In this document: positions 1 through 64,000 of the stretch, one piece after another
Layout: each line of letters starts with the position of its first letter
Position numbering within the stretch: the first letter of the stretch is position 1
Assembly (NCBI GenBank): GCA_903833215.1
Contig: CAILEM010000106.1
Location: forward strand, 1 to 64,000
Direction of reading: 5' to 3'
DNA length: 64,000 nt
DNA from: an uncultured Armatimonadota bacterium
GTDB taxonomy: Bacteria > Armatimonadota > Fimbriimonadia > Fimbriimonadales > Fimbriimonadaceae
Notes under the pieces: model-generated
What the model was told of the DNA's origin: nothing
The model's input: only the letters and a program-made list of their open reading frames with translations
Database searches by the model: none
Position numbers and translations under genes: made by a program

Positions 1-1
1 C

Positions 2-1261
2 GTCGCGATGCGCGAAGCGGCGGAAGCGGTTCGGAATGTGCAGGGGCACAGCGAGCAGTGGGCTTCGATGAGGGCGGGTATCGCGGAGCTGGCGGGGGTG
101 GACCCCGACCAAGAGTTGATGCGACTGGCGAGGGAGTTGCCACAGTCGATGGGGCCCGGCCTCTTGCTGGTAAGGCGGCAGTTGCAGAGAGGAATTGTCG
201 ATATTCCTTTCCTCTCGCACCTGGAGGGGCTTGGTAGCGCGGAGGCGGCACATCACCTGTCGAATGTTGAGCGGACTCGGGGGGATCTGGAAGCAGCCAG
301 ATATCACGCGGCTATTTCGCTTCAGCTTGAGACGGCAAATCCGCAGTATTTGGACCAGCTTGCCGATATCGAGATCTCGCTTGAGGGGAATCTACCTCCT
401 CTTATCCTTGAGAACCGGAAAGACGTGCTTGTCGGTCCCCACGTTGGGAAGCTCGGCCCCGCCTCACTTCGCCGCTCGGTGGTGATCGTTAGCTACAACT
501 CGGCTTCACTGATTGAGGAATGTCTGACTCGCGTTCTTAGAACGATTGGTGAGGGCGATGAAGTTATCGTTGTCGACAACGCTTCATCGGATTCCACTCT
601 TTCTGTTCTTGCCGCTTTAGCCGAGCCTCGGCTTCTTGTTCTGCCGCAACCCGAAAACCTCGGTTACTCGAAGGCATGCAACCTCGGGATTCTCGCATCA
701 CGCGGAGCGCAGATTGCGCTGCTAAACCCCGATGCGTTCGTGGAGGACTGCTGGCTTGAAAAGCTCGGGGAAGCGCTCACACCTGGAGTCGGCGCAGTAG
801 GACCAGTCTGCGACATGGTCGCCGGTGACCAGTTCGTCGGACAATACATCGGTGACCGGCGTCCACGGCCTGGCGAGCTCACGCAGATTCTTGAAGCGGA
901 GCAAGCTGGGGTGACCAGGCCTACGAAGCTCTTGATGGGTGTTTGCCTTCTGCTATCTCGCGAAGTGTTGGATCTCCACGGCCTGCTCTGTGAGGAAACC
1001 GACCTCGGCGCTGATGACCTCGAACTCTCTTGGCGGCTGTGCCAGCTTGGATTCAAGTTGAAAGTCGTCCCGAGCGTCTTCGTGCATCACGTGGGTGGTG
1101 CTAGTTTTGCCAGCCTGCCGTCGCTGGAAAGACGCAAGCGTATTCGGCGAAGTGACAAGGCTCTGATTCGGCGGCTGGTGGCTTACTACGGAGCCGGCAA
1201 AGTGCCGAGTTCGTATGAGCTCTTTGGCTGCGACATTTTTGCCGAGGCGCTCAGGCGCTGA
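2..1261 (+). CDS. GT2 family glycosyltransferase, 5' end outside window
   Basis: The frame is open to the window edge, so the true start is probably upstream; the first ATG inside the window is at 8 (417 residues). About 150 N-terminal residues are helical and TPR-like without clear motifs. From about residue 157 a GT-A fold begins: SVVIVSYNS at the first strand, VVDNASSD for nucleotide binding, then NPDAF, where the metal-binding acidic motif normally sits. The family transfers a sugar from a nucleotide donor to a glycan or lipid acceptor on the cytoplasmic side. No membrane segment is seen. The stop lies just ahead of a methyltransferase gene, which suggests a polysaccharide-decoration operon. 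The acceptor cannot be predicted. Confidence 0.85.
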   Translation, partial: VAMREAAEAVRNVQGHSEQWASMRAGIAELAGVDPDQELMRLARELPQSMGPGLLLVRRQLQRGIVDIPFLSHLEGLGSAEAAHHLSNVERTRGDLEAARYHAAISLQLETANPQYLDQLADIEISLEGNLPPLILENRKDVLVGPHVGKLGPASLRRSVVIVSYNSASLIEECLTRVLRTIGEGDEVIVVDNASSDSTLSVLAALAEPRLLVLPQPENLGYSKACNLGILASRGAQIALLNPDAFVEDCWLEKLGEALTPGVGAVGPVCDMVAGDQFVGQYIGDRRPRPGELTQILEAEQAGVTRPTKLLMGVCLLLSREVLDLHGLLCEETDLGADDLELSWRLCQLGFKLKVVPSVFVHHVGGASFASLPSLERRKRIRRSDKALIRRLVAYYGAGKVPSSYELFGCDIFAEALRR

Positions 1262-1273
1262 GTGGAGCACGTC

Positions 1274-1873
1274 ATGCCTCAACGATCCGATTGGCTCGAA
1301 GACATCCATCTCCGTGCAGATGCGATGATTGCAGAGCATGGTTTCGAAGCCAGGTTCCGCTCGTTTCTGCGTGACGACCAGATTGGGCAATGGAAGCTGG
1401 ACGGTATCAGCGGGTACTACTGGTATCTGAACGCGCTTGTTGCGGTGACGAAGCCGAAGAAGGTGCTGGAACTGGGCCGGTGCCTCGGGACTTCGACGCT
1501 ATTCATGCTCGGGGCGTTGGAGCCAGAGTCCGTTCTGATCTCGGTGGATATCGAGGAGCGGGCTTCGGACCTTTCGCATCGTGCCGATGACCCGCGGCTG
1601 AAAGTCGTGGTTGGGAATGATCTCGAACTGTCGGTGTTCGCTGACATTGACTTGAGTGGCATCGATTTCCTGTTCATCGACACCGACCACACGTTTGACC
1701 AAGCGACCAAGGAATGGGAACTGTACCGTCCGCTTCTGGCACCCAACGCGCTCGTCGTGTTTGACGACATCACCATGAACGATATGGGCCGATTCTGGAG
1801 CGCCCTGGAGTGCGCGAAACTTGAAACGGAGACAACTTACCACTACACCGGTTTTGGACTGGCTGCGCCTTAG
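1274..1873 (+). CDS. Class I SAM-dependent methyltransferase
   Basis: 199 residues. The fold is recognisable from motif I, VLELGRCLGTSTL (E-x-G pattern binding SAM), the acidic end of strand 2 (ISVDIEE) and FLFIDTDHTFD, typical of small-molecule or sugar methyltransferases of the Methyltransf_24 type. A GTG at 1262 could start a longer form, but ATG 1274 has GGAG six bases upstream, so I chose it. It follows the glycosyltransferase within 13 bp and probably shares its transcript, which suggests methylation of a sugar or glycan intermediate. The substrate is inferred only from context. Confidence 0.75.
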   Translation: MPQRSDWLEDIHLRADAMIAEHGFEARFRSFLRDDQIGQWKLDGISGYYWYLNALVAVTKPKKVLELGRCLGTSTLFMLGALEPESVLISVDIEERASDLSHRADDPRLKVVVGNDLELSVFADIDLSGIDFLFIDTDHTFDQATKEWELYRPLLAPNALVVFDDITMNDMGRFWSALECAKLETETTYHYTGFGLAAP

Positions 1874-1897
1874 CGTGGCGGATTTAAGGAGAAGCAT

Positions 1898-2083
1898 ATG
1901 GAACCACTAGAATCTGAAATCGTAGTAAACGCCTACGACGTGAACGGAAACTGCATACCTATCAAGATAAAGAGAGAATCCTTAATCGCGAAAGAGTCAA
2001 CCGGCCCCATCACGACATACACCTACGACCCAATTTCGAGCACAGTCTCCATTCGGGAACCCAATCGCATAGATCCATCTTAG
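1898..2083 (+). CDS. Small hypothetical protein, 61 residues
   Basis: Begins at ATG 1898 after a strong AAGGAG site at 1886-1891 and lies 24 bp behind the methyltransferase, so it is probably translated from the same message. The sequence is polar with no signal peptide or membrane segment; it looks like a small beta-rich protein (EIVVNAYDVNGNCIPIKIK). I recognise no family. The good ribosome site and position make it more than a chance ORF. Confidence 0.5.
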   Translation: MEPLESEIVVNAYDVNGNCIPIKIKRESLIAKESTGPITTYTYDPISSTVSIREPNRIDPS

Positions 2084-2717
2084 AATGCTTGAGGCTGCGT
2101 TTGGCAGTTTCCAATTCGCTGTATGGCTGTGAGAAATCCTGGAAATGCGTTTTTTGTAGATCTAGCGGAGCAGACATGGAACAACTCACGAAAATGATTG
2201 AGCCTGGCGATGCGACGACACCAAGTCCGGCTGGACTGCGGAAAGCAATATTCATCATCGATGTTCCGGGAGCGCCGCTCGTTCGTGGTCAAGCTCGCCG
2301 AGACCTGCAGTAATAAGGGATTAAGATTTACAGACCTGTTCTTTCGTTAGTCGGTCGTCAGGCACTATTCCGTCACAATGTGCATGGGGAGCTTTGCGGT
2401 TATCTCCGCCTTTCCCCGGCCAATGAACTCCTTATCAACAACTGTGTCGTTACGTGGTTAACGCTCCTGCGGTATTGAAAAGGGGCTGAATCCCGTTGAC
2501 ATCAAAACCTTACGCGTGTCACCGAGGCACCCGAGATCATCCCAGGGATTCTGCTTGCGATGTCGTGTTCTGACGAAGATGCCAGATCCCAATCACTCAA
2601 CCGGACCTTGAAGGCATAAAGTGCAGATAATTCTCGTAACATGTAGCCCCTTTGCTACATGTCATTGACGGAAAATGTAACGGAATATTACAGTGAGAAA
2701 CACGTCGTAACGGATGC
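2084..2717. other. Gene-poor gap before the RHS block
   Basis: About 630 bp without a convincing gene. It holds only weak short frames, such as one of 45 codons from ATG 2176 to 2313 with a poor ribosome site. The one structural feature is the perfect hairpin at 2639-2662. No tRNA or promoter pattern stands out. It separates the glycosyltransferase cluster from the convergent RHS block and may mark an insertion boundary. Confidence 0.4.
2639..2662 (-). other. Perfect 9-bp inverted repeat (hairpin)
   Basis: ACATGTAGC, a six-base loop, then GCTACATGT. It lies about 55 bp beyond the stop of the minus-strand gene at 2718-3248. No T-run follows on either strand, so it is not a standard intrinsic terminator. 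It could be a transcript-end stabiliser or a protein-binding palindrome. Confidence 0.35.
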
Positions 2718-3248
2718 CTAGTCGAGAAACTGGCCTCTTGATCTTGATCTTTGTCTAGGTCCGGTGCTGCGGGTGTTATATCGCCAGCCAAGTACTTTGA
2801 CGATCTCATCGCTTGTATCTTTGAGAGATTTTGATTCCAAGAACTTCGGATCAATTACCTCCAAGGTCGTACTACGCATGTCGCCGTCGGTCACCGCAGT
2901 GTTTAACAGACTTGGCCCAACTCTTCGCCCAGGGGAAAGAACCACGATGATGGCCGCATCGGTACGCTCAAAATAGCACTCCCACTTGGTTCTACCCATT
3001 GTGGATTTTTCGCGTTTCATAAAGCGCAACTTCAATGCGGCGGAGTGTGCCCTCATCTTCTGAATCGCCTTTTCGTACGACAGTTCAACGTGAAGCGAAA
3101 TTAATGGATGATCCAGCATCATTACAACGCGGGTCCGCTTGCTCGCCGCCTGCCCGAGCCTGGCACAAGCGACCGCCGTTGGTAGACACAAGAGCGCGCT
3201 GATCCCAAGAGTAAGGAAGAGCGCAGCGAGCGAAGACAGGTATTTCAT
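2718..3248 (-). CDS. Secreted hypothetical protein downstream of RHS copy 1
   Basis: 176 residues with an N-terminal signal peptide: MKYLSS, then a hydrophobic stretch to about residue 27 (LFLTLGISALLCLPTAVACA), so export is likely. The mature part is basic with alternating strands and ends in an arginine/serine-rich tail. No domain is recognised. It starts 27 bp after the RHS-core gene on the same strand and is probably cotranscribed. By analogy with RHS systems it could be a partner or immunity protein for the RHS tail, but nothing in the sequence proves that. It is unrelated to the small protein behind the second RHS copy. Confidence 0.6.
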   Translation of the reverse strand: MKYLSSLAALFLTLGISALLCLPTAVACARLGQAASKRTRVVMMLDHPLISLHVELSYEKAIQKMRAHSAALKLRFMKREKSTMGRTKWECYFERTDAAIIVVLSPGRRVGPSLLNTAVTDGDMRSTTLEVIDPKFLESKSLKDTSDEIVKVLGWRYNTRSTGPRQRSRSRGQFLD

Positions 3249-3275
3249 GGGTGCTACACACTATTCAATTTTCGG

Positions 3276-4163
3276 CTACGACGAACTAGGGGTGCCGACG
3301 ATAATGATGACGGGCTTACAAGTTGCCACGGCCACCGTCCCGGTCGCAGTGGCCTGGCCCACCACGTTAGTCATAGCGAAGTTGCATCCGGCCCCGTGCC
3401 AATTTATACTGGATGGAAGGGGGAAGGTTACTTTTAGGGCACTCGTTGCCGGTACGCCGCACTTCCCCGGGCACGTCTTGCTGCCGCAGGACCATGAAAA
3501 GGCCCCATTCGTGTTTTCGCACTTCACAGTCCGGGTCTTCTTTATCTGACACGTTTTAGCACCGAGTGCGCAGCTAGTACCCTTAAGCGCGGTAATGTCG
3601 GCGCATGCGGAATTCAAAGTGACAATGAAGTTGCCGCTCCATGTAATGGAACAAGCACAATCCACCTTGAGAGCATTCTGAAGTAGCTGAGCTAGCAGAT
3701 TCGCGAGATCGTTCCCAGCAGTGCGGCATAGGAGAATGTCGATGGGTAAATTGCATGCAGGTGTGTCTTTGGTGCAGGGTGATAATCCCCCAGGATCGGT
3801 CAAAAGACAAGGAGAGGCCCAAGCATAAGAATACGCCAGTTCTTCCGGCCAAAGTGGATCGGCTGTTGTCCACTGTGCAGTGTTTCGCGAAAAGTGCCTT
3901 CTCCTGACATAAAAGTCGTTGTTAACGAGCCCGGTCGCCCTGTATCCACTGCCTCCATTCCAAAGAAAACTCGGATCCGGCGCTGTCCCAGTCTTAGCTA
4001 GCAGGGAGCCGTACGGTGTATATCGATACGTATTTTCGAGGGCTCCGTTGACAAATGTTTCAGTCACCGAGCCAAGAGCATCATGACCATAGCTTCGGGT
4101 TACGCCAGTGTCGGAGATTTCTCCCCAGATCATGCCGTGTGATGTTATGAAGTTTGTCGCCAT
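3276..4163 (-). CDS. Short RHS-core protein with cysteine-rich tail, copy 1
   Basis: 295 residues. Residues 1-127 resemble the end of an RHS/YD-repeat core: YRYTPYGS, then GYRATGLVNNDFYVRRRHF, TTADP and LTDPGGL at 123-127, where the RHS core usually ends. The remaining 168 residues are an unrelated tail with 14 cysteines, suggesting disulfides or metal binding. Full RHS proteins exceed 1000 residues, so this is an orphan tip cassette without the beta-cage repeats and without a visible signal peptide. The core is almost the same as in the copy at 6483-7448 but the tail is not. The start ATG at 4163 is conserved in both copies. Toxicity of the tail is only an inference. Confidence 0.75.
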   Translation of the reverse strand: MATNFITSHGMIWGEISDTGVTRSYGHDALGSVTETFVNGALENTYRYTPYGSLLAKTGTAPDPSFLWNGGSGYRATGLVNNDFYVRRRHFSRNTAQWTTADPLWPEELAYSYAWASPCLLTDPGGLSPCTKDTPACNLPIDILLCRTAGNDLANLLAQLLQNALKVDCACSITWSGNFIVTLNSACADITALKGTSCALGAKTCQIKKTRTVKCENTNGAFSWSCGSKTCPGKCGVPATSALKVTFPLPSSINWHGAGCNFAMTNVVGQATATGTVAVATCKPVIIIVGTPSSS

Positions 4164-4388
4164 AGTTGAGCCTCGATTGGAAGTATTCCTGACTGTCCTT
4201 GATCAGCGTCTTGGGAACGTCTGCCATCTACCCGTACACTTTATCGCAGAATCTCTCGAATGCCAAGAAAGTCGCAACTGATTTGCCCCCGTTGTTGGTG
4301 AGCTGGATTTGGTTTACCCTTCGCGCGGTGATCCCCCTGCCGAGGGGAAAAGCCGTGTATATGGAAGGGGATATCCAAAGGGATTGCC

Positions 4389-4417
4389 TTGCGTCAATTC
4401 AGTAGCTGCGCTATAAA
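4389..4417 (+). promoter_or_regulatory. Sigma-70-like promoter of secreted paralogue 1
   Basis: TTGCGT, 17 bases, TATAAA. The same boxes with the same spacing occur at the matching place in the second module although neighbouring bases differ, which supports function. Transcription from here would begin near 4424, giving a leader of about 20 bases before ATG 4444. Confidence 0.6.
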
Positions 4418-4443
4418 TGATGTGTTTAATCCCCATCCCGCTG

Positions 4444-5193
4444 ATGATCATGAAGCTGACTTGCTTGCTGCTACCAGCACTCTGCTGCTCTGCCGGCAGT
4501 GCGTCCGACTGGTCGGACGAGCTTGGGTTGTTGCGGAATAAGTTCGGCGAATATCATTCGGGAGACGTTCCGCTCAAAACGCTGGAAGACTTTAGATTCA
4601 ATTCTTCATCCTGGCAAGACCCCGGTTTTCAAGTAAACGACGCAAGGATCGTATTTCCATTGGGGCAGTGGTCAGAGCGTTTTTACATGCAGCTAGCATA
4701 TTTCCCGACCGGTGCTGTGAAAGTCCCCGAAGGAGTCATGAATGTGTCCCGCACAGCGGTGGTTCTTGTTCTGAACAAAAGGGTTGGAAGTAAGTTGGTT
4801 CCGAAGTGGAGAATCGAATTGGTGAAAAGCGTAAAAAAGCGTGGTCGACCCGATTTCCACCTTCCCAAGGAGAGCGGTACCTTGCTTCGATACCTATATC
4901 TTAGCGGTTACCATCTGCGTGGCCGCGCCCCTCGGTCCGTGATGCAGCGGCTTAGGCGGCAGGAGGGTTTAGCTTTCTACGGATACTTGTTTGCCCACCC
5001 GGGCTACAGCTATTGGTTCTTGGACAAAGCTCTTCACCACTCACAGATTTACTCACTAACGTTGTATCCACCGAGCCCCGGCAACTACCCGGCTGCTGGC
5101 TCTGGCGACAGAGGGATTGGGATGTACCTGCCAAGGTTGGCCGGGCCCTACCCGATCACTCCCGAAGAGAAGAAGGACATGGGGTTGAAGTAG
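4444..5193 (+). CDS. Secreted hypothetical protein, paralogue 1 of 2
   Basis: 249 residues with a signal peptide (MIMKLTCLLLPALCC, probable cleavage near GSAS). The mature protein holds many conserved aromatic and arginine residues, for example PDFHLPKESGT, RGRAPRSVMQRL and YSYWFLDKALHHS, and ends in PYPITPEEKKDMG. I recognise no known family. An ATG at 4417 would lengthen it, but that ATG overlaps the predicted -10 box. The second copy at 7729 has the same length and starts at the equivalent ATG. It is transcribed divergently from the RHS gene across a shared 280-bp spacer. ATG 4450 is a possible alternative start. Confidence 0.7.
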   Translation: MIMKLTCLLLPALCCSAGSASDWSDELGLLRNKFGEYHSGDVPLKTLEDFRFNSSSWQDPGFQVNDARIVFPLGQWSERFYMQLAYFPTGAVKVPEGVMNVSRTAVVLVLNKRVGSKLVPKWRIELVKSVKKRGRPDFHLPKESGTLLRYLYLSGYHLRGRAPRSVMQRLRRQEGLAFYGYLFAHPGYSYWFLDKALHHSQIYSLTLYPPSPGNYPAAGSGDRGIGMYLPRLAGPYPITPEEKKDMGLK

Positions 5194-5364
5194 GAAGAAC
5201 CGGGATCATGGGAACACCGCGGCTCAGGCGAACGAGGTGTTCCGGCAAGATTAATGATGGGTCTGGATATACACACTGATCCAGATTCGGTCGTAGTGGC
5301 GAGCGCAACCACGAGGGCCATGGCTACGTAGCGTCTCCCGTTGAACCCGTCGGACTCAAACCGA

Positions 5365-6072
5365 TCATTTGATCGCGATGGTATCCCATTCGCCAAATGG
5401 TGACTTGAGGGCAAGCGGCCTTCCCAACTCCAACTGATAATGCCCATCCTTTGTCACGATCTCGTGGATGGTATGAACTGCGTAGTGGTTCCTAGACATT
5501 CTAAGGATGCTTCGTTCGATCTCAAAATGATCGCCTCTACGCCTTGCGATGGGGTTCGCGACGTGGTGGCGTGACATCCACGCAGCCGGCAAGGCTCCCT
5601 GAAAGAAGAACCTGTGTTCTGACTCCGATTCAAAGATCTTCCGATATCGAGGGGACAACTAGGCCCTAATAACATCGGGCGTTGCGATCTCATAACCACT
5701 GTGAGGGGAATATTGCCAGTTCGAAGGCGAATAGAAGAGGCGAACATATTGAAGCGCCTCCTTTTCGTTTCGTATCTCGACGAATCCGGCGAGACAATTC
5801 AAGGATGACACGCGAATTTCTCCTCGGGGAGTCATCAATTGGAAACGGCCCCACAGCGGAGGCTCTGAGTTGTCAATGACGATCTTCAGATCACCGTGCA
5901 CTAGAAAGTCGTGAGGAACCGCGATGGAGTCCCTAGAAACAGCTATTTTTTCGACCCGCGGCGGCAAGGGTGGATGCACACAGCCAAACACACAAATGGA
6001 AACGAGTGCGAGGGCAAGCAGTCCAGCAGATCTATTTCTCACGAGTGATTTGGTCCGTAGGTAAAACTGCAC
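5365..6072 (-). pseudogene. Lipoprotein gene interrupted by one in-frame TAG
   Basis: The upstream part (5659-6072, GTG start, 137 residues) has a lipoprotein signal: a hydrophobic run ending VSICVFGC, then HPPLPPR. It ends ATPDVIRA at a TAG at 5659-5661. The same frame continues for 97 sense codons to 5365 (LSPRYRKIFESESEHRFFF and onward) with no frameshift, giving about 235 residues if read through. It could be a recent nonsense mutation or two coupled genes, the second starting at the TTG right after the stop with AGGG nearby. A GTG at 6042 is another start for the first part. It lies 80 bp behind the 108-residue gene in the RHS copy 2 operon. Confidence 0.55.
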
Positions 6073-6152
6073 CCAACGTATTTGTCTGGATAGTAATATG
6101 GCAGTGGTAGCCGTTATTCACTCTCATGCTCAGAGCCGGGAGGTTCGGCTCC

Positions 6153-6479
6153 TCAGTAGATCCGTAGACCGTGCTCCTTCGCTAGGCCTTGAATAAGCCT
6201 CAGTGCCCTGACTTTGTCTTCAGGCATGGCGAGAAGATCAATAACTCCCTTGGATGTAACACCGAAGTAGATTAGTGTCCCGCAGTCCTTTCCTAGCCAC
6301 TTCTGCAGTTGCTCGCCGTCAGCGAGGACAGAGCAAACGTATACCCTTCTACCAAGACGTTGATTCTCCTTTTCAAAATCATCCACGGGGTGGCCTTGCA
6401 TCGACCTAACCCATGCTAACTCGACACCGATGGCTGCCACTAATAGCCCTCCATAAAGCAGCAATTTTGTCTTTTTCAT
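6153..6479 (-). CDS. Small membrane-anchored protein downstream of RHS copy 2
   Basis: 108 residues: MKKTK followed by one hydrophobic segment (LLLYGGLLVAAIGVELAWV), then a soluble domain with DCGTLIYFGVTSKG and a helix rich in basic residues. Either an uncleaved signal anchor or a signal peptide is possible. The ATG lies 3 bp after the RHS stop, so the two are probably translationally coupled. Its place matches that of the 176-residue secreted protein behind RHS copy 1, but the sequences are unrelated. That pattern fits tail-specific partners. No family recognised. Confidence 0.6.
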   Translation of the reverse strand: MKKTKLLLYGGLLVAAIGVELAWVRSMQGHPVDDFEKENQRLGRRVYVCSVLADGEQLQKWLGKDCGTLIYFGVTSKGVIDLLAMPEDKVRALRLIQGLAKEHGLRIY

Positions 6480-6482
6480 AGG

Positions 6483-7448
6483 TTACCTGGGCGTCTGAGG
6501 ACAGGGCACCCCATCCGGCTGCGAACAGTAAAGCGCGTCAGTAACCAGGTCTGACGGAGCATGAACTAGTGGAAGTTTAATGCCTTGTGTGAGAAATTGG
6601 TATGAGACAGTCTGACTCCAGAGATACGCCGTCGCGGAAGAATCACATTTCGAATAAACTGTTAGTCTGAAGCAAAGGCACCTGACCAGCGGCGAAGCAG
6701 AATTATACGGATATATCGGATTATCTGTATCCGAGGAGTTACCGTGGCATGGAGTCTTTGGACAGCCATTCTTCAGGCACGTAGCTTGATCCGAAGCCAA
6801 AGTAGGAAACGAGGTTGGGCCGATGTGCGTTGCGTCAATCCAGCGATTTTCATGACCCAGTGGATATTTGAATGGGAGGGTATTCATTTTTTCTTCCCAC
6901 TTAATCGTGACGCCGCCCAAGCCTTGGTCTTCACTCGAAGACTGGACTTGCCAATATACCGTGGAATATATGTCAGTTTTCCCCCAGGCAAAACCAGCCG
7001 TAAATCCCCCCGAATTGTGGAAATTCTGACTGACTGTCCTTTTGCTGCCGCAGCACTGCGACGGCCAAAGACCGGAAGGGTCAACCCGAGTTGTGGTATT
7101 TGAACCAGCGTAATTGAACGGGGGTTCAGATGGCCATACTGGATCCACCGTAGTCCACTGTGCTGTGTTCCGCGAAAAGTGCCGTCTGCGAACATAAAAG
7201 TCGCTGTTAACGAGCCCGGTCGCACGATAGCCACTCCCGCCATTCCAGAGAAAACTTGGATCCGGCGCTGTGCCGGTCTTAGCAAGCAGAGAACCGTACG
7301 GTGTATATCGATACGTATTTTCGAGGGCTCCATTGACAAATGTTTCAGTCACCGAGCCAAGAGCATCATGACCATAGCTCCGGGTTACGCCTGTGTCGGA
7401 GATTTCTCCCCAGATCATGCCGTGTGAGGTGATGAAATTTGTCGCCAT
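6483..7448 (-). CDS. Short RHS-core protein with cysteine-containing tail, copy 2
   Basis: 321 residues. Residues 1-104 are nearly identical to the protein at 3276-4163, including YRYTPYGS and FYVRRRHFSRNTAQWTT; the core closes with RVDPSGL at 121-127. The tail of about 194 residues is unrelated to copy 1, carries 10 cysteines and is rich in Ser, Thr and Tyr. No toxin motif (nuclease HNH, deaminase or ADP-ribosyl transferase signature) is recognisable. A conserved core with swapped ends and a private downstream gene is the pattern of RHS tip exchange. With no repeats in front of it, it may be silent, a donor cassette, or working alone. Confidence 0.75.
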   Translation of the reverse strand: MATNFITSHGMIWGEISDTGVTRSYGHDALGSVTETFVNGALENTYRYTPYGSLLAKTGTAPDPSFLWNGGSGYRATGLVNSDFYVRRRHFSRNTAQWTTVDPVWPSEPPFNYAGSNTTTRVDPSGLWPSQCCGSKRTVSQNFHNSGGFTAGFAWGKTDIYSTVYWQVQSSSEDQGLGGVTIKWEEKMNTLPFKYPLGHENRWIDATHIGPTSFPTLASDQATCLKNGCPKTPCHGNSSDTDNPIYPYNSASPLVRCLCFRLTVYSKCDSSATAYLWSQTVSYQFLTQGIKLPLVHAPSDLVTDALYCSQPDGVPCPQTPR

Positions 7449-7673
7449 AGTTGAGGCCTCGATTGGATGTATTCCTGACTCTCCTTGATCAGCGTCTTGG
7501 GAACGTCTGCCATCTACTCGTACACTTTATCGCAGAATCTCTCGAATGCCAAGAAAGTCGCAACTGATTAGCCCCCGTTGTTGGCCCGCTGGAACTGGCG
7601 TTTTCCTCATGGCTATCCCCGCTGCCGAAGCGAAAAGCCGTATGAATGGAATGGGATATCCAACGGGATTGCC

Positions 7674-7702
7674 TTGCGTGAATTCAGTGGCCGAGCTATA
7701 AA
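7674..7702 (+). promoter_or_regulatory. Sigma-70-like promoter of secreted paralogue 2
   Basis: TTGCGT, 17 bases, TATAAA, conserved in sequence and spacing with the promoter at 4389-4417. The predicted transcript starts about 20 bases before ATG 7729. Confidence 0.6.
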
Positions 7703-7728
7703 TGATTTGATAGGTCTGCAATCGGTTG

Positions 7729-8478
7729 ATGATCATGAAGCTGACTTGCTTGCTAATACCAGTACTCTGTTGCTCCGTCGTCAGTGCGTCCGACCGCTCG
7801 GGCGAGCTTGGGTTGTTGCGGAATACGTACGGCGAATATCACGATGGAGACGTTCCGCTGAAGACTTTTGAGGCCTTCAGATTCAACTCAGCCAGTTGGA
7901 ATGACCGGGGAGTTACAATCGAAGACCCGAGGATCGTATTTCCAGCAGGGCAGTGGACAGAGCGTTTCTACATCCAGCTAGCTTATTTCCCCACCGGAGT
8001 TGTGAAACTCCCCGAGGGAGTTGTGAATGCCTCTCGCACGGCACTGGTCCTCGTCCTGAACAAAAAGGTTGGAAATAAGTTGGTTCCGCTGTGGAGGATC
8101 GAATTGGCAAGAAACGTAAAAAAACGTGGCCGGCCCGATTTCCACCTTCCTAAGGAGAGCGGCACAATGCTTCGATACCTGTATCTCAGCGGCTACCACG
8201 TGCGTGGCCGCGCCCCTCGGTCCGTGATGCAACGGCTTAGTCGGCAGGAGGGTTTAGCTTTCTACGGGTTCTTGTTTGAACACCCGGGCTACAGCTACTG
8301 GTTCCTTGACAAAGCTCTTCACCATTCGCGGATTTACTCGCTACCGTTGTATCCTCCGAGCCCCGGCCACTACCCGGCCGCAGGCTCAGGTGACAGAGGC
8401 ATTGGGATGTACCTGCCTAGGTTGGATGGGCCCTATCCGATCACTCCCGAAGAGAAGAAGGACATGGGGTTGAAGTAG
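7729..8478 (+). CDS. Secreted hypothetical protein, paralogue 2 of 2
   Basis: 249 residues, same length as the protein at 4444-5193 and very similar along most of it. The most variable parts are the segment after the signal peptide and the region around residues 45-65. Signal peptide MIMKLTCLLIPVLCC with likely cleavage near VSAS. The motifs RGRAPRSVMQRL, YSYWFLDKALHHS and PITPEEKKDMG are retained. A TTG at 7726 could add one residue. Divergent from RHS copy 2. Function unknown; an extracellular or periplasmic role is inferred from the signal peptide. Confidence 0.72.
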   Translation: MIMKLTCLLIPVLCCSVVSASDRSGELGLLRNTYGEYHDGDVPLKTFEAFRFNSASWNDRGVTIEDPRIVFPAGQWTERFYIQLAYFPTGVVKLPEGVVNASRTALVLVLNKKVGNKLVPLWRIELARNVKKRGRPDFHLPKESGTMLRYLYLSGYHVRGRAPRSVMQRLSRQEGLAFYGFLFEHPGYSYWFLDKALHHSRIYSLPLYPPSPGHYPAAGSGDRGIGMYLPRLDGPYPITPEEKKDMGLK

Positions 8479-8559
8479 ACGGCAACTGTCCCAGCCTTTC
8501 AGACTGGGCTGGTATAGGGACGCACCTCCGGCGCTACCTGACGGGCTGAGAGGTGGCGT

Positions 8560-9483
8560 TCACCCAAAGAGCGCGATCGACTCGGACGAACCGGTGGTCA
8601 TGCCGGCCCGGGCGAAGAGGCTTAGGCCATCTTTTAGGCTCTGGCGTAGGTCGTTTTTGATCGACTCGGTGAGCTCTCGGTCGGCGTCGTCTAGGATCAC
8701 GGCGCCTAGGTCGTATTTGATTCGTTCCGCAAGATAGAAGCAGCCTTCGATGGCTTGGGCGGGGGAGATGTTGAGGGGGAGGCTGAAGCCGATGGTTACG
8801 CCGACATGCTTGAGGTCACGCTGCACGTTGGACAAAGAGAACGCATCCGTCTGCCCAATGGGGGTGACACTTAGGATTGGGTAAGGGTGGCCAGGAACCT
8901 TCCAATCGAACGAACCGGTCGACGAGAACTCAAGCCCTAACTTGGCGCACTCGATCCAGAGGTCCTTTTCGGCATAGGATGCGGTCGGAGACATGACGGT
9001 CAGCTCGAACCCTACGTCGAGCATCGCTTTAGCTTCTTTCAGCGCCCGAACGACCATGTCTACTTCATGGGGCACCGGCATCGCCATCGCCCGACGCTGG
9101 ATATAGGGGGCAAACGTCTCGGCGAGATCGAGCAGATGCTTGGCCGAAGCCGAACTGATCGCGCCACCTTTACCGAGAAGATCCCATGTCATCGCCAAGG
9201 AATCGTAGGAGCCATCGGGGGATGGGGTGAGCGGCTGCCACTGAAGGTCGGCGGGCCGCATGCAGTGCAGCTTGGGTTGTCCGAGCGCTTGGTACCAATC
9301 GGGAGCCAAGAGTTGGGCAGCATTGCCTGCCAGCACCGTGCGCTGGCCGACAAACTCAATCACATACTGAATCTTATGGAGGGGACCCGATTTAAGGGGG
9401 ATATCCAAGACAAGGGGCTGCAGCGCGATCTCAGGATCGGCTTGCAACGGCTGCCCAAACAGGTCCGGGATTCCCGGTGTCAA
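8560..9483 (-). CDS. ZipA-C-like (FtsZ-binding fold) protein, tandem domains
   Basis: 307 residues from a TTG that overlaps the era stop (ATTGA); GGAG lies 8 bases upstream. Another TTG at 9528 would add 15 residues but lacks a ribosome site. The last 120 residues follow the order of the ZipA C-terminal domain: a strand, a helix with AKLGLEF, a loop, PILSVTPIGQTDAFSL, then GVTIGFSLPLNISPAQAIEG, a long helix and VILDDADRELT, close to the ZipA sequence around VLDDQR. The first half seems to be a degenerate second copy. ZipA tethers FtsZ to the membrane, but no membrane anchor is present here, so the role may be a soluble FtsZ partner. The assignment is from pattern memory only. Confidence 0.5.
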   Translation of the reverse strand: MTPGIPDLFGQPLQADPEIALQPLVLDIPLKSGPLHKIQYVIEFVGQRTVLAGNAAQLLAPDWYQALGQPKLHCMRPADLQWQPLTPSPDGSYDSLAMTWDLLGKGGAISSASAKHLLDLAETFAPYIQRRAMAMPVPHEVDMVVRALKEAKAMLDVGFELTVMSPTASYAEKDLWIECAKLGLEFSSTGSFDWKVPGHPYPILSVTPIGQTDAFSLSNVQRDLKHVGVTIGFSLPLNISPAQAIEGCFYLAERIKYDLGAVILDDADRELTESIKNDLRQSLKDGLSLFARAGMTTGSSESIALFG

Positions 9484-10397
9484 TCGCTGTACTCCAGCTC
9501 CTGCAGGATTCGAGGATTCATACGCCAATCTTGACTGACTTTCACATGAAGTTGCAAGAACACTTTCTGTCCGACGAGTTCTTCAATCTCAACCCGGGCC
9601 TCGGTACCGACTTTCTTGAGGAAGGAACCTTGTTTGCCGATGAGGATGGCGCGTTGGCTCGACTTCTCGACCAAGATGGTGGCGCCGATGCGAACCAGGT
9701 TTTCCTGCTCATCCCATTCGTCCACCATGACGGCAACGGAGTGGGGAACCTCTTCGCGAGTTGCGATCAGTATCTTCTCACGGATGAGTTCGGCGGCCAA
9801 GAATCGGCTCGATTGGTCGGTGAATTCGTCTTCAGGATAGAGAGCTTCTTGAACCGGCAGCTTGGAAACGATCATGTCGACAAGCTTGTCGACGTTGTGT
9901 CCACGCGTGGCCGTCGTCAGCATGACATCGTCTTGAGTCAAGCCAAGGAGAGTTAAGAACGCGTCAAGGTTCCTTTGGACGTCCTCTGCCTTCAGCAGGT
10001 CCATCTTGTTCATGCAAAGCAGCATCGGGATCCTGAGATCCTCTTTGAGAATCTTCGCGACTTCGCGATCTTGCTCGCCTGGGTGATGGGAGCCGTCGGC
10101 CACGTAAACCACGACGTCGGCATCGCCGAGCGACATGCGCGCCTGCTCGATCATTGCCTTGCCTAGCTGGCTGTGTGGTTCGTGAATTCCTGGCGTGTCG
10201 ATAAACGCGATCTGATGATCCGGGGTCGACGTGATACCAATAACTCTTCGTCGCGTGGTCTGCGGTTTGTTGCTGACGATGGACACCTTATGTCCAACGA
10301 TCTGGTTGAGCAGGGTGCTCTTACCGACGTTTGGCTTGCCGAGGAGGGCGACATACCCAGCTCGGAAGCCCGTTTTTGATGTGTTTTCTGTTGGCAA
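9480..10397 (-). CDS. era: GTPase Era
   Basis: 305 residues, normal for the family. G1 is GKPNVGKST, the effector region KPQTTRRR, G3 DTPG and G4 NKMD. The C-terminal KH domain is visible at GKQGSFLKKVG and ends LQLHVKVSQDWR. Era binds the 3' end of 16S rRNA and helps 30S maturation. The start is TTG (10397) with GGGAG nine bases upstream, in the end of the preceding gene, whose stop lies 6 bp away. Its own stop overlaps the ZipA-C-like gene, so the three genes are probably coupled in one operon. Confidence 0.95.
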   Translation of the reverse strand: MPTENTSKTGFRAGYVALLGKPNVGKSTLLNQIVGHKVSIVSNKPQTTRRRVIGITSTPDHQIAFIDTPGIHEPHSQLGKAMIEQARMSLGDADVVVYVADGSHHPGEQDREVAKILKEDLRIPMLLCMNKMDLLKAEDVQRNLDAFLTLLGLTQDDVMLTTATRGHNVDKLVDMIVSKLPVQEALYPEDEFTDQSSRFLAAELIREKILIATREEVPHSVAVMVDEWDEQENLVRIGATILVEKSSQRAILIGKQGSFLKKVGTEARVEIEELVGQKVFLQLHVKVSQDWRMNPRILQELEYSD

Positions 10398-10403
10398 TTC
10401 TGT

Positions 10404-13400
10404 CTACTCCCGCTTCCGGAACATAACATTCATGCCCAAGTCGCCCAAAATCGGATCGGTCGGTACCGCGTGCTCTCTTCTTCCGCCAGCGGTCTCCTCA
10501 GACCCTCCGCGCTCGTTGCGTCCGCGTCGCTTTCGTCGTCGTCGTCCGATCTTCTCGGTGCCTTCATCCTCGCTTTCAGGCTCATCGATGATCTGCTGAG
10601 GTCGAAGGAACCAATCCTCAGCGACTTCATCGTTGTCTCCGCCTTCCATCCACTCATCGAGTTTCATGATCGGAACATCGAACGTCGAAATGTCGCCGCG
10701 GTTGTTGGTGTCCCGTTCGGGGAGCTCGTCGATCTTGAGCACGTCGGCTGGATTCTTATCCAGGAACTGCTCAAGGTCTTCTTTCGGACCGACGAGGAAC
10801 ACATGGGTCGAACCATCGACAGCAGTGAACCGCAGATTTGTCGAATCGACGGCGGCCCATTCGTTAGTCAGCAAGTTGAATGCTGAGAACTTGTTGGGAA
10901 GCGTAATCGCTCGAGGTCCGGCTCCCGAGCAGTGAATCGTGCAAAACGGAGGTCGAACGTGCACGACGTCCTCATGGAAATTCCAAACGTGGGCGCCTGC
11001 CATCTGTGCCAAGGCTCGGATGAGGGCGGCATTGACGATCGGTTCGCCAAGGAATACGCTCGTCCAGTGGGACTCAGCAGGGCCTTCTTTGAAGTCCCGA
11101 ACGACAAAGCTCGGAAGCCCGGTCTGGGTGTACTCACCAAGAACGGTAGCGCCTTCTGGAATCGCGAAGTAGCTTGGCTCAAGCTTCGTGCTGCCGATGA
11201 GGCTCTTGTCAGGGAAAGCCTCACTCAACGGATGGCGTCGATTGAGAATCGTCGTGCCCGATTTGCTGTAGAACGGCTGCGGCTTGAGGGCGATGCCGGT
11301 GACTTCTCGTGCTCGCTCCAGTGAATCTCGACCCGCGTCGAACAATCCTGCCGAATAGAGCCAGAACAGGACCTTATTGTCGCGCTGCAAGCGCTGCTTG
11401 ATGGCTGAGCGCAACTCTGGACGTACGTCCCATGCGTTGAGGAACAGATAGAGTTTGCTCTCGGGGAACTTCTCGCGGTGCTGCAGGTCGCTCAACAGAT
11501 AGAACGCCGCGCTGACACCGGCTCGAAGGACCGACTCTCGGACGTTTTGAACGAGGAGCTTGAATGCATTGGAATCGACGAGATAAGCCAACGCTCGCTC
11601 ATCGATGAAGATGGCAACCTCGGGGTCACCGAGTTCGGTTTGCATTCGGTCGGTAAGCGCTTCTCGCACCTTGGCCGCCCGTTCCCATACCGAGTTGGTC
11701 TTTAGCCAACCATTGCCCCAAAGGTCCATCCACTCCACACCTGTGGCGTGGGCGAGAGCAACACCAGCCCCGCGCCAGTGGGCGCTTTCCAGTGCCTGTG
11801 GCGTCTTGAGTGTCGTGTTGAAATCGTCCGGTTCGTGTCCGGTGCTTAGAGAGGTCTTGAAGTCCTCTTCCGAGAGGTACAGCTTGCCGTTGAGTGCGAA
11901 GCTGTCGATCGGGCAAGGGAAGGGAGCGCTTCCGCCTGGCTCTCGGGTTCGGTAGCTGGGAGGTCCGGCGATGAAATCGATCTCGGGCGTTCTCAGCAAT
12001 TTGCCGAGTGACAAGTGGCCACTGGATGGATGGGACCATTCAAAGGTGTATCCGTAGCTGGCGCCAATCAGGAAATAGCCTTCGCTAGCTGCCTTGGCGG
12101 CATAGGAAAGGTCACCGATGCGATGCACGGTGGCGTCACTCAAGAACAGGTGGTAGTCGACAAACTTTCGCTGCTTCCTGGAGGATCGGATGAACTTCTC
12201 TTCAGAAGGGGCACCTGCATCGACTTCAGGGATTTGAATGTTGTCAAACCGCACGGTACCGTCGAACCATGAGGCTCGAAGCGTGACTTCGTCGTTGTTG
12301 TACCGAGTTCGGGCCCAGTCTCTAAACTTGGCCTGTGCTGCCTTGGAGTTGTCGTAGCCGAGGTCTTCAGAGAAGAACCACTCGCCTCTTTCAAGGTGCA
12401 GACCGAGGATGTTTTGGTTCTGTGGAAGCAGTCGAACAAGCTTGGTGAACCGGGTGAGACAATTCTCGGCAACTGTCCAGAATTCGTCATCGCAAACACT
12501 GGGCTCTGCGAGTGACCCGTCCGCGTACTTGTAGCGCGCATTGACGTATCTGTCTTGCCATCCACGAGCGGCGTGGAAAACGATTCGGAAGATGACTTGG
12601 GCTTCTGGATCGACCTCGACGGCTTTGGCCAGCATGTACGCTGCAAATCCTGCGGCATGGTCAACTTGCTCGGGGTCGACTTCAAAGTCGATCAAGAACG
12701 AGTGGAGGTGAACTCCAGCTTCAGCCGCCATTCGGAGTTCATCAAGCACGATCGTAGCTCTTCGCTCGTCCGATGGACTGCCGAAGAACATGATTGGCGG
12801 ATACACCTTGTGGTTTCGAACCAGAGTGGGGATTCCGTCGCGAAGAACGATCTGGGGAGCGTCCTCTGGAATAGCGACGATCGGCTTGGGGGGAGGCGTA
12901 GGCGCGGCACGCTCTCTTCGGAAGGTTGGCTTTGGCACCTCCGCTTCCGTGGCTGGTTCGGCGTCGATCTTCTCGACTTCAGTTGCAGGCGCTGCCAGAG
13001 CTGTTGGCTCAGTAGCTTCAGGTGTCGCCGTAGCCGGCTCTTTGCGGCGGCGATCTCGTGATCGGCGACTCTTGTTCCTTGGCTCGTTGGGTGCTCCCGC
13101 GACCGTTGTGCCATCTTCGGCTACGGCTACGGTTGCAGCGGGCGCCTGGCGCTGATTTTGCTTCTGTCGAGGTCTCCAATAAGGAATGGGAAGTTCTTCG
13201 CCACCGACCAATAAACTCTCATCGTCAATCGTGAAGATCGGGATTGGGATGGCGCTAACCGTTTCAATAACGGCAGGTGCCTCGACAGGCTGGGCTGGGC
13301 GACCCGCACCTGACTTGCGTCCGCGATTGCGACCAGCAGGGGCCTTGGCCGCCGGTGTGGCCACCGCGGGTACTTCAACCGCAGGGTCCTGCACGGCAAC

Positions 13401-13781
13401 CACAGGAATTTGAACCTTGTCTTGCTTGCGCGGCTTTCGTGGGCGGAAAGAGACTTCAGCCGTCTCATCGTCGTGGATGAATTCGAAGGGAGCGGGAGCT
13501 TCAGGTTCAACCTGAACATCTACCGGCACCTCAACCACAGGGGTTGACTTCTTTGGGCTGGCTTTTTTGGCCTTCTTCGGGGCGGCTTTGGGCGTCGCTA
13601 CCGGTGCAACGGCGGGCGTGACTTCGGCGACCTCGAGGGTAACCACACTTTCGGCAGCGACTTTATCGGACTTCTTTGACCGTGTTTGCTTCTTCGGCTT
13701 TAGCTCTTCTGCTTGTGGTGTTGTTTCTGGGGTCGGTGATTCGACTATAGGGGTTGACGAGACTAACTTCTTTCGGGGCAT
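10404..13781 (-). CDS. Glycosidase-like (GH42-type) protein with disordered tails
   Basis: 1125 residues from ATG 13781; a TTG at 13811 is less likely. Residues 1 to about 290 are low-complexity Pro/Ala/Lys/Glu, probably disordered. Then comes a TIM-barrel-like region (YPPIMFFGSPSDERR; GLHLERGEWFFSEDLG; GVEWMDLWGNGW), a glutaminase-like trimer domain (VAIFIDERALAYLVD; YLFLNAWDVR) and a beta domain, an order resembling GH42 beta-galactosidases. The C-terminus is acidic, then strongly basic (RRRRKRRGRNERGG), like RNA-binding tails. There is no signal peptide, so it is cytoplasmic. It sits directly before era, overlapping the HAD gene before it by 19 bp. Catalytic residues are not certain, and an enzymatic role is only inferred. 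Confidence 0.55.
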   Translation of the reverse strand: MPRKKLVSSTPIVESPTPETTPQAEELKPKKQTRSKKSDKVAAESVVTLEVAEVTPAVAPVATPKAAPKKAKKASPKKSTPVVEVPVDVQVEPEAPAPFEFIHDDETAEVSFRPRKPRKQDKVQIPVVAVQDPAVEVPAVATPAAKAPAGRNRGRKSGAGRPAQPVEAPAVIETVSAIPIPIFTIDDESLLVGGEELPIPYWRPRQKQNQRQAPAATVAVAEDGTTVAGAPNEPRNKSRRSRDRRRKEPATATPEATEPTALAAPATEVEKIDAEPATEAEVPKPTFRRERAAPTPPPKPIVAIPEDAPQIVLRDGIPTLVRNHKVYPPIMFFGSPSDERRATIVLDELRMAAEAGVHLHSFLIDFEVDPEQVDHAAGFAAYMLAKAVEVDPEAQVIFRIVFHAARGWQDRYVNARYKYADGSLAEPSVCDDEFWTVAENCLTRFTKLVRLLPQNQNILGLHLERGEWFFSEDLGYDNSKAAQAKFRDWARTRYNNDEVTLRASWFDGTVRFDNIQIPEVDAGAPSEEKFIRSSRKQRKFVDYHLFLSDATVHRIGDLSYAAKAASEGYFLIGASYGYTFEWSHPSSGHLSLGKLLRTPEIDFIAGPPSYRTREPGGSAPFPCPIDSFALNGKLYLSEEDFKTSLSTGHEPDDFNTTLKTPQALESAHWRGAGVALAHATGVEWMDLWGNGWLKTNSVWERAAKVREALTDRMQTELGDPEVAIFIDERALAYLVDSNAFKLLVQNVRESVLRAGVSAAFYLLSDLQHREKFPESKLYLFLNAWDVRPELRSAIKQRLQRDNKVLFWLYSAGLFDAGRDSLERAREVTGIALKPQPFYSKSGTTILNRRHPLSEAFPDKSLIGSTKLEPSYFAIPEGATVLGEYTQTGLPSFVVRDFKEGPAESHWTSVFLGEPIVNAALIRALAQMAGAHVWNFHEDVVHVRPPFCTIHCSGAGPRAITLPNKFSAFNLLTNEWAAVDSTNLRFTAVDGSTHVFLVGPKEDLEQFLDKNPADVLKIDELPERDTNNRGDISTFDVPIMKLDEWMEGGDNDEVAEDWFLRPQQIIDEPESEDEGTEKIGRRRRKRRGRNERGGSEETAGGRREHAVPTDPILGDLGMNVMFRKRE

Positions 13782-14467
13782 GGCGTTTGTAAAAAGGCGG
13801 ATTCGGCCCAAGCGAACAGTTCCTCAGGAGTGTCGACAAGCATGTCGGGATTCTCCGCAAGAAGGGTATCGCGATGAGCGGCGCCGTAAGCGGCGGCAAC
13901 ACAGGCAACTCCTGCTCCGCGCGCGCAGCGCATGTCATAAATCGAATCGCCGATCATGACCGCTTTTGAAGGGTCAACGCCTAATTTCTGGCAAGCCAGG
14001 AAGGCACTTTCGGGATCCGGTTTGGGGTGATGAACATCTGAGGCACAAACCGTTACATCAACGTAAGGTGTGCCTGGAAAATTGGGGAGAAAAGCTTCTA
14101 GTTCGACAGCGCTTTTGCTGGTGACCAACGCTGTCTTCATTCCGCATTGATGACAAAGTCGAAGCATTTCAACTGCGGCATCAAAAAGTGTCTCATGCTC
14201 TTGGTGCACTTCAAAGCGCTCCAACGAGAATTGACTCATTTCGGAGATTTCTTCTGCCGTCGGTTCCTTGCCAAAGAACACATTGAACTGCCGAGTAAGC
14301 GGCATTCCAACGAGCCTTCTGATTTCATGTGACGCAGGGCGTTGGCCGAGATACTTTTCAAGTGTATCTCCCAGCCCGAGCACAATCATTTCCAGGCTGT
14401 CAACCAACGTCCCGTCTACATCAAACAGGACGGCATCAAATTTTGACAGGGGGAGCCGATTCGGCAT
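13763..14467 (-). CDS. HAD-family hydrolase, phosphoglycolate phosphatase-like
   Basis: 234 residues from ATG 14467; a longer frame upstream would cross the divergent ridA start and was rejected. Motif I is DVDGTLVDS (nucleophile Asp), motif II VTSKS, motif III lysine in HHPKPDPES and motif IV MIGDSIYDM. The helical cap between motifs I and II is typical of Gph/PpaX-type enzymes. These dephosphorylate phosphoglycolate or other small phosphates; the exact substrate is not readable. Overlaps the next gene by 19 bp. Divergent from ridA with a 62-bp spacer. Confidence 0.88.
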   Translation of the reverse strand: MPNRLPLSKFDAVLFDVDGTLVDSLEMIVLGLGDTLEKYLGQRPASHEIRRLVGMPLTRQFNVFFGKEPTAEEISEMSQFSLERFEVHQEHETLFDAAVEMLRLCHQCGMKTALVTSKSAVELEAFLPNFPGTPYVDVTVCASDVHHPKPDPESAFLACQKLGVDPSKAVMIGDSIYDMRCARGAGVACVAAAYGAAHRDTLLAENPDMLVDTPEELFAWAESAFLQTPCPERS

Positions 14468-14529
14468 TGCGCAGAGTATGACAGAACCTGTATTCTCGCC
14501 GCCCGAAATCGGCGGGTATCCTGCCCGGC

Positions 14530-14910
14530 ATGGTTCGAGAGAGGATTTCCACGACAAATGCACCAGGTGCGATCGGTCCCTATAGCCAGGCGATTCGTGC
14601 TGAGGGACGATTACTGTTCATGAGCGGCCAGGTTTGCCTTACGCCAGGTGGCGAATTGGTGAAGGGCACGATCACTGAGCAGACTCAGCAAGTCATGGCA
14701 AATATGCGCGGTGTCTTGGAAGAAGCTGGTCTTAGCTTCGCCAATATCGTTAAAACCACAGTGTTCTTGAGCAGCATGGACCACTTCGCCGAAATGAATG
14801 CGGTGTATGGCTCCTTCTTTGAAACGGACCCACCTGCTCGGTCAACGGTTGCCGTCCTTGGACTCCCTCGCGGCGTCGATGTCGAGATCGAAGCCATCGC
14901 TGTTTACTAA
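14530..14910 (+). CDS. ridA: Reactive intermediate deaminase RidA
   Basis: 126 residues, the usual length of the YjgF/YER057c/UK114 family. Conserved features are APGAIGPYSQA near the start, LFMSGQ, the substrate-binding arginine in PPARSTV and the closing VEIEAIAVY. RidA trimers hydrolyse reactive enamine/imine intermediates made by PLP enzymes, releasing ammonia. Transcribed alone, divergent from the HAD phosphatase. Confidence 0.93.
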   Translation: MVRERISTTNAPGAIGPYSQAIRAEGRLLFMSGQVCLTPGGELVKGTITEQTQQVMANMRGVLEEAGLSFANIVKTTVFLSSMDHFAEMNAVYGSFFETDPPARSTVAVLGLPRGVDVEIEAIAVY

Positions 14911-15036
14911 TGCCGTTCGTTTGAGGGTCCGAGGCGATGGTCCGCCTCGAAAAATTGGCTGGCGAGGGTGATATATTAACGTTTTGCCAGCTAAAAGGCC
15001 GATGTAAAACGTCATTTCACGTCACAACCCAATCTC

Positions 15037-15942
15037 ATGAAGCACGTCGTCTCAATCAGCCTCGGTACCAGCAAGCGTGATAAGCGCGACGAAGTGGAGA
15101 TTCTCGGCGAAAAGTTTCTGCTGGAGCGCATCGGCACGAACGGCGACCTTCAGAAATTCGGGCAACTGTTTACCGAGTTGGACGGCAAAGTGGATGCGCT
15201 TGGGGTCGGGGGCGCCGATATTGCCGTTGTGATTGAAGACCGCCGTTATGCTTTCCGAGAAATCCTCGGCTTGATCAAAGGTGCGGTCAAGACTCCCGTC
15301 GTTGACGGCGGCGGCCTCAAGCACACCCTTGAGAGAGACACCATTAGGTCACTTCAAGCCGATGGCATCATCGACTTCAAAAAAGAAAAAGTGCTGCTCG
15401 TGTGCGCCGTTGACCGATTTGGCATGGCTCAGGCGTTGGACCAGTCGGGAGCGGATGTCGTCTTCGGTGATTTTCCTTTCACCATCGGCCTCCCCATCAA
15501 GCTTACGAAGTACAGCCAAGTGAAGCTGCTCGGCAAGATTATTTTGCCCATCGCAACGAAATGCCCCTTCAAATGGTTTTATCCGACAGGCGAAAAACAA
15601 GAAAAGCGAACGCCAAAGTATCCGGAGTTCTTCAAGGGGGTCACCATCATTTGCGGTGACTGGCACTATATCCGCAAGTACATGCCGGAAAACCTGGAGG
15701 GAGTTACCATCATCACGCAAACTCTCAGGACGGCAGATCTCGAGCTTTTGAAGCAATGCAAAGCCCGCAGGGCGATCACGACGACACCTATTATTGGAGG
15801 CGAAACGTTCGCCACCAACGTAATGGAAGGAGTATTGGTTGCTTTACTGGGCAAACGCACAGAGCAAATCACCGAGCAGGACTATCGCGACAAGCTTAAA
15901 GAACTCGGCTGGAAGCCGAATGTGATCGAACTTACACCGTAG
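15037..15942 (+). CDS. Quinate-5-dehydrogenase-like protein of unknown role
   Basis: 301 residues. I recognise it as a type often labelled quinate 5-dehydrogenase in databases of Deinococcus and Armatimonadota genomes, though the biochemical basis for that name is weak. Visible features are ISLGTSKRDK at the start, a glycine-rich stretch (ALGVGGADIAVV), VKTPVVDGGGLKHTLE, and a late strand-turn TTTPIIGGETFATN. No classic Rossmann GxGxxG is evident. It stands 44 bp before an acyl-ACP-reductase-like gene on the same strand, so the two probably act together, perhaps in lipid or aldehyde metabolism. The function is uncertain. Confidence 0.5.
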   Translation: MKHVVSISLGTSKRDKRDEVEILGEKFLLERIGTNGDLQKFGQLFTELDGKVDALGVGGADIAVVIEDRRYAFREILGLIKGAVKTPVVDGGGLKHTLERDTIRSLQADGIIDFKKEKVLLVCAVDRFGMAQALDQSGADVVFGDFPFTIGLPIKLTKYSQVKLLGKIILPIATKCPFKWFYPTGEKQEKRTPKYPEFFKGVTIICGDWHYIRKYMPENLEGVTIITQTLRTADLELLKQCKARRAITTTPIIGGETFATNVMEGVLVALLGKRTEQITEQDYRDKLKELGWKPNVIELTP

Positions 15943-15986
15943 TAATTTTCAATGCACCGCGTCATTAACATGCAATCAGGAGCCAA

Positions 15987-17081
15987 TTGAACCGATTCGG
16001 ATTTATAATCCATCCTCTTTTTCCCAAGGACCTTCAACGGCATTACCCGATCGTGAAATATCTTCCCGATCTCGTAATCGAAGAGTTCCTTAAGCGAAAG
16101 AACCCAGTTATCGCCAGCCGGATTACCGGCGTGAAGTCGATTACAGGAGTTGAAACCGAGGGATGGTTCGTTGGCCTTCCGCTTGTTCCAAGGCAGATCA
16201 ACACGCTTCCCGTGGATTTTGTCTATGAGAAGATCTCGGCTTGTGTCGATCTGGCTACCAAGCAAGGCGCTCAGCTCATCGGCCTTGGCGCCTTTTCGAG
16301 CGTTGTGGGCGATGGCGGAGTCACCGTTGCTAGCAAAGCCAAGATTGGGGTTACGACCGGAAACAGCTATACCGTCGCGACTGCGATTAGCGGAACTCTT
16401 CAGGCCGTCCAATATCTGGAGATCGACCCTGCCAACTCCGTCTTGGCCGTGATCGGAGCGACCGGTTCCATTGGCAAGACTTGCGCCAAAATTCTCGGGC
16501 GTCAGTTCGGCAAGGTGATCCTGATCGGCCGAGACCTGGAGCGGACACAAGAAGTCGCCAACGAGATCCCGAATGCGGTTGCCAGTACCAATTTGGCGGA
16601 CATGAAAACAGCCGATGCCATTGTGACGGTCAGTTCAGCCGCAAAAGAGCTCATTTTGCCGGAACACCTGAAGCCAGGCTGTGTGGTCTGCGACGTTGCA
16701 CGACCCCGAGACGTTTCCGTCCGAGTCGCCAAGGAGCGGCCAGACGTGCTTGTCATCGAGGGCGGAGTCATCAAGGTTCCTGGGGATGTCGAGTTCAATT
16801 TCCCCTTAGGATTTCCTCCTAAGACAGCTTACGCCTGCATGAGTGAGACGATGATTCTGGCCTTAGAAGGCGATCCCTCTCTGTACAACTTTACAGTTGG
16901 GAAGGACGTCTCCGTGGAGCAAGTCGACAAGATTTCCGAGCTTGCCAAAAAGCACGGATTCGAACTGGCCGGACTGCGTTCCTTCGAAAAGGCACTCGAT
17001 CCCGAAGCGATTACCCGTGCTCGAAAGGCGCGAACTCTTGCCCCAACCGTGCCCAGGTTGGTCAACCCAGGCACCGTCTAG
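15987..17081 (+). CDS. Acyl-ACP reductase (AAR)-like / shikimate-dehydrogenase-like oxidoreductase
   Basis: 364 residues from TTG 15987 with AGGAG at 15978-15982. The order of motifs follows the cyanobacterial fatty acyl-ACP reductase: LGAFSSVVGDGG, then TTGNSYTVATAI, the nucleotide site AVIGATGSIGKTCAKIL, IEGGVIKVPGDVEF and, near the C-terminus, AYACMSETMILALEG, whose cysteine matches the acyl-accepting Cys in the corresponding ACFAEAM segment of cyanobacterial AAR. AAR reduces acyl-ACP to fatty aldehyde with NADPH. No aldehyde decarbonylase is in the window, so alkane synthesis is not implied. The alternative is a shikimate-dehydrogenase-like enzyme. Its stop is 1 bp from that of the convergent DUF2339 gene. 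Confidence 0.6.
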   Translation: MNRFGFIIHPLFPKDLQRHYPIVKYLPDLVIEEFLKRKNPVIASRITGVKSITGVETEGWFVGLPLVPRQINTLPVDFVYEKISACVDLATKQGAQLIGLGAFSSVVGDGGVTVASKAKIGVTTGNSYTVATAISGTLQAVQYLEIDPANSVLAVIGATGSIGKTCAKILGRQFGKVILIGRDLERTQEVANEIPNAVASTNLADMKTADAIVTVSSAAKELILPEHLKPGCVVCDVARPRDVSVRVAKERPDVLVIEGGVIKVPGDVEFNFPLGFPPKTAYACMSETMILALEGDPSLYNFTVGKDVSVEQVDKISELAKKHGFELAGLRSFEKALDPEAITRARKARTLAPTVPRLVNPGTV

Positions 17082-17082
17082 G

Positions 17083-19563
17083 TCAAACCGTCGGCGGAAC
17101 CCCGGGTGGAACCGCCTGCTCGGCTTCGCTGGCAGCATCTCTCAGCATCTTCGGACGCGAAAGGATGTACCAGTAGCCTGCTCCAACCATACCGATACCC
17201 AACAGCAGTAGCAGAGCAACTCGGATTCCTGGGTCGAGGTCAGATAGGTCGTAGGCGAAGATTTTGATCAAAGCTGAGCCAAAGACCCCGAAGCTCCAGT
17301 ACCGGAGATAGCGCTCGCTGAACCAGAAGCCGAGTGACATCAGCATCACCGCATAGATGATCCACGAGAGCGTCAGGGATGGTGTGTCTTTCAACCCAAT
17401 GAACTTCGACGTGAAGACGAGGAATGCAAAGCGTGAGAACATCACCCAAACCATCGCGACACTAACCGCGATGAGGTTGGCACCTTTTGCGAATAACGTT
17501 GCCGTCGCTTTTGCTGAAAGCAGGATTCCCAAGATGCATGTAACGAGAAGTGATAGCTCGAGGGCAAACGTTGGACGGTTGCTCATCGCTACGACGAAGG
17601 TTCCAACGCAACCCAGCACAAGCGAAAGCCAAGCCTGAGGCACAAGTCCTTTCCACTTAAATTGGATGGCGAAGAGCCCACTTCCGGTCATGACGGTGAG
17701 GAGTCCGATCGTTGCGGCTGGCTCCAGTGGTAATTGGAATGCGGGCAAACTTAGCAGAATGACCGCGAGCCTTACGGTGAGGATTCCAATAATCAAACCA
17801 GCGGCGGCGATGACAGAATCCAACTGACTCTTGCCCACGGCGCTGCGAACAGCGAAAGCAGCGAATAGGCACGAGCCGGCAAGAAACATCACAAGCGCAA
17901 TGTCAAAGCCTGGGTTCACAAACCCGTCGGCGATGAGTTGGACATATTGGACGAGTGCCAAAAGGAACGTGGCAACGCCAATGACGAGAACATTTCTCCA
18001 CTGACTGACTCGACCAATCGCGAGAAGCGCCAGCGAGAACAGCGTGAGAGGGAGCATGATCGCCAGGGCGTTCATAAAGTGAATGCCGGGAGAAGCAAGC
18101 AGGATAAAGCCAGCACGGGTGAACAGGGGAAGCAGGATCAGGCTGCCAAGCACCAAGAACCGCTCGGAACCCCCGCCCGCTTTATGGCAGGCATAGGCGC
18201 TTGAGGCGGCGGCCAGCATGAGCCCGACCAACAGGCCCGTCTCGCGCCAGATTCCATACACGCTCGGCGACGCCGTCCACAAAACGGCGTAGGCGCACAG
18301 TCCCAGAATGAGTTCAAGGCATGCGACTCCTGCCAGGGCTCTCGGCGCAATCTTCCAAGAAGCCACGCCAAGCAAGATCGAAAAGATCGCAAATGCTGCG
18401 GTCGCTTCGAGCTTATGGTAGCCAACAGGACCCAGAGCAACGGCTACGCACAGACTGCCGATCCAGAACCCATTGCGCACTCCTGCCTTGCCCTTGAATC
18501 CCAAACCGATCAGGGCTCCGGCGACAGCCAGCCACACAACATGAAGAGAGCCATGCCTAACTTCGTCAAATCCCAACGCGCCAATTCCGGCCACGGCTAG
18601 GATGGTGGGCACGAGCGCGCAGTAACGATCGAAGTCGCTCTTTGTCCAGACGGCGGCGTAGGTTGCGGCGCAGATCAGGGAAGTAATGTAGAGTCCGCCG
18701 ATCCGTATCGTCCAAGCTCCGTCGTACGTGAGGGCAGGGATAAGCGCTGCGGTGGAAGCCACCCAAAGAACCATCGCCATTTCCTGCCAGCGGTTCTTGA
18801 CAATGATCAGGGCGGTCGGAATGAGGATCAAAAGGTGGAGCTCAACGTCAAGTTGTGGCTTAAAGTTGTGCATCGGCAGCATCGCCGCGATGAGGCCACC
18901 AATCATTCCGATGGCGAGGAAAGATCGCTTGGACCTCCAAAGGGCGAATCCGAAATTGACAAAGCTTAGGGCTAGGAAGAGGGCAACCAGCGTTTCACCG
19001 GAATAGAGGTGTTTGAACAGGTGGCCACCCGCGAAGCTGAGATACAAGCCGCACGACCCGATGCCAATCATCAGTTGGCCGAATTCCTCTCGCTCGTCCC
19101 GTTTGATGACTCCTAGAGTGACGAAAGCCAGGCAGAGGACAATCTCGCCTGCAAACTGAACGGCGGGGGTGATGTAGCCGCGCGAGACAGCAAGTGCGAC
19201 GAGATACACGATCGCGATGACGATGACCACCGCTCCGCCTTTGAGCATGCCGTTTAGGCCAATCTTGTACTCAAGATCGTCAAGGCTTTTCGGAGCCGCC
19301 GCTTCTGGCGCAACAAAGGGCTTCGGCTTCTGATAGATCGGTTTCGGTGTGGTCCAGGTTGGAAGCGTCGGACTCTTCCTTAAGACAGGCGGCGGAGGTG
19401 GGACGGGGCCGAGCGGGACACGTGGTCCTGCCGCTGTCTGCGGTTCGGCTGGACGAATGTTCACCAATCGTTCCAGTCCTTCCAGTCTCTGGTTGAACTG
19501 CTTCAGTGTTTGCTCGACAGTTTCGAGCCGAGTCATGAGCGGATTGTTTTCCTGTTCGGGCAT
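17083..19563 (-). CDS. DUF2339 multi-spanning membrane protein
   Basis: 826 residues from ATG 19563, which has AGGTGG upstream. The N-terminus holds a short coiled coil (MTRLETVEQTLKQFNQRLE) and a proline-rich linker, followed from about residue 105 by more than twenty hydrophobic helices to the end. This layout, with an early helix-rich segment GMLKGGAVVIVIAIVYLVA, matches DUF2339 integral membrane proteins. The family has no settled function; it may act in envelope homeostasis. Monocistronic on this strand and convergent with the acyl-ACP-reductase-like gene. Confidence 0.75.
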   Translation of the reverse strand: MPEQENNPLMTRLETVEQTLKQFNQRLEGLERLVNIRPAEPQTAAGPRVPLGPVPPPPPVLRKSPTLPTWTTPKPIYQKPKPFVAPEAAAPKSLDDLEYKIGLNGMLKGGAVVIVIAIVYLVALAVSRGYITPAVQFAGEIVLCLAFVTLGVIKRDEREEFGQLMIGIGSCGLYLSFAGGHLFKHLYSGETLVALFLALSFVNFGFALWRSKRSFLAIGMIGGLIAAMLPMHNFKPQLDVELHLLILIPTALIIVKNRWQEMAMVLWVASTAALIPALTYDGAWTIRIGGLYITSLICAATYAAVWTKSDFDRYCALVPTILAVAGIGALGFDEVRHGSLHVVWLAVAGALIGLGFKGKAGVRNGFWIGSLCVAVALGPVGYHKLEATAAFAIFSILLGVASWKIAPRALAGVACLELILGLCAYAVLWTASPSVYGIWRETGLLVGLMLAAASSAYACHKAGGGSERFLVLGSLILLPLFTRAGFILLASPGIHFMNALAIMLPLTLFSLALLAIGRVSQWRNVLVIGVATFLLALVQYVQLIADGFVNPGFDIALVMFLAGSCLFAAFAVRSAVGKSQLDSVIAAAGLIIGILTVRLAVILLSLPAFQLPLEPAATIGLLTVMTGSGLFAIQFKWKGLVPQAWLSLVLGCVGTFVVAMSNRPTFALELSLLVTCILGILLSAKATATLFAKGANLIAVSVAMVWVMFSRFAFLVFTSKFIGLKDTPSLTLSWIIYAVMLMSLGFWFSERYLRYWSFGVFGSALIKIFAYDLSDLDPGIRVALLLLLGIGMVGAGYWYILSRPKMLRDAASEAEQAVPPGVPPTV

Positions 19564-19804
19564 GAGAGGGCCACCTACGAAGTCAGCATACGACCTTAGG
19601 TTCAAAGCGAGGGTCTGAAAAACGTCAGACTAGCGATGACGCGCCGTTTCGCGCGGCGTATCCGCGCATCCCCTTTGCGTGATGTGGATTCCCATCGGTT
19701 TGCCGGATTTCCTCATGCCAAGGCCGCAAAGGAACGCGAAGGAATGCCCAAGCATGGGGTACCAACGCCCAAAACTGCATGCTATGAGGCGGCTCTAGGC
19801 CCGC

Positions 19805-21088
19805 TTATCGGCGGAGAGAACTGCGCCGGACGCAGAGGGCGATGAGGCTTGGGTTTTGGGTTTGGTTTTCGAGGAGTTTGAATTGGGCTCGCCCTTCGGT
19901 GGTCGTGGACAACGCCTTGAGGATGGTGTCGATTTGATCACCTTCGGTGTCGGAATTAAGCCGAAGGACTGCCTTTGTTAAGTCGGGGACCAAAGTCGGC
20001 CGATTGCCCGCGGCTGACGCAGCGATGACCAAGGATTTCGGCTCAATAAGGGCAGATCGTACAAGGGAATCCGAAAAGGGGCTGTGGATGCCGGCTGCGA
20101 CCGACAGAATGGCCGGTCTCGAAAGGGCTATCTGTCCAGAGGTAGCGAGGTGCAGGGCGGGATCACCCGCTAAACGCAAACCGGTAATCGCACTCGCACT
20201 CAACGACTTGTCAGGTTCATTTGAGTACTTCCAGAGCGTGGCGAGAGCCTCCCGAGACGCAATCGCGCCAAGGCCTAACGCCGCTTGCGCTCGATGCGGC
20301 GTTGAAAGAGTGGCATCAAGAAGGGTTTGCCTCATGAGGCCCTCGGATGAAGGATCTCCGATGCTTGCCAATGCGGTGAGGTACGCCAACTGCTCATCGT
20401 TCTGGCTCGCCGAAAACTTTGCGGTCAGTCGGGCTACAGCCTTTCGGGCATGTAGCTTGCCGAGGGTGTCTGCAGCAGCAAGCCGGACATCCTTGTTGGC
20501 GTCGTCAAGATATGGCAGTGTGGGGTCGATTGCCGCGGCTCCAGTGGCGACCAAAAATGCAATCGCGTTGGGACGCGCATCCCCATTTGAAAACTGCTTG
20601 GCAACGAGGGGCAAGGCAGCATCCCCAGTCCTTCTGAGGGAAGTTGAAATGGCGATCTGCTGAAAGCTGCCCGGCAACGACAGCAATGCAGCCGCTGCAC
20701 TTGGATGTGCCTTCGCTACGAGGGCCAACGATTCCGTGAGAGCAGCACGGGCAGCCGGATCAAATGTTTCCAGGCACTTACCGCAAAGTTTTGCGAGTTC
20801 TGGGTCGGTGTATCGCCCCACGTTTTTCGACATGGCCAGTCGCTGGCTTGGCGTCAGATGTTTGAAGAACGTCGAGATATCGGGTCGCTCGGCGGCACCG
20901 ACGAAAAATAGTTCCTGGGCTTTCCCCTCAGGGCCAATCGCTACCGAAACATCACGGCGTAGTGAGATCGCGTTGTACACCGCCAACACGACACCAAGGG
21001 AAGTGATGGCCACCAAACTTCGGACCGTGCGAGCGAGTTGGCCAGCACCTTTCTTGAGTTTTGGTTTCTTAGCGACCGAGGTTGCCAC
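19805..21088 (-). CDS. Membrane-anchored HEAT-repeat protein
   Basis: 427 residues from a GTG start. One transmembrane segment near residues 23-43 (LVAITSLGVVLAVYNAISL) follows a lysine-rich N-terminus, so the body is probably outside the cytoplasm. From about residue 85 on it is a chain of alanine/leucine-rich helix pairs in HEAT-like style, for example DANKDVRLAAADTLGKLHA and HRAQAALGLGAIASREALA. Such solenoids act as protein scaffolds. It follows the LemA gene by 12 bp and is probably cotranscribed with it. No enzymatic motif. Confidence 0.7.
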   Translation of the reverse strand: MATSVAKKPKLKKGAGQLARTVRSLVAITSLGVVLAVYNAISLRRDVSVAIGPEGKAQELFFVGAAERPDISTFFKHLTPSQRLAMSKNVGRYTDPELAKLCGKCLETFDPAARAALTESLALVAKAHPSAAAALLSLPGSFQQIAISTSLRRTGDAALPLVAKQFSNGDARPNAIAFLVATGAAAIDPTLPYLDDANKDVRLAAADTLGKLHARKAVARLTAKFSASQNDEQLAYLTALASIGDPSSEGLMRQTLLDATLSTPHRAQAALGLGAIASREALATLWKYSNEPDKSLSASAITGLRLAGDPALHLATSGQIALSRPAILSVAAGIHSPFSDSLVRSALIEPKSLVIAASAAGNRPTLVPDLTKAVLRLNSDTEGDQIDTILKALSTTTEGRAQFKLLENQTQNPSLIALCVRRSSLRR

Positions 21089-21100
21089 GCCGCCAGCTTA

Positions 21101-21655
21101 TCACGCTTCCATTCCCGCAAATTCAAGCCTGGGCAAAGATCCGATTTCGAAGAGTGCCTCGCGCTTAAACCCTGCCAGTTGGGCGCATATACAGTGGGGG
21201 AAGCGTCCAAGCTGCTCGTTATAGTGAAGGACAACGTGATTGTAGTATTCGCGAGCAACTTCGATCTTTTGCTCGCACAGAACAACTTGGCAGTGTAGCA
21301 GCCTAGCTTCATCATCGGACTGGATGCCGTCATGGTTCGATGACACGCGAAAGAGGTGATGTAGGGCCGAACTTAGGTGGGTGGAGGCGAGGAGCCGCTC
21401 TTCCTTCGTGATGGCGCTGATGGAACGGTAGCGGGCTTCGATCACATGTTCAATCACCACGGTTTCATGAACGATGTAGGTCGACATCGCCAAAAGGAGG
21501 TGCGGAATATATTCGTGATGTTTGCCGATCTGTTCTTGGACGTGTTGGAGTGCTTGGTGACTTTGGTGTCTCAACCAAAGCAACCGATAGTAAATATATC
21601 CGCCATACGCGACAAAGCTCGCTGGCACCAAGAAGATTAAAACGGATGACCTCAT
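21101..21655 (-). CDS. LemA family protein
   Basis: 184 residues. A single N-terminal membrane helix (VLIFLVPASFVAYGGYIYY) is followed by a long helical bundle with VQEQIGKHHEYIPHLL, matching the LemA region around V.NRxxLIPNLV, and the late motif EYYNHVVLHYNEQLGRFP, the counterpart of the RR(YF)YN..v..YN....xFP signature. LemA proteins are membrane-anchored with mostly unknown function. It sits between a putative lipoprotein and the HEAT-repeat protein on the same strand. Confidence 0.85.
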   Translation of the reverse strand: MRSSVLIFLVPASFVAYGGYIYYRLLWLRHQSHQALQHVQEQIGKHHEYIPHLLLAMSTYIVHETVVIEHVIEARYRSISAITKEERLLASTHLSSALHHLFRVSSNHDGIQSDDEARLLHCQVVLCEQKIEVAREYYNHVVLHYNEQLGRFPHCICAQLAGFKREALFEIGSLPRLEFAGMEA

Positions 21656-21679
21656 AGGGAAGCTCCGGGATAACTCAAG

Positions 21680-22135
21680 TTACGGACGAGAGGCACCTTC
21701 CGTTGCGATTCGCTTGAGATCTACCGGGGTTGGGTCAAGGGCCTTGGGATCGATGTAAATAATCTTGTCCTGTGAAACGACCTTGAGTTCAATCTTGGCA
21801 ATGCTTTCCTGGGTGGCCGTCGACTGACTCTCTACTTCTTTGCCCGCGATGTGGGTCACAACTAAAAGCGCCTTGTCCTCAAAGATCGTAATATTGCCCT
21901 GCTTGGGCACGCCCATATCCTGCAGATTAAATCTGCCATTCGGAAGAACGTCGAGCTTGATGGTGTTCAGGGTGAACAGGATGTAAGGAGCGGCCCCTGG
22001 CGTCCCTTTCATCGCCCGATGCCCCTCCCATTTTCCGATAAACGGGAACCGATGGCTACAATTGGTGAGAGTTAGGGCAACAAGAACGCAAGCTGCGGCT
22101 CGGCCCAAAGCTATAATCCTGGGAATGGCCGTCAT
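21680..22135 (-). CDS. Putative exported or lipid-modified protein
   Basis: 151 residues. The N-terminus is basic then hydrophobic (AACVLVALTLTNCSH), resembling a lipoprotein signal, though Asn before the Cys is unusual. The mature part begins PFIGKWEGHRAMKG and continues as beta strands, like small lipocalin-type domains that start with a G-x-W motif. A TTG at 22108 is an alternative start. The 5' end overlaps that of the divergent purL by 11 bp, so both promoters must lie within the opposite gene. Confidence 0.55.
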   Translation of the reverse strand: MTAIPRIIALGRAAACVLVALTLTNCSHRFPFIGKWEGHRAMKGTPGAAPYILFTLNTIKLDVLPNGRFNLQDMGVPKQGNITIFEDKALLVVTHIAGKEVESQSTATQESIAKIELKVVSQDKIIYIDPKALDPTPVDLKRIATEGASRP

Positions 22136-24371
22136 TACTCCGGAAGTTTACTTGTCGATGGGATTGAACGCTGACGAGTACGGATTAATCGTCAAACTTC
22201 TGGGCAGAATTCCCAGCTACACCGAATTAGGAATGTTCGCTGTCATGTGGAGCGAGCATTGCGGATACAAGTATTCCCGCCCCGTTCTGGCTTACTTTAA
22301 AAAGTACAAGGAAGCGATGGAAGGCGATGGCCTGGAAAATGCCGGCATCGTTGATATCGGCGATGGTTTGGGAATTACGATGAAGGTCGAATCTCACAAC
22401 CACCCGTCGGCGGTTGAGCCGTATCAAGGGGCAGCGACTGGAGTGGGTGGCATTATCCGCGACATCCTCACCATGGGTGCCAGACCGATTGCAGGATTGA
22501 ATTCTCTCCGATTTGGAACGATAAGAGAAGGAGAGGAATCTCCCGAAATCGTGACGCGCAATCGCTACCTGTTTGAGCATGTGGTGGCAGGAATCGCCGG
22601 ATATGGCAACTGCGTTGGCGTACCTACCATCGCTGGCGAAGTCGGCTTCCACAAGCGATATAGTGGTAACCCGCTGGTCAATGCGATGTGCGTCGGCATT
22701 TTGAAACTGGATGAGGTGACCACGGCGGCGGCGAGTGGCACTGGCAATCCCGTCATCTATCTAGGCTCGGCTACTGGTAAGGATGGAATTCACGGGGCGA
22801 CCTTTGCCAGCGATGCCCTTGGTGAAGACAATGATGCCAAGCGGCCCAACGTGCAAATTGGCGACCCATTTGCCGAAAAACTACTCATTGAGGCGACGCT
22901 AGAGGCCCTGCAGACGGGAGCAGTCGTTGCCATTCAAGACATGGGAGCCGCAGGTCTGACCTGTTCGACAGTTGAAATGGCGAGCAAGGGAAGCGTTGGC
23001 ATGGATGTCGATCTCGACCTCGTGCCGATGCGAGAAGACGACATGACCGGCTACGAGCTCATGCTAAGCGAGAGCCAAGAGCGTATGTTGGCAATCGCCT
23101 ATAAAGGGCGCGAGAATGAAGTGCTCGACGTTTTCCATAAGTGGGGTCTGAAGGCGGTTGTGGTGGGTTACGTTACCGATAACGGGCTCGTCACCATCAA
23201 ACGCCACGGGCAAATCGAGGCTCAAGTCGATCCTAAGCTGCTGACGGATGAGTGTCCGGTATATCACAGTTCGACAGAAGTGCCCGAGTATTTCCACAAC
23301 GCGGCGAAATTCGATCCGACGGTGCTCCCTCAAGTTGACTTGCATGATGCCCTGCTGAAGTTGCTTGCATCCCCTGAGATTGCTTCCAAGAGGTGGGTGT
23401 TCGAGCAATACGATCAGCAAGTGCAGACGCAGACAACCCTCTCATTTGGTAACGGAGACGCTGCGGTACTCGCCCCCCGTGGAACGAAGAAGGGAATTGC
23501 GGTCAAGATTGACGGAAATTCTCGCCATTGCTACCTGAATCCTTACCGAGGTGGTCAGCTTGCCGTTGTGGAGTCAGCAAGAAACGTAGCATGCACCGGC
23601 GCAACACCGGTTGCGGTTACCGACGGCCTGAACTTTGGGAATCCAACGTATCCCCATGTCTACTGGCAATTCAGCGAGGCCGTAAAGGGAATCGCCGATG
23701 CGGCCGAAACGATGAGCACACCCGTCATTAGTGGCAACGTAAGTTTCTACAACGAAAGCGATTTGGGAGAAGTCCTGCCGACTCCCCTTATCGGAATGCT
23801 GGGCATTCTTGAGGATGCTTCGGCCCGAGTTGGCGTTGCTCCAAAAGAGGCCATGGAACTCGTCCTGCTCTCCACAATCGAAACCGACGTCGAGCAGCAA
23901 GGTCTGGGCGCAAGTGCGTTTATCGCCGAGCTTCACGGCATCGAAGATGGCTACCCAGAAGCTCCCAACGTCGAGAGCGAAGCGAACCTTTGTAAGGCCC
24001 TCGCGGAGGGTGTTGCGTCCGGCTTGATCCACGCTGCTCATGACCTCAGCGATGGCGGAATTGGGGTGGCGGCGGCTGAGATCGTTCTGGCGGGTGCAGC
24101 TGTCCAGCTCGTTTCACTTCCAAGGTTCGCACCGAGGCAGGATGCAGTCCTCTTTGGTGAGGTTCCCGGACGCGTATTGGTCTCTACTCAATCGGTTACG
24201 GCCCTTGCCGAGCTTGCTGACCGCTATAAACTAGAGGCACACCCAGTTGGGCACGTCGGATTTGGAGAAGGACTCAGCGTCCGTCTCGGTGAGCAAGTTC
24301 TTACCTGGAGCCTTGATGAACTGAATAATGCTTTTGAAGGTGCGATTCCCAATGCGATGAAGGGATCATGA
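22125..24371 (+). CDS. purL: Phosphoribosylformylglycinamidine synthase subunit PurL
   Basis: 748 residues from ATG 22125, in line with small-type PurL. The start matches the family beginning (TPEVYLSMGLNADEY). Motifs: TELGMFAVMWSEHCGYKYS, ESHNHPSAVEPYQGAATGVG, QDMGAAGLTCSTVEMA and SGNVSFYNES. PurL makes FGAM from FGAR, ATP and ammonia in purine synthesis, normally with PurS and PurQ, which are not in this window. ATGA at 24368 marks overlap with a possible start of the TPR gene, but the preferred start of that gene lies 36 bp further on. Confidence 0.95.
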   Translation: MAVITPEVYLSMGLNADEYGLIVKLLGRIPSYTELGMFAVMWSEHCGYKYSRPVLAYFKKYKEAMEGDGLENAGIVDIGDGLGITMKVESHNHPSAVEPYQGAATGVGGIIRDILTMGARPIAGLNSLRFGTIREGEESPEIVTRNRYLFEHVVAGIAGYGNCVGVPTIAGEVGFHKRYSGNPLVNAMCVGILKLDEVTTAAASGTGNPVIYLGSATGKDGIHGATFASDALGEDNDAKRPNVQIGDPFAEKLLIEATLEALQTGAVVAIQDMGAAGLTCSTVEMASKGSVGMDVDLDLVPMREDDMTGYELMLSESQERMLAIAYKGRENEVLDVFHKWGLKAVVVGYVTDNGLVTIKRHGQIEAQVDPKLLTDECPVYHSSTEVPEYFHNAAKFDPTVLPQVDLHDALLKLLASPEIASKRWVFEQYDQQVQTQTTLSFGNGDAAVLAPRGTKKGIAVKIDGNSRHCYLNPYRGGQLAVVESARNVACTGATPVAVTDGLNFGNPTYPHVYWQFSEAVKGIADAAETMSTPVISGNVSFYNESDLGEVLPTPLIGMLGILEDASARVGVAPKEAMELVLLSTIETDVEQQGLGASAFIAELHGIEDGYPEAPNVESEANLCKALAEGVASGLIHAAHDLSDGGIGVAAAEIVLAGAAVQLVSLPRFAPRQDAVLFGEVPGRVLVSTQSVTALAELADRYKLEAHPVGHVGFGEGLSVRLGEQVLTWSLDELNNAFEGAIPNAMKGS

Positions 24372-24406
24372 CCGTCAACTACAACGTACAATTCCGTAAG
24401 GTTCGA

Positions 24407-25855
24407 ATGAAAGCGATACGCATAGGGATTTCTATTGGGTTGGTTCTGGTCGCCGGTTTGGCGGTGGGGCAATCCGTGACTGAGAAGGATTTTGAAAAGC
24501 AGGTTTCAGCTGGCGTTGCCTTATACAAACAGGGAAAGAGCGCGGAAGCCACAAGCTTATTCGAGATGCTTCACAAGGTTAACCCACGAAGTTCTGAGGT
24601 TGATGCTTGGCTGGGGTTCCTCTACCTTCGAGCCAATCAAGCGTCGGCTGCGATACCCCTACTAGAGGCTGCCGATCGTCAGAGACCATTGGACCTCGAA
24701 GTCCAGATCAATCTTGGCAACGCGTATCTTTTGAACGGTGACCTCGATAAGGCGCTTGATCGCTTTCGTACGGCAGCGCGATTGAGCCCCAGTATGTTTG
24801 AGCCGCATTACAACAGCGGAACAATTTATCTCCGTCAAAAGCTGTATTCAAAGGCAGTGGGTGAGTTCACGATTGCGGCAAGGCTTAAGCCGACAGACCC
24901 CTACGTTCAGAATAATTTAGGTGTCGCTTTCGACAACATGAAGTCACTTCAGAATGCCGCCGATGCTTTCAAGAAGGCGGCCGACTTGAAGCCCGACAAC
25001 ATCACATTCGCGCACAACGCCGGGCTCGCCCTATCCAAACTGCGCAGGCGAGAGGCATTGCACTATTTGGAGCAGGCGCTTGGTGATGGCACCGATCCCG
25101 CGATTGCCTTGGCGCTAGGGGATGCATATGCTCGTGTGGGCCGCAAGGCAGATGCCTTGAAGTATTACGAAGGCCTTCGAGTCGCCGAAGCCAAGAATCC
25201 GGTTTTCTGGTTCAACCTTGGCGTCATGCGGGCTCAGAATCAGGATTCTGATGGCGCTGAGCAGGCTTATCGGCGGGTTTTGGAACTTAAGCCAGTAGAT
25301 ATCGATGCGCTCAACAACCTTGGGCTCCTTTTGTACCGTAAAGAGTCCTTCCAGGAAGCGGAAACTCTGTTTGACAAGCTTTCTGGGCTTAATCCGGGCT
25401 CCATCTCGACCAAGCTGAATTTAGGTGCGGCGGCGGCGCAGGCGGGAGACTTTCCAAAGGCGATTTCAGCCTGGAAAGATGTTATCCGAGCAGAGCCAAA
25501 GAGAGTCTCGGTGAGACTGGATCTAGCGAACGCGCTCTGGGACTCGGGCGAGGTTGACGGAGCAAGGTTCCACTACTCCGAAGTTTTGAACCTGCAAAAG
25601 GATAATGCCGAGGCGTTCAATGGCTTGGGTCTGTGCTACCTGAAGGGTGGCAAGCTTGCTCAGGCTGAAGCGGCCTTCCGCTCATGCATTGAAGTTGATC
25701 CAAAAATGGTCTCGGCGTACAACAATCTCGCCGTCACGCTTCAACGAATGAATCATGTGCAGGACGCAATTAAGATCTTGGAAAAGGCTCTGAATATTGC
25801 CCCGGATAATGATGAAATCAAAGTTAACCTAAGGCGGATGAGAGGCGACAGCTAG
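24407..25855 (+). CDS. Exported TPR-repeat protein
   Basis: 482 residues. ATG 24407 was preferred over ATG 24368 because it has TAAGG five bases upstream and gives a clean signal peptide (MKAIRIGISIGLVLVAGLAV, cleavage near VGQS). The rest is about twelve tetratricopeptide repeats with the usual A-Y-P pattern, such as FNLGVMRAQNQDSDGAEQAY and FNGLGLCYLKGGKLAQAEAA. TPR arrays bind partner proteins; this one likely works in the periplasm or at the envelope. The stop is directly followed by the TTG start of nadK. Confidence 0.85.
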   Translation: MKAIRIGISIGLVLVAGLAVGQSVTEKDFEKQVSAGVALYKQGKSAEATSLFEMLHKVNPRSSEVDAWLGFLYLRANQASAAIPLLEAADRQRPLDLEVQINLGNAYLLNGDLDKALDRFRTAARLSPSMFEPHYNSGTIYLRQKLYSKAVGEFTIAARLKPTDPYVQNNLGVAFDNMKSLQNAADAFKKAADLKPDNITFAHNAGLALSKLRRREALHYLEQALGDGTDPAIALALGDAYARVGRKADALKYYEGLRVAEAKNPVFWFNLGVMRAQNQDSDGAEQAYRRVLELKPVDIDALNNLGLLLYRKESFQEAETLFDKLSGLNPGSISTKLNLGAAAAQAGDFPKAISAWKDVIRAEPKRVSVRLDLANALWDSGEVDGARFHYSEVLNLQKDNAEAFNGLGLCYLKGGKLAQAEAAFRSCIEVDPKMVSAYNNLAVTLQRMNHVQDAIKILEKALNIAPDNDEIKVNLRRMRGDS

Positions 25856-26716
25856 TTGCGCGTTCACATCGTCGGAAATGTTTACCGCCAAGATGCCCTT
25901 CTTGCGGTTCAAACCACTGCGAATTGGATTCAGAAGCGTGGCCATGAGGTCGCGGTGGACCTTGAAACCGGGCGGCATTTCACTTTGCCGATGGTGACGT
26001 ATGCAGAGTTTGCCAACGCCGACCTCGTCGTTGCGTTTGGAGGCGACGGAACCCTTATTCGCGCAGCCCACCTATGTGCTGAAGTAGGAACTCCGATTCT
26101 CGGTGTGTACTACGGCCGTTTTGGATTTGTAACTCAATGCACGGCCGACAACGTCCAGTCGAGCATTGAGATTTTTCTGAACGGTAAGGCAGAAATCGAG
26201 AGCCGTATGATGCTGCAAGCGGAATTGATCCGCGGCGGACAAACGGTCGGTGAAATTCACGCACTGAATGAAATTGTTCTCCAACGTGACGTGACGGCTC
26301 GTATGATGGTTTTTCAGGTGAGCGTCGATAACCACGACCTCACGAGTTACCCTGCGGACGGGGTGATGGTTTCTACACCGACCGGGTCCACTGGATACAA
26401 CCTGTCTGCGGGCGGACCGATCATGGATCCTACTGTCCAAGCGCTAGTCCTAACTGCGATCGCGCCTCATACCCTTTCGTCACGCACCTTGGTGCTGCGA
26501 TCCGATTCGATGATTGATCTAACCGTTGGAAGTCGAGGCGATGCCGTGCTTTCCGCGGATGCTCAGATTCGACTCCACATCCTCAGTGGAGATGAAGTCA
26601 AGATCACGAAATCACCAAGGGTGACAAACCTCGTTACCGTGAACAAAAACGACTTCTTGATCAAACTCGGTCAACGGCTCTTTTGGAGTCAAGGGATGCT
26701 GGAGGATTCTGTTTGA
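25856..26716 (+). CDS. nadK: NAD kinase
   Basis: 286 residues. The start is TTG immediately after the preceding TAG, with AGAGG upstream; it begins at the first strand (RVHIVGN). Motifs: FGGDGTLIRAAH (catalytic Asp in GGDGT), LNEIVLQR and STPTGSTGYNLSAGGPI. It phosphorylates NAD to NADP with ATP. The glycine-loop GVYYGRFGFVT replaces the more common GINLGRLGFL form. Stop TGA overlaps the TTG start of the ABC ATPase gene, so the cluster is translationally coupled. Confidence 0.93.
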   Translation: MRVHIVGNVYRQDALLAVQTTANWIQKRGHEVAVDLETGRHFTLPMVTYAEFANADLVVAFGGDGTLIRAAHLCAEVGTPILGVYYGRFGFVTQCTADNVQSSIEIFLNGKAEIESRMMLQAELIRGGQTVGEIHALNEIVLQRDVTARMMVFQVSVDNHDLTSYPADGVMVSTPTGSTGYNLSAGGPIMDPTVQALVLTAIAPHTLSSRTLVLRSDSMIDLTVGSRGDAVLSADAQIRLHILSGDEVKITKSPRVTNLVTVNKNDFLIKLGQRLFWSQGMLEDSV

Positions 26717-27633
26717 GCCAAACCCTGCTAGAAATAAAAAATGCGTCCGTCGAGTTTCATGTGCCAGGCGGTTCGGTTCGCGCCCTTGATGGCGTCTCGC
26801 TGACGGTTAATCCAGGAGAAACGGTCGCCGTTGTTGGAGAATCTGGTTGCGGCAAGACAACCTTGGCGCGAGCTGTTCTTGGATTACAGGGACTTGCCGG
26901 TGGAAACATTGTTCTTACTGGTGAAGAGGTCAAGGGCACGCCGAGAAGGCTTGCCGAGCGGGTCGGAATGGTTTGGCAAGATCCTTATGCAAGCCTTAAT
27001 CCGAAGTGGAAAGTAGGGCGGTCCGTCCTTGAGACAATGAGCCTGAGTGGGAAGAAAGGCGTTGCCTCCCAAATCTTTGAGGAAGTTGGCCTGGACCCTC
27101 AGTTCGTGGATCGATATCCGCACCAACTCAGTGGCGGCCAGCGGCAACGCGTGGCGATCGGAAGAGCACTGGCACTTAAGCCTCCCCTTGTCATTTGTGA
27201 TGAGCCGACGGCTGCTCTTGATCTTAGTATCCGAGCCCAAATTTTGAATCTTTTGAAAGATGTTCAAAAGGCGAATGGCTGTTCGTTTTTGTACATTTCC
27301 CATGATCTGACAACCGTGCGCTTTTTGGCCGACCGAGTCGCCGTAATGTACTTGGGACGGATTGTGGAAGAAGGACCAACCGCAGACATATTCTCGAATC
27401 CGAGGCATCCCTACACCGCAGCACTGTTGGAGTCTGCTCCAAGCCTCGACAGGTTGATGCATCTGCCCGAGCCGCCCATTGGAGAAATTCCGGACCCCAA
27501 AACGCGATTTGTCGGTTGTCGCTTTGCGAGTCGTTGCCCATTTGCTCAAGACATTTGCCGGACGACCGATCCAAGCAGAGTGGCAGAAGGCAAAAGAGCC
27601 TATTTTTGCCACTTTCCTGTGAAGAGTTCTTAA
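26713..27633 (+). CDS. Oligopeptide/dipeptide-type ABC transporter ATPase
   Basis: 306 residues from TTG 26713, which overlaps the nadK stop (TTTGA) and has GGAGG at 26701-26705. Walker A is GESGCGKTT, Q-loop WQDPYASLNP, signature LSGGQRQRVAIGRAL, Walker B LVICDEP, H-loop SHD. The C-terminal oligopeptide domain is present with cysteines in GCRFASRCPFAQDIC, characteristic of DppF/OppF partners. No permease or binding protein is nearby, so the other subunits must be elsewhere. Confidence 0.9.
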   Translation: MSQTLLEIKNASVEFHVPGGSVRALDGVSLTVNPGETVAVVGESGCGKTTLARAVLGLQGLAGGNIVLTGEEVKGTPRRLAERVGMVWQDPYASLNPKWKVGRSVLETMSLSGKKGVASQIFEEVGLDPQFVDRYPHQLSGGQRQRVAIGRALALKPPLVICDEPTAALDLSIRAQILNLLKDVQKANGCSFLYISHDLTTVRFLADRVAVMYLGRIVEEGPTADIFSNPRHPYTAALLESAPSLDRLMHLPEPPIGEIPDPKTRFVGCRFASRCPFAQDICRTTDPSRVAEGKRAYFCHFPVKSS

Positions 27634-27684
27634 CAATTGGCCTGTAACAGGGAATCTCAGGATGTACGATGATCGTCGTAACAG

Positions 27685-28374
27685 ATGGTGCAATCGCTTA
27701 GCTATGCCCGCCAGGCCTATAACCTTGAGATAAATGAACTCGAGCACGATTTGCTCGACATGGGTAGTCGCGCTGAACAGATGATTCAGCAGGCGGTAGA
27801 TTCTCTTTGTACGCTTGATGCGCCCCTTGCTCACATCGTGATGCTTCGCGACGACGAGATTGATGAGCGCGATTTAGCGATTGAGGCACGGTGTCTACGG
27901 CTTTTGGCGCTACAGCAGCCTATGGCAGGTGACTTGAGGGTTGTCGGAACCGCAATGAAAATGATTACGGATATTGAGCGGGTGGGTGACCTTGCCGTCG
28001 ATATCGCAAAGATCACGCTCAAGATTGAGAAGGAATTTGGCCAAACCAGCTTCATCGACGTTCCAAAAATGGCGAAAGTGGCCCGTACGATGTTCCACGA
28101 GGCGCTTGAGGCTTACGTGCATCGAGATCTTGATCGGGTTCAGGAAGTGGTCAATCGCGACGAGGAAGTAGATGCCCTGTACCGAGAACTGCGTACCCAA
28201 ATCTTCCAGAACATGCAGGATAACCCGGACACCGTCGTGGCGGATGCTTGGTTGCTGCTCGCCATCCATCACGTCGAACGTATTGCCGATCATGCCGTGA
28301 ACATTGCTGAGCGAGTCAACTTCATGGTGACGGGTGAATTCAAACAGCTTTCTCCCCAATTGAACGCTTCCTAA
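27685..28374 (+). CDS. phoU: Phosphate-specific transport regulator PhoU
   Basis: 229 residues made of two PhoU three-helix repeats. Each carries the metal-binding pattern: ITDIERVGDLAVDIAK in the first and HHVERIADHAVNIAE in the second. PhoU inhibits the Pst transporter and PhoR kinase when phosphate is plentiful. Here it stands alone, without pst or pho genes in the window. Intergenic space of about 50 bp upstream allows its own promoter. Confidence 0.92.
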   Translation: MVQSLSYARQAYNLEINELEHDLLDMGSRAEQMIQQAVDSLCTLDAPLAHIVMLRDDEIDERDLAIEARCLRLLALQQPMAGDLRVVGTAMKMITDIERVGDLAVDIAKITLKIEKEFGQTSFIDVPKMAKVARTMFHEALEAYVHRDLDRVQEVVNRDEEVDALYRELRTQIFQNMQDNPDTVVADAWLLLAIHHVERIADHAVNIAERVNFMVTGEFKQLSPQLNAS

Positions 28375-28420
28375 GAGTTCAAGGCGAGATGCACGCACGA
28401 TTCTGCCTATACTCGTAGCC

Positions 28421-30631
28421 GTGTTACGGATCCGATCAGCGCTGATTACCCTTTGCTTGTTTGTCTTGTGTGGGGTTGCACTATCCCAGCCAGCCGTTCC
28501 ACAGAGGCTTACGAACCATCGGTCAGTCCGGAATTGGGACACGCAAAGTGACACCTGGGCTGCGACAGATGCTTTGGGTCGACAGGTTCCTGGGTTTGAT
28601 TTGGTTGGTCCCCCTCGAAAAGACCGCTTTATAGGGGTGTTCTATTTCCTATGGTTGGGAAGTTTTCCGCGAGTCGGTCCCTACGATGTGACTCAGATAC
28701 TCAAGCAAGATCCGACGACGATGCTTAATCCCGCCAGCCCGCTTTGGGGAGCACCCGCGGCACCACATCACTGGGGACAATCACTGTTCGGTTATTACTT
28801 GAACGATGACGAGTACGTACTGCGCCGTCACGCCCAGATGTTGTCGGACGCAGGTGTCGACGTCATCATTTTTGATACAAGCAATGACGTCACCTACAAG
28901 TCTCAATACATGAAGTTATTGCAGGTGTTCTCAGCAGTGCGGGCGGAAGGGGGGAAGACACCGCAAATCGCGTTCCTGTGCCCCTTCTGGGACCCTGGGA
29001 GAGTTGTGCGAGAGCTTGTCACCGACCTCTATGGCACTGGGCTCTATAGAGACCTGTGGTTCAAGTGGCGCGGAAAACCCCTTATTCTTGCTGAGCCGAA
29101 CGAAGTTGGCGATCACAACCCGCTCACAACCTTGGGGCAACCCAAGGACCTAGAAGTGGGGAAGCCTCTGGCTCAGAAATTTACCTCCACGAAGCCGTTT
29201 CGAACGGTGGGGGCTAGAACTCTCACCTATGGGACAGCTGGCACAGGAATGACGTTGAGCCTCTATCGCGGCACTCAAACGGAAACCCCCATCGCCTCGA
29301 AGAAATTTACGAATGTCCCTGACAATAAATGGGTCAATCTAGAATTTTCCAGGCCACTGCCGCCGGGTGACTACGTCCTGCAAATGTCCGAGCCCAAGGG
29401 GCATCTCGGATGGTGGACCGACAACGGCAAACCATTATTCGGCGGGAGCATGACGGTAAATCGAGAGCCTCAAGTAGGTGCACTTTCCCTCACGATTGAA
29501 GCGACAACCGAATCTGGAAAGCCCATCACTGATCTCTTTACATTTCGGGCTCCTCAGCCGAGTTACTTTGACGGTCCGACCAAGAAAGATATGTGGAGTT
29601 GGCTCGAAGTCTATCCCCAGCATGTGTTTCCAAGCTCAACTCGTGCCAAAGAGCAGATGTCGGTTGGAGTTGCCCAAAACGCAGTGGGATCGAGGTTAGG
29701 GTCTATGAGCGAGCATGATGCCCGCGGACGGAACTGGCACGACGGAAAAAACGACGAACGCAAAGACGCAGTGGATTGGGGATTGAATTTTCAGGAGCAG
29801 GCTGAACGAGCGCTCAAAGAAGATCCCGAATTTATCTTCATTACCGGCTGGAATGAATGGATTGCGGGCCGATTTTCCGAGTTTGCGGGTGTCAAAGAGC
29901 CGGTTATGTTCGTCGATGAATTCACGCAGGAACGTAGTCGTGACATCGAGCCGATGATGGGGGGACACGGCGACAATTATTACTATCAGATGGTCTCGTT
30001 CATCCGCAGATACAAGGGTGCCCGATCAATCTCGTCGGCTGGACAGATGAAGTCGATTGATGTGGAAGGAGACTTCAGGCAATGGCGCGGAGTTGAACCC
30101 ACCTACCGAGATGACATCGGGGATTCTGCACACAGGGACCATCCAGGTTGGAATCCTTCCGCACGCTATACCGATAACACCGGAAGAAATGACTTCGTTT
30201 CGATGAAGGTTTCTCGTGACGAGGACTCGATCATGTTCTATGTTCAGACAAAGGACCCTATCACACCCATTACCGATCCTCACTGGATGATGTTGTTCAT
30301 CAACGTGGGCGAGCAGCGTGGGGGGAACTGGAATGGATATCAATTCGTGCTGAATCGAAAACAGGCCGATGCTCAGTACGGGGTGCTGGAACAGAGTACC
30401 GGTGGCTGGAATTGGCGGGAAAAGGCTCGTGTGCGCTACCGAGTTCAAGGCAATGAAATGCAAATAACGATTCCGAGATCTGCACTTGGTCTACAGGATT
30501 TGTCGAAACCCTTGCATCTGGAGTTCAAGTGGGTGGATAACATGCAGCACGAAGGGGATATCACTGATTTTGGACTTCACGGGGATGCTGCTCCCAATGG
30601 CAGGTTCAATTACGTATTTATCGAAAAGTAA
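28421..30631 (+). CDS. Secreted GH99/GH71-like glycoside hydrolase with CBM9-like domain
   Basis: 736 residues from GTG 28421 with a signal peptide (ITLCLFVLCGVALSQ). The N-terminal TIM-barrel-like part shows FIGVFYFLWLG, then SDAGVDVIIFDTSND and the late GWNEWIAGRFSEF, the sort of pattern seen in GH99/GH71-related proteins. A beta insert (about residues 245-370) precedes the second half of the barrel. The last 200 residues start DVEGDFRQWRGVEPTY and look like a family 9 carbohydrate-binding or DOMON domain. The likely role is extracellular or periplasmic glycan processing. It is followed by a GT2 gene after 18 bp. Catalytic residues could not be fixed by eye. Confidence 0.7.
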   Translation: MLRIRSALITLCLFVLCGVALSQPAVPQRLTNHRSVRNWDTQSDTWAATDALGRQVPGFDLVGPPRKDRFIGVFYFLWLGSFPRVGPYDVTQILKQDPTTMLNPASPLWGAPAAPHHWGQSLFGYYLNDDEYVLRRHAQMLSDAGVDVIIFDTSNDVTYKSQYMKLLQVFSAVRAEGGKTPQIAFLCPFWDPGRVVRELVTDLYGTGLYRDLWFKWRGKPLILAEPNEVGDHNPLTTLGQPKDLEVGKPLAQKFTSTKPFRTVGARTLTYGTAGTGMTLSLYRGTQTETPIASKKFTNVPDNKWVNLEFSRPLPPGDYVLQMSEPKGHLGWWTDNGKPLFGGSMTVNREPQVGALSLTIEATTESGKPITDLFTFRAPQPSYFDGPTKKDMWSWLEVYPQHVFPSSTRAKEQMSVGVAQNAVGSRLGSMSEHDARGRNWHDGKNDERKDAVDWGLNFQEQAERALKEDPEFIFITGWNEWIAGRFSEFAGVKEPVMFVDEFTQERSRDIEPMMGGHGDNYYYQMVSFIRRYKGARSISSAGQMKSIDVEGDFRQWRGVEPTYRDDIGDSAHRDHPGWNPSARYTDNTGRNDFVSMKVSRDEDSIMFYVQTKDPITPITDPHWMMLFINVGEQRGGNWNGYQFVLNRKQADAQYGVLEQSTGGWNWREKARVRYRVQGNEMQITIPRSALGLQDLSKPLHLEFKWVDNMQHEGDITDFGLHGDAAPNGRFNYVFIEK

Positions 30632-30649
30632 CCAGCAGCCAACCCATTT

Positions 30650-31651
30650 ATGAGTCCAAGAGTTTCTATCATCATCCCGAGCTATAACCACGGTCGCTTT
30701 ATCCGGCAGTGTCTGCAGCGAGTTGTCGACCAGACATTTACCGACTGGGAGCTCATCATTGTCGATGATGGGAGCAAGGATGATAGCGTGGCCCTGGCCA
30801 GGGCATTCGACGACCCGCGAATCCAGGTTCATCAGAACGAAGTCAACCTAGGCACCTACGGAACCGAGCAGAAGGCTCTGTCGCTGTCTAAGGGCGAATT
30901 TGTCGCTGTTTTGAATTCAGACGATCTCTGGGAAGTTCAAAAGCTTGAACGCCAGGTGCATTTGCTTGAGCGTTATCCGAAGGCGATGCTCTGTTACACG
31001 TTGGGTTGGAAGATTGACGACGAAGGCAACATCGATACTTCGGAAGATGTCCACTTGGATTGGCCCACAGATGAGTTGCAAGACGTTTTGCCGTACTTGA
31101 TGTACGAGAACAGAATCTTGGCATCTGGCGTTCTTTTTCGTCGTGGAAACCTGAAATTTGAGACGACTTGTCGTTATTCAGGCGACTGGGTCGCGTTGCT
31201 TGAACAAGCGAAGCAAGGGCCGGTCGCATGCTTGAGTGATCGCTTGACCTACTGGCGGATGCACAACAACAACACTTTCGTGCTGTCGCCGAAGCAACTT
31301 GCGGAAGAAGTGCGAGTGCGTCGTGCGATTGCTGAGTTGGGAGCAGGTTGGACGTACGACCCCAAACGCCTTCCAGGCGTCTTGGAAGGTTTGGGGAAGA
31401 ACTCCCTGAACCTGTCCGTTCTTGCTGTCTTCTTCGGCGATCGTGCAGCGGCGATGTTCGCCGGGTTCACCGCGATTCGTTTCATGGCCAACAAGAAGCG
31501 GGCGATCAAGCGTACGTTTTCCCTTCTCCTTCCGATGGGTTATCTGAAGAAGTACTTCTGGAGTGCCGCTGACCTCGAAAAGCTCAACGTGCCGCAGTCA
31601 GACCTCAAGAAGCTTCTTGAAGCTCAGCCGAAGTTGGATTTGAATCGGTAA
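30650..31651 (+). CDS. GT2 family glycosyltransferase
   Basis: 333 residues. GT-A motifs: VSIIIPSYNHGRFIRQCL, IIVDDGSKDDS and AVLNSDDLW (the acidic metal-binding motif), followed by an acceptor region with YWRMHNNNTF. A basic C-terminus (ANKKRAIKRTFSLLLPMGYLKK) may touch the membrane. It transfers sugars to a growing polysaccharide or lipid carrier. Probably cotranscribed with the glycosidase-like gene before it. It is the last ordinary gene before the accessory island. Confidence 0.88.
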   Translation: MSPRVSIIIPSYNHGRFIRQCLQRVVDQTFTDWELIIVDDGSKDDSVALARAFDDPRIQVHQNEVNLGTYGTEQKALSLSKGEFVAVLNSDDLWEVQKLERQVHLLERYPKAMLCYTLGWKIDDEGNIDTSEDVHLDWPTDELQDVLPYLMYENRILASGVLFRRGNLKFETTCRYSGDWVALLEQAKQGPVACLSDRLTYWRMHNNNTFVLSPKQLAEEVRVRRAIAELGAGWTYDPKRLPGVLEGLGKNSLNLSVLAVFFGDRAAAMFAGFTAIRFMANKKRAIKRTFSLLLPMGYLKKYFWSAADLEKLNVPQSDLKKLLEAQPKLDLNR

Positions 31652-32173
31652 GGGCTCGTCCACCGGCTGGAGGGAGGGTGAATCCAAAGTGATCATGGGA
31701 CCTGGTTGCACCTTCTGAACAGTTCTTACCGCCAGTACGCTGCGTTCTCGAGGTGGGATCTGGATTTGATGCCCTCAGGCATGCCCCCGCCCACTAAAGG
31801 GGAACTAGCCGCTTGACATTGAAGCGGACATCACACCTGAGCTAAGGGCAGAGACTAGAAGCTCGGCTAATTGATTCGGAAGTCGACTTGTGCTTCCACT
31901 GCAAGAACTCGTTGTGCATTACGGCAAAGGGACTGAAAAGGCTGGCAGTTGAATCCACTCAAGAGCCGAACCAATATCGATAAAAGAGAGTGCATTGTAC
32001 AAATCACGGTTGGTAGTCTTCGTACATAAGCCTCATTTATTAAGGCTAGGGAAATTCGTTAACGGGAAAGCACATTAAATACAATATGGCTAGGCGTGTG
32101 CGTAGGTGATGGGGTAGCATCTGACAAAATACGATATTGCCACTGTAGTGGTAAGGAGTTTGGAGTTTTTCCG
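31652..32173. other. Gene-free left border of the accessory island
   Basis: About 520 bp with no convincing gene, RNA gene or attachment site. Near the end, CCACT-GT-AGTGG (32140-32151) is a small palindrome just before the ribosome site of the 85-residue gene and could be an operator. The region is visibly richer in A and T than the flanking core genes, although base composition was not computed. Confidence 0.4.
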
Positions 32174-32431
32174 ATGGCTACTAAGTATATCACTGTTATT
32201 GCAACTAACGGATCTGGTGCTCCTGAGTATTACGCTGAGGTCAAGGTATACCTCAAAGGTTTTGCAGGTGGATCTTTCCCCTCAAAGCGCACTGATCGCG
32301 ATGGCAAGTGCGATTTTGAACTAGATCTGGGAGATCATGACAAGATCTCCCTCGTCGCCTACAACGATGGTAGGCGTGGGGAAACTGACTGGGACTATCC
32401 ATCTGCTTATATCCGTGTCGTCCTGCGTTGA
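32174..32431 (+). CDS. Small beta-sandwich protein of 85 residues
   Basis: Starts at ATG 32174 with GGAG at 32162-32165; a longer frame upstream lacks support. The pattern resembles small transthyretin or carboxypeptidase-regulatory-like beta domains: strand, YYAEVKVYLKGFAG, then RTDRDGKCDFELDLGDHD and VAYNDGR. There is no signal peptide, so it is cytoplasmic or exported by an unseen route. It opens the island and is followed by the GAF-LuxR regulator. A comparable beta domain appears near the N-terminus of the 961-residue protein. Function unknown. Confidence 0.55.
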   Translation: MATKYITVIATNGSGAPEYYAEVKVYLKGFAGGSFPSKRTDRDGKCDFELDLGDHDKISLVAYNDGRRGETDWDYPSAYIRVVLR

Positions 32432-32688
32432 GGGTTCGTCGATATAAATTTGGCTTCAAATCCCGCGGTTTGTTGTAGAAATACTGCTTTAGTGATCAAC
32501 ACTTGTACTGCAAACTTCTTTGTGGACAAGGGGATACTTCTGTTTGCCCATGTTTGGGCATCGTGAGATATGTGAATTGATCGGCAAGATAGACATCTGC
32601 AAACCTCAGGTTGGCGGGAGGAAGCCTGCGGTAACAATTGTGTTCGCGACAACTGAAATTGTCGCTTGGACCCCGTGAGACACTCCAA

Positions 32689-33621
32689 ATGAGTTTGTTG
32701 TCATCCAGTTTTCTAGCCGCCGAGCGCCTCCTTCAGACACCTGGTCGCTCGGATCTCGACTTCTATCGCTCTGTTCATGACGCGGCTTCGATGCTATTCC
32801 CCGTCGATGCGTTTTATATCTGTCTTGTTCAACGAGAACCCGATTGGCTTCATTTTGTTTATAACTGTGAGGGCAAGGTGTTTGCTAAACCGGAGCCATT
32901 TCCATTTGGTAAGGGACCCACAAGTTGGGTCGCGAGGAATGGAGAGCCGTACGTCATTACGCAACCGGATCACGCTAAAGGTCTTGAATTCGTCCAGTTC
33001 GCTGACGCTGAGACCGTAACAGGCTCGGCTGTGCACTGGCCGATGTGGATTCACGTGTCCAAGTCACGGCTACCCGATGGGGTGATCTCCTTCCAAGCAT
33101 ACACCTTTGGTGCTTACAAGGAAGACGAGATTGCTGCGATTGAATGGCTCGCCTTGAGGACATCAGATTTGATGGCCCGAAGAGCCGACGTAACTCTACA
33201 GAATAGTAAGGCCCAGGTGATAGAACGTTCCGTCGTGCAAAACCGTGCGATTGCTGACGTGAAGAAGTTCGTATCGATTCTGGACGAACTTAGCGTCTAC
33301 GCAAGTTCGCCAAGAGACCTGTTGCATCAAATTCAGAATTTCCAAGTCGAATTGACGAGGTGGGCACCAAACGCTGATAAAGAGACAGACCCGTTACTCA
33401 AGGAGCTTTCAGAACTAAGCGACCGTGAACTTGAGGTCATTGGTTCAGTTGTCCTCGGCTTAAGCAATAAAGAGGTCGGTAAAGTACTCGGTCTGTCTGA
33501 ACATACAGTCAAAAGGCATCTGGACAATATCTACCACCAAACGTCAATCAAGAGCCGATCTGATATCGCAAAGGCCTCTCAAATGATCCGAATGGCGCGA
33601 CTCACCCGATCGGGTCATTGA
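32689..33621 (+). CDS. GAF-like / LuxR-type HTH transcriptional regulator
   Basis: 310 residues from ATG 32689; a TTG at 32638 is a possible longer start. The N-terminal 160 residues look like a GAF sensor (FYRSVHDAASMLFPVDAFY; GPTSWVARNGEPYVI). A linker helix leads to a C-terminal LuxR HTH: LSDRELEVIGSVVLGLSNKE, then GLSEHTVKRHLDNIY. Such proteins switch transcription in response to a bound small ligand or dimer partner. As the only regulator in the island it may control the genes downstream. No receiver domain is present. Confidence 0.8.
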   Translation: MSLLSSSFLAAERLLQTPGRSDLDFYRSVHDAASMLFPVDAFYICLVQREPDWLHFVYNCEGKVFAKPEPFPFGKGPTSWVARNGEPYVITQPDHAKGLEFVQFADAETVTGSAVHWPMWIHVSKSRLPDGVISFQAYTFGAYKEDEIAAIEWLALRTSDLMARRADVTLQNSKAQVIERSVVQNRAIADVKKFVSILDELSVYASSPRDLLHQIQNFQVELTRWAPNADKETDPLLKELSELSDRELEVIGSVVLGLSNKEVGKVLGLSEHTVKRHLDNIYHQTSIKSRSDIAKASQMIRMARLTRSGH

Positions 33622-33939
33622 GATTCACCTGGCCCGGTTATTGTGAACTGCGAGGAGATGAAATATAGTATCTCTATGGCCTTCCGAGACGACGTTGTTT
33701 CTGTGGAAGTTGACCAAAACGTTATTTAGGCCAATGAAGAAGTGCGTTCTCCGCGGTCTAGTTGAGATTCCAACTCGGCACTCCGGCAGCGATGTCCATG
33801 TAGTCGTTTGTGATACCTACCTAGACCTTGACCCGTTGACGGTTTGGTTTTTATTGGCATACCGATTTGAATCTCGTCCGAAATCTCCCTGTCCCTCTCT
33901 AATAGCGTGATGATGTTGAGAGGACTGAATTGATCAGAC
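33622..33939. other. Intergenic region before the 961-residue protein
   Basis: About 320 bp. A 71-codon frame (33695-33910) is present but has no ribosome site and protein-like features are weak, so I left it out. The region probably carries the promoter of the exported repeat protein. No clear -35/-10 pair or terminator was picked out. Confidence 0.4.
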
Positions 33940-36825
33940 ATGCGTATTTTCTCTTCAATAGTTTTTAGCCTTTCCCTAGCTGGTGTTGCTTTTTACTTGG
34001 CTGAGCCGAGTATCTCCGCTACTTCGACTTGGCGGAACCAGGCTCCTGCGAATTGGTTCCCTACGAGCGCTCCAACTCCCGGATTCATCAATGCGTCTTA
34101 CACAAACAAGGTCATTGAACGGGCAAAGAAGAAGAGGCATGCGCACCATCAAGGCAATACCGATGTGTCCACCAGAGGGCACAAGCCGGGTCCTGGTGGT
34201 AAGTCGCCGGGAAAGCGACTGAAAATTACCGAAAAAGTTTTCCCGAAGTTTGTCGATTACTCTGGTAAGGCCATTAATGGCGTTCATGTTCACATCGAAT
34301 TGATGGATGCCAAAGGCTTGAAATATCAGCAGGTAGATAGAGTCACGGGTAGCTCAGGCGTTGGTACCGTAAGTGTTCAGGTCAGCAAGTTTCCATCTGT
34401 CGTTACTTTAACGGTGCCCGAGGGTGACCGATGGGAGGTCACGGATCAGAGCAAAGGGATATTTACGATAACTGGGGCTGAAGGCTCAAAGACTTCGAAG
34501 ACCACACGTGAGCTTCGTCCAAATCCGATATCGTTGGCACTTCAAATAGCGACGGTCAACATTGATGGTCCACCTCACGCAGAAGTTCACCTCGGTAACG
34601 ACAAAGAAGTGCGTTGTGACGATGGAGGCAGAGCAGCAATTGAGGTGCCGATGGATGCATTTGAAGAGCAAGTATCCATTAACGTTAGAAGGACCACAGA
34701 GGGGGGGACGTTCCTCGGTAGCTTCAACGTCGGCAAACCTGACAGCAACGGCGAGACCAAGGTGGATTGCAGGAACTTACCGTTGGTTGCCCTGACAAAC
34801 GTTCGTGTGAGCTGTTTTGGTCCAGATGAGTTGACAACGTACGGTTTTCCTACGGAAAAGCTCGTTCTCGAAAAGCTTGGTAAGCCATCGGATTTTCGCC
34901 GAAAAAGGTTGAGTACCACCTCGCGAAATTCAAAGTGGCTCGAATATCCCGACCAAGGACTTGCTTTCAAAGTGCGGTCCATTAATGGCCCCAGTGACAG
35001 GCCGATCAGTGTTGTTGAGCGTATCCGGATTACTTCTTCCGCTGGTGGAGGTATTGGCGCTCTCCAAGTTTCTGATGGTGTCGATAAGTTGTCGTCTCTA
35101 TTCGGTGATGAGGGCGCGACTCTTCCGGACTCAAATGGCGGAAAGGCGCATTCGTTCCTCGACGAAGGAGTTATTATTCATGAGAATCGGAATCAGCAAA
35201 TTGATTGGATCGATCTGAATAGACCACTCCCACACCTTTCGGAAGGCGCAGACCTTGGCATCCCGAATGTGCGCGCCAAGGTGTTTATCGAGCCTGTCGA
35301 TGGTGACTGGGAGGATTATAAGAGTGCATCGACAGACTTGATTGGGTTCCTGGAATCCTGTCCTGGAATGACGTTTGTGCAAGATCAGGCTCAGGCCGAC
35401 ACTGTGATTCAGCTGAGCCTTCAGGATTTCAACGCAAAGAAGGACCGATCATTTGCAGGGTTCTACTCCAAATATCAAATCACAGAAAGCCTGAACTGCC
35501 AGATAACGGAGGTTGGAGAGGCGAGCGGTTCTCCGTTCAGTAGAACGTACGTTGGAAACGGTATCGCGGACTTTGAACGAGAAGTTGATCAGTCGAGATA
35601 TCTCGTTAGCCGTTCAGATTTTTCCCGCTCAACAGGATTGCTGATGCGACGCGGGGCGGAGCGCGCGAAGCGGATCGCGATGCGGCAAATAGCTTCCCAG
35701 ATCGTTGAAGAACTGACTCGCCGTGCGACATTTACGGCTCGACTAACTTCCATAGAAGAGGAAGGTGGAAGTCTTGAGATTAACGCGGGCAAAAACCAGG
35801 GACTTATCATCGGGTCTGAACTGGAGATTTACAACTCTGGCGTTCCAGCGTTCAAAAACCAAGTTGGAACCTACTCTCAAAGCGTCACCTTAGCTAGGGT
35901 GACGGAGCTTACTGAGAACACTGCAAAGTGCCAGGCCTATGTAATTGTTAGCTCAGTTGGTAAAGACGGAAAGGTTAATGTTGAAGAGCTGCCAATCCCA
36001 ACTACAGCACGGAGAGGCGTTATTCTGCGTCAGCTGGAGCAAGTTCTTGACCCTTCAACGAGAATGGCGACTGCCAAACCGGTCTATCGAATTGTTGATT
36101 TGTCTGAAGACCAATGGGACGAGTCCGGGGACAAGGGGTATGTCCCAACCGTGCAACCCACCGTCCACTTCCTGACTTGGCCATTGAGACGTCCAGCGGA
36201 AGAGCTCAAGAGGCATGAGGTCTTTACACGTTGGTATGTCGAGCGGGTTGATCGCGTGCGAGCGGGGAGGGGAGACCACCACCCCAACGGACCTGTTGGC
36301 CACAACCCCAACGGACCTGTTGGCCACAACCCCAACGGACCTGTTGGCCACAACCCCAACGGACCTGTTGGCCACAACCCCAACGGACCTGTTGGCCACA
36401 ACCCCAACGGACCTGTCGGCCACAATCCCAATGGGCTCAGCGGTCGCAATCCCAACGGGCACGGCGAATACGACCCCAGTGGACCTGACGGTCGCAACCT
36501 CAATGGGCCCGGCGGCTACCACCCCAATAGGCCTCGCGGCTACGATCCCAACGGACCTGTCGGCCACAAACCCACTGGGCTCGGCGGCTACAACCCTAAT
36601 GGGCCAAGCGGTCGTACCCTCATCGGACGTGGCAGTGGTGTTCCTTCTAGGCCAATAGATAACGGGTCATCTGTGCACGGGTCGGTCAGGTCCAGAGGAA
36701 ATACGCAAACTGGAATTGGCCAAGGACGACAAGATCCGCAGCGACGTCAGGAAAGCACGCGCCAGCAGGATGCTCCACGGCGGCAAGAACCGCAGAAGAC
36801 GAATACTCGACGGAGAGGTGGCTAG
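33940..36825 (+). CDS. Large exported protein with CsgG/FlgT-like region and NPNGPVGH repeats
   Basis: 961 residues. A signal peptide (IFSSIVFSLSLAGVAFYLA) leads to a beta domain near residues 100-170 (FVDYSGKAINGVHVHIELMD) and further beta regions. Around residues 450-590 is a CsgG-like pattern: LIGFLESCPGMTFVQDQAQ, ADTVIQLSLQDF and a helix of A-rich arginine residues ending IASQIVEEL. Next comes a small beta domain (LEINAGKNQGLIIGSELEIY) like the C-terminal domain of FlgT-type proteins and like that in the convergent protein at 45049-47004. The C-terminus holds fifteen 8-residue repeats, then a Gln/Arg-rich end. I infer an envelope or surface component. No known family covers the whole protein. 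Confidence 0.6.
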   Translation: MRIFSSIVFSLSLAGVAFYLAEPSISATSTWRNQAPANWFPTSAPTPGFINASYTNKVIERAKKKRHAHHQGNTDVSTRGHKPGPGGKSPGKRLKITEKVFPKFVDYSGKAINGVHVHIELMDAKGLKYQQVDRVTGSSGVGTVSVQVSKFPSVVTLTVPEGDRWEVTDQSKGIFTITGAEGSKTSKTTRELRPNPISLALQIATVNIDGPPHAEVHLGNDKEVRCDDGGRAAIEVPMDAFEEQVSINVRRTTEGGTFLGSFNVGKPDSNGETKVDCRNLPLVALTNVRVSCFGPDELTTYGFPTEKLVLEKLGKPSDFRRKRLSTTSRNSKWLEYPDQGLAFKVRSINGPSDRPISVVERIRITSSAGGGIGALQVSDGVDKLSSLFGDEGATLPDSNGGKAHSFLDEGVIIHENRNQQIDWIDLNRPLPHLSEGADLGIPNVRAKVFIEPVDGDWEDYKSASTDLIGFLESCPGMTFVQDQAQADTVIQLSLQDFNAKKDRSFAGFYSKYQITESLNCQITEVGEASGSPFSRTYVGNGIADFEREVDQSRYLVSRSDFSRSTGLLMRRGAERAKRIAMRQIASQIVEELTRRATFTARLTSIEEEGGSLEINAGKNQGLIIGSELEIYNSGVPAFKNQVGTYSQSVTLARVTELTENTAKCQAYVIVSSVGKDGKVNVEELPIPTTARRGVILRQLEQVLDPSTRMATAKPVYRIVDLSEDQWDESGDKGYVPTVQPTVHFLTWPLRRPAEELKRHEVFTRWYVERVDRVRAGRGDHHPNGPVGHNPNGPVGHNPNGPVGHNPNGPVGHNPNGPVGHNPNGPVGHNPNGLSGRNPNGHGEYDPSGPDGRNLNGPGGYHPNRPRGYDPNGPVGHKPTGLGGYNPNGPSGRTLIGRGSGVPSRPIDNGSSVHGSVRSRGNTQTGIGQGRQDPQRRQESTRQQDAPRRQEPQKTNTRRRGG
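36277..36636 (+). repeat. Fifteen tandem 24-bp repeats coding 8-residue units
   Basis: The first six units (36277-36420) are almost identical at DNA level and encode the consensus NPNGPVGH. Nine degenerate units follow, each still exactly 24 bp, for example NPNGLSGR, DPSGPDGR and KPTGLGGY. The identical block suggests recent slippage expansion on top of an older array. The units lie in frame in the exported protein and are not CRISPR-like, because there are no spacers. Confidence 0.92.
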
Positions 36826-36981
36826 CTCAGTGATGTACAACTTCGGTCCGATGAGTGAGACGTGTTCGCTTTTGTTGGGTCCGAAAGATTTTCTGACGGA
36901 AGAATTGCCCTAAATAGCGGTTAGGTTCGTGAATTTGGTGCGATGGATTTTTGAGATAGGTTAGGGAATAGGGGGAGTTTA

Positions 36982-38529
36982 TTGTCATACGCAGTTGGAA
37001 TCGATTTAGGCACAACAAATTCAGTCATTTCGCTTTGGAGAAAAGGATCGCTAGAGACAATCGAGATTGATGGACGCGATGCGATGCCATCGGTTGTTTC
37101 ATTTCGGCCAGATGGCAAAGTTCTCATTGGAAAAGCTGCGAAGGGGATACTCCTTTCTGATCCAGACAACACACTAGGATCGACGAAGCGCGACATTGGA
37201 ACAAATCGGACTTACACTGCTGGTGGGAAAAAACTAGGCCCCACTGACGTTGCCGCCATGATCCTGGAGCGACTAGTGAACATTGCTAGTCAGACCACTG
37301 GTGTTCCCATTAAGGAAGCCGTCATTACGGTTCCGGCGTATTTCAATGAAGAGCAAAAGGCTCAGACTAGACGAGCAGGAGAAAGAGCGGGCCTGAAGGT
37401 TCTGCGGCTCCTGCCTGAGCCAACAGCGGCGGCCATTGCCTATGGATTGGACAAAGATCGTGATCAGACCATCATGGTCTACGATCTTGGCGGCGGAACT
37501 TTCGATGTATCTATCCTATCGATAAAACAGAATAACTTCACTGTTCGGGCTGTCGGTGGAGACAGCCATCTCGGTGGAGATGACTTTGATTTGGCGATCG
37601 TTTCCTGGATTTGCGAGAAAATTAAGGCCAAGTCTGGCAAAGATATTCTGCGAGATCAGTCGGCACAGGCGAGGTTAGCTCTCCAGAAACTAAAGGAGGA
37701 GTGTGAGAAAGCCAAGGTCGAACTCTCTACGGCCGAAGTGACGGAAATCTTAGTGACTGACGTCATGGGACAGACTGTAGATGAACAGCTCACCCTCGCC
37801 GAATACAACAGATTGATTGGTCCTCTCCTCCAGCGCACCGTTGTATGTGTTAGGAAGACGCTGAAAGATGCCGGATTGACCTCAGAGGACATCAATCGAG
37901 TGATTCTTGTAGGTGGTTCAACGAAGAACCGCGCTGTAAGGGAGTTGGTTGCGAAGGAGATCAAGCCACCCTACACCGCAGATAAGGTGGATCTTGCAGT
38001 GTCGCACGGCGCAGCAATTGTGGCGGCAAACTCGGCCCTTCCTGCAGTCGGAAACACGGATCAGAAGGGTCTGCCCCCGATCGAATTTAAAGATGTGACA
38101 GCCCACACTCTTTCTGTTGACATGTATAACGCAGCTGGGGATTTGGTTTGTATCCCCGTGATTCAACGGCAGACACCCTTTCCATGTCGTGGCACGGCTC
38201 TTGGAGCAACGCGTCGACCTTATCAAGAGGTTGTCGCATTTGAGGTTTACCGGGGAGAGGAACTTGAGCCTTCAAACAACACAAAGCTGGGTGAGCTTGC
38301 GCTGCCGCTGGCGACACCAGCGGCAGTTGAGATTTATGTCGCGTGTTTGTTCAGTCTAGACCACGACGGACTGCTGAACTTTACGGCCGCAGAATTTCCT
38401 CCCGACCCAGACAATATCCTCTTGTTCGAATCCATGGATGCATCAGGGAGCCTCGATCTTTCCAAGGTTGACGCACTCGTGCGAGCCGGGATCGTTAAAA
38501 CCAAGACTGTGACAATTCGAACCACGTGA
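36982..38529 (+). CDS. Lid-less Hsp70 (DnaK-like) protein 1
   Basis: 515 residues, about 120 shorter than DnaK, from TTG 36982 with GGGAG upstream. The nucleotide-binding domain is intact: GIDLGTTNS (phosphate 1), KRDIGTN with the ATPase lysine, PEPTAAAIAYG, DLGGGTFDVS (phosphate 2) and ILVGGSTK (adenosine). Residues from about 385 form a short substrate-binding beta domain (TAHTLSVDMYNAAGDLV); the helical lid is missing. Hsp70s bind exposed hydrophobic segments under ATP control. It is the first of three paralogues in this island and is followed by a 256-bp gap before the next. No J-protein gene is nearby. Confidence 0.88.
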   Translation: MSYAVGIDLGTTNSVISLWRKGSLETIEIDGRDAMPSVVSFRPDGKVLIGKAAKGILLSDPDNTLGSTKRDIGTNRTYTAGGKKLGPTDVAAMILERLVNIASQTTGVPIKEAVITVPAYFNEEQKAQTRRAGERAGLKVLRLLPEPTAAAIAYGLDKDRDQTIMVYDLGGGTFDVSILSIKQNNFTVRAVGGDSHLGGDDFDLAIVSWICEKIKAKSGKDILRDQSAQARLALQKLKEECEKAKVELSTAEVTEILVTDVMGQTVDEQLTLAEYNRLIGPLLQRTVVCVRKTLKDAGLTSEDINRVILVGGSTKNRAVRELVAKEIKPPYTADKVDLAVSHGAAIVAANSALPAVGNTDQKGLPPIEFKDVTAHTLSVDMYNAAGDLVCIPVIQRQTPFPCRGTALGATRRPYQEVVAFEVYRGEELEPSNNTKLGELALPLATPAAVEIYVACLFSLDHDGLLNFTAAEFPPDPDNILLFESMDASGSLDLSKVDALVRAGIVKTKTVTIRTT

Positions 38530-38539
38530 TGGCCACGAC

Positions 38540-38668
38540 ATGGGTAGCCGTGGCAACACGAAGTCCAAACGTAAATTGGAAGAACACATCAAGAGTGCTT
38601 TGGCTCGTTCCATCCCAGACAAAGAAAACTGCTCACAGGGGCTTCTTTGGTTTGCGTTTGCGCCCTGA
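38540..38668 (+). CDS. Possible 42-residue protein between two Hsp70 genes
   Basis: The gap between Hsp70-1 and Hsp70-2 contains a short frame, ATG 38540 to TGA 38668: a basic start (MGSRGNTKSKRKLEEHIKSA) and a hydrophobic, aromatic end (LLWFAFAP). The ribosome site is weak. Composition is plausible for a small helix that binds a partner, but chance cannot be excluded. No family recognised. Confidence 0.25.
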   Translation: MGSRGNTKSKRKLEEHIKSALARSIPDKENCSQGLLWFAFAP

Positions 38669-38785
38669 TGAACCGCTACTGTTATGTCGTGTGGCACGGT
38701 TAGTGCGGCACATTTGCCGACTTGATCGCGCGTAACTCTCTCAAAAATAGGCACAGCCATTGACCTAAGATGGCAAGGAATCGCT

Positions 38786-40342
38786 ATGGGAATTGAAATT
38801 GATAAGAGCTCTTATGTATTTGGAATTGACCTTGGGACCACGAATTCGTCTATAGCGGTATTCGCGCAGGGAAAGAGTCATGTGATACCGCTTGATGGTA
38901 GGAAATCGATGCCATCGGTGTTGCGAATCAAAGAGGGGGGAGAGATCATTGTAGGACAGGCTGCGAAGTCTAGCATCTACTCCTACCCTGATGACACGGT
39001 GTCGTCTGTGAAACGCATGTTGGGAACGGGTTGGAAAAAGCAATTCTCGGCGTTACCTGAGATCTCTTTCTCAGCCGTCGATATCTCGGGTGAGGTTCTG
39101 AGTGCAATATGTGCCAAAGCTCAAACGCAAGAGGAATTTGACATTCAAGGCACCCCGCATAGGGTTGTCATCTGCATTCCTGCCAATTTCACAGATATTC
39201 AAAAGAAGGAAACGAGAGAGGCTGCGGAACGGGCGAACCTCCAAGTGATTGACCTGATCGAAGAGCCGGTAGCGGCCGCCATAGCCTACGCTGTGGACAA
39301 AGAAGTCAAGCAGACAATTCTCGTTTACGATCTGGGGGGTGGGACCTTTGACGTAACGATCATGCGGGTAGAAGCTGAGCGCAGAGATGATGGAACGACC
39401 GGGCACCTGCGGGTGCTTTCCAAGGTAGGCATACAGCAGCTGGGCGGAGACGATTTTGACATGGCCCTTATGAAGCTGGTTGTTAAGGATGTTAACGCCA
39501 AGCTTGGATTTGATCTCCTTGACGAAACTGCCGAGTGTGATTTGACACCGAAATCGATGCGTGAGGCGAGAGAGAAATTAAAAGCGGCATGTGAACAAGG
39601 CAAAATCGACTTAACCACATCCCCAAGTACCGAAATCAGTATTTCCAATTTTATTGTTGATGGTAGCGGGATTGTCCACAATATCGAACTAGAGGTTACT
39701 CGTCAAGAGTTTGAAGCGGCGATCGAGCCTCTCGTTCTCAAATCGCGAGCCGCGGTGGATCAAGCCACCAAGGAGGCAGCACTCAGCCTGGAGGACGTAA
39801 ACAGAATCATTATGGTTGGTGGCTCGACTAAGGTTCCATGCGTGAGCAAAATGCTGGAGGAGATGTACGGCAAAAAGCCGTTCATGGATGCTGACGTCGA
39901 TACGATTGTCGCACGCGGGGCTGCAATCTACGGCTCATGGAAAACGGCTGCTTCGGAAGACACTTGTCAAGGTCTTGCACTCCACAATATCGCCTCTCAT
40001 CATCTTGGTATCGAGGTCGCCGGAGGCAAGGTGAGTTGGATCATTGAAAAGGGATCTGAGATTCCAGCCGATGAGCCACTGAGAATTTCTCGAACCTACA
40101 CAACACAGGAAGACGGGCAGGAGTCCATTCGAATTACAGTTTATCAAGGTGTCGAAGCGACGACTTACGCAACGGATGAGGGAACAGTTTGCATTGGTGA
40201 GTTTTATTTGAGCGGCATTCCCCCGAAACCAGCGTCGTCAGAACGCATTGAAGTTACCTTCGAGTTGAATCAACACAACATCTTAACGGTATCAGGTGTT
40301 TCATCTACTTCAAGCGAAGGGCTCGAGATCAAGAGGAGTTGA
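38786..40342 (+). CDS. Lid-less Hsp70 (DnaK-like) protein 2
   Basis: 518 residues with AAGGA six bases before ATG. ATPase motifs are all present: GIDLGTTNSSIA, VKRMLGTG with the lysine, EEPVAAAIAYA, YDLGGGTFDVT and IMVGGSTKVP. The substrate domain (ASHHLGIEVAGGKVSWIIE) is short and there is no lid. It differs clearly from Hsp70-1, so the copies are not a recent duplication. One base separates its stop region from the start of the GrpE-like gene, indicating coupled expression with its likely exchange factor. Confidence 0.88.
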   Translation: MGIEIDKSSYVFGIDLGTTNSSIAVFAQGKSHVIPLDGRKSMPSVLRIKEGGEIIVGQAAKSSIYSYPDDTVSSVKRMLGTGWKKQFSALPEISFSAVDISGEVLSAICAKAQTQEEFDIQGTPHRVVICIPANFTDIQKKETREAAERANLQVIDLIEEPVAAAIAYAVDKEVKQTILVYDLGGGTFDVTIMRVEAERRDDGTTGHLRVLSKVGIQQLGGDDFDMALMKLVVKDVNAKLGFDLLDETAECDLTPKSMREAREKLKAACEQGKIDLTTSPSTEISISNFIVDGSGIVHNIELEVTRQEFEAAIEPLVLKSRAAVDQATKEAALSLEDVNRIIMVGGSTKVPCVSKMLEEMYGKKPFMDADVDTIVARGAAIYGSWKTAASEDTCQGLALHNIASHHLGIEVAGGKVSWIIEKGSEIPADEPLRISRTYTTQEDGQESIRITVYQGVEATTYATDEGTVCIGEFYLSGIPPKPASSERIEVTFELNQHNILTVSGVSSTSSEGLEIKRS

Positions 40343-40343
40343 A

Positions 40344-41789
40344 ATGGGCACAAGTGAATTGTCACAAGCCGAGCTGAATCTTGTTTCAGATGCTGAGCAT
40401 CTGATCACGACTCTTCGTGTTTTGGCCGATGCTCACCATCAGGCTAAAAAGTACGCCTATAGGCTCTTGAATACGAAGACTTCACGCGCAGAAGCGGCCC
40501 AGCGCAAGATGATTCAAAACCTTAGCAATGGGACAGCAGCTAAGGAGATGAATGAGCTGGCAGCGTGGCTAGAAAAGCGGTATCAGATCTCAGAGCAAGA
40601 CAGCAATCAGATTCAGCCGCGACAGGAGAAGAACTCTATTGAATTTGAAGTGCACTCCGTACCGGAGCCTCAGGTGAACGATGTTGGTGGCGATATCAGA
40701 GACCGGCAGGATCAGGAATTAACAACGAATGGGCCAGGAACTGCCAGCGGTGGAATTTCCCCCGAGCAGTCGGTGATTACCGGAGGTGAGGAAGGTTGTG
40801 AATCGGATGACGTCGTGCAGTCCGGTGGAGAACCCAAGCCTGTCGTTGAGAACGGACCAGAACGGAACTTTGTTGAGGAAGGTGAAGATGTCCAGCCAAA
40901 CCAATCCGACGCTGTCGCTATCGATATGTTTATCAAAGAGATAGTGGCTCTGGACGAACTCGAATCAATTAAAGACCGAGCGGAGGCTCAGGTATGCATC
41001 GAAGCTTGTGAGAAAGCGAGGCTCGAGTCTGAGCAGTTTTTTGATTCGCTCAGGTCAGTGTCTGTCACGGTTGCTGAAAGACTTGATCAGCATCCTTCGC
41101 TTCCAGATGATATCGAAAGCGAAGTGCGGGCTTTGATAGAGAGCCGGCATCAAAGCTTGATGCTTATATCAAAAATGCTTAAGCGTTTGGAAAGCAGAAT
41201 CCCTCTGGTCGAGGTTCCCGAACAGTGGGAACTACCATCTCTTGGGTGTTCTGAAGAATCGCTCGCAGCTATGGTAATCCAACAAGCCACCCTCGTTCAG
41301 GTTCAAAATCGGATTAAAGAGCATGTCCGATTGCATTCTCTCGAGCGCTATTCATGTGTGTCCACACCAAGAGACTTGGCACGGTCGGTGTCAAAGCAGC
41401 TCATTGATTTCATTGCGCGGCACCTGCTACCAATCCTTGATAGCCTTGATGATGGCCGAACCTACACGCAACCCCTCCTTGATCCTAGTAATGGGAAGAA
41501 TGCGGCGGCGTTCGCGGAGACGATTAGGGATGCGTATGGTCAAGCAAGGCTAGACCTGCTGACGGTGATTGCTGCTGTCGGGGTTGACGTGATACCAGTG
41601 GTCATTGGCTCTCCAATCGATTATGAGTGTCAAGAGCCATTCGATTCGGAGCCCCATCCATCAATGCCAGAAGAAACCGTTTTATCCGTTTCACGAAACG
41701 GATATCAGAAGCGAGTGAGTGACAAGATAACGAGGAATATTCGGATGGCGCAAGTCGTGATTGTGAGAAATCCTAAGGGGAACGGTTAG
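40344..41789 (+). CDS. Long GrpE-like protein with coiled-coil regions
   Basis: 481 residues from ATG 40344 with AGAGGAG at 40332-40338. Residues 1-90 are helical; about 95-200 are an acidic low-complexity linker; 200-400 are long helices that could form a coiled coil. The last 65 residues follow the GrpE beta-wing order: IPVVIGSPIDYECQEP, PEETVLSVSRNGYQ and IRMAQVVIV, matching GrpE positions that end MVKVSK-like. GrpE proteins of about 200 residues exchange ADP for ATP on DnaK. This one is more than twice that length and lies between two Hsp70 genes. I infer a dedicated exchange factor with extra binding arms. Confidence 0.6.
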   Translation: MGTSELSQAELNLVSDAEHLITTLRVLADAHHQAKKYAYRLLNTKTSRAEAAQRKMIQNLSNGTAAKEMNELAAWLEKRYQISEQDSNQIQPRQEKNSIEFEVHSVPEPQVNDVGGDIRDRQDQELTTNGPGTASGGISPEQSVITGGEEGCESDDVVQSGGEPKPVVENGPERNFVEEGEDVQPNQSDAVAIDMFIKEIVALDELESIKDRAEAQVCIEACEKARLESEQFFDSLRSVSVTVAERLDQHPSLPDDIESEVRALIESRHQSLMLISKMLKRLESRIPLVEVPEQWELPSLGCSEESLAAMVIQQATLVQVQNRIKEHVRLHSLERYSCVSTPRDLARSVSKQLIDFIARHLLPILDSLDDGRTYTQPLLDPSNGKNAAAFAETIRDAYGQARLDLLTVIAAVGVDVIPVVIGSPIDYECQEPFDSEPHPSMPEETVLSVSRNGYQKRVSDKITRNIRMAQVVIVRNPKGNG

Positions 41790-43279
41790 TGGATTACAGT
41801 AAGAACCTTGTGCTCGGGATGGATCTCGGGACCACATTTAGTAGTGTTGGGCAATGGGATGGGCGCGGAGTTGTGATCCTTGAAGACATCACTGGAAAGG
41901 AAGCGATCCAGTCAGTGGTCTATTATGAGGAGCCCCAAGATGCCTTTACGGTCGGTGAAACAGCCTATAACAAGACCCTAAAGAATCCGGAATACGGCGT
42001 TATCGGCGTCAAGCGAATGATGGATGATGGGGAGCAACCCATTCGTCTTGGAACGAAGACCCTGACTCCAGTAGAGGTGTCCTCCGAGATCCTGAAAAGG
42101 TGGAAGAGCGATGCGCTCTCCAAGGTTCCCGGATCTAAGGTATCCAGCAGTGTCGTAACCGTCCCGTACTACTTCAAGGTCCACCAATGCGAAAATACAC
42201 GCAAAGCGGCAGAGCTGTCGAATATCAATTGTAAGGCGATTCTGCAAGAACCCATCGCTGCTTCCATCGGCTACGCATGGTACCTATCCCAAAAACACGG
42301 CAACCAAGATTATTCGGAGACCATCCTTGTATTTGATTTGGGTGGGGGCACCTTCGATTTGACTCTCTTCCAGCTACACCTTACTGCCACGAAGATCCGA
42401 TTTGAGGTACTCGCAACTGGTGGAGATGATCGGTTGGGAGGAATGGACTTTGATGAGCGGATTGTCGAATTGTTTCTCAAGAGGAGTGGTAGTACGCTCG
42501 ACGGACTAGAACCGAAGGCTTATCGTATGGCGCGCCAGAAGCTTTTGGAAAGGGCTAACTCCACCAAGATTACTTTGACAACGTCGGTAACGGACACCGT
42601 AACTATCTCGGACGTTGTTCCTGGCAAAGGGGCCGATTTTGATGTTAGTCAGGCCGACTTAGAGGAGATACTCGGCGATTACATCAAGCGTATCGAGGAT
42701 ATGATCAGCCATATTTGGAGTGATGCGGGCATACAGCCTCACGAGGTTCCCAAGAAGCTTGATCGGGTTATTAAGGTCGGAGGATCAAGCAAACTCGCCT
42801 GTATTCGCAAGATGTTGGAGCGGGTGATTGGCAAAGACAAGATATATAACGACATTAAAGATGTCACTGCGGTTGCACAAGGGGCGGCGATTTATGCCGC
42901 ATATCTCGACGATCCAGAGGTATTAGGTAAGGAAGTCGAAATTGTTACAAGAACTTGCCATTCCCTTGGTGTCGAAACAACTGGTGGAAAGTTCCATGTT
43001 TTGGTGCCTGCTAATCGACCTGCCCCTTGTGAGATCATGCAGATTTTCCGAACTGACGCGGATAACGTTACGAATCTAGACATTAATCTCTTTCAAGGCT
43101 CCTCAAAGCAGGTGGCAGATAACTCATTGGTGGGAACGATTAAGGTTGACGGTTTGAAACCCCGACCCAAAGGTGAAACCAAGGTCAAGATCACACTGAA
43201 AGTTAGCCCTCAACAGACTCTCTCAGTGCTTGTAGACATCGACGGTCAAAGAAGTGTGGGCAACTTCAAGATTGCTTAG
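41789..43279 (+). CDS. Lid-less Hsp70 (DnaK-like) protein 3
   Basis: 496 residues from GTG 41789, overlapping the preceding stop by one base (TAGTG) with AAGGGG upstream. Motifs: GMDLGTTFSSVG, VKRMMDDG, QEPIAASIGYA, FDLGGGTFDLT and KVGGSSKLACIR. It is the most divergent of the three: QSVVYYEE replaces the usual PSVVxF region and the N-lobe start is shorter. Substrate domain short (CHSLGVETTGGKFHVLVP), no lid. Nine bases separate its stop from the pseudokinase gene. Confidence 0.87.
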   Translation: MDYSKNLVLGMDLGTTFSSVGQWDGRGVVILEDITGKEAIQSVVYYEEPQDAFTVGETAYNKTLKNPEYGVIGVKRMMDDGEQPIRLGTKTLTPVEVSSEILKRWKSDALSKVPGSKVSSSVVTVPYYFKVHQCENTRKAAELSNINCKAILQEPIAASIGYAWYLSQKHGNQDYSETILVFDLGGGTFDLTLFQLHLTATKIRFEVLATGGDDRLGGMDFDERIVELFLKRSGSTLDGLEPKAYRMARQKLLERANSTKITLTTSVTDTVTISDVVPGKGADFDVSQADLEEILGDYIKRIEDMISHIWSDAGIQPHEVPKKLDRVIKVGGSSKLACIRKMLERVIGKDKIYNDIKDVTAVAQGAAIYAAYLDDPEVLGKEVEIVTRTCHSLGVETTGGKFHVLVPANRPAPCEIMQIFRTDADNVTNLDINLFQGSSKQVADNSLVGTIKVDGLKPRPKGETKVKITLKVSPQQTLSVLVDIDGQRSVGNFKIA

Positions 43280-43288
43280 CAAAGAATA

Positions 43289-44998
43289 ATGAATTACACG
43301 ATAGGCCAGCAAATTGCTCGTTCGTATACAGTCGTTTCTGTCGGATCTGGAGATGCTGTCTTTGATCGTCTCGTCGCTGTGGACGGTAGCAATATCCAGT
43401 ATTCCATTTGGAGTCTGAAGGGGGAGTTTTCTGAGAGATGTGCTGAACCGCTTCTTGACTATGTCGAGAGATTGATGTCGATTAGTCAACGGCACCTCGC
43501 CGTTCCAAAGCAGGTTTGTTCAGAACCGGGGATTCCGGTGATGATCTGCTATCGCCTCGATGAGGTGACGAAGCTCCGAGACTTGATCGAATCCGCGACG
43601 TCGGTCGGTGAAATACTGGAAATTTGGGAACAGGTTTTCGAGAGCCTGTTTGAGTTGCACAAGAACGGTTTCTGCCACGGATATCTGTCCGAAGATTCAT
43701 TCGTCTCGATCAACAATTCGCTGCAACTCCGGGATTTCGGCTTTGCACCGCTTATTGATGTGGGCCTGGATCAGGCTCGGGATATCTGCAGAGACCACTT
43801 GGCACCAGAACTCACTTCTTCTGGCGTGCTCACTGTACAGAGCGATATCTACGCACTTGGTAAGTTGGTTGGTCGTATTCATCCTGAAGTCCTCACAACG
43901 AATTGGTACAGCGTGATGACGAATCTGAATCTAGAAATCCGTCCCAAAAGAGCTCGGGGAGCGCTTGATGGATTGGAACAGTGTTTAAACGGTGGACCGA
44001 AAATTCTTGACTCAGTCGCTGGCGGACTTGAACCAGTCGGAGATCCTATCGAACCAAACAGGGCTCTGCCTAAGCCCATTTATCGAGTTATGGCGACTGC
44101 CGACCCGGCAGGTGCGGGCTCGATTAGCGGAGCAGGTGAGTATGTTGAAGGAGCAAAAGTTGTCCTTACAGCGTCAGCAAATCGAGGATTCACCTTCTCG
44201 GGATGGTCCGGCGATATCACCTGTCCTACAGCGAGATTAGAAATGAAAGTCGTCAAGGACACGGCCGTCCAGGCCACGTTCTTGGCCGAAGCTCCAGCGG
44301 GAAGAGATCGAAGGCGATCGAAGACACCAGCGGCAGGGCTGGCAGGTCTTGTTGTTGGAGTGGGCGCGGGGCTATTCGTGGTCATTGGTGTTGTTGGGTT
44401 TCTTGTCGCAAGCAAGAAGCCGTCATCAGCGGTGCCGAATTCTCCGGCAGTCGAGAGCCAAGACGCAAATTCGGGTGCACTTCCTGGAGGTCGCCAGTCC
44501 GCCACCGACCGGACTTCCGTGGCCTCGAATGCAACTGAACTCCTTAAGAAGATCTCCGTATTGAAAGCTAGTGCCGACCAAACCGCATCAAAGGCTTTTG
44601 CCTTTTGCGCCAGCTATAATGGAACCTACATCGAGAAGCATTCAGCGGACCCAGCAATAAAACAGAATGCGGTGAATTTGGCGGCCGAGACCGAAGTAAC
44701 AGTGAATCAAGGTATCGCGATTTATTCAAACAACCCTGGCTTGAGTAAAGACGATTATTTACCAGCCTTGGACATTGACCTTGCGCTCGTGCTAGCAATC
44801 CAGCAGAAGCCCTTTACAGATCAATTACACAAAGCCGAGTCAGAGTTCCGCCTAATCCATGATGCCTCACATAAAATTGATGCGGAAACGACTGGGCGAT
44901 GGCTGGAAGCAGTAGCTCGTGGAGAGAGAGTCATTTGGGCGGACTCGGTGACTCCGTCTTCGGGATCACCAGCCAATGGAACACCGAGCCGAGCTTAA
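43289..44998 (+). CDS. Membrane-anchored pseudokinase with InlB-type repeat
   Basis: 569 residues. The C-lobe of a Ser/Thr-kinase fold is visible: HGYLSEDS (130-137) sits where HRDLKPEN belongs, so the catalytic Asp and Lys are lost; DFG (149-151), HLAPE and SDIYALG are kept. The glycine loop and VAIK lysine are not evident, so it is probably inactive. Residues 264-332 (ATADPAGAGSISGAGEYVEG) form a divergent InlB B-repeat domain, usually extracellular. A membrane helix spans about 350-374 after RDRRRSK, which by the positive-inside rule leaves both kinase and repeat in the cytoplasm; the last 190 residues would be outside. It closes the Hsp70 operon, so it likely senses or recruits those chaperones at the membrane. 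Confidence 0.65.
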   Translation: MNYTIGQQIARSYTVVSVGSGDAVFDRLVAVDGSNIQYSIWSLKGEFSERCAEPLLDYVERLMSISQRHLAVPKQVCSEPGIPVMICYRLDEVTKLRDLIESATSVGEILEIWEQVFESLFELHKNGFCHGYLSEDSFVSINNSLQLRDFGFAPLIDVGLDQARDICRDHLAPELTSSGVLTVQSDIYALGKLVGRIHPEVLTTNWYSVMTNLNLEIRPKRARGALDGLEQCLNGGPKILDSVAGGLEPVGDPIEPNRALPKPIYRVMATADPAGAGSISGAGEYVEGAKVVLTASANRGFTFSGWSGDITCPTARLEMKVVKDTAVQATFLAEAPAGRDRRRSKTPAAGLAGLVVGVGAGLFVVIGVVGFLVASKKPSSAVPNSPAVESQDANSGALPGGRQSATDRTSVASNATELLKKISVLKASADQTASKAFAFCASYNGTYIEKHSADPAIKQNAVNLAAETEVTVNQGIAIYSNNPGLSKDDYLPALDIDLALVLAIQQKPFTDQLHKAESEFRLIHDASHKIDAETTGRWLEAVARGERVIWADSVTPSSGSPANGTPSRA

Positions 44999-45048
44999 GT
45001 CAGAAGTTGCCCCCTGAGTACCTGATGGCCCAGAGGGCAACTGCTGGT

Positions 45049-47004
45049 TTAGTGAGACCAGTGCACAACCGAGCCTTTCTGGACTCGCGTGAAGCGGGAT
45101 TTGTCCAAGTCTGAGATAGGGCGACACAGGCTTCGCTTTCCAACCTCGGTTACTCTCAGGTTGACATTCCCTTGGTCTGTCTCGATCACCACCTTGTCCC
45201 CAACAATGACGCCTTCAACTCGGCCGATACTGATTTCCGCCTGAATCGCACTGACGGATGTTACGGTCATTGCAGGGACAGTTACGTTTGCATTTTGCGT
45301 AGGGGGCACCTCCTCCTTGGGAGGTAGCTGCCCGTATGGATTACCATCGAGCCATGCCTCCTGAAGAAGTTGGCTCAACGCATTGGCTGCTCCATCCCTT
45401 CCAGCTTCTGAGTAGAACGAATCGGGACATTCATTCGTTGATTCGGGGACTCGCAGTTCACTTGGTTGGTTCTGTGCGCCATGGACAACAACGGTTTCGG
45501 TTTTGAATTCCCGAGTTTCCGATTTGGTACCTACAAGCTCTTTCTCCCACACGACTTTTCCCAAGTCATCCTGTAGGTCAAAGAGCTTTAGGCTAATTCG
45601 AACCGAAGCTGTGGTTGTACTCTGGATTTGCTGTTCGAACCGCACTGCGACTCGATTTTGCCATTCATCATGATCAGCATCCCATTTGGCGCAATCTTCA
45701 CGCCATTGCCGGACTTGCTCCGCGCGTTGAGCGTCTGTATCCCCGCGCCGTCTATCTGGAACATCAGGTCTTGGGCCCCCTTGCCATTCGCTTGGAACGT
45801 CAGATACACGACGCTGTTCACCTCGGTAAGCGGTACCGCCGTGGGTATCTAGGAGACTCAAGCACCAGACATACCGTAATCCCGCCCTGTCATGTAGTGC
45901 GCGTACTGCCTCCGTGGACCCAGCTAGTTGATCTTCACCGACTTCTCGGGTAAGGCCCGATCCACCCGGAATTGACTCAGCAACGTCGATCTTTTTGCTT
46001 CTCATGTCCGAGGCGACTTCACCTCGTATGACATCAGCTATCTCCTTCGGCAAACTATTTCTCTGAACTACCAGTGTCGATCGTCCGACCTTTCGAAGAT
46101 CGACTACCTTTTCTTTGTAGCCAACTGTCGGAATCCTTTCAGCATCGGGGAATCGAACGCAGAGCCTAGAGAGGAGTGTCGCGTTCGGAGCAGATAGGAC
46201 AACTACTTTCCTGTTATCTGGTAGGGTTTTCTGAACCGCGACAACAAGGTTATCTTCGCCCCCTAATGATTTGGCAAGTTCACTGATTGATTCGGGTAAA
46301 CCGCTTGGGGGGGCAGAGCGATCGATTAGGTAGGCCAAGTTGGTTTCTGGATTTGAATCTTGTTCGGGTGGGTTGTCGCCTAATGCGGAAGTCGAGATTG
46401 CATTCCATGCCCCTGCAATCGTTCCCCAATTTCCATGTTTGAATCCGTCTGACAGGTGAATTGCCACCTTGTTCGTTTTATATTGCTTATCCAGCGAAAG
46501 GAGGTCTGCCTTTCTTTCCCCATACTTAAGCAGTTCTGTAATCAATCGGGCTTCGCGTTCTTTGTCAGGCGCGATCGCTACGATACTGAACGAAAGCCCT
46601 TGTTTCACCGGCCTTACTACCTGCGCGTGAATTCTGCTGACAGTGCTGGTGAGATCTGAGGCATCTACGCGAAGTGCCAGTGCCAACTCATCTGACAGCG
46701 CAGGCTTTTCTTCTCGAGTTAGGAGCACGATGAATGTTTCCTTCCTGAGTTTTGGTTGGGCCTTTAGCAGTTCAGTGGCTTGGTCTAGTGTCAAAACCGA
46801 TAATTTCTTTTTCTTTGACTCTGTCCAGTCTTTGTGATCTTGAACCTGCTGAAGAAGTAGGTCCCCGAGTCGTTTTGTTTCTGGCCCGCTCACAACGACA
46901 TATAAACTCGAAGGATCCTTGGCCATCTGGCGGATGAAGGTCGTCTGCGCGTTGATCGTAGACGCAATAGATATCGCAAAAAGTGCAGCAGCAATTCTCT
47001 TCAT
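45049..47004 (-). CDS. Exported protein with FlgT/CsgG-like C-terminal domain
   Basis: 651 residues with a signal peptide (MKRIAAALFAISIASTINAQ). Residues 20-200 are alternating helices and strands; about 300-360 contain KVVDLRKVGRSTLVVQ; residues near 345-500 resemble CsgG-type folds, with LRYVWCLSLLDTHGG and a charged tandem of D, R and Q. The last 80 residues (TSVSAIQAEISIGRVEGVIV, then GDKVVIE and LRVTEVGKRSLC) match a small beta domain in the 961-residue protein, like FlgT C-terminal domains. It is convergent with the pseudokinase gene and may share the envelope side of the system. No enzyme motif. Confidence 0.55.
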   Translation of the reverse strand: MKRIAAALFAISIASTINAQTTFIRQMAKDPSSLYVVVSGPETKRLGDLLLQQVQDHKDWTESKKKKLSVLTLDQATELLKAQPKLRKETFIVLLTREEKPALSDELALALRVDASDLTSTVSRIHAQVVRPVKQGLSFSIVAIAPDKEREARLITELLKYGERKADLLSLDKQYKTNKVAIHLSDGFKHGNWGTIAGAWNAISTSALGDNPPEQDSNPETNLAYLIDRSAPPSGLPESISELAKSLGGEDNLVVAVQKTLPDNRKVVVLSAPNATLLSRLCVRFPDAERIPTVGYKEKVVDLRKVGRSTLVVQRNSLPKEIADVIRGEVASDMRSKKIDVAESIPGGSGLTREVGEDQLAGSTEAVRALHDRAGLRYVWCLSLLDTHGGTAYRGEQRRVSDVPSEWQGGPRPDVPDRRRGDTDAQRAEQVRQWREDCAKWDADHDEWQNRVAVRFEQQIQSTTTASVRISLKLFDLQDDLGKVVWEKELVGTKSETREFKTETVVVHGAQNQPSELRVPESTNECPDSFYSEAGRDGAANALSQLLQEAWLDGNPYGQLPPKEEVPPTQNANVTVPAMTVTSVSAIQAEISIGRVEGVIVGDKVVIETDQGNVNLRVTEVGKRSLCRPISDLDKSRFTRVQKGSVVHWSH

Positions 47005-47315
47005 GACGATTACAAGGCTACCATGATATTGCCGAAGTGAAAGTTGGATATTTCAGAAAATCTCGTTCGCAATGGACTAAATTAGTGAATCGCTGCCTTT
47101 GGTGACACTTAGGATTTATTTGGGCCTATGCTGCTACCTGATTATGGTAATTATACCTGGCCACTTCGGGTCACGCTTCAATAACCAATTCGGGTTATTG
47201 ACGAGGATCTACTCTAAGCATAAACTGACGACTCTGGGTATTTGACCTTGATGTGGCCCATTAAGAACTTGCAGTTCCGACAGAACTGGTCACGTACCCT
47301 CTCCTAGATGGCGTT
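47005..47315. other. Divergent intergenic region
   Basis: 311 bp between the starts of two divergent genes (exported protein on the left, 13-helix protein on the right). It must carry both promoters. It is visibly AT-rich near 47030-47110 and contains no gene, tRNA or strong inverted repeat that I could see. Confidence 0.4.
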
Positions 47316-50231
47316 ATGGAAACTTCAGTTAATCCCGGTCTACCCTATCGCAAATTATTCCCGGCAGCCATGATGCTTGGTTCATGGTTTTTGCCGTGGC
47401 TCGCTTATTCGCTCCCCTTTTTCGGCCAGAGTGGGAGGTTAGCAGGGAGTTACTGGGACCTAATTTCATTCATGTTGGGAAATCCAGGACCAACGCTACA
47501 AGCACTCCAAGCGTACCCAGGCGTCTTGGCTGTGCTTGTTCCACTCGCCGCGACAGTGCTTGCCTTGCTTGCCATGTCGCCTGGCGGCGCGCTGTTCAAG
47601 TGTATCGGTGGATTGCTAGGGGCAATCTCTGGCATAGGATCCTATTTATATCTCGCTTCGATTCCGATAGGGTCGATGGGGCCTCAGCCTACATCTTTAC
47701 TTGGATCGGGCTTTTTCCTGTTCGTCGTAGGATGTGTGTGGTGTGTCATTGACTGTTTCTCTGCGCTCCGGATTCGTCCGGGAATTCCTACTAGCGGCGA
47801 AAAGCAAGAATCGAATTCTCTGCCTTCGACCGGTGATTCAACCGGTACGCAACAGTTGCAGCAATTAGCAAAAGTCCCATGGCCATGGATGCTTTTTGGG
47901 TTGTCAGTTGTTTCAGCCCTGTTCCTGGCCGCCACACATCGAACTGGCGGCCTGGAAAAGATCGGCATCTTGATGGGCTGCATATTTGGAGTCATTGCCG
48001 CCGCCACCATGATTCGGTTGGCAGTTAATAACTGCATCCTTGTGCAATCAAATTCCGACGCCATTCGATATGATGATCGTCGGGTGGACTACTTAGCTGT
48101 GGGAATATGTGCTGCAGCGTGGAGTCTTTGGTGTGCTTGGCTTGGCCCAACCCAAGGCACCTCCACTTGGTCAGACGTCCCAGGCTTTTTGGTTTCTGCA
48201 ATGGCTTCCATTGCTACCGTTGGGATACTTCGGTTACCCGAGTACGAACGCTATCGTCACAGTTCGTTTCGCACTCACAAGAGCCTTACTGTTTTGTATT
48301 CGACTCGAGTGTTAGGCGTAGTCTTCGTCAGCGGTTTCGGACTCCAGTTTATCGGCTCTAAGTTCCAATGGGCGACGCTGCACACCATCTTTAACAGCTA
48401 CTCATTCTTGGCTTCGTTAGTTGGACTCATTATATCAATTGGGTTAATGCACATATTTCGGAAGGAAGGCAGAGAAGATGTGAATCAGGTAAGGGATTTC
48501 CTGCCTGCCTATGGTGTGAGCGTATTGGTGTGGGAGCTTATCCTTGCCCGAAGCTTGGCTGGGCAATCTGCGGAAATTATTGTTGTAAACGAGCTTGGAT
48601 CCATTCTTGGTGCGCTGGGGATGACCTACCTTTGGATTTCACTTGGAGAGGTGTCCGGAATTTATACTCGGCTTCCAGATCGCGTCAATATTCCAATTGT
48701 GAATACAAGAGTGTTAGGTGGGGCAGTAGCACTCTCATTGTTTCTCGTAACGAGTTGGTGCACTTACTCCGTTTCCAGGAAGCGGGCTGATGAAGCCGAT
48801 GCGGCTAAGGCGCTCATCGCAGCTAAAAGCGATACAGATTTTGTGAAAGCCGTATCGTTAATAGGTTCGGATAAGGCCAATTTCCACAAAGAACTCAATG
48901 CCTTTTACAAATCGCACAACCTCGCGCAGAGTGAGGTGATCCCAGCGACTTCCAAGACGTCCGATAATACAGACAGATGGACATATCCTGGAGCGATCGC
49001 AGACGTTTCAAAAAACCATCGGTGGCAGGAGAGTGGCTACACCGTGACGGCTGACATTGAGCAGGATGGCACGATCTCCCGCATCGAATGTGGATCAAAT
49101 GCGGGCGACTCAACTCCAACGTATGCTTTTGCGACTGTGGCTAAATTGACAGGTAAGGAAAATCCTACTGCTGGAGTCGACTACTTTGTATTTTTGAACC
49201 CATTTGCACAATCCACCCAGGCGGCAACTGGCAACTCGGTTGGCGCTCACTTCTTGGTTAAGTTTCATGCGAAAAATGGTTCAACGTGCATTGCGGAATG
49301 CGTTGGTCAGCCATTTTGTACACGGGTTGACAGTTTCGATCCAGTAAAAGGAAGGTCGGTCACCAAGTTTACAACTCAACAAGTAAACATGGAGGACGCA
49401 AGTGTGGAGTGGATTAGAGCACTTCGCGACCAGCACAGTTTCATGAATCCTCAGTATCAGGCGATCTTTGGTTCCTGGACCGCAAAACCTCTGGTTGATA
49501 AGTGGACTGATCTCAACGGGCTTCAAACTGCATTGAGAGCAGGAGATTCGGAGGCGATCCGGATTGCTGGTGAGTGCGGGAAATCCTATTACTCGGATTC
49601 ACCCACGATACTGAATAGCATGGCTTGGGCCATTGCGGATGGTGCCTCAGGGGCCAAGGCGGAAGACTTGGAAATTGCAAGGCAGTTATCAGAGCAGTCT
49701 CTCAAGGTATTAGCGGTAACTGATCAGACAAGGCCCGACTACCTAGATACGCTTGCAACGGTTTACAATCGGCAGCAAAGGCGAAGTGAAGCGATTACTA
49801 CTGAAGAAGAAGCTGTAAACCTTAACAAGTCCCTCCGGCCTCAAAACTTGTCGAGCCTCCAAACGTTTTCCGAAAAAGTTGCTAAGTTTGGTGGTCCAGC
49901 GAACTATGGGATGCCCCAGCCAGTTCCTGTTCAGGCCCCAACAGGCGCCCTGCCAGTCCTGACGCCATCGATAGCTGTAGATAAGCTTGTGCAAGATTCT
50001 GATCTAGTGGGGAAAACCGCCTTGGATCTGAGCCTAATGCGAAACGAGATCTATGCGCGCCATGGCCTCATATTCCAAAAGCCTTCTTTGAGGAGTCATT
50101 TCATGTCTCAACCTTGGTACCACGGAGACTCAACTGATCAAGTTGCAGTTCATGGGCGCTTGTCTGAGGTTGAGCGACAAAACGTCATCCGCATTCTGGA
50201 TTACCAAAAGAGTCATGGACTCAGGGAGTAG
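47316..50231 (+). CDS. 13-helix membrane protein with YARHG C-terminus
   Basis: 971 residues. About thirteen hydrophobic helices occupy residues 10-490, for example LFPAAMMLGSWFLPWLAYSL and AVALSLFLVTSWCTYSV. An extracytoplasmic or cytoplasmic region then holds helical repeats (YLDTLATVYNRQQRRSEAI, TPR-like). The last 70 residues carry LMRNEIYARHGLIF and PWYHGDS, which mark a YARHG domain, a short extracellular module of bacterial surface proteins. It ends the island and is followed by ordinary metabolism genes. The membrane topology and role are unknown. Confidence 0.65.
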   Translation: METSVNPGLPYRKLFPAAMMLGSWFLPWLAYSLPFFGQSGRLAGSYWDLISFMLGNPGPTLQALQAYPGVLAVLVPLAATVLALLAMSPGGALFKCIGGLLGAISGIGSYLYLASIPIGSMGPQPTSLLGSGFFLFVVGCVWCVIDCFSALRIRPGIPTSGEKQESNSLPSTGDSTGTQQLQQLAKVPWPWMLFGLSVVSALFLAATHRTGGLEKIGILMGCIFGVIAAATMIRLAVNNCILVQSNSDAIRYDDRRVDYLAVGICAAAWSLWCAWLGPTQGTSTWSDVPGFLVSAMASIATVGILRLPEYERYRHSSFRTHKSLTVLYSTRVLGVVFVSGFGLQFIGSKFQWATLHTIFNSYSFLASLVGLIISIGLMHIFRKEGREDVNQVRDFLPAYGVSVLVWELILARSLAGQSAEIIVVNELGSILGALGMTYLWISLGEVSGIYTRLPDRVNIPIVNTRVLGGAVALSLFLVTSWCTYSVSRKRADEADAAKALIAAKSDTDFVKAVSLIGSDKANFHKELNAFYKSHNLAQSEVIPATSKTSDNTDRWTYPGAIADVSKNHRWQESGYTVTADIEQDGTISRIECGSNAGDSTPTYAFATVAKLTGKENPTAGVDYFVFLNPFAQSTQAATGNSVGAHFLVKFHAKNGSTCIAECVGQPFCTRVDSFDPVKGRSVTKFTTQQVNMEDASVEWIRALRDQHSFMNPQYQAIFGSWTAKPLVDKWTDLNGLQTALRAGDSEAIRIAGECGKSYYSDSPTILNSMAWAIADGASGAKAEDLEIARQLSEQSLKVLAVTDQTRPDYLDTLATVYNRQQRRSEAITTEEEAVNLNKSLRPQNLSSLQTFSEKVAKFGGPANYGMPQPVPVQAPTGALPVLTPSIAVDKLVQDSDLVGKTALDLSLMRNEIYARHGLIFQKPSLRSHFMSQPWYHGDSTDQVAVHGRLSEVERQNVIRILDYQKSHGLRE

Positions 50232-50318
50232 AAAGCCGCTGTCGACAGCATGGTCCACTATGGGGTCATCACTCAATTGTCTAACGTCTGATTTTACGGC
50301 AAAATCACTCGCTGTCGA

Positions 50319-51227
50319 TCAATCAGCGACTGCCATTACCTCTATCAGACTCGGCATGGAGGCTTGGGCTCCGGCTCGTGTTGTGGAAAGTGCTCCGGTG
50401 ATATTCGCGAGGTGGATGGCCCGTTCGATATCTTCGCCGCTGGCGAGGAAATGAGCGAAGGCGCCGTTAAAAGCGTCGCCGGCTCCGGTTGTGTCGATGG
50501 GCTTTACGGGGATGGTAGGGAAGTGCCGACCGTATTTCGTTGTCGCCAAGAAACTCCCTCGGGCACCGAGGGTGAATAGAACGTTCTTTACGCCTTTGTC
50601 GAAGAGGATTCGGGCGCAAGCCAGGCACGATGCATCATCACTTGGCAGGATTGCCGTCAGTTCTTCCGCTTCCGTCTCATTCGGAGTCAAATAGTCCACC
50701 GTGGCCAAGAGGTCGTCTGGCAGGTGACGAGCTGGAGCGGGGTTGAGGATGAAAATGGCATCTGAGCCCAACTTCGACGCGGCAATAACCGTTTCAAGTG
50801 GAATCTCAAGCTGGGCTAAAACTACTTTGGCCGAAAGTTCACGAAAGGCGGTCTCGACTTCAGATGGGACGAGTAGCGCGTTGGTTCCCGGTGAGACAAC
50901 AATCGTGTTTTGGCCAGCATCATCGACAGTGATGAGGGCAACCCCGGTGGAGACTGCGGGATCCCTGAGGACCCAATCGGTCAGAACCCCTGCGGAAGAT
51001 AGAGAAGCAACAAGTTCGTCGCCAAACGGATCCGCTCCAAGTTTGGTAAGAATGCCGACATTTGCACCGAGTTTGCCAGCAGCGGTTGCCTGGTTGGCGC
51101 CTTTTCCTCCGGGGAATCTCTGAAATCCGGAACCTTGAAGCGTTTCACCAGGTAGAGGGAACCGGGTTGCACGAACAACAAGATCCATATTTGCGCTGCC
51201 GACTAACATCACTTCGACGTGCTTCAT
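50319..51227 (-). CDS. rbsK: Ribokinase-type PfkB sugar kinase
   Basis: 302 residues from ATG 51227 (a longer frame to 51287 overlaps the divergent FKBP gene). Motifs: VGSANMDLVV at the first strand, PGGKGANQATAAGKLG (signature 1), NPAPA, TPNETEAEEL and DTTGAGDAFNGAFAH (signature 2 with catalytic Asp). It phosphorylates ribose at O5, or a related sugar; rbsK is the best match but substrate is not certain. No Rbs transporter nearby. Divergent from the FKBP-like gene by 22 bp. Confidence 0.88.
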   Translation of the reverse strand: MKHVEVMLVGSANMDLVVRATRFPLPGETLQGSGFQRFPGGKGANQATAAGKLGANVGILTKLGADPFGDELVASLSSAGVLTDWVLRDPAVSTGVALITVDDAGQNTIVVSPGTNALLVPSEVETAFRELSAKVVLAQLEIPLETVIAASKLGSDAIFILNPAPARHLPDDLLATVDYLTPNETEAEELTAILPSDDASCLACARILFDKGVKNVLFTLGARGSFLATTKYGRHFPTIPVKPIDTTGAGDAFNGAFAHFLASGEDIERAIHLANITGALSTTRAGAQASMPSLIEVMAVAD

Positions 51228-51249
51228 CGTCTGTAACCATACACCCGCC

Positions 51250-51759
51250 ATGGCTCTGATTTCTTTGTTCGCAATGCTTCTGACCACTCAAGCGGGCAAG
51301 TGGCGTCGAAATCATGTCGCTGCTCTGCAAGTGAAGCCAGTCATTGTTGACATTCGGGTCGGCGAGGGCAAGTTGGTTGAGCAAGGAGATCGGGTTACGA
51401 TCCACTACCGAGTGACCGATCCAGGCAAAAAAGAGCTCGCCAATTCGATGAAACGAGGCCTCACGTACACAATGGTTTTCGGTGGTAGGAACTCAGACCC
51501 GCTCGTAATGGTTGCTTTAGCAGGAATGCATGTCGGTGGCTCACGCTATGCGAAGCTTCCGGCGGAGATGTTTGCGACGGGAATTGGCAGCATCGTTCCG
51601 CCTCGAACGGATTTAACGGTATGGGTACATGTGATAGCCGCGGCGACGTGGAAAGGTGCGAAGGTAGAATCCTCAAATGCTGAGCGAGCTCAAGGAGCTA
51701 TGGAAGTTCCGCGAGTTGCTGCTCACAATGGTTCAGCGCGAACTACGGATCCGTTATAA
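51250..51759 (+). CDS. FKBP-type peptidyl-prolyl isomerase-like protein
   Basis: 169 residues with a hydrophobic N-terminus (ALISLFAMLLTTQAG), a possible signal peptide. The FKBP fold shows in VEQGDRVTIHYRVTD, then VMVALAGMHVGGSRYAKLPA and IGSIVPPRTDLTVWVHVI, the counterparts of V.VHY.G, ..gl..Mk.Ge.r and IPPnatL.FeVeL. Some active-site aromatics are replaced, so activity is doubtful. Its last 83 bp overlap the start of the ABC-2 permease gene in another frame; a shorter 3' end or a later permease start (ATG 51728) would reduce that overlap. Confidence 0.65.
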   Translation: MALISLFAMLLTTQAGKWRRNHVAALQVKPVIVDIRVGEGKLVEQGDRVTIHYRVTDPGKKELANSMKRGLTYTMVFGGRNSDPLVMVALAGMHVGGSRYAKLPAEMFATGIGSIVPPRTDLTVWVHVIAAATWKGAKVESSNAERAQGAMEVPRVAAHNGSARTTDPL

Positions 51760-52552
51760 GAACTCCGTATTAGGTTTCTTGTGGTCCATGTTGAATCCCC
51801 TCATCACCGTCATGGTGATGACCTTCATGTTCGTGAATTTCCTCCATAAGGACACTCCGAGCGCATCGGCATACATCCTGGCCGCCTATTTGCCGTTCAC
51901 CTTCTTTCAGATGTGCCTGATGGATTCCTCGCAGTCCATCCTTGCTGCGCTTCCTTTGCTGAAGAAGGTGTATCTCCCGCGGGAAATTCTCCCGATGGCA
52001 TCGGTCATCAGCAACTTCATACATCTGCTCATGGCGTTCGCCATGTTCTTTGTGTATTTGCTGCTCGTCTTTATCATTCATCCGGGATCAGCGTCCGCAC
52101 CACGAGAGTGGCCGTTTCAAGCGACAACCCTATTCCTGCCGCTTTTATTACTGATCAACTTAATGCTGTCGCTCGGCTTGAGCTTCTACATCAGCGCCCT
52201 GAACACGTTTTACGAGGACGTGAAGTACATCGTGATGGTCGTGATGTATCTCATGTTCTTCATGTGCCCAATCATTTACTTCGAGGAGGATGTGGCGTAC
52301 TCCCACCTCAACGTTGCTTGGCACGGCCTCCTGTATAACGCAATGAACCTCAATCCGATCTTTGCGCTCTGCAATGCGTATCGAAAGCTTCTCATTGCGC
52401 CGGCAAGAATCATTGTTGACGGAAAGTCTATGGATCCCACCCCGTTCAACTGGTCATATCTGCTTATCGCCTCCGTTTTCTCGGTTGTCGTCCTTGTACA
52501 CGGTTACTCGACGTTCAATAAATTGAAGTGGAGATTTGTGGAGCGACCATGA
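51677..52552 (+). CDS. ABC-2-type polysaccharide export permease (Wzm/TagG-like)
   Basis: 291 residues with six membrane segments. The N-terminal amphipathic start MLSELKELWKFRELLLTMVQ followed by RELRIRYKNSVLGFLWSMLN is typical of Wzm/TagG permeases that flip or export lipid-linked polysaccharides. ATG 51677 gives this canonical beginning, ATG 51728 is the shorter option. Its stop shares ATGA with the ATPase start, so the pair is a coupled exporter. The likely cargo is an O-antigen, teichoic-like polymer or capsule. Confidence 0.88.
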   Translation: MLSELKELWKFRELLLTMVQRELRIRYKNSVLGFLWSMLNPLITVMVMTFMFVNFLHKDTPSASAYILAAYLPFTFFQMCLMDSSQSILAALPLLKKVYLPREILPMASVISNFIHLLMAFAMFFVYLLLVFIIHPGSASAPREWPFQATTLFLPLLLLINLMLSLGLSFYISALNTFYEDVKYIVMVVMYLMFFMCPIIYFEEDVAYSHLNVAWHGLLYNAMNLNPIFALCNAYRKLLIAPARIIVDGKSMDPTPFNWSYLLIASVFSVVVLVHGYSTFNKLKWRFVERP

Positions 52553-53301
52553 GCCAGCAGCCTTCGATTGTCATCAAGGACCTGAAGAAAGAATTCGTGC
52601 TGAGCACGTCGGGTGCGAATTCGCTCAAGACAGTGCTTGTCTGGTGGAAGCGCCGCGCACGGAGGCACCTGGACGTACTAAAGGGCATTTCCTTCGAGGT
52701 GAACAAGGGCGAGTGCGTCGCCGTGGTTGGGCGTAACGGAGCAGGAAAGAGCACCCTACTGGCCCTGCTGGCGCGTGTATACAAGATGACTTCTGGCTCG
52801 ATAGAGGTAAACGGTCGCATTGCCCCTTTGCTTGAGCTCGGCGCGGGATTTCACGATGACTTAACGGGTGTTGAGAACATCTACTTCAACGCCATCATTC
52901 TTGGCTTGACACGAGAGCAAGTTAAGGAACGTCTGGAGAAGATTATCGCCTTCTCTGAGTTGGGTGAGCACGTTTACGCCCCTACCCGAACGTTCTCAAG
53001 TGGAATGATTGCTCGTCTCGGATTCTCGATTGCTGTGCATGTCGACGCCGACATCCTGCTTGTGGACGAAGTGCTTTCGGTCGGTGATTTTGAGTTCGAA
53101 AAGAAGTGCCACGCAAAGATCAATGAGTTCCGCGAAAATGGCGGCACGATCCTTTTGGTTTCACACAACACTCACGCCGTGCGGAGAATTGCTGACCGTT
53201 GTGTATGGCTGCACAAGGGGTACGTGAAGATGATTGGAACACCCGACGAAGTCATCCCACAGTACGAGTCCACTCCGATGGAAACGGATACCCCGATCTA
53301 A
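52549..53301 (+). CDS. Polysaccharide export ABC ATPase (Wzt/TagH-like)
   Basis: 250 residues from ATG 52549, overlapping the permease stop. Walker A GRNGAGKST, Q-loop region LLELGAGFHDDLTGVENIY (characteristic of Wzt/TagH/KpsT), signature FSSGMIARLGFSI and Walker B ILLVDEVLSVGD. The C-terminal carbohydrate-binding domain of large Wzt proteins is missing, so it is the short type. It powers the permease before it. Stops overlap the convergent GT2 gene by 4 bp. Confidence 0.9.
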   Translation: MSQQPSIVIKDLKKEFVLSTSGANSLKTVLVWWKRRARRHLDVLKGISFEVNKGECVAVVGRNGAGKSTLLALLARVYKMTSGSIEVNGRIAPLLELGAGFHDDLTGVENIYFNAIILGLTREQVKERLEKIIAFSELGEHVYAPTRTFSSGMIARLGFSIAVHVDADILLVDEVLSVGDFEFEKKCHAKINEFRENGGTILLVSHNTHAVRRIADRCVWLHKGYVKMIGTPDEVIPQYESTPMETDTPI

Positions 53302-54203
53302 CCGCGTAAGACTCGCCAAAACGCCGAAACTTGAGTTCTTGATCTTTGGCTGCGAAATCCACTCAGCACAAACTTTGCCATCCAGGCAAAGAGTCGTAGC
53401 AACGCTCCGAGCCGGTCCAGGATGAGGCACAACGACGATGCCAACGCGCCGTGGTGGATTCGAAAGTACAACTCTTTGCCGCGGTTGTATCGAATAATTC
53501 CCACGGCAGGATCTTTGGCGCTGCTTGAGCCGAGGTCATGGACAAACTTTGCGTCCGGTACATAAATGATGGGGCCATGTTGGGCGAGGCGCTTGCACAA
53601 GTCGGTGTCTTCACAGTACAAGAAATATCGCTCGTCAAATTCCTCAACGGGGCGTCCCGCAATTGCCCGCACCATGAGGCACGCCCCCATGACCTGGGGA
53701 GTCCGAGAGACTGAGTCCTTGGCGGCTAACTGAATGGTTGTCCAATAGGGGCTAAATACGCTTGAGCGAGGGAAGATCTTTTCCAGATATGTCTGCTCAC
53801 ACAAGACTGCCCACAAGGTCAGTTCATTCGCGGTACTTTGCTGCAGTGAGCGATCAGGGTTGAGAAGCATGCCGCCAGCAGCGACAATGCTAGCGTCGTC
53901 AAACGCTTCGGCGAGAAGACTGATCGCACCTGGATCGGCGTAAGCGTCACTGTTGAGAAACAGCACCTTGTCACCGGTTGCATGCCGGCAACCTTGGTTA
54001 TTGGCCGGGCCAAATCCGCAGTTCGTGCTGTTCACGACAAGTTTGACCTGCGGAAACTCCCGACGGACCATCTCAGCAGATCCGTCGATCGAAGCATTAT
54101 CGACGACAATCGTCTCGTGCACTGGTTCGATGCACTGGAGGCACTTCTTCAGCTTCTCACGAGTGTTGAAGCTGACAATCACGACACTGACGCTGGAATT
54201 CAA
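53298..54203 (-). CDS. GT2 family glycosyltransferase (rhamnosyltransferase-like)
   Basis: 301 residues from TTG 54203 (weak ribosome site; a GTG six codons downstream is an alternative). Motifs: VSVVIVSFNTREKLKKCL, IVVDNASIDGSAEM, VLFLNSDAYADPG and FDERYFLYCEDTDLCKRLA (catalytic ED). C-terminal hydrophobic stretch LDRLGALLRLFAWMAKFVL may associate with the membrane. The pattern is that of dTDP-rhamnosyl or related transferases, fitting with the polysaccharide exporter next door. Confidence 0.88.
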   Translation of the reverse strand: MNSSVSVVIVSFNTREKLKKCLQCIEPVHETIVVDNASIDGSAEMVRREFPQVKLVVNSTNCGFGPANNQGCRHATGDKVLFLNSDAYADPGAISLLAEAFDDASIVAAGGMLLNPDRSLQQSTANELTLWAVLCEQTYLEKIFPRSSVFSPYWTTIQLAAKDSVSRTPQVMGACLMVRAIAGRPVEEFDERYFLYCEDTDLCKRLAQHGPIIYVPDAKFVHDLGSSSAKDPAVGIIRYNRGKELYFRIHHGALASSLCLILDRLGALLRLFAWMAKFVLSGFRSQRSRTQVSAFWRVLRG

Positions 54204-54329
54204 AATCTGTCACATTCAACCGCCAAAACAGCCGATTTGAGCCCTAAATTGGGATTAACCTCGTCCGAATGCGATTTGAGTTCAAAGCAGGATGGCAGAA
54301 ATCCAACTTGATGCTACAATATCGGTCCC

Positions 54330-54800
54330 ATGAGCAGGGAAAATCAACTTACCCGTGAGGGCTTCGAGAAGCTCAAAGCAGAACTGGAAGACCTCAAAGG
54401 TCCCACTCGTTTGAGAATCGCGGATGCCATTCGCGAAGCCAAATCGCACGGTGACCTGCGTGAAAATGCTGCGTATCATGAGTGCAAGCTCAATCAGTCG
54501 CGGCTCGAGAGTCGAATTGCGGAGCTAGAAAAGGCGCTCCAATTAGCCAAGATTGTCGAACGTCCTGAAGGCGATGCAGTGATGGCGCATCTAGGGTCCA
54601 AGGTTCGTCTTCTGGATCTCGAATATCAAGATGAGCTAACTGTCACTCTAGTGGGTGCGTTTGAGGCAGATCCGACCAAAGATCTGATTTCGATTGGGTC
54701 ACCCCTCGGCGAGGCAATGTTGAGCAAGGCGATCGGAGAAGAGATTGAGGTGACGGCTCCAGCTGGAGTCAGCCGATACCGGATTATTGGAGTAGAGTAA
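54330..54800 (+). CDS. greA: Transcription elongation factor GreA
   Basis: 156 residues, the usual GreA length. The N-terminal coiled coil carries the active tip in SHGDLRENAAYHECK, with the acidic residues that position Mg in the RNA polymerase secondary channel. The C-terminal FKBP-like domain starts near VRLLDLEY and includes SIGSPLGEAMLSKAIGEEIE. GreA rescues backtracked RNA polymerase by stimulating transcript cleavage. Followed after 4 bp by a lipoprotein gene. Confidence 0.96.
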   Translation: MSRENQLTREGFEKLKAELEDLKGPTRLRIADAIREAKSHGDLRENAAYHECKLNQSRLESRIAELEKALQLAKIVERPEGDAVMAHLGSKVRLLDLEYQDELTVTLVGAFEADPTKDLISIGSPLGEAMLSKAIGEEIEVTAPAGVSRYRIIGVE

Positions 54801-54804
54801 TTCC

Positions 54805-55488
54805 ATGAGGCGGCTCGCTTGGGTGCCAGTCATAGCGTTCTTTCTTGTGGGTTGCCAGAGCGGCGATCCAGCGTCCTCTGGCGGAGCCAACCCCCAGGTT
54901 TCCAAGAAGACCCAAGAAGCCGAGAAGCCTGAGACAGACGAAGCAACCAAGATTGCTCTTCTCATCGGCAAGCGTCCACCCATTACGGTTGCCTACCCCG
55001 ATCCCCAGAAGATTTTTGAGTCTTTCCGTGATCCAAAGTATTCGGGATCGGAATATGACGACCTCCCACCTACTTTTAAGTTTCCGTACCGGGCTCGATC
55101 TTGGGAAACGGCAAAGATGGGGTTTGGTGAAATCCTGTACGATGGCACGCTGGTTGCAGCGCTCTACCAAGACGACAAGATAACTCAGGACCAAGTCGAC
55201 GAGATGGTGAATGCCCACAAGGAACAAGTGGGTGGGCTCCTGCCTGACATCGTTGGCGGAAAGCGGGTGACCTACTGGTTCTGGGAAATCGACAAGCAGC
55301 GGCTAATGATTTGTGCGTACCGGACTGAGAAGAAAGGCACGAAATTGACCATCGCGATGGGTGACGACAAGGTGCTAGATGCACTCGGCATTTCTCCACA
55401 ACTCGCGCGAAAAAACATTGGGCGAATTGACGCCGTGACGGTTCAGGAAACATTCCTAAATCATCCAAAAGAATCTCCACATGGGTGA
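54805..55488 (+). CDS. Hypothetical lipoprotein
   Basis: 227 residues. The signal sequence MRRLAWVPVIAFFLVGC has a textbook lipobox (LVGC), so the mature protein is lipid-anchored. A charged, low-complexity linker follows, then a domain with DDLPPTFKFPYRARSWE and VTYWFWEIDKQRLMICAY. I recognise no family. It is probably cotranscribed with greA. Confidence 0.75.
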   Translation: MRRLAWVPVIAFFLVGCQSGDPASSGGANPQVSKKTQEAEKPETDEATKIALLIGKRPPITVAYPDPQKIFESFRDPKYSGSEYDDLPPTFKFPYRARSWETAKMGFGEILYDGTLVAALYQDDKITQDQVDEMVNAHKEQVGGLLPDIVGGKRVTYWFWEIDKQRLMICAYRTEKKGTKLTIAMGDDKVLDALGISPQLARKNIGRIDAVTVQETFLNHPKESPHG

Positions 55489-55647
55489 ACCGTTCTGGTT
55501 CCCGCAGCGTATGAATAAGTATCCTGACCCGCAGGAGGTGGTGTCTTTAGAATGATTTCAGATTACATACACCTAGGAGGTTGCTGGTTTTAGCAACCCA
55601 CAAATGATTGACAGTGGGATTGTGATGGATCACAACTTTCCGACACT

Positions 55648-55676
55648 AAAAAAGCTCCGCCACGGCGGGGCTTTTT
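55648..55676. terminator. Bidirectional rho-independent terminator
   Basis: A stem of AAAAAGCTCCGCC against GGCGGGGCTTTTT with a small ACG loop, giving T-runs on both strands. It lies between the convergent greA-lipoprotein and lysS transcripts and probably ends both. Confidence 0.8.
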
Positions 55677-55700
55677 CTTTGTCAAAAGCACGATTCCTGT

Positions 55701-55780
55701 GTAGGGGCAGCGCGTCCGCTGCTTACCTAGCGTCGTTGGGTAAGCAGCGGCAGCAAGAAGCGAGGCACGCCTCCCCCTAC
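55701..55780. repeat. REP-like palindromic element
   Basis: Outer arms GTAGGGG (55701-55707) and CCCCTAC (55774-55780) enclose a perfect inner 12-bp inverted repeat, CCGCTGCTTACC (55716-55727) and GGTAAGCAGCGG (55739-55750). The right arm supplies the TAG stop codon of lysS. Such elements are often dispersed in many copies; only one is seen in this window, so its family cannot be confirmed. Confidence 0.55.
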
Positions 55781-57318
55781 TCTTCTGTTTGAACGGTTTG
55801 CACAGGGCGCATGGTGGGGAAGAGGAGGATTTCTCGGATGTGGTCTGCGCCGGTGAGGAGCATGGCCATCCGGTCGATACCGATTCCGCATCCGCCGCAG
55901 GGTGGCATTCCACCTTCCAGCGCGAACAAGAACTCTTCATCGAGAGGATGTGCTTCGTCGTCACCCTTGGCCCTTTCCGCTACCTGCTGCTCAAACCGCT
56001 CGCGCTGGTCGATCGGGTCGTTGATCTCTGAGAACGCGTTGCATAGCTCACGTCCGCGAACATAGCCTTCAAAACGTCGAGTCATTTTCGGATTCGACGG
56101 ATCTTTCTTGGCAAGCGGGGAAGTCTCGATCGGATAGCCGATCAAGAATGTCGGCTGAATCAGCGTGGGCTCAACGAACTTCTCGAGGAGTTTCTCAATG
56201 ATTCCGCCGAGGTTGTTCTCCTTCTCGATGGGGAGACCGACCCGCTCCATCGCCTTTCGAGCTGAATCTAGGTCAGCGAGTTCCTCACGACGTACGCCGG
56301 CGAGGTCTTCGATGGCCGTCAGCAAATCGAGTCGCTTCCATGGCTTTCCAAAATCCAGCACGACTCCTGTCTCCGAGGCGACACCTTCTGTGACCTCTTC
56401 ATTCGGATCACTCGATATGTGGACTTGCGTTGTACCGAAGACCTCAGTTGCGATGTGGACAAACATTTCCTCCACGAGGGCCATCATATCTTCGAGGTTG
56501 CTGTATGCCTCGTAGAACTCGAACATCGTGAATTCTGGACTGTGTCGGTTGCTTACGCCCTCGTTACGGAACACGCGTCCAATCTCATACACCTTGGGGA
56601 TGTCACCGCAGATCACACGCTTTAAGTACAGTTCAAGCGAAATCCGAAGCTTCACATCCAAGTCATAGGCGTTATAGTGGGTAAGGAATGGCCGTGCGGC
56701 AGCTCCGCCTGCTTCCATTTGAAGCATCGGTGTTTCGACTTCCAGATAACCCTTGGAATCCATGAAGCGGCGAACAGCGGATGTCATCTTCATTCGCTGA
56801 ATGAGTGCCTTGCGAGCTTCCGCATTGCAGATCAAGTCCAGATGGCGGTGTCGATAACGCATATCGACATCGGAAAGGCCGTAAAAGACCTGCCCGTCCT
56901 TTTCCTTACCCAGGGGCAACGTCTGTAGACTCTTGTTCAGAGGAGTCAGTGTTTGCACATGAATCGACTTCTCGCCGGTCTTGGTTACGAAAAGATAGCC
57001 AGTGATTCCGACATGGTCGCCGAGGTCAAGCAGATTGTACAGATCCCAACCCAACTCACCGAGATCGTCCTTTCGGAAATAACCTTGAATCTTGGCCTCG
57101 CCATCACTTATGTGTGCGAACCCAGCCTTACCCATCAAACGAAAAGAAACGACTCTGCCCGCGAAGGCGATTTGTTTTCCTTCTTCGAAGCCCTCTAGCA
57201 TCTCCTTTGCCGAGTGGGATCGTTCGAACCTTTCGACAAGGTACGGGTCATGGCCAAGTTCTCGCATTTTCGCGAGCTTCTGGAGCCTAATGTCACGGAG
57301 GGATAGCTCTTCGTTCAT
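55777..57318 (-). CDS. lysS: Lysyl-tRNA synthetase, class II
   Basis: 513 residues from ATG 57318; an upstream alternative would add 18 residues. OB-fold N-terminus (FAGRVVSFRLMGKAGFAHI) binds the anticodon. Motif 2 VFRNEGVSNRHSPEFTMFEF, class II motif 3 PCGGCGIGIDRMAMLLTG and the lysine-pocket region around ELCNAFSEINDP mark LysRS-II. It charges tRNA-Lys. Its stop codon lies in the REP-like palindrome. Divergent from the rpsL operon with about 330 bp between. Confidence 0.96.
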   Translation of the reverse strand: MNEELSLRDIRLQKLAKMRELGHDPYLVERFERSHSAKEMLEGFEEGKQIAFAGRVVSFRLMGKAGFAHISDGEAKIQGYFRKDDLGELGWDLYNLLDLGDHVGITGYLFVTKTGEKSIHVQTLTPLNKSLQTLPLGKEKDGQVFYGLSDVDMRYRHRHLDLICNAEARKALIQRMKMTSAVRRFMDSKGYLEVETPMLQMEAGGAAARPFLTHYNAYDLDVKLRISLELYLKRVICGDIPKVYEIGRVFRNEGVSNRHSPEFTMFEFYEAYSNLEDMMALVEEMFVHIATEVFGTTQVHISSDPNEEVTEGVASETGVVLDFGKPWKRLDLLTAIEDLAGVRREELADLDSARKAMERVGLPIEKENNLGGIIEKLLEKFVEPTLIQPTFLIGYPIETSPLAKKDPSNPKMTRRFEGYVRGRELCNAFSEINDPIDQRERFEQQVAERAKGDDEAHPLDEEFLFALEGGMPPCGGCGIGIDRMAMLLTGADHIREILLFPTMRPVQTVQTEE

Positions 57319-57414
57319 TGGAATCCAACATTGTACTTTGCTGCCGCCACTGCCTCCTCCAAGTAGAATCAACAGGACCCGCGTTCAACCTCAAAAGCAC
57401 TCTTAGGTTTGACC

Positions 57415-57444
57415 TTGACATTGGGGCCCTTTGAAGGTCATACT
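57415..57444 (+). promoter_or_regulatory. Sigma-70-like promoter of the str operon
   Basis: TTGACA at 57415-57420 and CATACT at 57439-57444, 18 bases apart. It is about 200 bp before rpsL and precedes an attenuator-like hairpin, consistent with a regulated ribosomal leader. Confidence 0.55.
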
Positions 57445-57559
57445 TTTGGATTGTCTGGGGACGACTGCGTGTCCAGGCAATATCGCATCAGGAGGCGCGG
57501 GCCGGGTTCGTAGGAACTACGTTTAAACGCTATAAGCCAAGACTCGATGAGTCAGTGTG

Positions 57560-57591
57560 CCCCTGTCGCGCGATTTGCGAAGGGGTTTTTT
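57560..57591 (+). terminator. Attenuator-like hairpin in the rpsL leader
   Basis: A 9-bp stem with one bulge (CCCCTGTCGC against GCGAAGGGG) followed at once by six Ts, 60 bp before the rpsL start. It looks like an intrinsic terminator inside the leader and could attenuate the operon, or simply end a short upstream transcript. Confidence 0.55.
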
Positions 57592-57651
57592 GTTGCCATC
57601 GGCAATGAGAGCCCAAATAAAGTTAGGAACGAAATATGCAAAGAGGTATGA

Positions 57652-58068
57652 ATGCCGACCGTTAACCAATTGGTACGCAAAGGACGTAACGTCCCGAAGG
57701 TGAAGTCTAAGTCACCCGCGCTGAAGAGTAATCCGTTCAAGCGCGGTGTTTGCACTATCGTGCGAACGATGACCCCGAAGAAGCCTAACTCGGCTCTGCG
57801 GAAGACCGCCCGTGTGCGATTAACCAATGGTGTCGAAATCACGGCATACATTCCCGGAGAAGGGCATAACCTCCAGGAGCACTCAGTCGTCCTCGTTAGA
57901 GGCGGTCGTGTGAAGGATCTCCCGGGCGTTCGCTACCACATCGTTCGCGGTACCCAGCAGACAGCTGGTACGGCCAAGCGTATGCAGGGGCGTTCAAAGT
58001 ACGGCACGAAACGACCGAAGCCAGGTCAAGCCGCCGCAGCCGCCAAGGGTGCACCGAAGAGAAAGTAA
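57652..58068 (+). CDS. rpsL: 30S ribosomal protein S12
   Basis: 138 residues; E. coli has 124, and the extra part is an Ala/Lys-rich C-terminal tail. Signature region [19 protein letters not shown] and [20 protein letters not shown], which hold the lysines where streptomycin resistance mutations occur. A GAGG site stands upstream. First gene of the str operon. Confidence 0.97.
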
Positions 58069-58095
58069 GGCGCTAAGAGGATTTAGAGAAAGCTA

Positions 58096-58566
58096 ATGCC
58101 AAGAAAAGGACCAGCAGTAAAGAGAGTGACGTTGCCCGACCCAATTTATGGGTCGGAGCTCATGACCCGATTCATCAACCGAATGATGGTTGATGGCAAG
58201 AAGGTCACCGCCGAGAAGATCTTCTACGGCGCTATGGCAATCTGCGAGCAGAAGGCCGGTGCACCCGCAGTCGAGATCTTCGAGAAAGCTCTCCAAAACG
58301 TTATGCCTGCCGTTGAAGTTCGACCTCGCCGAGTTGGTGGTCAGACATATCAGGTTCCAATGGAAGTTCGCCCTGATCGGCGAAGAACCCTTGCACTGCG
58401 ATGGATGATCGGTGCCGCTCGCAAGCGGTCTGGTAAGACGATGATTGATCGTCTTTCCTCCGAAATCCTCGATGCCTACAACGGCACTGGAAGCACCATC
58501 AAGAAGCGTGAGGATACGCATCGAATGGCGGAGGCCAATAAAGCCTTCGCCCACTATCGTTTTTAA
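58096..58566 (+). CDS. rpsG: 30S ribosomal protein S7
   Basis: 156 residues, normal length. Recognised by [19 protein letters not shown] and the arginine-rich [16 protein letters not shown]7 nucleates the 30S head and in other bacteria represses this operon by binding its mRNA. Follows rpsL by 27 bp. Confidence 0.97.
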
Positions 58567-58578
58567 AAAGGACAGATC

Positions 58579-60708
58579 ATGCCCCGTAGTCACCCCCTCG
58601 AACTGGTCAGAAATATCGGAATCGCCGCTCACATTGATGCGGGTAAGACCACCACAACCGAGCGAATTCTCTTTTATACAGGGAAGTCGCACAAGATGGG
58701 CGAGGTTCATGACGGCGCAGCGACCATGGACTGGATGGAGCAGGAGCAGGAGCGAGGGATTACGATCACCTCGGCTGCTACGAGCTGCTTCTGGAAGGGC
58801 AGTAATAAAGACAAGCCCGAGCACAAGATCAATATCATTGACACCCCCGGCCACGTTGACTTCACAGTTGAAGTCGAGCGCTCTCTGAGAGTTCTTGACG
58901 GAGCGGTGTGCGTCTTGTGTGCAGTTGGTGGCGTACAGCCTCAGACCGAAACCGTCTGGCGTCAGATGAACAAGTACGTTGTTCCGCGAATCATCTATGT
59001 AAATAAGATGGATCGCTTGGGCGCGGACTTTTACACTGTTCTCAATCGTGTCAAAGAACGTCTTGGAGCCAATGCCGCTCCGGTTCAGCTTCCAATTGGT
59101 GCTGAGTCGGTGTACCTTGGTTACGTTGACCTCATCACGATGAAGGCAACGATCTACATGTCTGATGATGGGAAGACGAGCGAAGTGCGCGAGATTCCTG
59201 AAGATATGCTCAAGATTTCCGCTGAGTACCGTGAGAGGTTGATTGAGTCGATTTCCGAATACGACGACTCGATCATGGAGCGATTCTTGGATGGTGGCGA
59301 GATTTCCGAAGCAGATATTAAGAGTGCTCTGCGGACTGGAACTCTTGCGAACAAGATTGTTCCAATGTTCTCCGGTTCGTCCTTCAAGAACAAAGGCGTG
59401 CAAGCGATGATCGACGCGGTCATCGACTACCTGCCTTCACCTCTTGATGTAGCTGGTGCGAAGGGTGTTGATCCAGATACGGAAGCGCCAATCGAGCGAG
59501 CAGCGAGCGACAAGGAACCATTTGCAGCACTGGCGTTCAAGATCATGTCGGACAAATACGTAGGTAGGTTGACCTTCCTTCGGTTGTATTCGGGCATGCT
59601 CAAGAAGGGCACGGCGGTTGCGGTTACTTATCGTGATCCTCAGTCGAATGAATTTCGAACTCGAACGGAGCGCATTGGCCGAATCCTTGAGATGCATGCC
59701 AATAGTCGTAATGATATCGATGAGGTTTATGCTGGCGAAATCGTTGGCGTTATTGGACTCAGCGATGTCAATACCGGTCACACGATCTGCGATGAGAATC
59801 ACCTGATCGCTCTGGAAAGCATTAAGTTCCCAGAGCCGGTTATTCAGATCGCGATCGAACCGAAGTCGAAAGCTGACCAGGAAAAGTTGGGCTCATCGCT
59901 CGTGCGATTGGCACAAGAAGATCCTACGTTCCGAGTGTTCACCGACCAAGAATCTGGTCAGACGATCATCTCTGGAATGGGTGAGCTTCACCTTGAAATC
60001 ATCGTTGATCGTCTGAACCGAGAGTTCGGCGTTCAGGCGAATCAAGGTAAGCCGCAGGTTGCCTATCGTGAGACGGTTCGTATCTCAGCGAAGGGTGAAG
60101 GTCGCTTTATTCGACAGACAGGTGGTTCCGGACAATACGGCCACTGTTGGATCGAGATGGAGCCACTTCCCGCAGGCTCAGGTTTCGTTTTTGAGAACAA
60201 AGTTGTCGGCGGTTCGATTCCTAAGGAATACATTCCTGCGATCGAAAAGGGTGTCCGAGAAAGTCTGCATGCAGGCGTTCTTGCTGGCTACCCGGTTGTT
60301 GACATCAAGGTAAAGCTTCTTGAAGGGTCATACCACGAGGTTGACTCGAACGAAAACGCTTTCAAACAAGCTGGAATTCTCGCTTTCAAGGAAGCGATGA
60401 AGAAAGCAAATCCGGTCTTGAAAGAGCCGATCATGCATGTTGAAGTTACGACGCCTGAGCAAAACGTAGGCGACGTGGTTGGAGACATCAACGGTCGACG
60501 AGGACGGATCGAAGGAATGGAGAACGCGATGGGTGGAGTGACAATTGTCATTTCTCACGTCCCGCTTTCCGAAATGTTCGGATACGTGACAACGTTGCGA
60601 TCGCTTACTCAGGGTCGAGCGCAGCCGAACGTAACACCTTCTCACTATGAGGAGGTTCCGAATAGCATCGCAGCCGAGATCACGGCTAAGGCGCAAGGCG
60701 GCCGCTAA
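58579..60708 (+). CDS. fusA: Elongation factor G
   Basis: 709 residues, normal for EF-G. G-domain motifs: [40 protein letters not shown] and [10 protein letters not shown]. The domain IV region is seen at [20 protein letters not shown] and domain V at [22 protein letters not shown] drives translocation of tRNA and mRNA through the ribosome. Follows rpsG by 12 bp. Confidence 0.98.
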
Positions 60709-60746
60709 CGGCGTGGCCGGAATAGATTAGGTAGGAGCAATAAAAA

Positions 60747-61955
60747 ATGGCAAGAGCTAAATTCGAGAGGAAAAAGCCGCACGTCAACATCGGCACCATC
60801 GGCCACGTTGACCACGGCAAGACGTCGCTTACGGCTGCGATCACAGGCACCCTGGCACTAAAGGGTTTGTCGAAGAAGGTTTCATATGCAGAAATCGACT
60901 CGGCGCCTGAAGAGAAGGCCCGCGGTATCACGATTAACATTTCGCACCAGGAATACGAGACTGCAACTCGGCACTATGCCCACGTTGACTGTCCTGGACA
61001 CGCGGACTTCATCAAGAACATGATCACCGGCGCCGCCCAGATGGACGGAGCTATTTTGGTCGTGTCCGCGACGGACGGTCCGATGCCACAGACCCGAGAG
61101 CACATTCTGCTTGCTCGTCAGGTCGGTGTTCCTCACATCGTTGTTTACATCAACAAGGTCGACCTCGTTGATGACCCCGAGTTGATCGAGCTCGTTGAGA
61201 TGGAAGTTCGCGACCTTCTCAGCAAGTACGGTTTCCCTGGCGACGACACCCCAATCATCAAGGGTTCTGCTGTTCAGACACTGGACGCTCTTGAGAAGGG
61301 TGTGCCTATCGACAGCGATGCGTACAAGTCCGTTCTCGAGCTGATGGAAGCGGTTGACTCGTTCATCCCAACCCCAACCCGAGATAAGGACAAGCCGTTC
61401 CTCATGGCTGTTGAAGACGTATTCACGATCACTGGTCGCGGTACGGTTGCAACGGGTCGTGTCGAGCGCGGTCAGCTCAAGTCGATGGAAGAAGTTGAGA
61501 TCGTTGGTCTCAGCGAAGCTCCTCGAAAGACGGTCTGCACCGGAATTGAAATGTTCCGCAAGACCCTTGACTACTGTGAAGCAGGCGACAACGTCGGTCT
61601 TCTTCTCAGAGGTGTCGATCGAGCTTCTATCGAGCGCGGAATGGTTTGCTGTAAGGTCGGAACGATCAAGCCGCACACAAAGTTCACCGCAGAGGTTTAC
61701 GTTCTCTCGAAAGATGAGGGCGGACGACACACCCCATTCGTCTCTGGCTACCGACCGCAGTTCTTCTTCCGCACCACTGACGTGACCGGAACGTTGTATC
61801 TTCCGGACGGCGTCGAGATGGTTATGCCGGGTGACAATATCACCATGACGATCGAGCTTATCAGCAACGTCGCTATGGAGCAGGGATCGAAATTTGCGAT
61901 TCGTGAAGGCGGCCGAACAGTCGGTGCCGGAACGATTACACAGGTGGAAGTCTAA
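60747..61955 (+). CDS. tuf: Elongation factor Tu
   Basis: 402 residues. G motifs: [14 protein letters not shown], the [18 protein letters not shown] effector, [20 protein letters not shown] and [11 protein letters not shown]. Domains II and III follow ([34 protein letters not shown]). Delivers aminoacyl-tRNA to the ribosome. Starts 38 bp after fusA with a GTAGGAG-type ribosome site. Confidence 0.98.
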
Positions 61956-61965
61956 GAAACCAAGT

Positions 61966-61995
61966 AAGCCTCCGTCCATAAGGACGGAGGCTTCT
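61966..61995 (+). terminator. Strong hairpin between tuf and rpsJ
   Basis: A 12-bp stem, AAGCCTCCGTCC with loop ATAA and GGACGGAGGCTT, ending 19 bp before the rpsJ start. Only a weak T-run follows, so it is more likely a partial terminator or processing site that sets rpsJ expression apart from tuf. Confidence 0.6.
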
Positions 61996-62011
61996 TAATG
62001 AAAAGCACACT

Positions 62012-62323
62012 ATGGCAGGAATCAAAGTTAGAATCAGGCTCCGCGCATACGATCATCGGATCATCGACCAATCGGCCGAGAAGATCACCGATACCGCAAA
62101 GCGCACAGGAGCTCGCGTGGCTGGCCCGACACCGTTGCCGACGAATATTCGCCGGTTCTGCGTAATCCGAGGTCCGCACATCGACAAGGAGTCCATGGAG
62201 CATTTTGAGCTTCGGACCCACAACCGGCTCATCGATATTCTTGAGCCGACAAATAAGACGATTGACGCGCTTATGAGACTTGATCTCCCAAGTGGCGTTG
62301 ACATCGAAATCAAGAGCGCGTAA
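62012..62323 (+). CDS. rpsJ: 30S ribosomal protein S10
   Basis: 103 residues, normal length. Begins [20 protein letters not shown] and contains [19 protein letters not shown] plus [13 protein letters not shown]10 is in the 30S head and also acts as NusE in antitermination. First gene of the S10 group, and weak Shine-Dalgarno signal upstream. Confidence 0.96.
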
Positions 62324-62449
62324 GCGGCCTGATTTCATCGATTTATACAATTAAACATTGGCGCTTCAAAGGCAGAGTCCAGCGACCCGAAGGCAAAGAG
62401 GGCAACGCACTCAATGGACCGAGCACAGTGGAAGCGAAGAGGGTGAATT

Positions 62450-63076
62450 ATGTTGCCAGGAATTCTAGGCACAAAAATTGGGATGACCCACGTCTTCACG
62501 GACGAGGGAAAGATGGTGCCGGTGACAGTCGTTCAGGCTGGTCCGGTATTCGTAACACAGCTAAAGACAGAAGATAAAGACGGTTACACAGCAGTACAGG
62601 TTGGCTACGGCGAAGCGAAAGAGAGCAAGCTCACTTTCCCTAAGTACGGCCACCTCAAGAAAGCAGGTTTGACCAAGAATCTCCGGACACTCAAAGAGTT
62701 CCGCATCGACACGACCGACGGGCTCGCCCTTGGTCAGGAGATTACAGTCGATATCTTCGCAGAAGGCGAAAAGATCACGGTAACTGGAAACAGTAAAGGC
62801 CGCGGTTTTGCAGGCGGCGTCAAGCGGTACCACTTCAAGGGTCAGCACATGACGCACGGCTACATGACTCACCGCCGGCCTCTCTCGAACGGTGCAACTG
62901 GACCACAGAGAGTTTTCAAGGGCAAGCGCGGACCTGGTCACATGGGTGACGAAACGGTTACGCAGAAGGGTTTGAAGGTAGTCAAGATCGATGCCGAAAG
63001 GAATCTCATCCTGATCGACGGCAGCGTGCCAGGCCCGAACGGCGCCCAAGTAGTAATCAACAAGGTGGCGAGGTAA
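62450..63076 (+). CDS. rplC: 50S ribosomal protein L3
   Basis: 208 residues. Recognised by GILGTKIGMTHVFTDEG, VTGNSKGRGFAGGVKRYHFK and RVFKGKRGPGHMG. L3 assembles early on 23S rRNA near the peptidyl-transferase centre. AGAGGG ribosome site upstream. Confidence 0.96.
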   Translation: MLPGILGTKIGMTHVFTDEGKMVPVTVVQAGPVFVTQLKTEDKDGYTAVQVGYGEAKESKLTFPKYGHLKKAGLTKNLRTLKEFRIDTTDGLALGQEITVDIFAEGEKITVTGNSKGRGFAGGVKRYHFKGQHMTHGYMTHRRPLSNGATGPQRVFKGKRGPGHMGDETVTQKGLKVVKIDAERNLILIDGSVPGPNGAQVVINKVAR

Positions 63077-63080
63077 GGCA

Positions 63081-63752
63081 ATGGCAGATATTCAAATTCA
63101 CGGAAAGGACGGCAAGTCTGTCGGAACCCACAGCCTGAGTAAGGCGATTGCCGAAGCGAAGGTCAATCAGGTAACGGCTCACCGTGCTGTTGTAGCTGAA
63201 GAGGCTAACAAGCGACAAGGTACTCAGTCTGCCAAGACACGATCGGAAGTTCGTGGTGGTGGTCGAAAGCCATACAAGCAGAAGAAGACTGGTAACGCTC
63301 GTCAGGGAACGGTCAGTGCACCACACTACACCCATGGCGGTATGGCGATGGCAGTCAAGCCTCGCGACTACGAGAAGAAGATTAACAAGAAAGAGCGACG
63401 CGCAGCCCTCCTAGGCGCCCTCGCAGCTCACTTGGAAGCAGGCAATGTTAGCGTGATTGATTCAATCACCTTTGCTGAGCCAAAGACCAAGGATGCGGTT
63501 GCCCTTTTGGTAGCGCTTGGACTCGGAAATCAACGCCGAGTGCTCGTAGTGCTTCCTCAATATGACCAGGTCACACACAAGTGCTTCCGCAACTTGACGA
63601 ATGTGACGGTGCGAACTGCTCCGTCGTCATCCGCTGGTGGTGCTGAAGCAGCAAAGACCGCCGTGTTCTCCACGCGAGATCTGCTGGTAGCTCAGAAGAT
63701 CATCATCGCGAAGGACGCACTGACCAAGATCGAGGAGGTCTGGGCTAAGTGA
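63081..63752 (+). CDS. rplD: 50S ribosomal protein L4
   Basis: 223 residues. The arginine-rich tunnel loop SEVRGGGRKPYKQKKTGNAR is diagnostic. L4 lines the exit tunnel and in some bacteria represses this operon. Starts 4 bp after the rplC stop and ends in an overlap (GTGA) with rplW. Confidence 0.96.
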   Translation: MADIQIHGKDGKSVGTHSLSKAIAEAKVNQVTAHRAVVAEEANKRQGTQSAKTRSEVRGGGRKPYKQKKTGNARQGTVSAPHYTHGGMAMAVKPRDYEKKINKKERRAALLGALAAHLEAGNVSVIDSITFAEPKTKDAVALLVALGLGNQRRVLVVLPQYDQVTHKCFRNLTNVTVRTAPSSSAGGAEAAKTAVFSTRDLLVAQKIIIAKDALTKIEEVWAK

Positions 63753-64000
63753 AGAACCCACACGATATCATCGTTCGACCGCACATTACTGAAAAGGCTG
63801 TGGCCCTTTCATATGGCGATCCACGAATTAAGGACGAGGAATTGCTCGTTCGCAAATACACCTTTGAGGTAGCTACGAACGCCAACAAGATTGAAATCAA
63901 GCAGGCGATCGAAGCGATCTATAACGAAGGCAAAAAGAAGGATCAGGCTATCAGCGTCGAATCCGTCCGCACGATTAAAGTGTTGGGCAAGAAGCGACGA
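63749..64000 (+). CDS. rplW: 50S ribosomal protein L23, 3' end outside window
   Basis: 84 codons from GTG 63749, which overlaps the rplD stop TGA. The start KNPHDIIVRPHITEKAVALS and TFEVATNANKIEIKQAIEAIY are typical of L23, which sits at the exit of the ribosomal tunnel and binds trigger factor. The frame runs on past the window edge. Confidence 0.95.
   Translation, partial: MKNPHDIIVRPHITEKAVALSYGDPRIKDEELLVRKYTFEVATNANKIEIKQAIEAIYNEGKKKDQAISVESVRTIKVLGKKRR

Follow-up and report, generated by a model that had tools for sequence, protein, structure and literature searches.

Gene content of the locus

The DNA analysed, a stretch of 64 kb (the window) from an uncultured bacterium of the Armatimonadota, carries five plus-strand genes that encode three Hsp70 proteins, a GrpE-like protein and a pseudokinase. 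All five ORFs are intact. The Hsp70-2 and GrpE-like genes are separated by 1 bp, the GrpE-like gene and Hsp70-3 overlap by one base, and Hsp70-3 and the kinase gene are 9 bp apart. An earlier note on this DNA had described the last four genes as packed with gaps of 0-9 bp; the packing was confirmed, with a true range of -1 to +9 bp. It is confined to these four genes, the gap from Hsp70-1 to Hsp70-2 being 256 bp.

The cluster lies in a block of 18.7 kb (31652-50318), between a glycosyltransferase gene (30650-31651) and a ribokinase-like gene (50319-51287). Orthologues of both flanking genes are only 22 bp apart in congener G004. The ribokinase gene adjoins PhoU in G019 and G007; in G012 the two are about 2.5 kb apart. 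The block is therefore an insertion or a lineage-specific gain in the present genome, as the flanking genes adjoin in congeners, and it is a genomic island in that it is absent from the syntenic site in G004, G019 and G007. An assembly chimera is an unlikely source, since the island is inside the contig and both flanks are syntenic. Its GC content is slightly lower (about 0.50 versus 0.53). No tRNA was found in the 64-kb window, no flanking repeats around the island and no integrase among the island proteins scanned.

The first large gene of the island encodes a LuxR-family (GerE) regulator (32638-33621, plus strand) with a weak GAF match. It is followed by p1 (33940-36825, plus strand; 961 aa), putatively secreted, with a weak FlgT_C-like part and C-terminal GHNPNGPV repeats, by the Hsp70 cluster, by p7 (45049-47004, minus strand; 651 aa), putatively secreted, and by p8 (47316-50231, plus strand; 971 aa), a multi-TM protein at the end of the island with a TPR-like part and a C-terminal YARHG domain. 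The association of p7 and p8 with the cluster is unproven, and they may be unrelated cargo. The repeats at the end of p1 are encoded by a 24-bp tandem repeat at 36211-36666 of the window, across which the minus strand is likewise open.

Three lid-less Hsp70 proteins

Hsp70-1 (36982-38529; 515 aa, TTG start), Hsp70-2 (38786-40342; 518 aa) and Hsp70-3 (41789-43279; 496 aa), the most divergent of the three, matched the Pfam HSP70 family with E-values of 4.8e-112, 2.5e-95 and 9.4e-82, respectively. The matches spanned the nucleotide-binding domain (NBD) and the beta substrate domain only. E. coli DnaK, HscA and HscC served as references in the residue alignment. All three have the phosphate, adenosine and catalytic residues of the NBD, together with the beta substrate-binding domain, that place a protein in the Hsp70 superfamily; D8, T11, T12, K70, E171, D194, G198, T199 and G341 (E. 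coli DnaK numbering) are kept in each. Past DnaK position 507, where the lid starts, Hsp70-1 has 24 residues, Hsp70-2 three and Hsp70-3 none, compared with 131 in DnaK. The description of three differing, lid-less Hsp70s with their ATPase motifs kept thus held. None of the three is a canonical DnaK, as each is without the helical lid and their scores against the NCBIfam DnaK equivalogs (277-368 bits) are far under the cut-offs of 648 and 823. A lid hidden by a frameshift 3′ of Hsp70-1 was considered and rejected: the 256-bp gap, read by eye, held only a short ORF and no lid-like frame.

In each protein the hydrophobic VLLL motif between the domains is degraded. At R167, N170, T173 and D393, which we take to be the J-domain contact positions as established for DnaK, Hsp70-1 has R, P, T and D, whereas Hsp70-2 has D, E, V and N, and Hsp70-3 has A, Q, I and T. 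Erosion of the J-binding and linker residues is strongest in Hsp70-2 and Hsp70-3. With R167, T173 and D393 kept in Hsp70-1 and all four positions changed in the other two, a J-protein in trans might still suit Hsp70-1, and would be less likely to suit Hsp70-2 and Hsp70-3. The loop corresponding to the exposed loop 276-302 of DnaK, a candidate marker of GrpE dependence, is 22, 28 and 23 residues long in the three proteins.

GrpE-like protein and pseudokinase

The gene between Hsp70-2 and Hsp70-3 (40344-41789, plus strand, ATG at 40344) encodes a protein of 481 aa with a predicted helical N-terminus, an acidic linker and a GrpE domain at about residues 357-479. As had been proposed, this protein is GrpE-like. 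Its C-terminus matched GrpE (PF01025; E-value 2.4e-8; 34.3 bits, cut-off 25.8), profile-profile comparison with GrpE (hhalign) gave a probability of 96.5 (E 1e-9), and the C-terminal helical bundle and beta domain of GrpE are both present. The rest of the protein appears mostly helical with the acidic linker, which at an AlphaFold pLDDT of 39 is a hint only. AlphaFold models made without an alignment, for this protein (pLDDT 39) and for the pseudokinase (pLDDT 35), were unusable.

The last gene (43289-44998, plus strand) encodes a kinase domain (about residues 1-200), an InlB-like repeat (269-333), a single TM helix downstream of it (355-373) and a helical tail. The Pkinase score (30.4 bits) was just under the Pfam cut-off, and that for PK_Tyr_Ser-Thr (29 bits) was over it. 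HGY...S replaces HRD...N, so that neither the catalytic Asp nor the Asn after it is present; DFG is kept. A kinase fold match with the catalytic Asp lost, and one TM helix, bear out the proposed membrane pseudokinase. The stated lack of a J-protein was also upheld, as neither an HPD motif nor a DnaJ domain was found in the five cluster proteins or in the flanking p1, p7 and p8.

Ancestry and distribution

Hsp70-1, -2 and -3 are 28-34% identical to one another and 32-39% identical to the DnaK of the same genome, which encodes a canonical DnaK (contig C36) and GrpE (C35) elsewhere. In the tree all three were on long branches, Hsp70-1 and Hsp70-2 being joined without support. A single origin of the three gave p-AU 0.184, so that monophyly was neither shown nor rejected. 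The low mutual identity and the long branches rule out recent tandem duplication; as judged from these sequences, the three Hsp70s are old lineages.

The 291 genomes of the phylum contained no orthologue of Hsp70-1 (best matches ordinary DnaKs at 38-46%), of Hsp70-3 (about 35%) or of the GrpE-like protein, whose best match reached 33% across a single GrpE stretch (E 1.8e-5). When 84,980 GTDB species genomes were pattern-scanned, neither the GrpE-like protein nor Hsp70-2 had a close relative there; these scans reach close relatives only, so more distant kin may exist outside the phylum. Conserved co-occurrence of the whole set, which the earlier note had proposed as a check, was therefore not seen, there being no orthologous cluster in the 291 genomes or the GTDB scans. 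Neither the GrpE-like protein nor Hsp70-3 had relatives among viral contigs. The annotated plasmid matches that were inspected were ordinary DnaKs, and PADLOC gave only weak kinase and Hsp70 cross-hits. Literature searches turned up neither a bacterial Hsp70 without a lid nor a system of Hsp70, pseudokinase and GrpE. The cluster is thus a genuine, packed set of intact genes with no counterpart in the data searched.

Lid-less Hsp70s of another kind occur in the same phylum. At loci L040-L044 (family f13), Hsp70s of 492-497 aa likewise end after the beta substrate domain. Unlike the present three, they branch with ordinary DnaKs and adjoin a DnaJ gene, and one that was measured is 56% identical to the DnaK of the present genome. 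They were ruled out as orthologues on these grounds, and lid loss happened separately in f13.

Related modules in relatives

A divergent Hsp70 gene next to a GrpE-like gene recurred within the order, in G010, G039 and G043, among 61 relatives examined. The G010:C4 module encodes a GrpE with a TM helix, an Hsp70 and a DnaJ-TPR protein; it is compact (L010:9089-13098), has a TM helix in the DnaJ/TPR protein as well, and is probably membrane-bound. In G039:C71, GrpE and Hsp70 are accompanied by a 977-aa protein with zinc-ribbon and FNIII-like repeats (by eye), and in G043:C95 GrpE and an Hsp70-like gene are beside ClpB. The present genome (C40; L013:7425-12198) and G013:C6 (L014:7448-12135) each contain a triad of a TM protein (654/634 aa), a small GrpE-beta-like protein and a 796/792-aa Hsp70. 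The small protein resembles the beta domain of GrpE only, and weakly (E 0.15; profile-profile probability 12). In these large Hsp70s, an additional segment separates the NBD from the beta substrate domain.

Among 40 relatives, p1 had one significant homologue, in G012:C61, with partial similarity (26.6% over 222 columns). The gene clusters with those for zinc-ribbon proteins, a Tubulin_2 protein and an 831-aa Hsp70/actin-like NBD protein, the last assigned from its phosphate motifs, with a Pfam HSP70 match of E 0.011 only. Coiled-coil and vWA-like (by eye) proteins are also encoded there (L077 = G012:C61:1-16000; L114:1-2920), and a weak TIR-like gene is nearby. In gene content the G012 cluster is similar to the conflict systems with tubulin and Hsp70 that Kaur et al. 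(2020, PMC7159879) described. Tubulin_2 was present in 12 of the 61 relatives and absent from the present genome.

Comparison with known systems

Like the DnaK-DnaJ-GrpE system, the cluster combines the Hsp70 NBD and beta substrate domain with a GrpE-type exchange factor. Unlike it, the cluster has no lid and no J-protein, its linker and J-contact residues are eroded, and its GrpE-like protein has about 350 extra residues. E. coli HscC (Hsc62, 556 aa), with DjlC, is likewise a divergent Hsp70 shorter than DnaK. However, HscC keeps 82 residues past position 507 and an adjoining gene for its J partner, and it is only 28-33% identical to the cluster Hsp70s.

The nearest theme described is found in some GAP1-N2 GTPase-centric conflict systems, in which Hsp70 and GrpE are joined by FNIII proteins that carry DnaJ/TPR fusions and, in some cases, by a further, truncated Hsp70 (Kaur et al. 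2020, eLife 9:e52696, PMC7159879). Another theme of these systems carries a kinase, sometimes with TM helices (PMC7159879). Accessory Hsp70 and GrpE genes side by side, and membrane association, are common to the Hsp70/GrpE theme and the present cluster. The present cluster differs in having no GAP1, GTPase or DnaJ-FNIII protein, and in having three Hsp70s, each with its beta substrate domain kept; the kinase of the other theme is active, whereas that here is a pseudokinase. No GAP1-N2 or GTPase domain was found in the five cluster proteins, in p1, p7 and p8 or in the LuxR gene, nor an FNIII protein fused to DnaJ or TPR among the cluster and flanking proteins. The cluster was not assigned to the described conflict systems, since their defining GAP1, GTPase and J/FNIII components were sought and not found. 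The smaller Hsp70 and GrpE-like modules of the order do match the theme of Kaur et al. (2020, PMC7159879). The claim that no described system has such a set was therefore too strong, accessory Hsp70 and GrpE neighbourhoods being known (PMC7159879), and the cluster is probably a rare variant of these accessory gene modules.

Possible roles of the cluster

The reading we prefer, tentatively, is that of an accessory Hsp70/GrpE module on a lineage-specific island, akin to Hsp70/GrpE-bearing NTPase conflict or envelope modules. The anatomy of the cluster, the empty site in congeners and the recurrent Hsp70/GrpE-like pairing in the order count for it, as does the p1 homologue in G012:C61, where the component set is like those of Kaur et al. 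(2020, PMC7159879). Against it, the p1 similarity is partial and rests on one case, and there is no orthologous cluster with which to compare co-inheritance. GAP1, GTPase, tubulin, vWA and any recognised effector are also all absent from the island. The idea of a dedicated rather than general machine fared well in part: the Hsp70s are neither recent duplicates nor housekeeping DnaKs, the genes are tightly grouped on an island that congeners do not have, and the pairing of a divergent Hsp70 with a GrpE-like protein recurs. That the proteins act jointly, as one machine, and to what purpose, we infer.

In such a module, the GrpE-like protein would act as nucleotide exchange factor for at least one of the three Hsp70s. 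The missing lid, and the degraded linkers and J-contact sites of Hsp70-2 and Hsp70-3, suggest that the Hsp70s may serve as fast-binding ATP-dependent scaffolds or switches and not as refolding chaperones. The pseudokinase may anchor or sense at the membrane, and may take the place of the J/FNIII protein of related modules. The output could be a response to stress or to an invader, or envelope assembly; our guess is a conflict-type switch. The cluster is also a new arrangement among accessory Hsp70/GrpE modules, which have been little studied and are tied to biological conflict (Kaur et al. 2020, PMC7159879).

The lid-less Hsp70s might instead be dedicated to assembling or holding the envelope and secreted proteins p1, p7 and p8, keeping these clients at the membrane by way of the pseudokinase, with the GrpE-like protein releasing them for export; this seems rather doubtful. 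p1 and p7 appear to be secreted, p8 is a membrane protein like the pseudokinase, and all are on one island. However, p7 is on the opposite strand, and its homologue in congener G019, at 52% identity, lacks an Hsp70 neighbour. To our knowledge, there is no precedent for three Hsp70s serving envelope or secreted clients.

It is unlikely that the Hsp70s are diverged general chaperone paralogues for stress or a large proteome, clustered by accident and served by ordinary DnaJ and GrpE in trans. The genome is large (6.2 Mb), and dnaK duplication correlates with proteome complexity (PMC11019930). R167, T173 and D393 are kept in Hsp70-1, and a single origin by old duplication was not rejected (p-AU above). 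The GrpE-like gene within the packed run, the lid loss and the linker decay argue otherwise, and the mutual identity and island location misfit ordinary duplication.

The J-protein, the allosteric linker and the lid are thought necessary for Hsp70 function. A compact set of lid-less Hsp70s, their linkers and J sites partly lost, with an exchange factor of their own would allow a test of which parts of the Hsp70 cycle can be spared. A J-independent machine, in which the three non-equivalent lid-less Hsp70s form a hetero-assembly round a single multi-domain GrpE-like hub and the pseudokinase holds it at the membrane and gives the activating input that usually comes from a J-domain, is distinctly unlikely. 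A mosaic or decaying island of genes without joint function is more improbable again: the set was not conserved anywhere searched, but every ORF is intact, the active-site residues are kept in all three Hsp70s and the last four genes are packed end to end.
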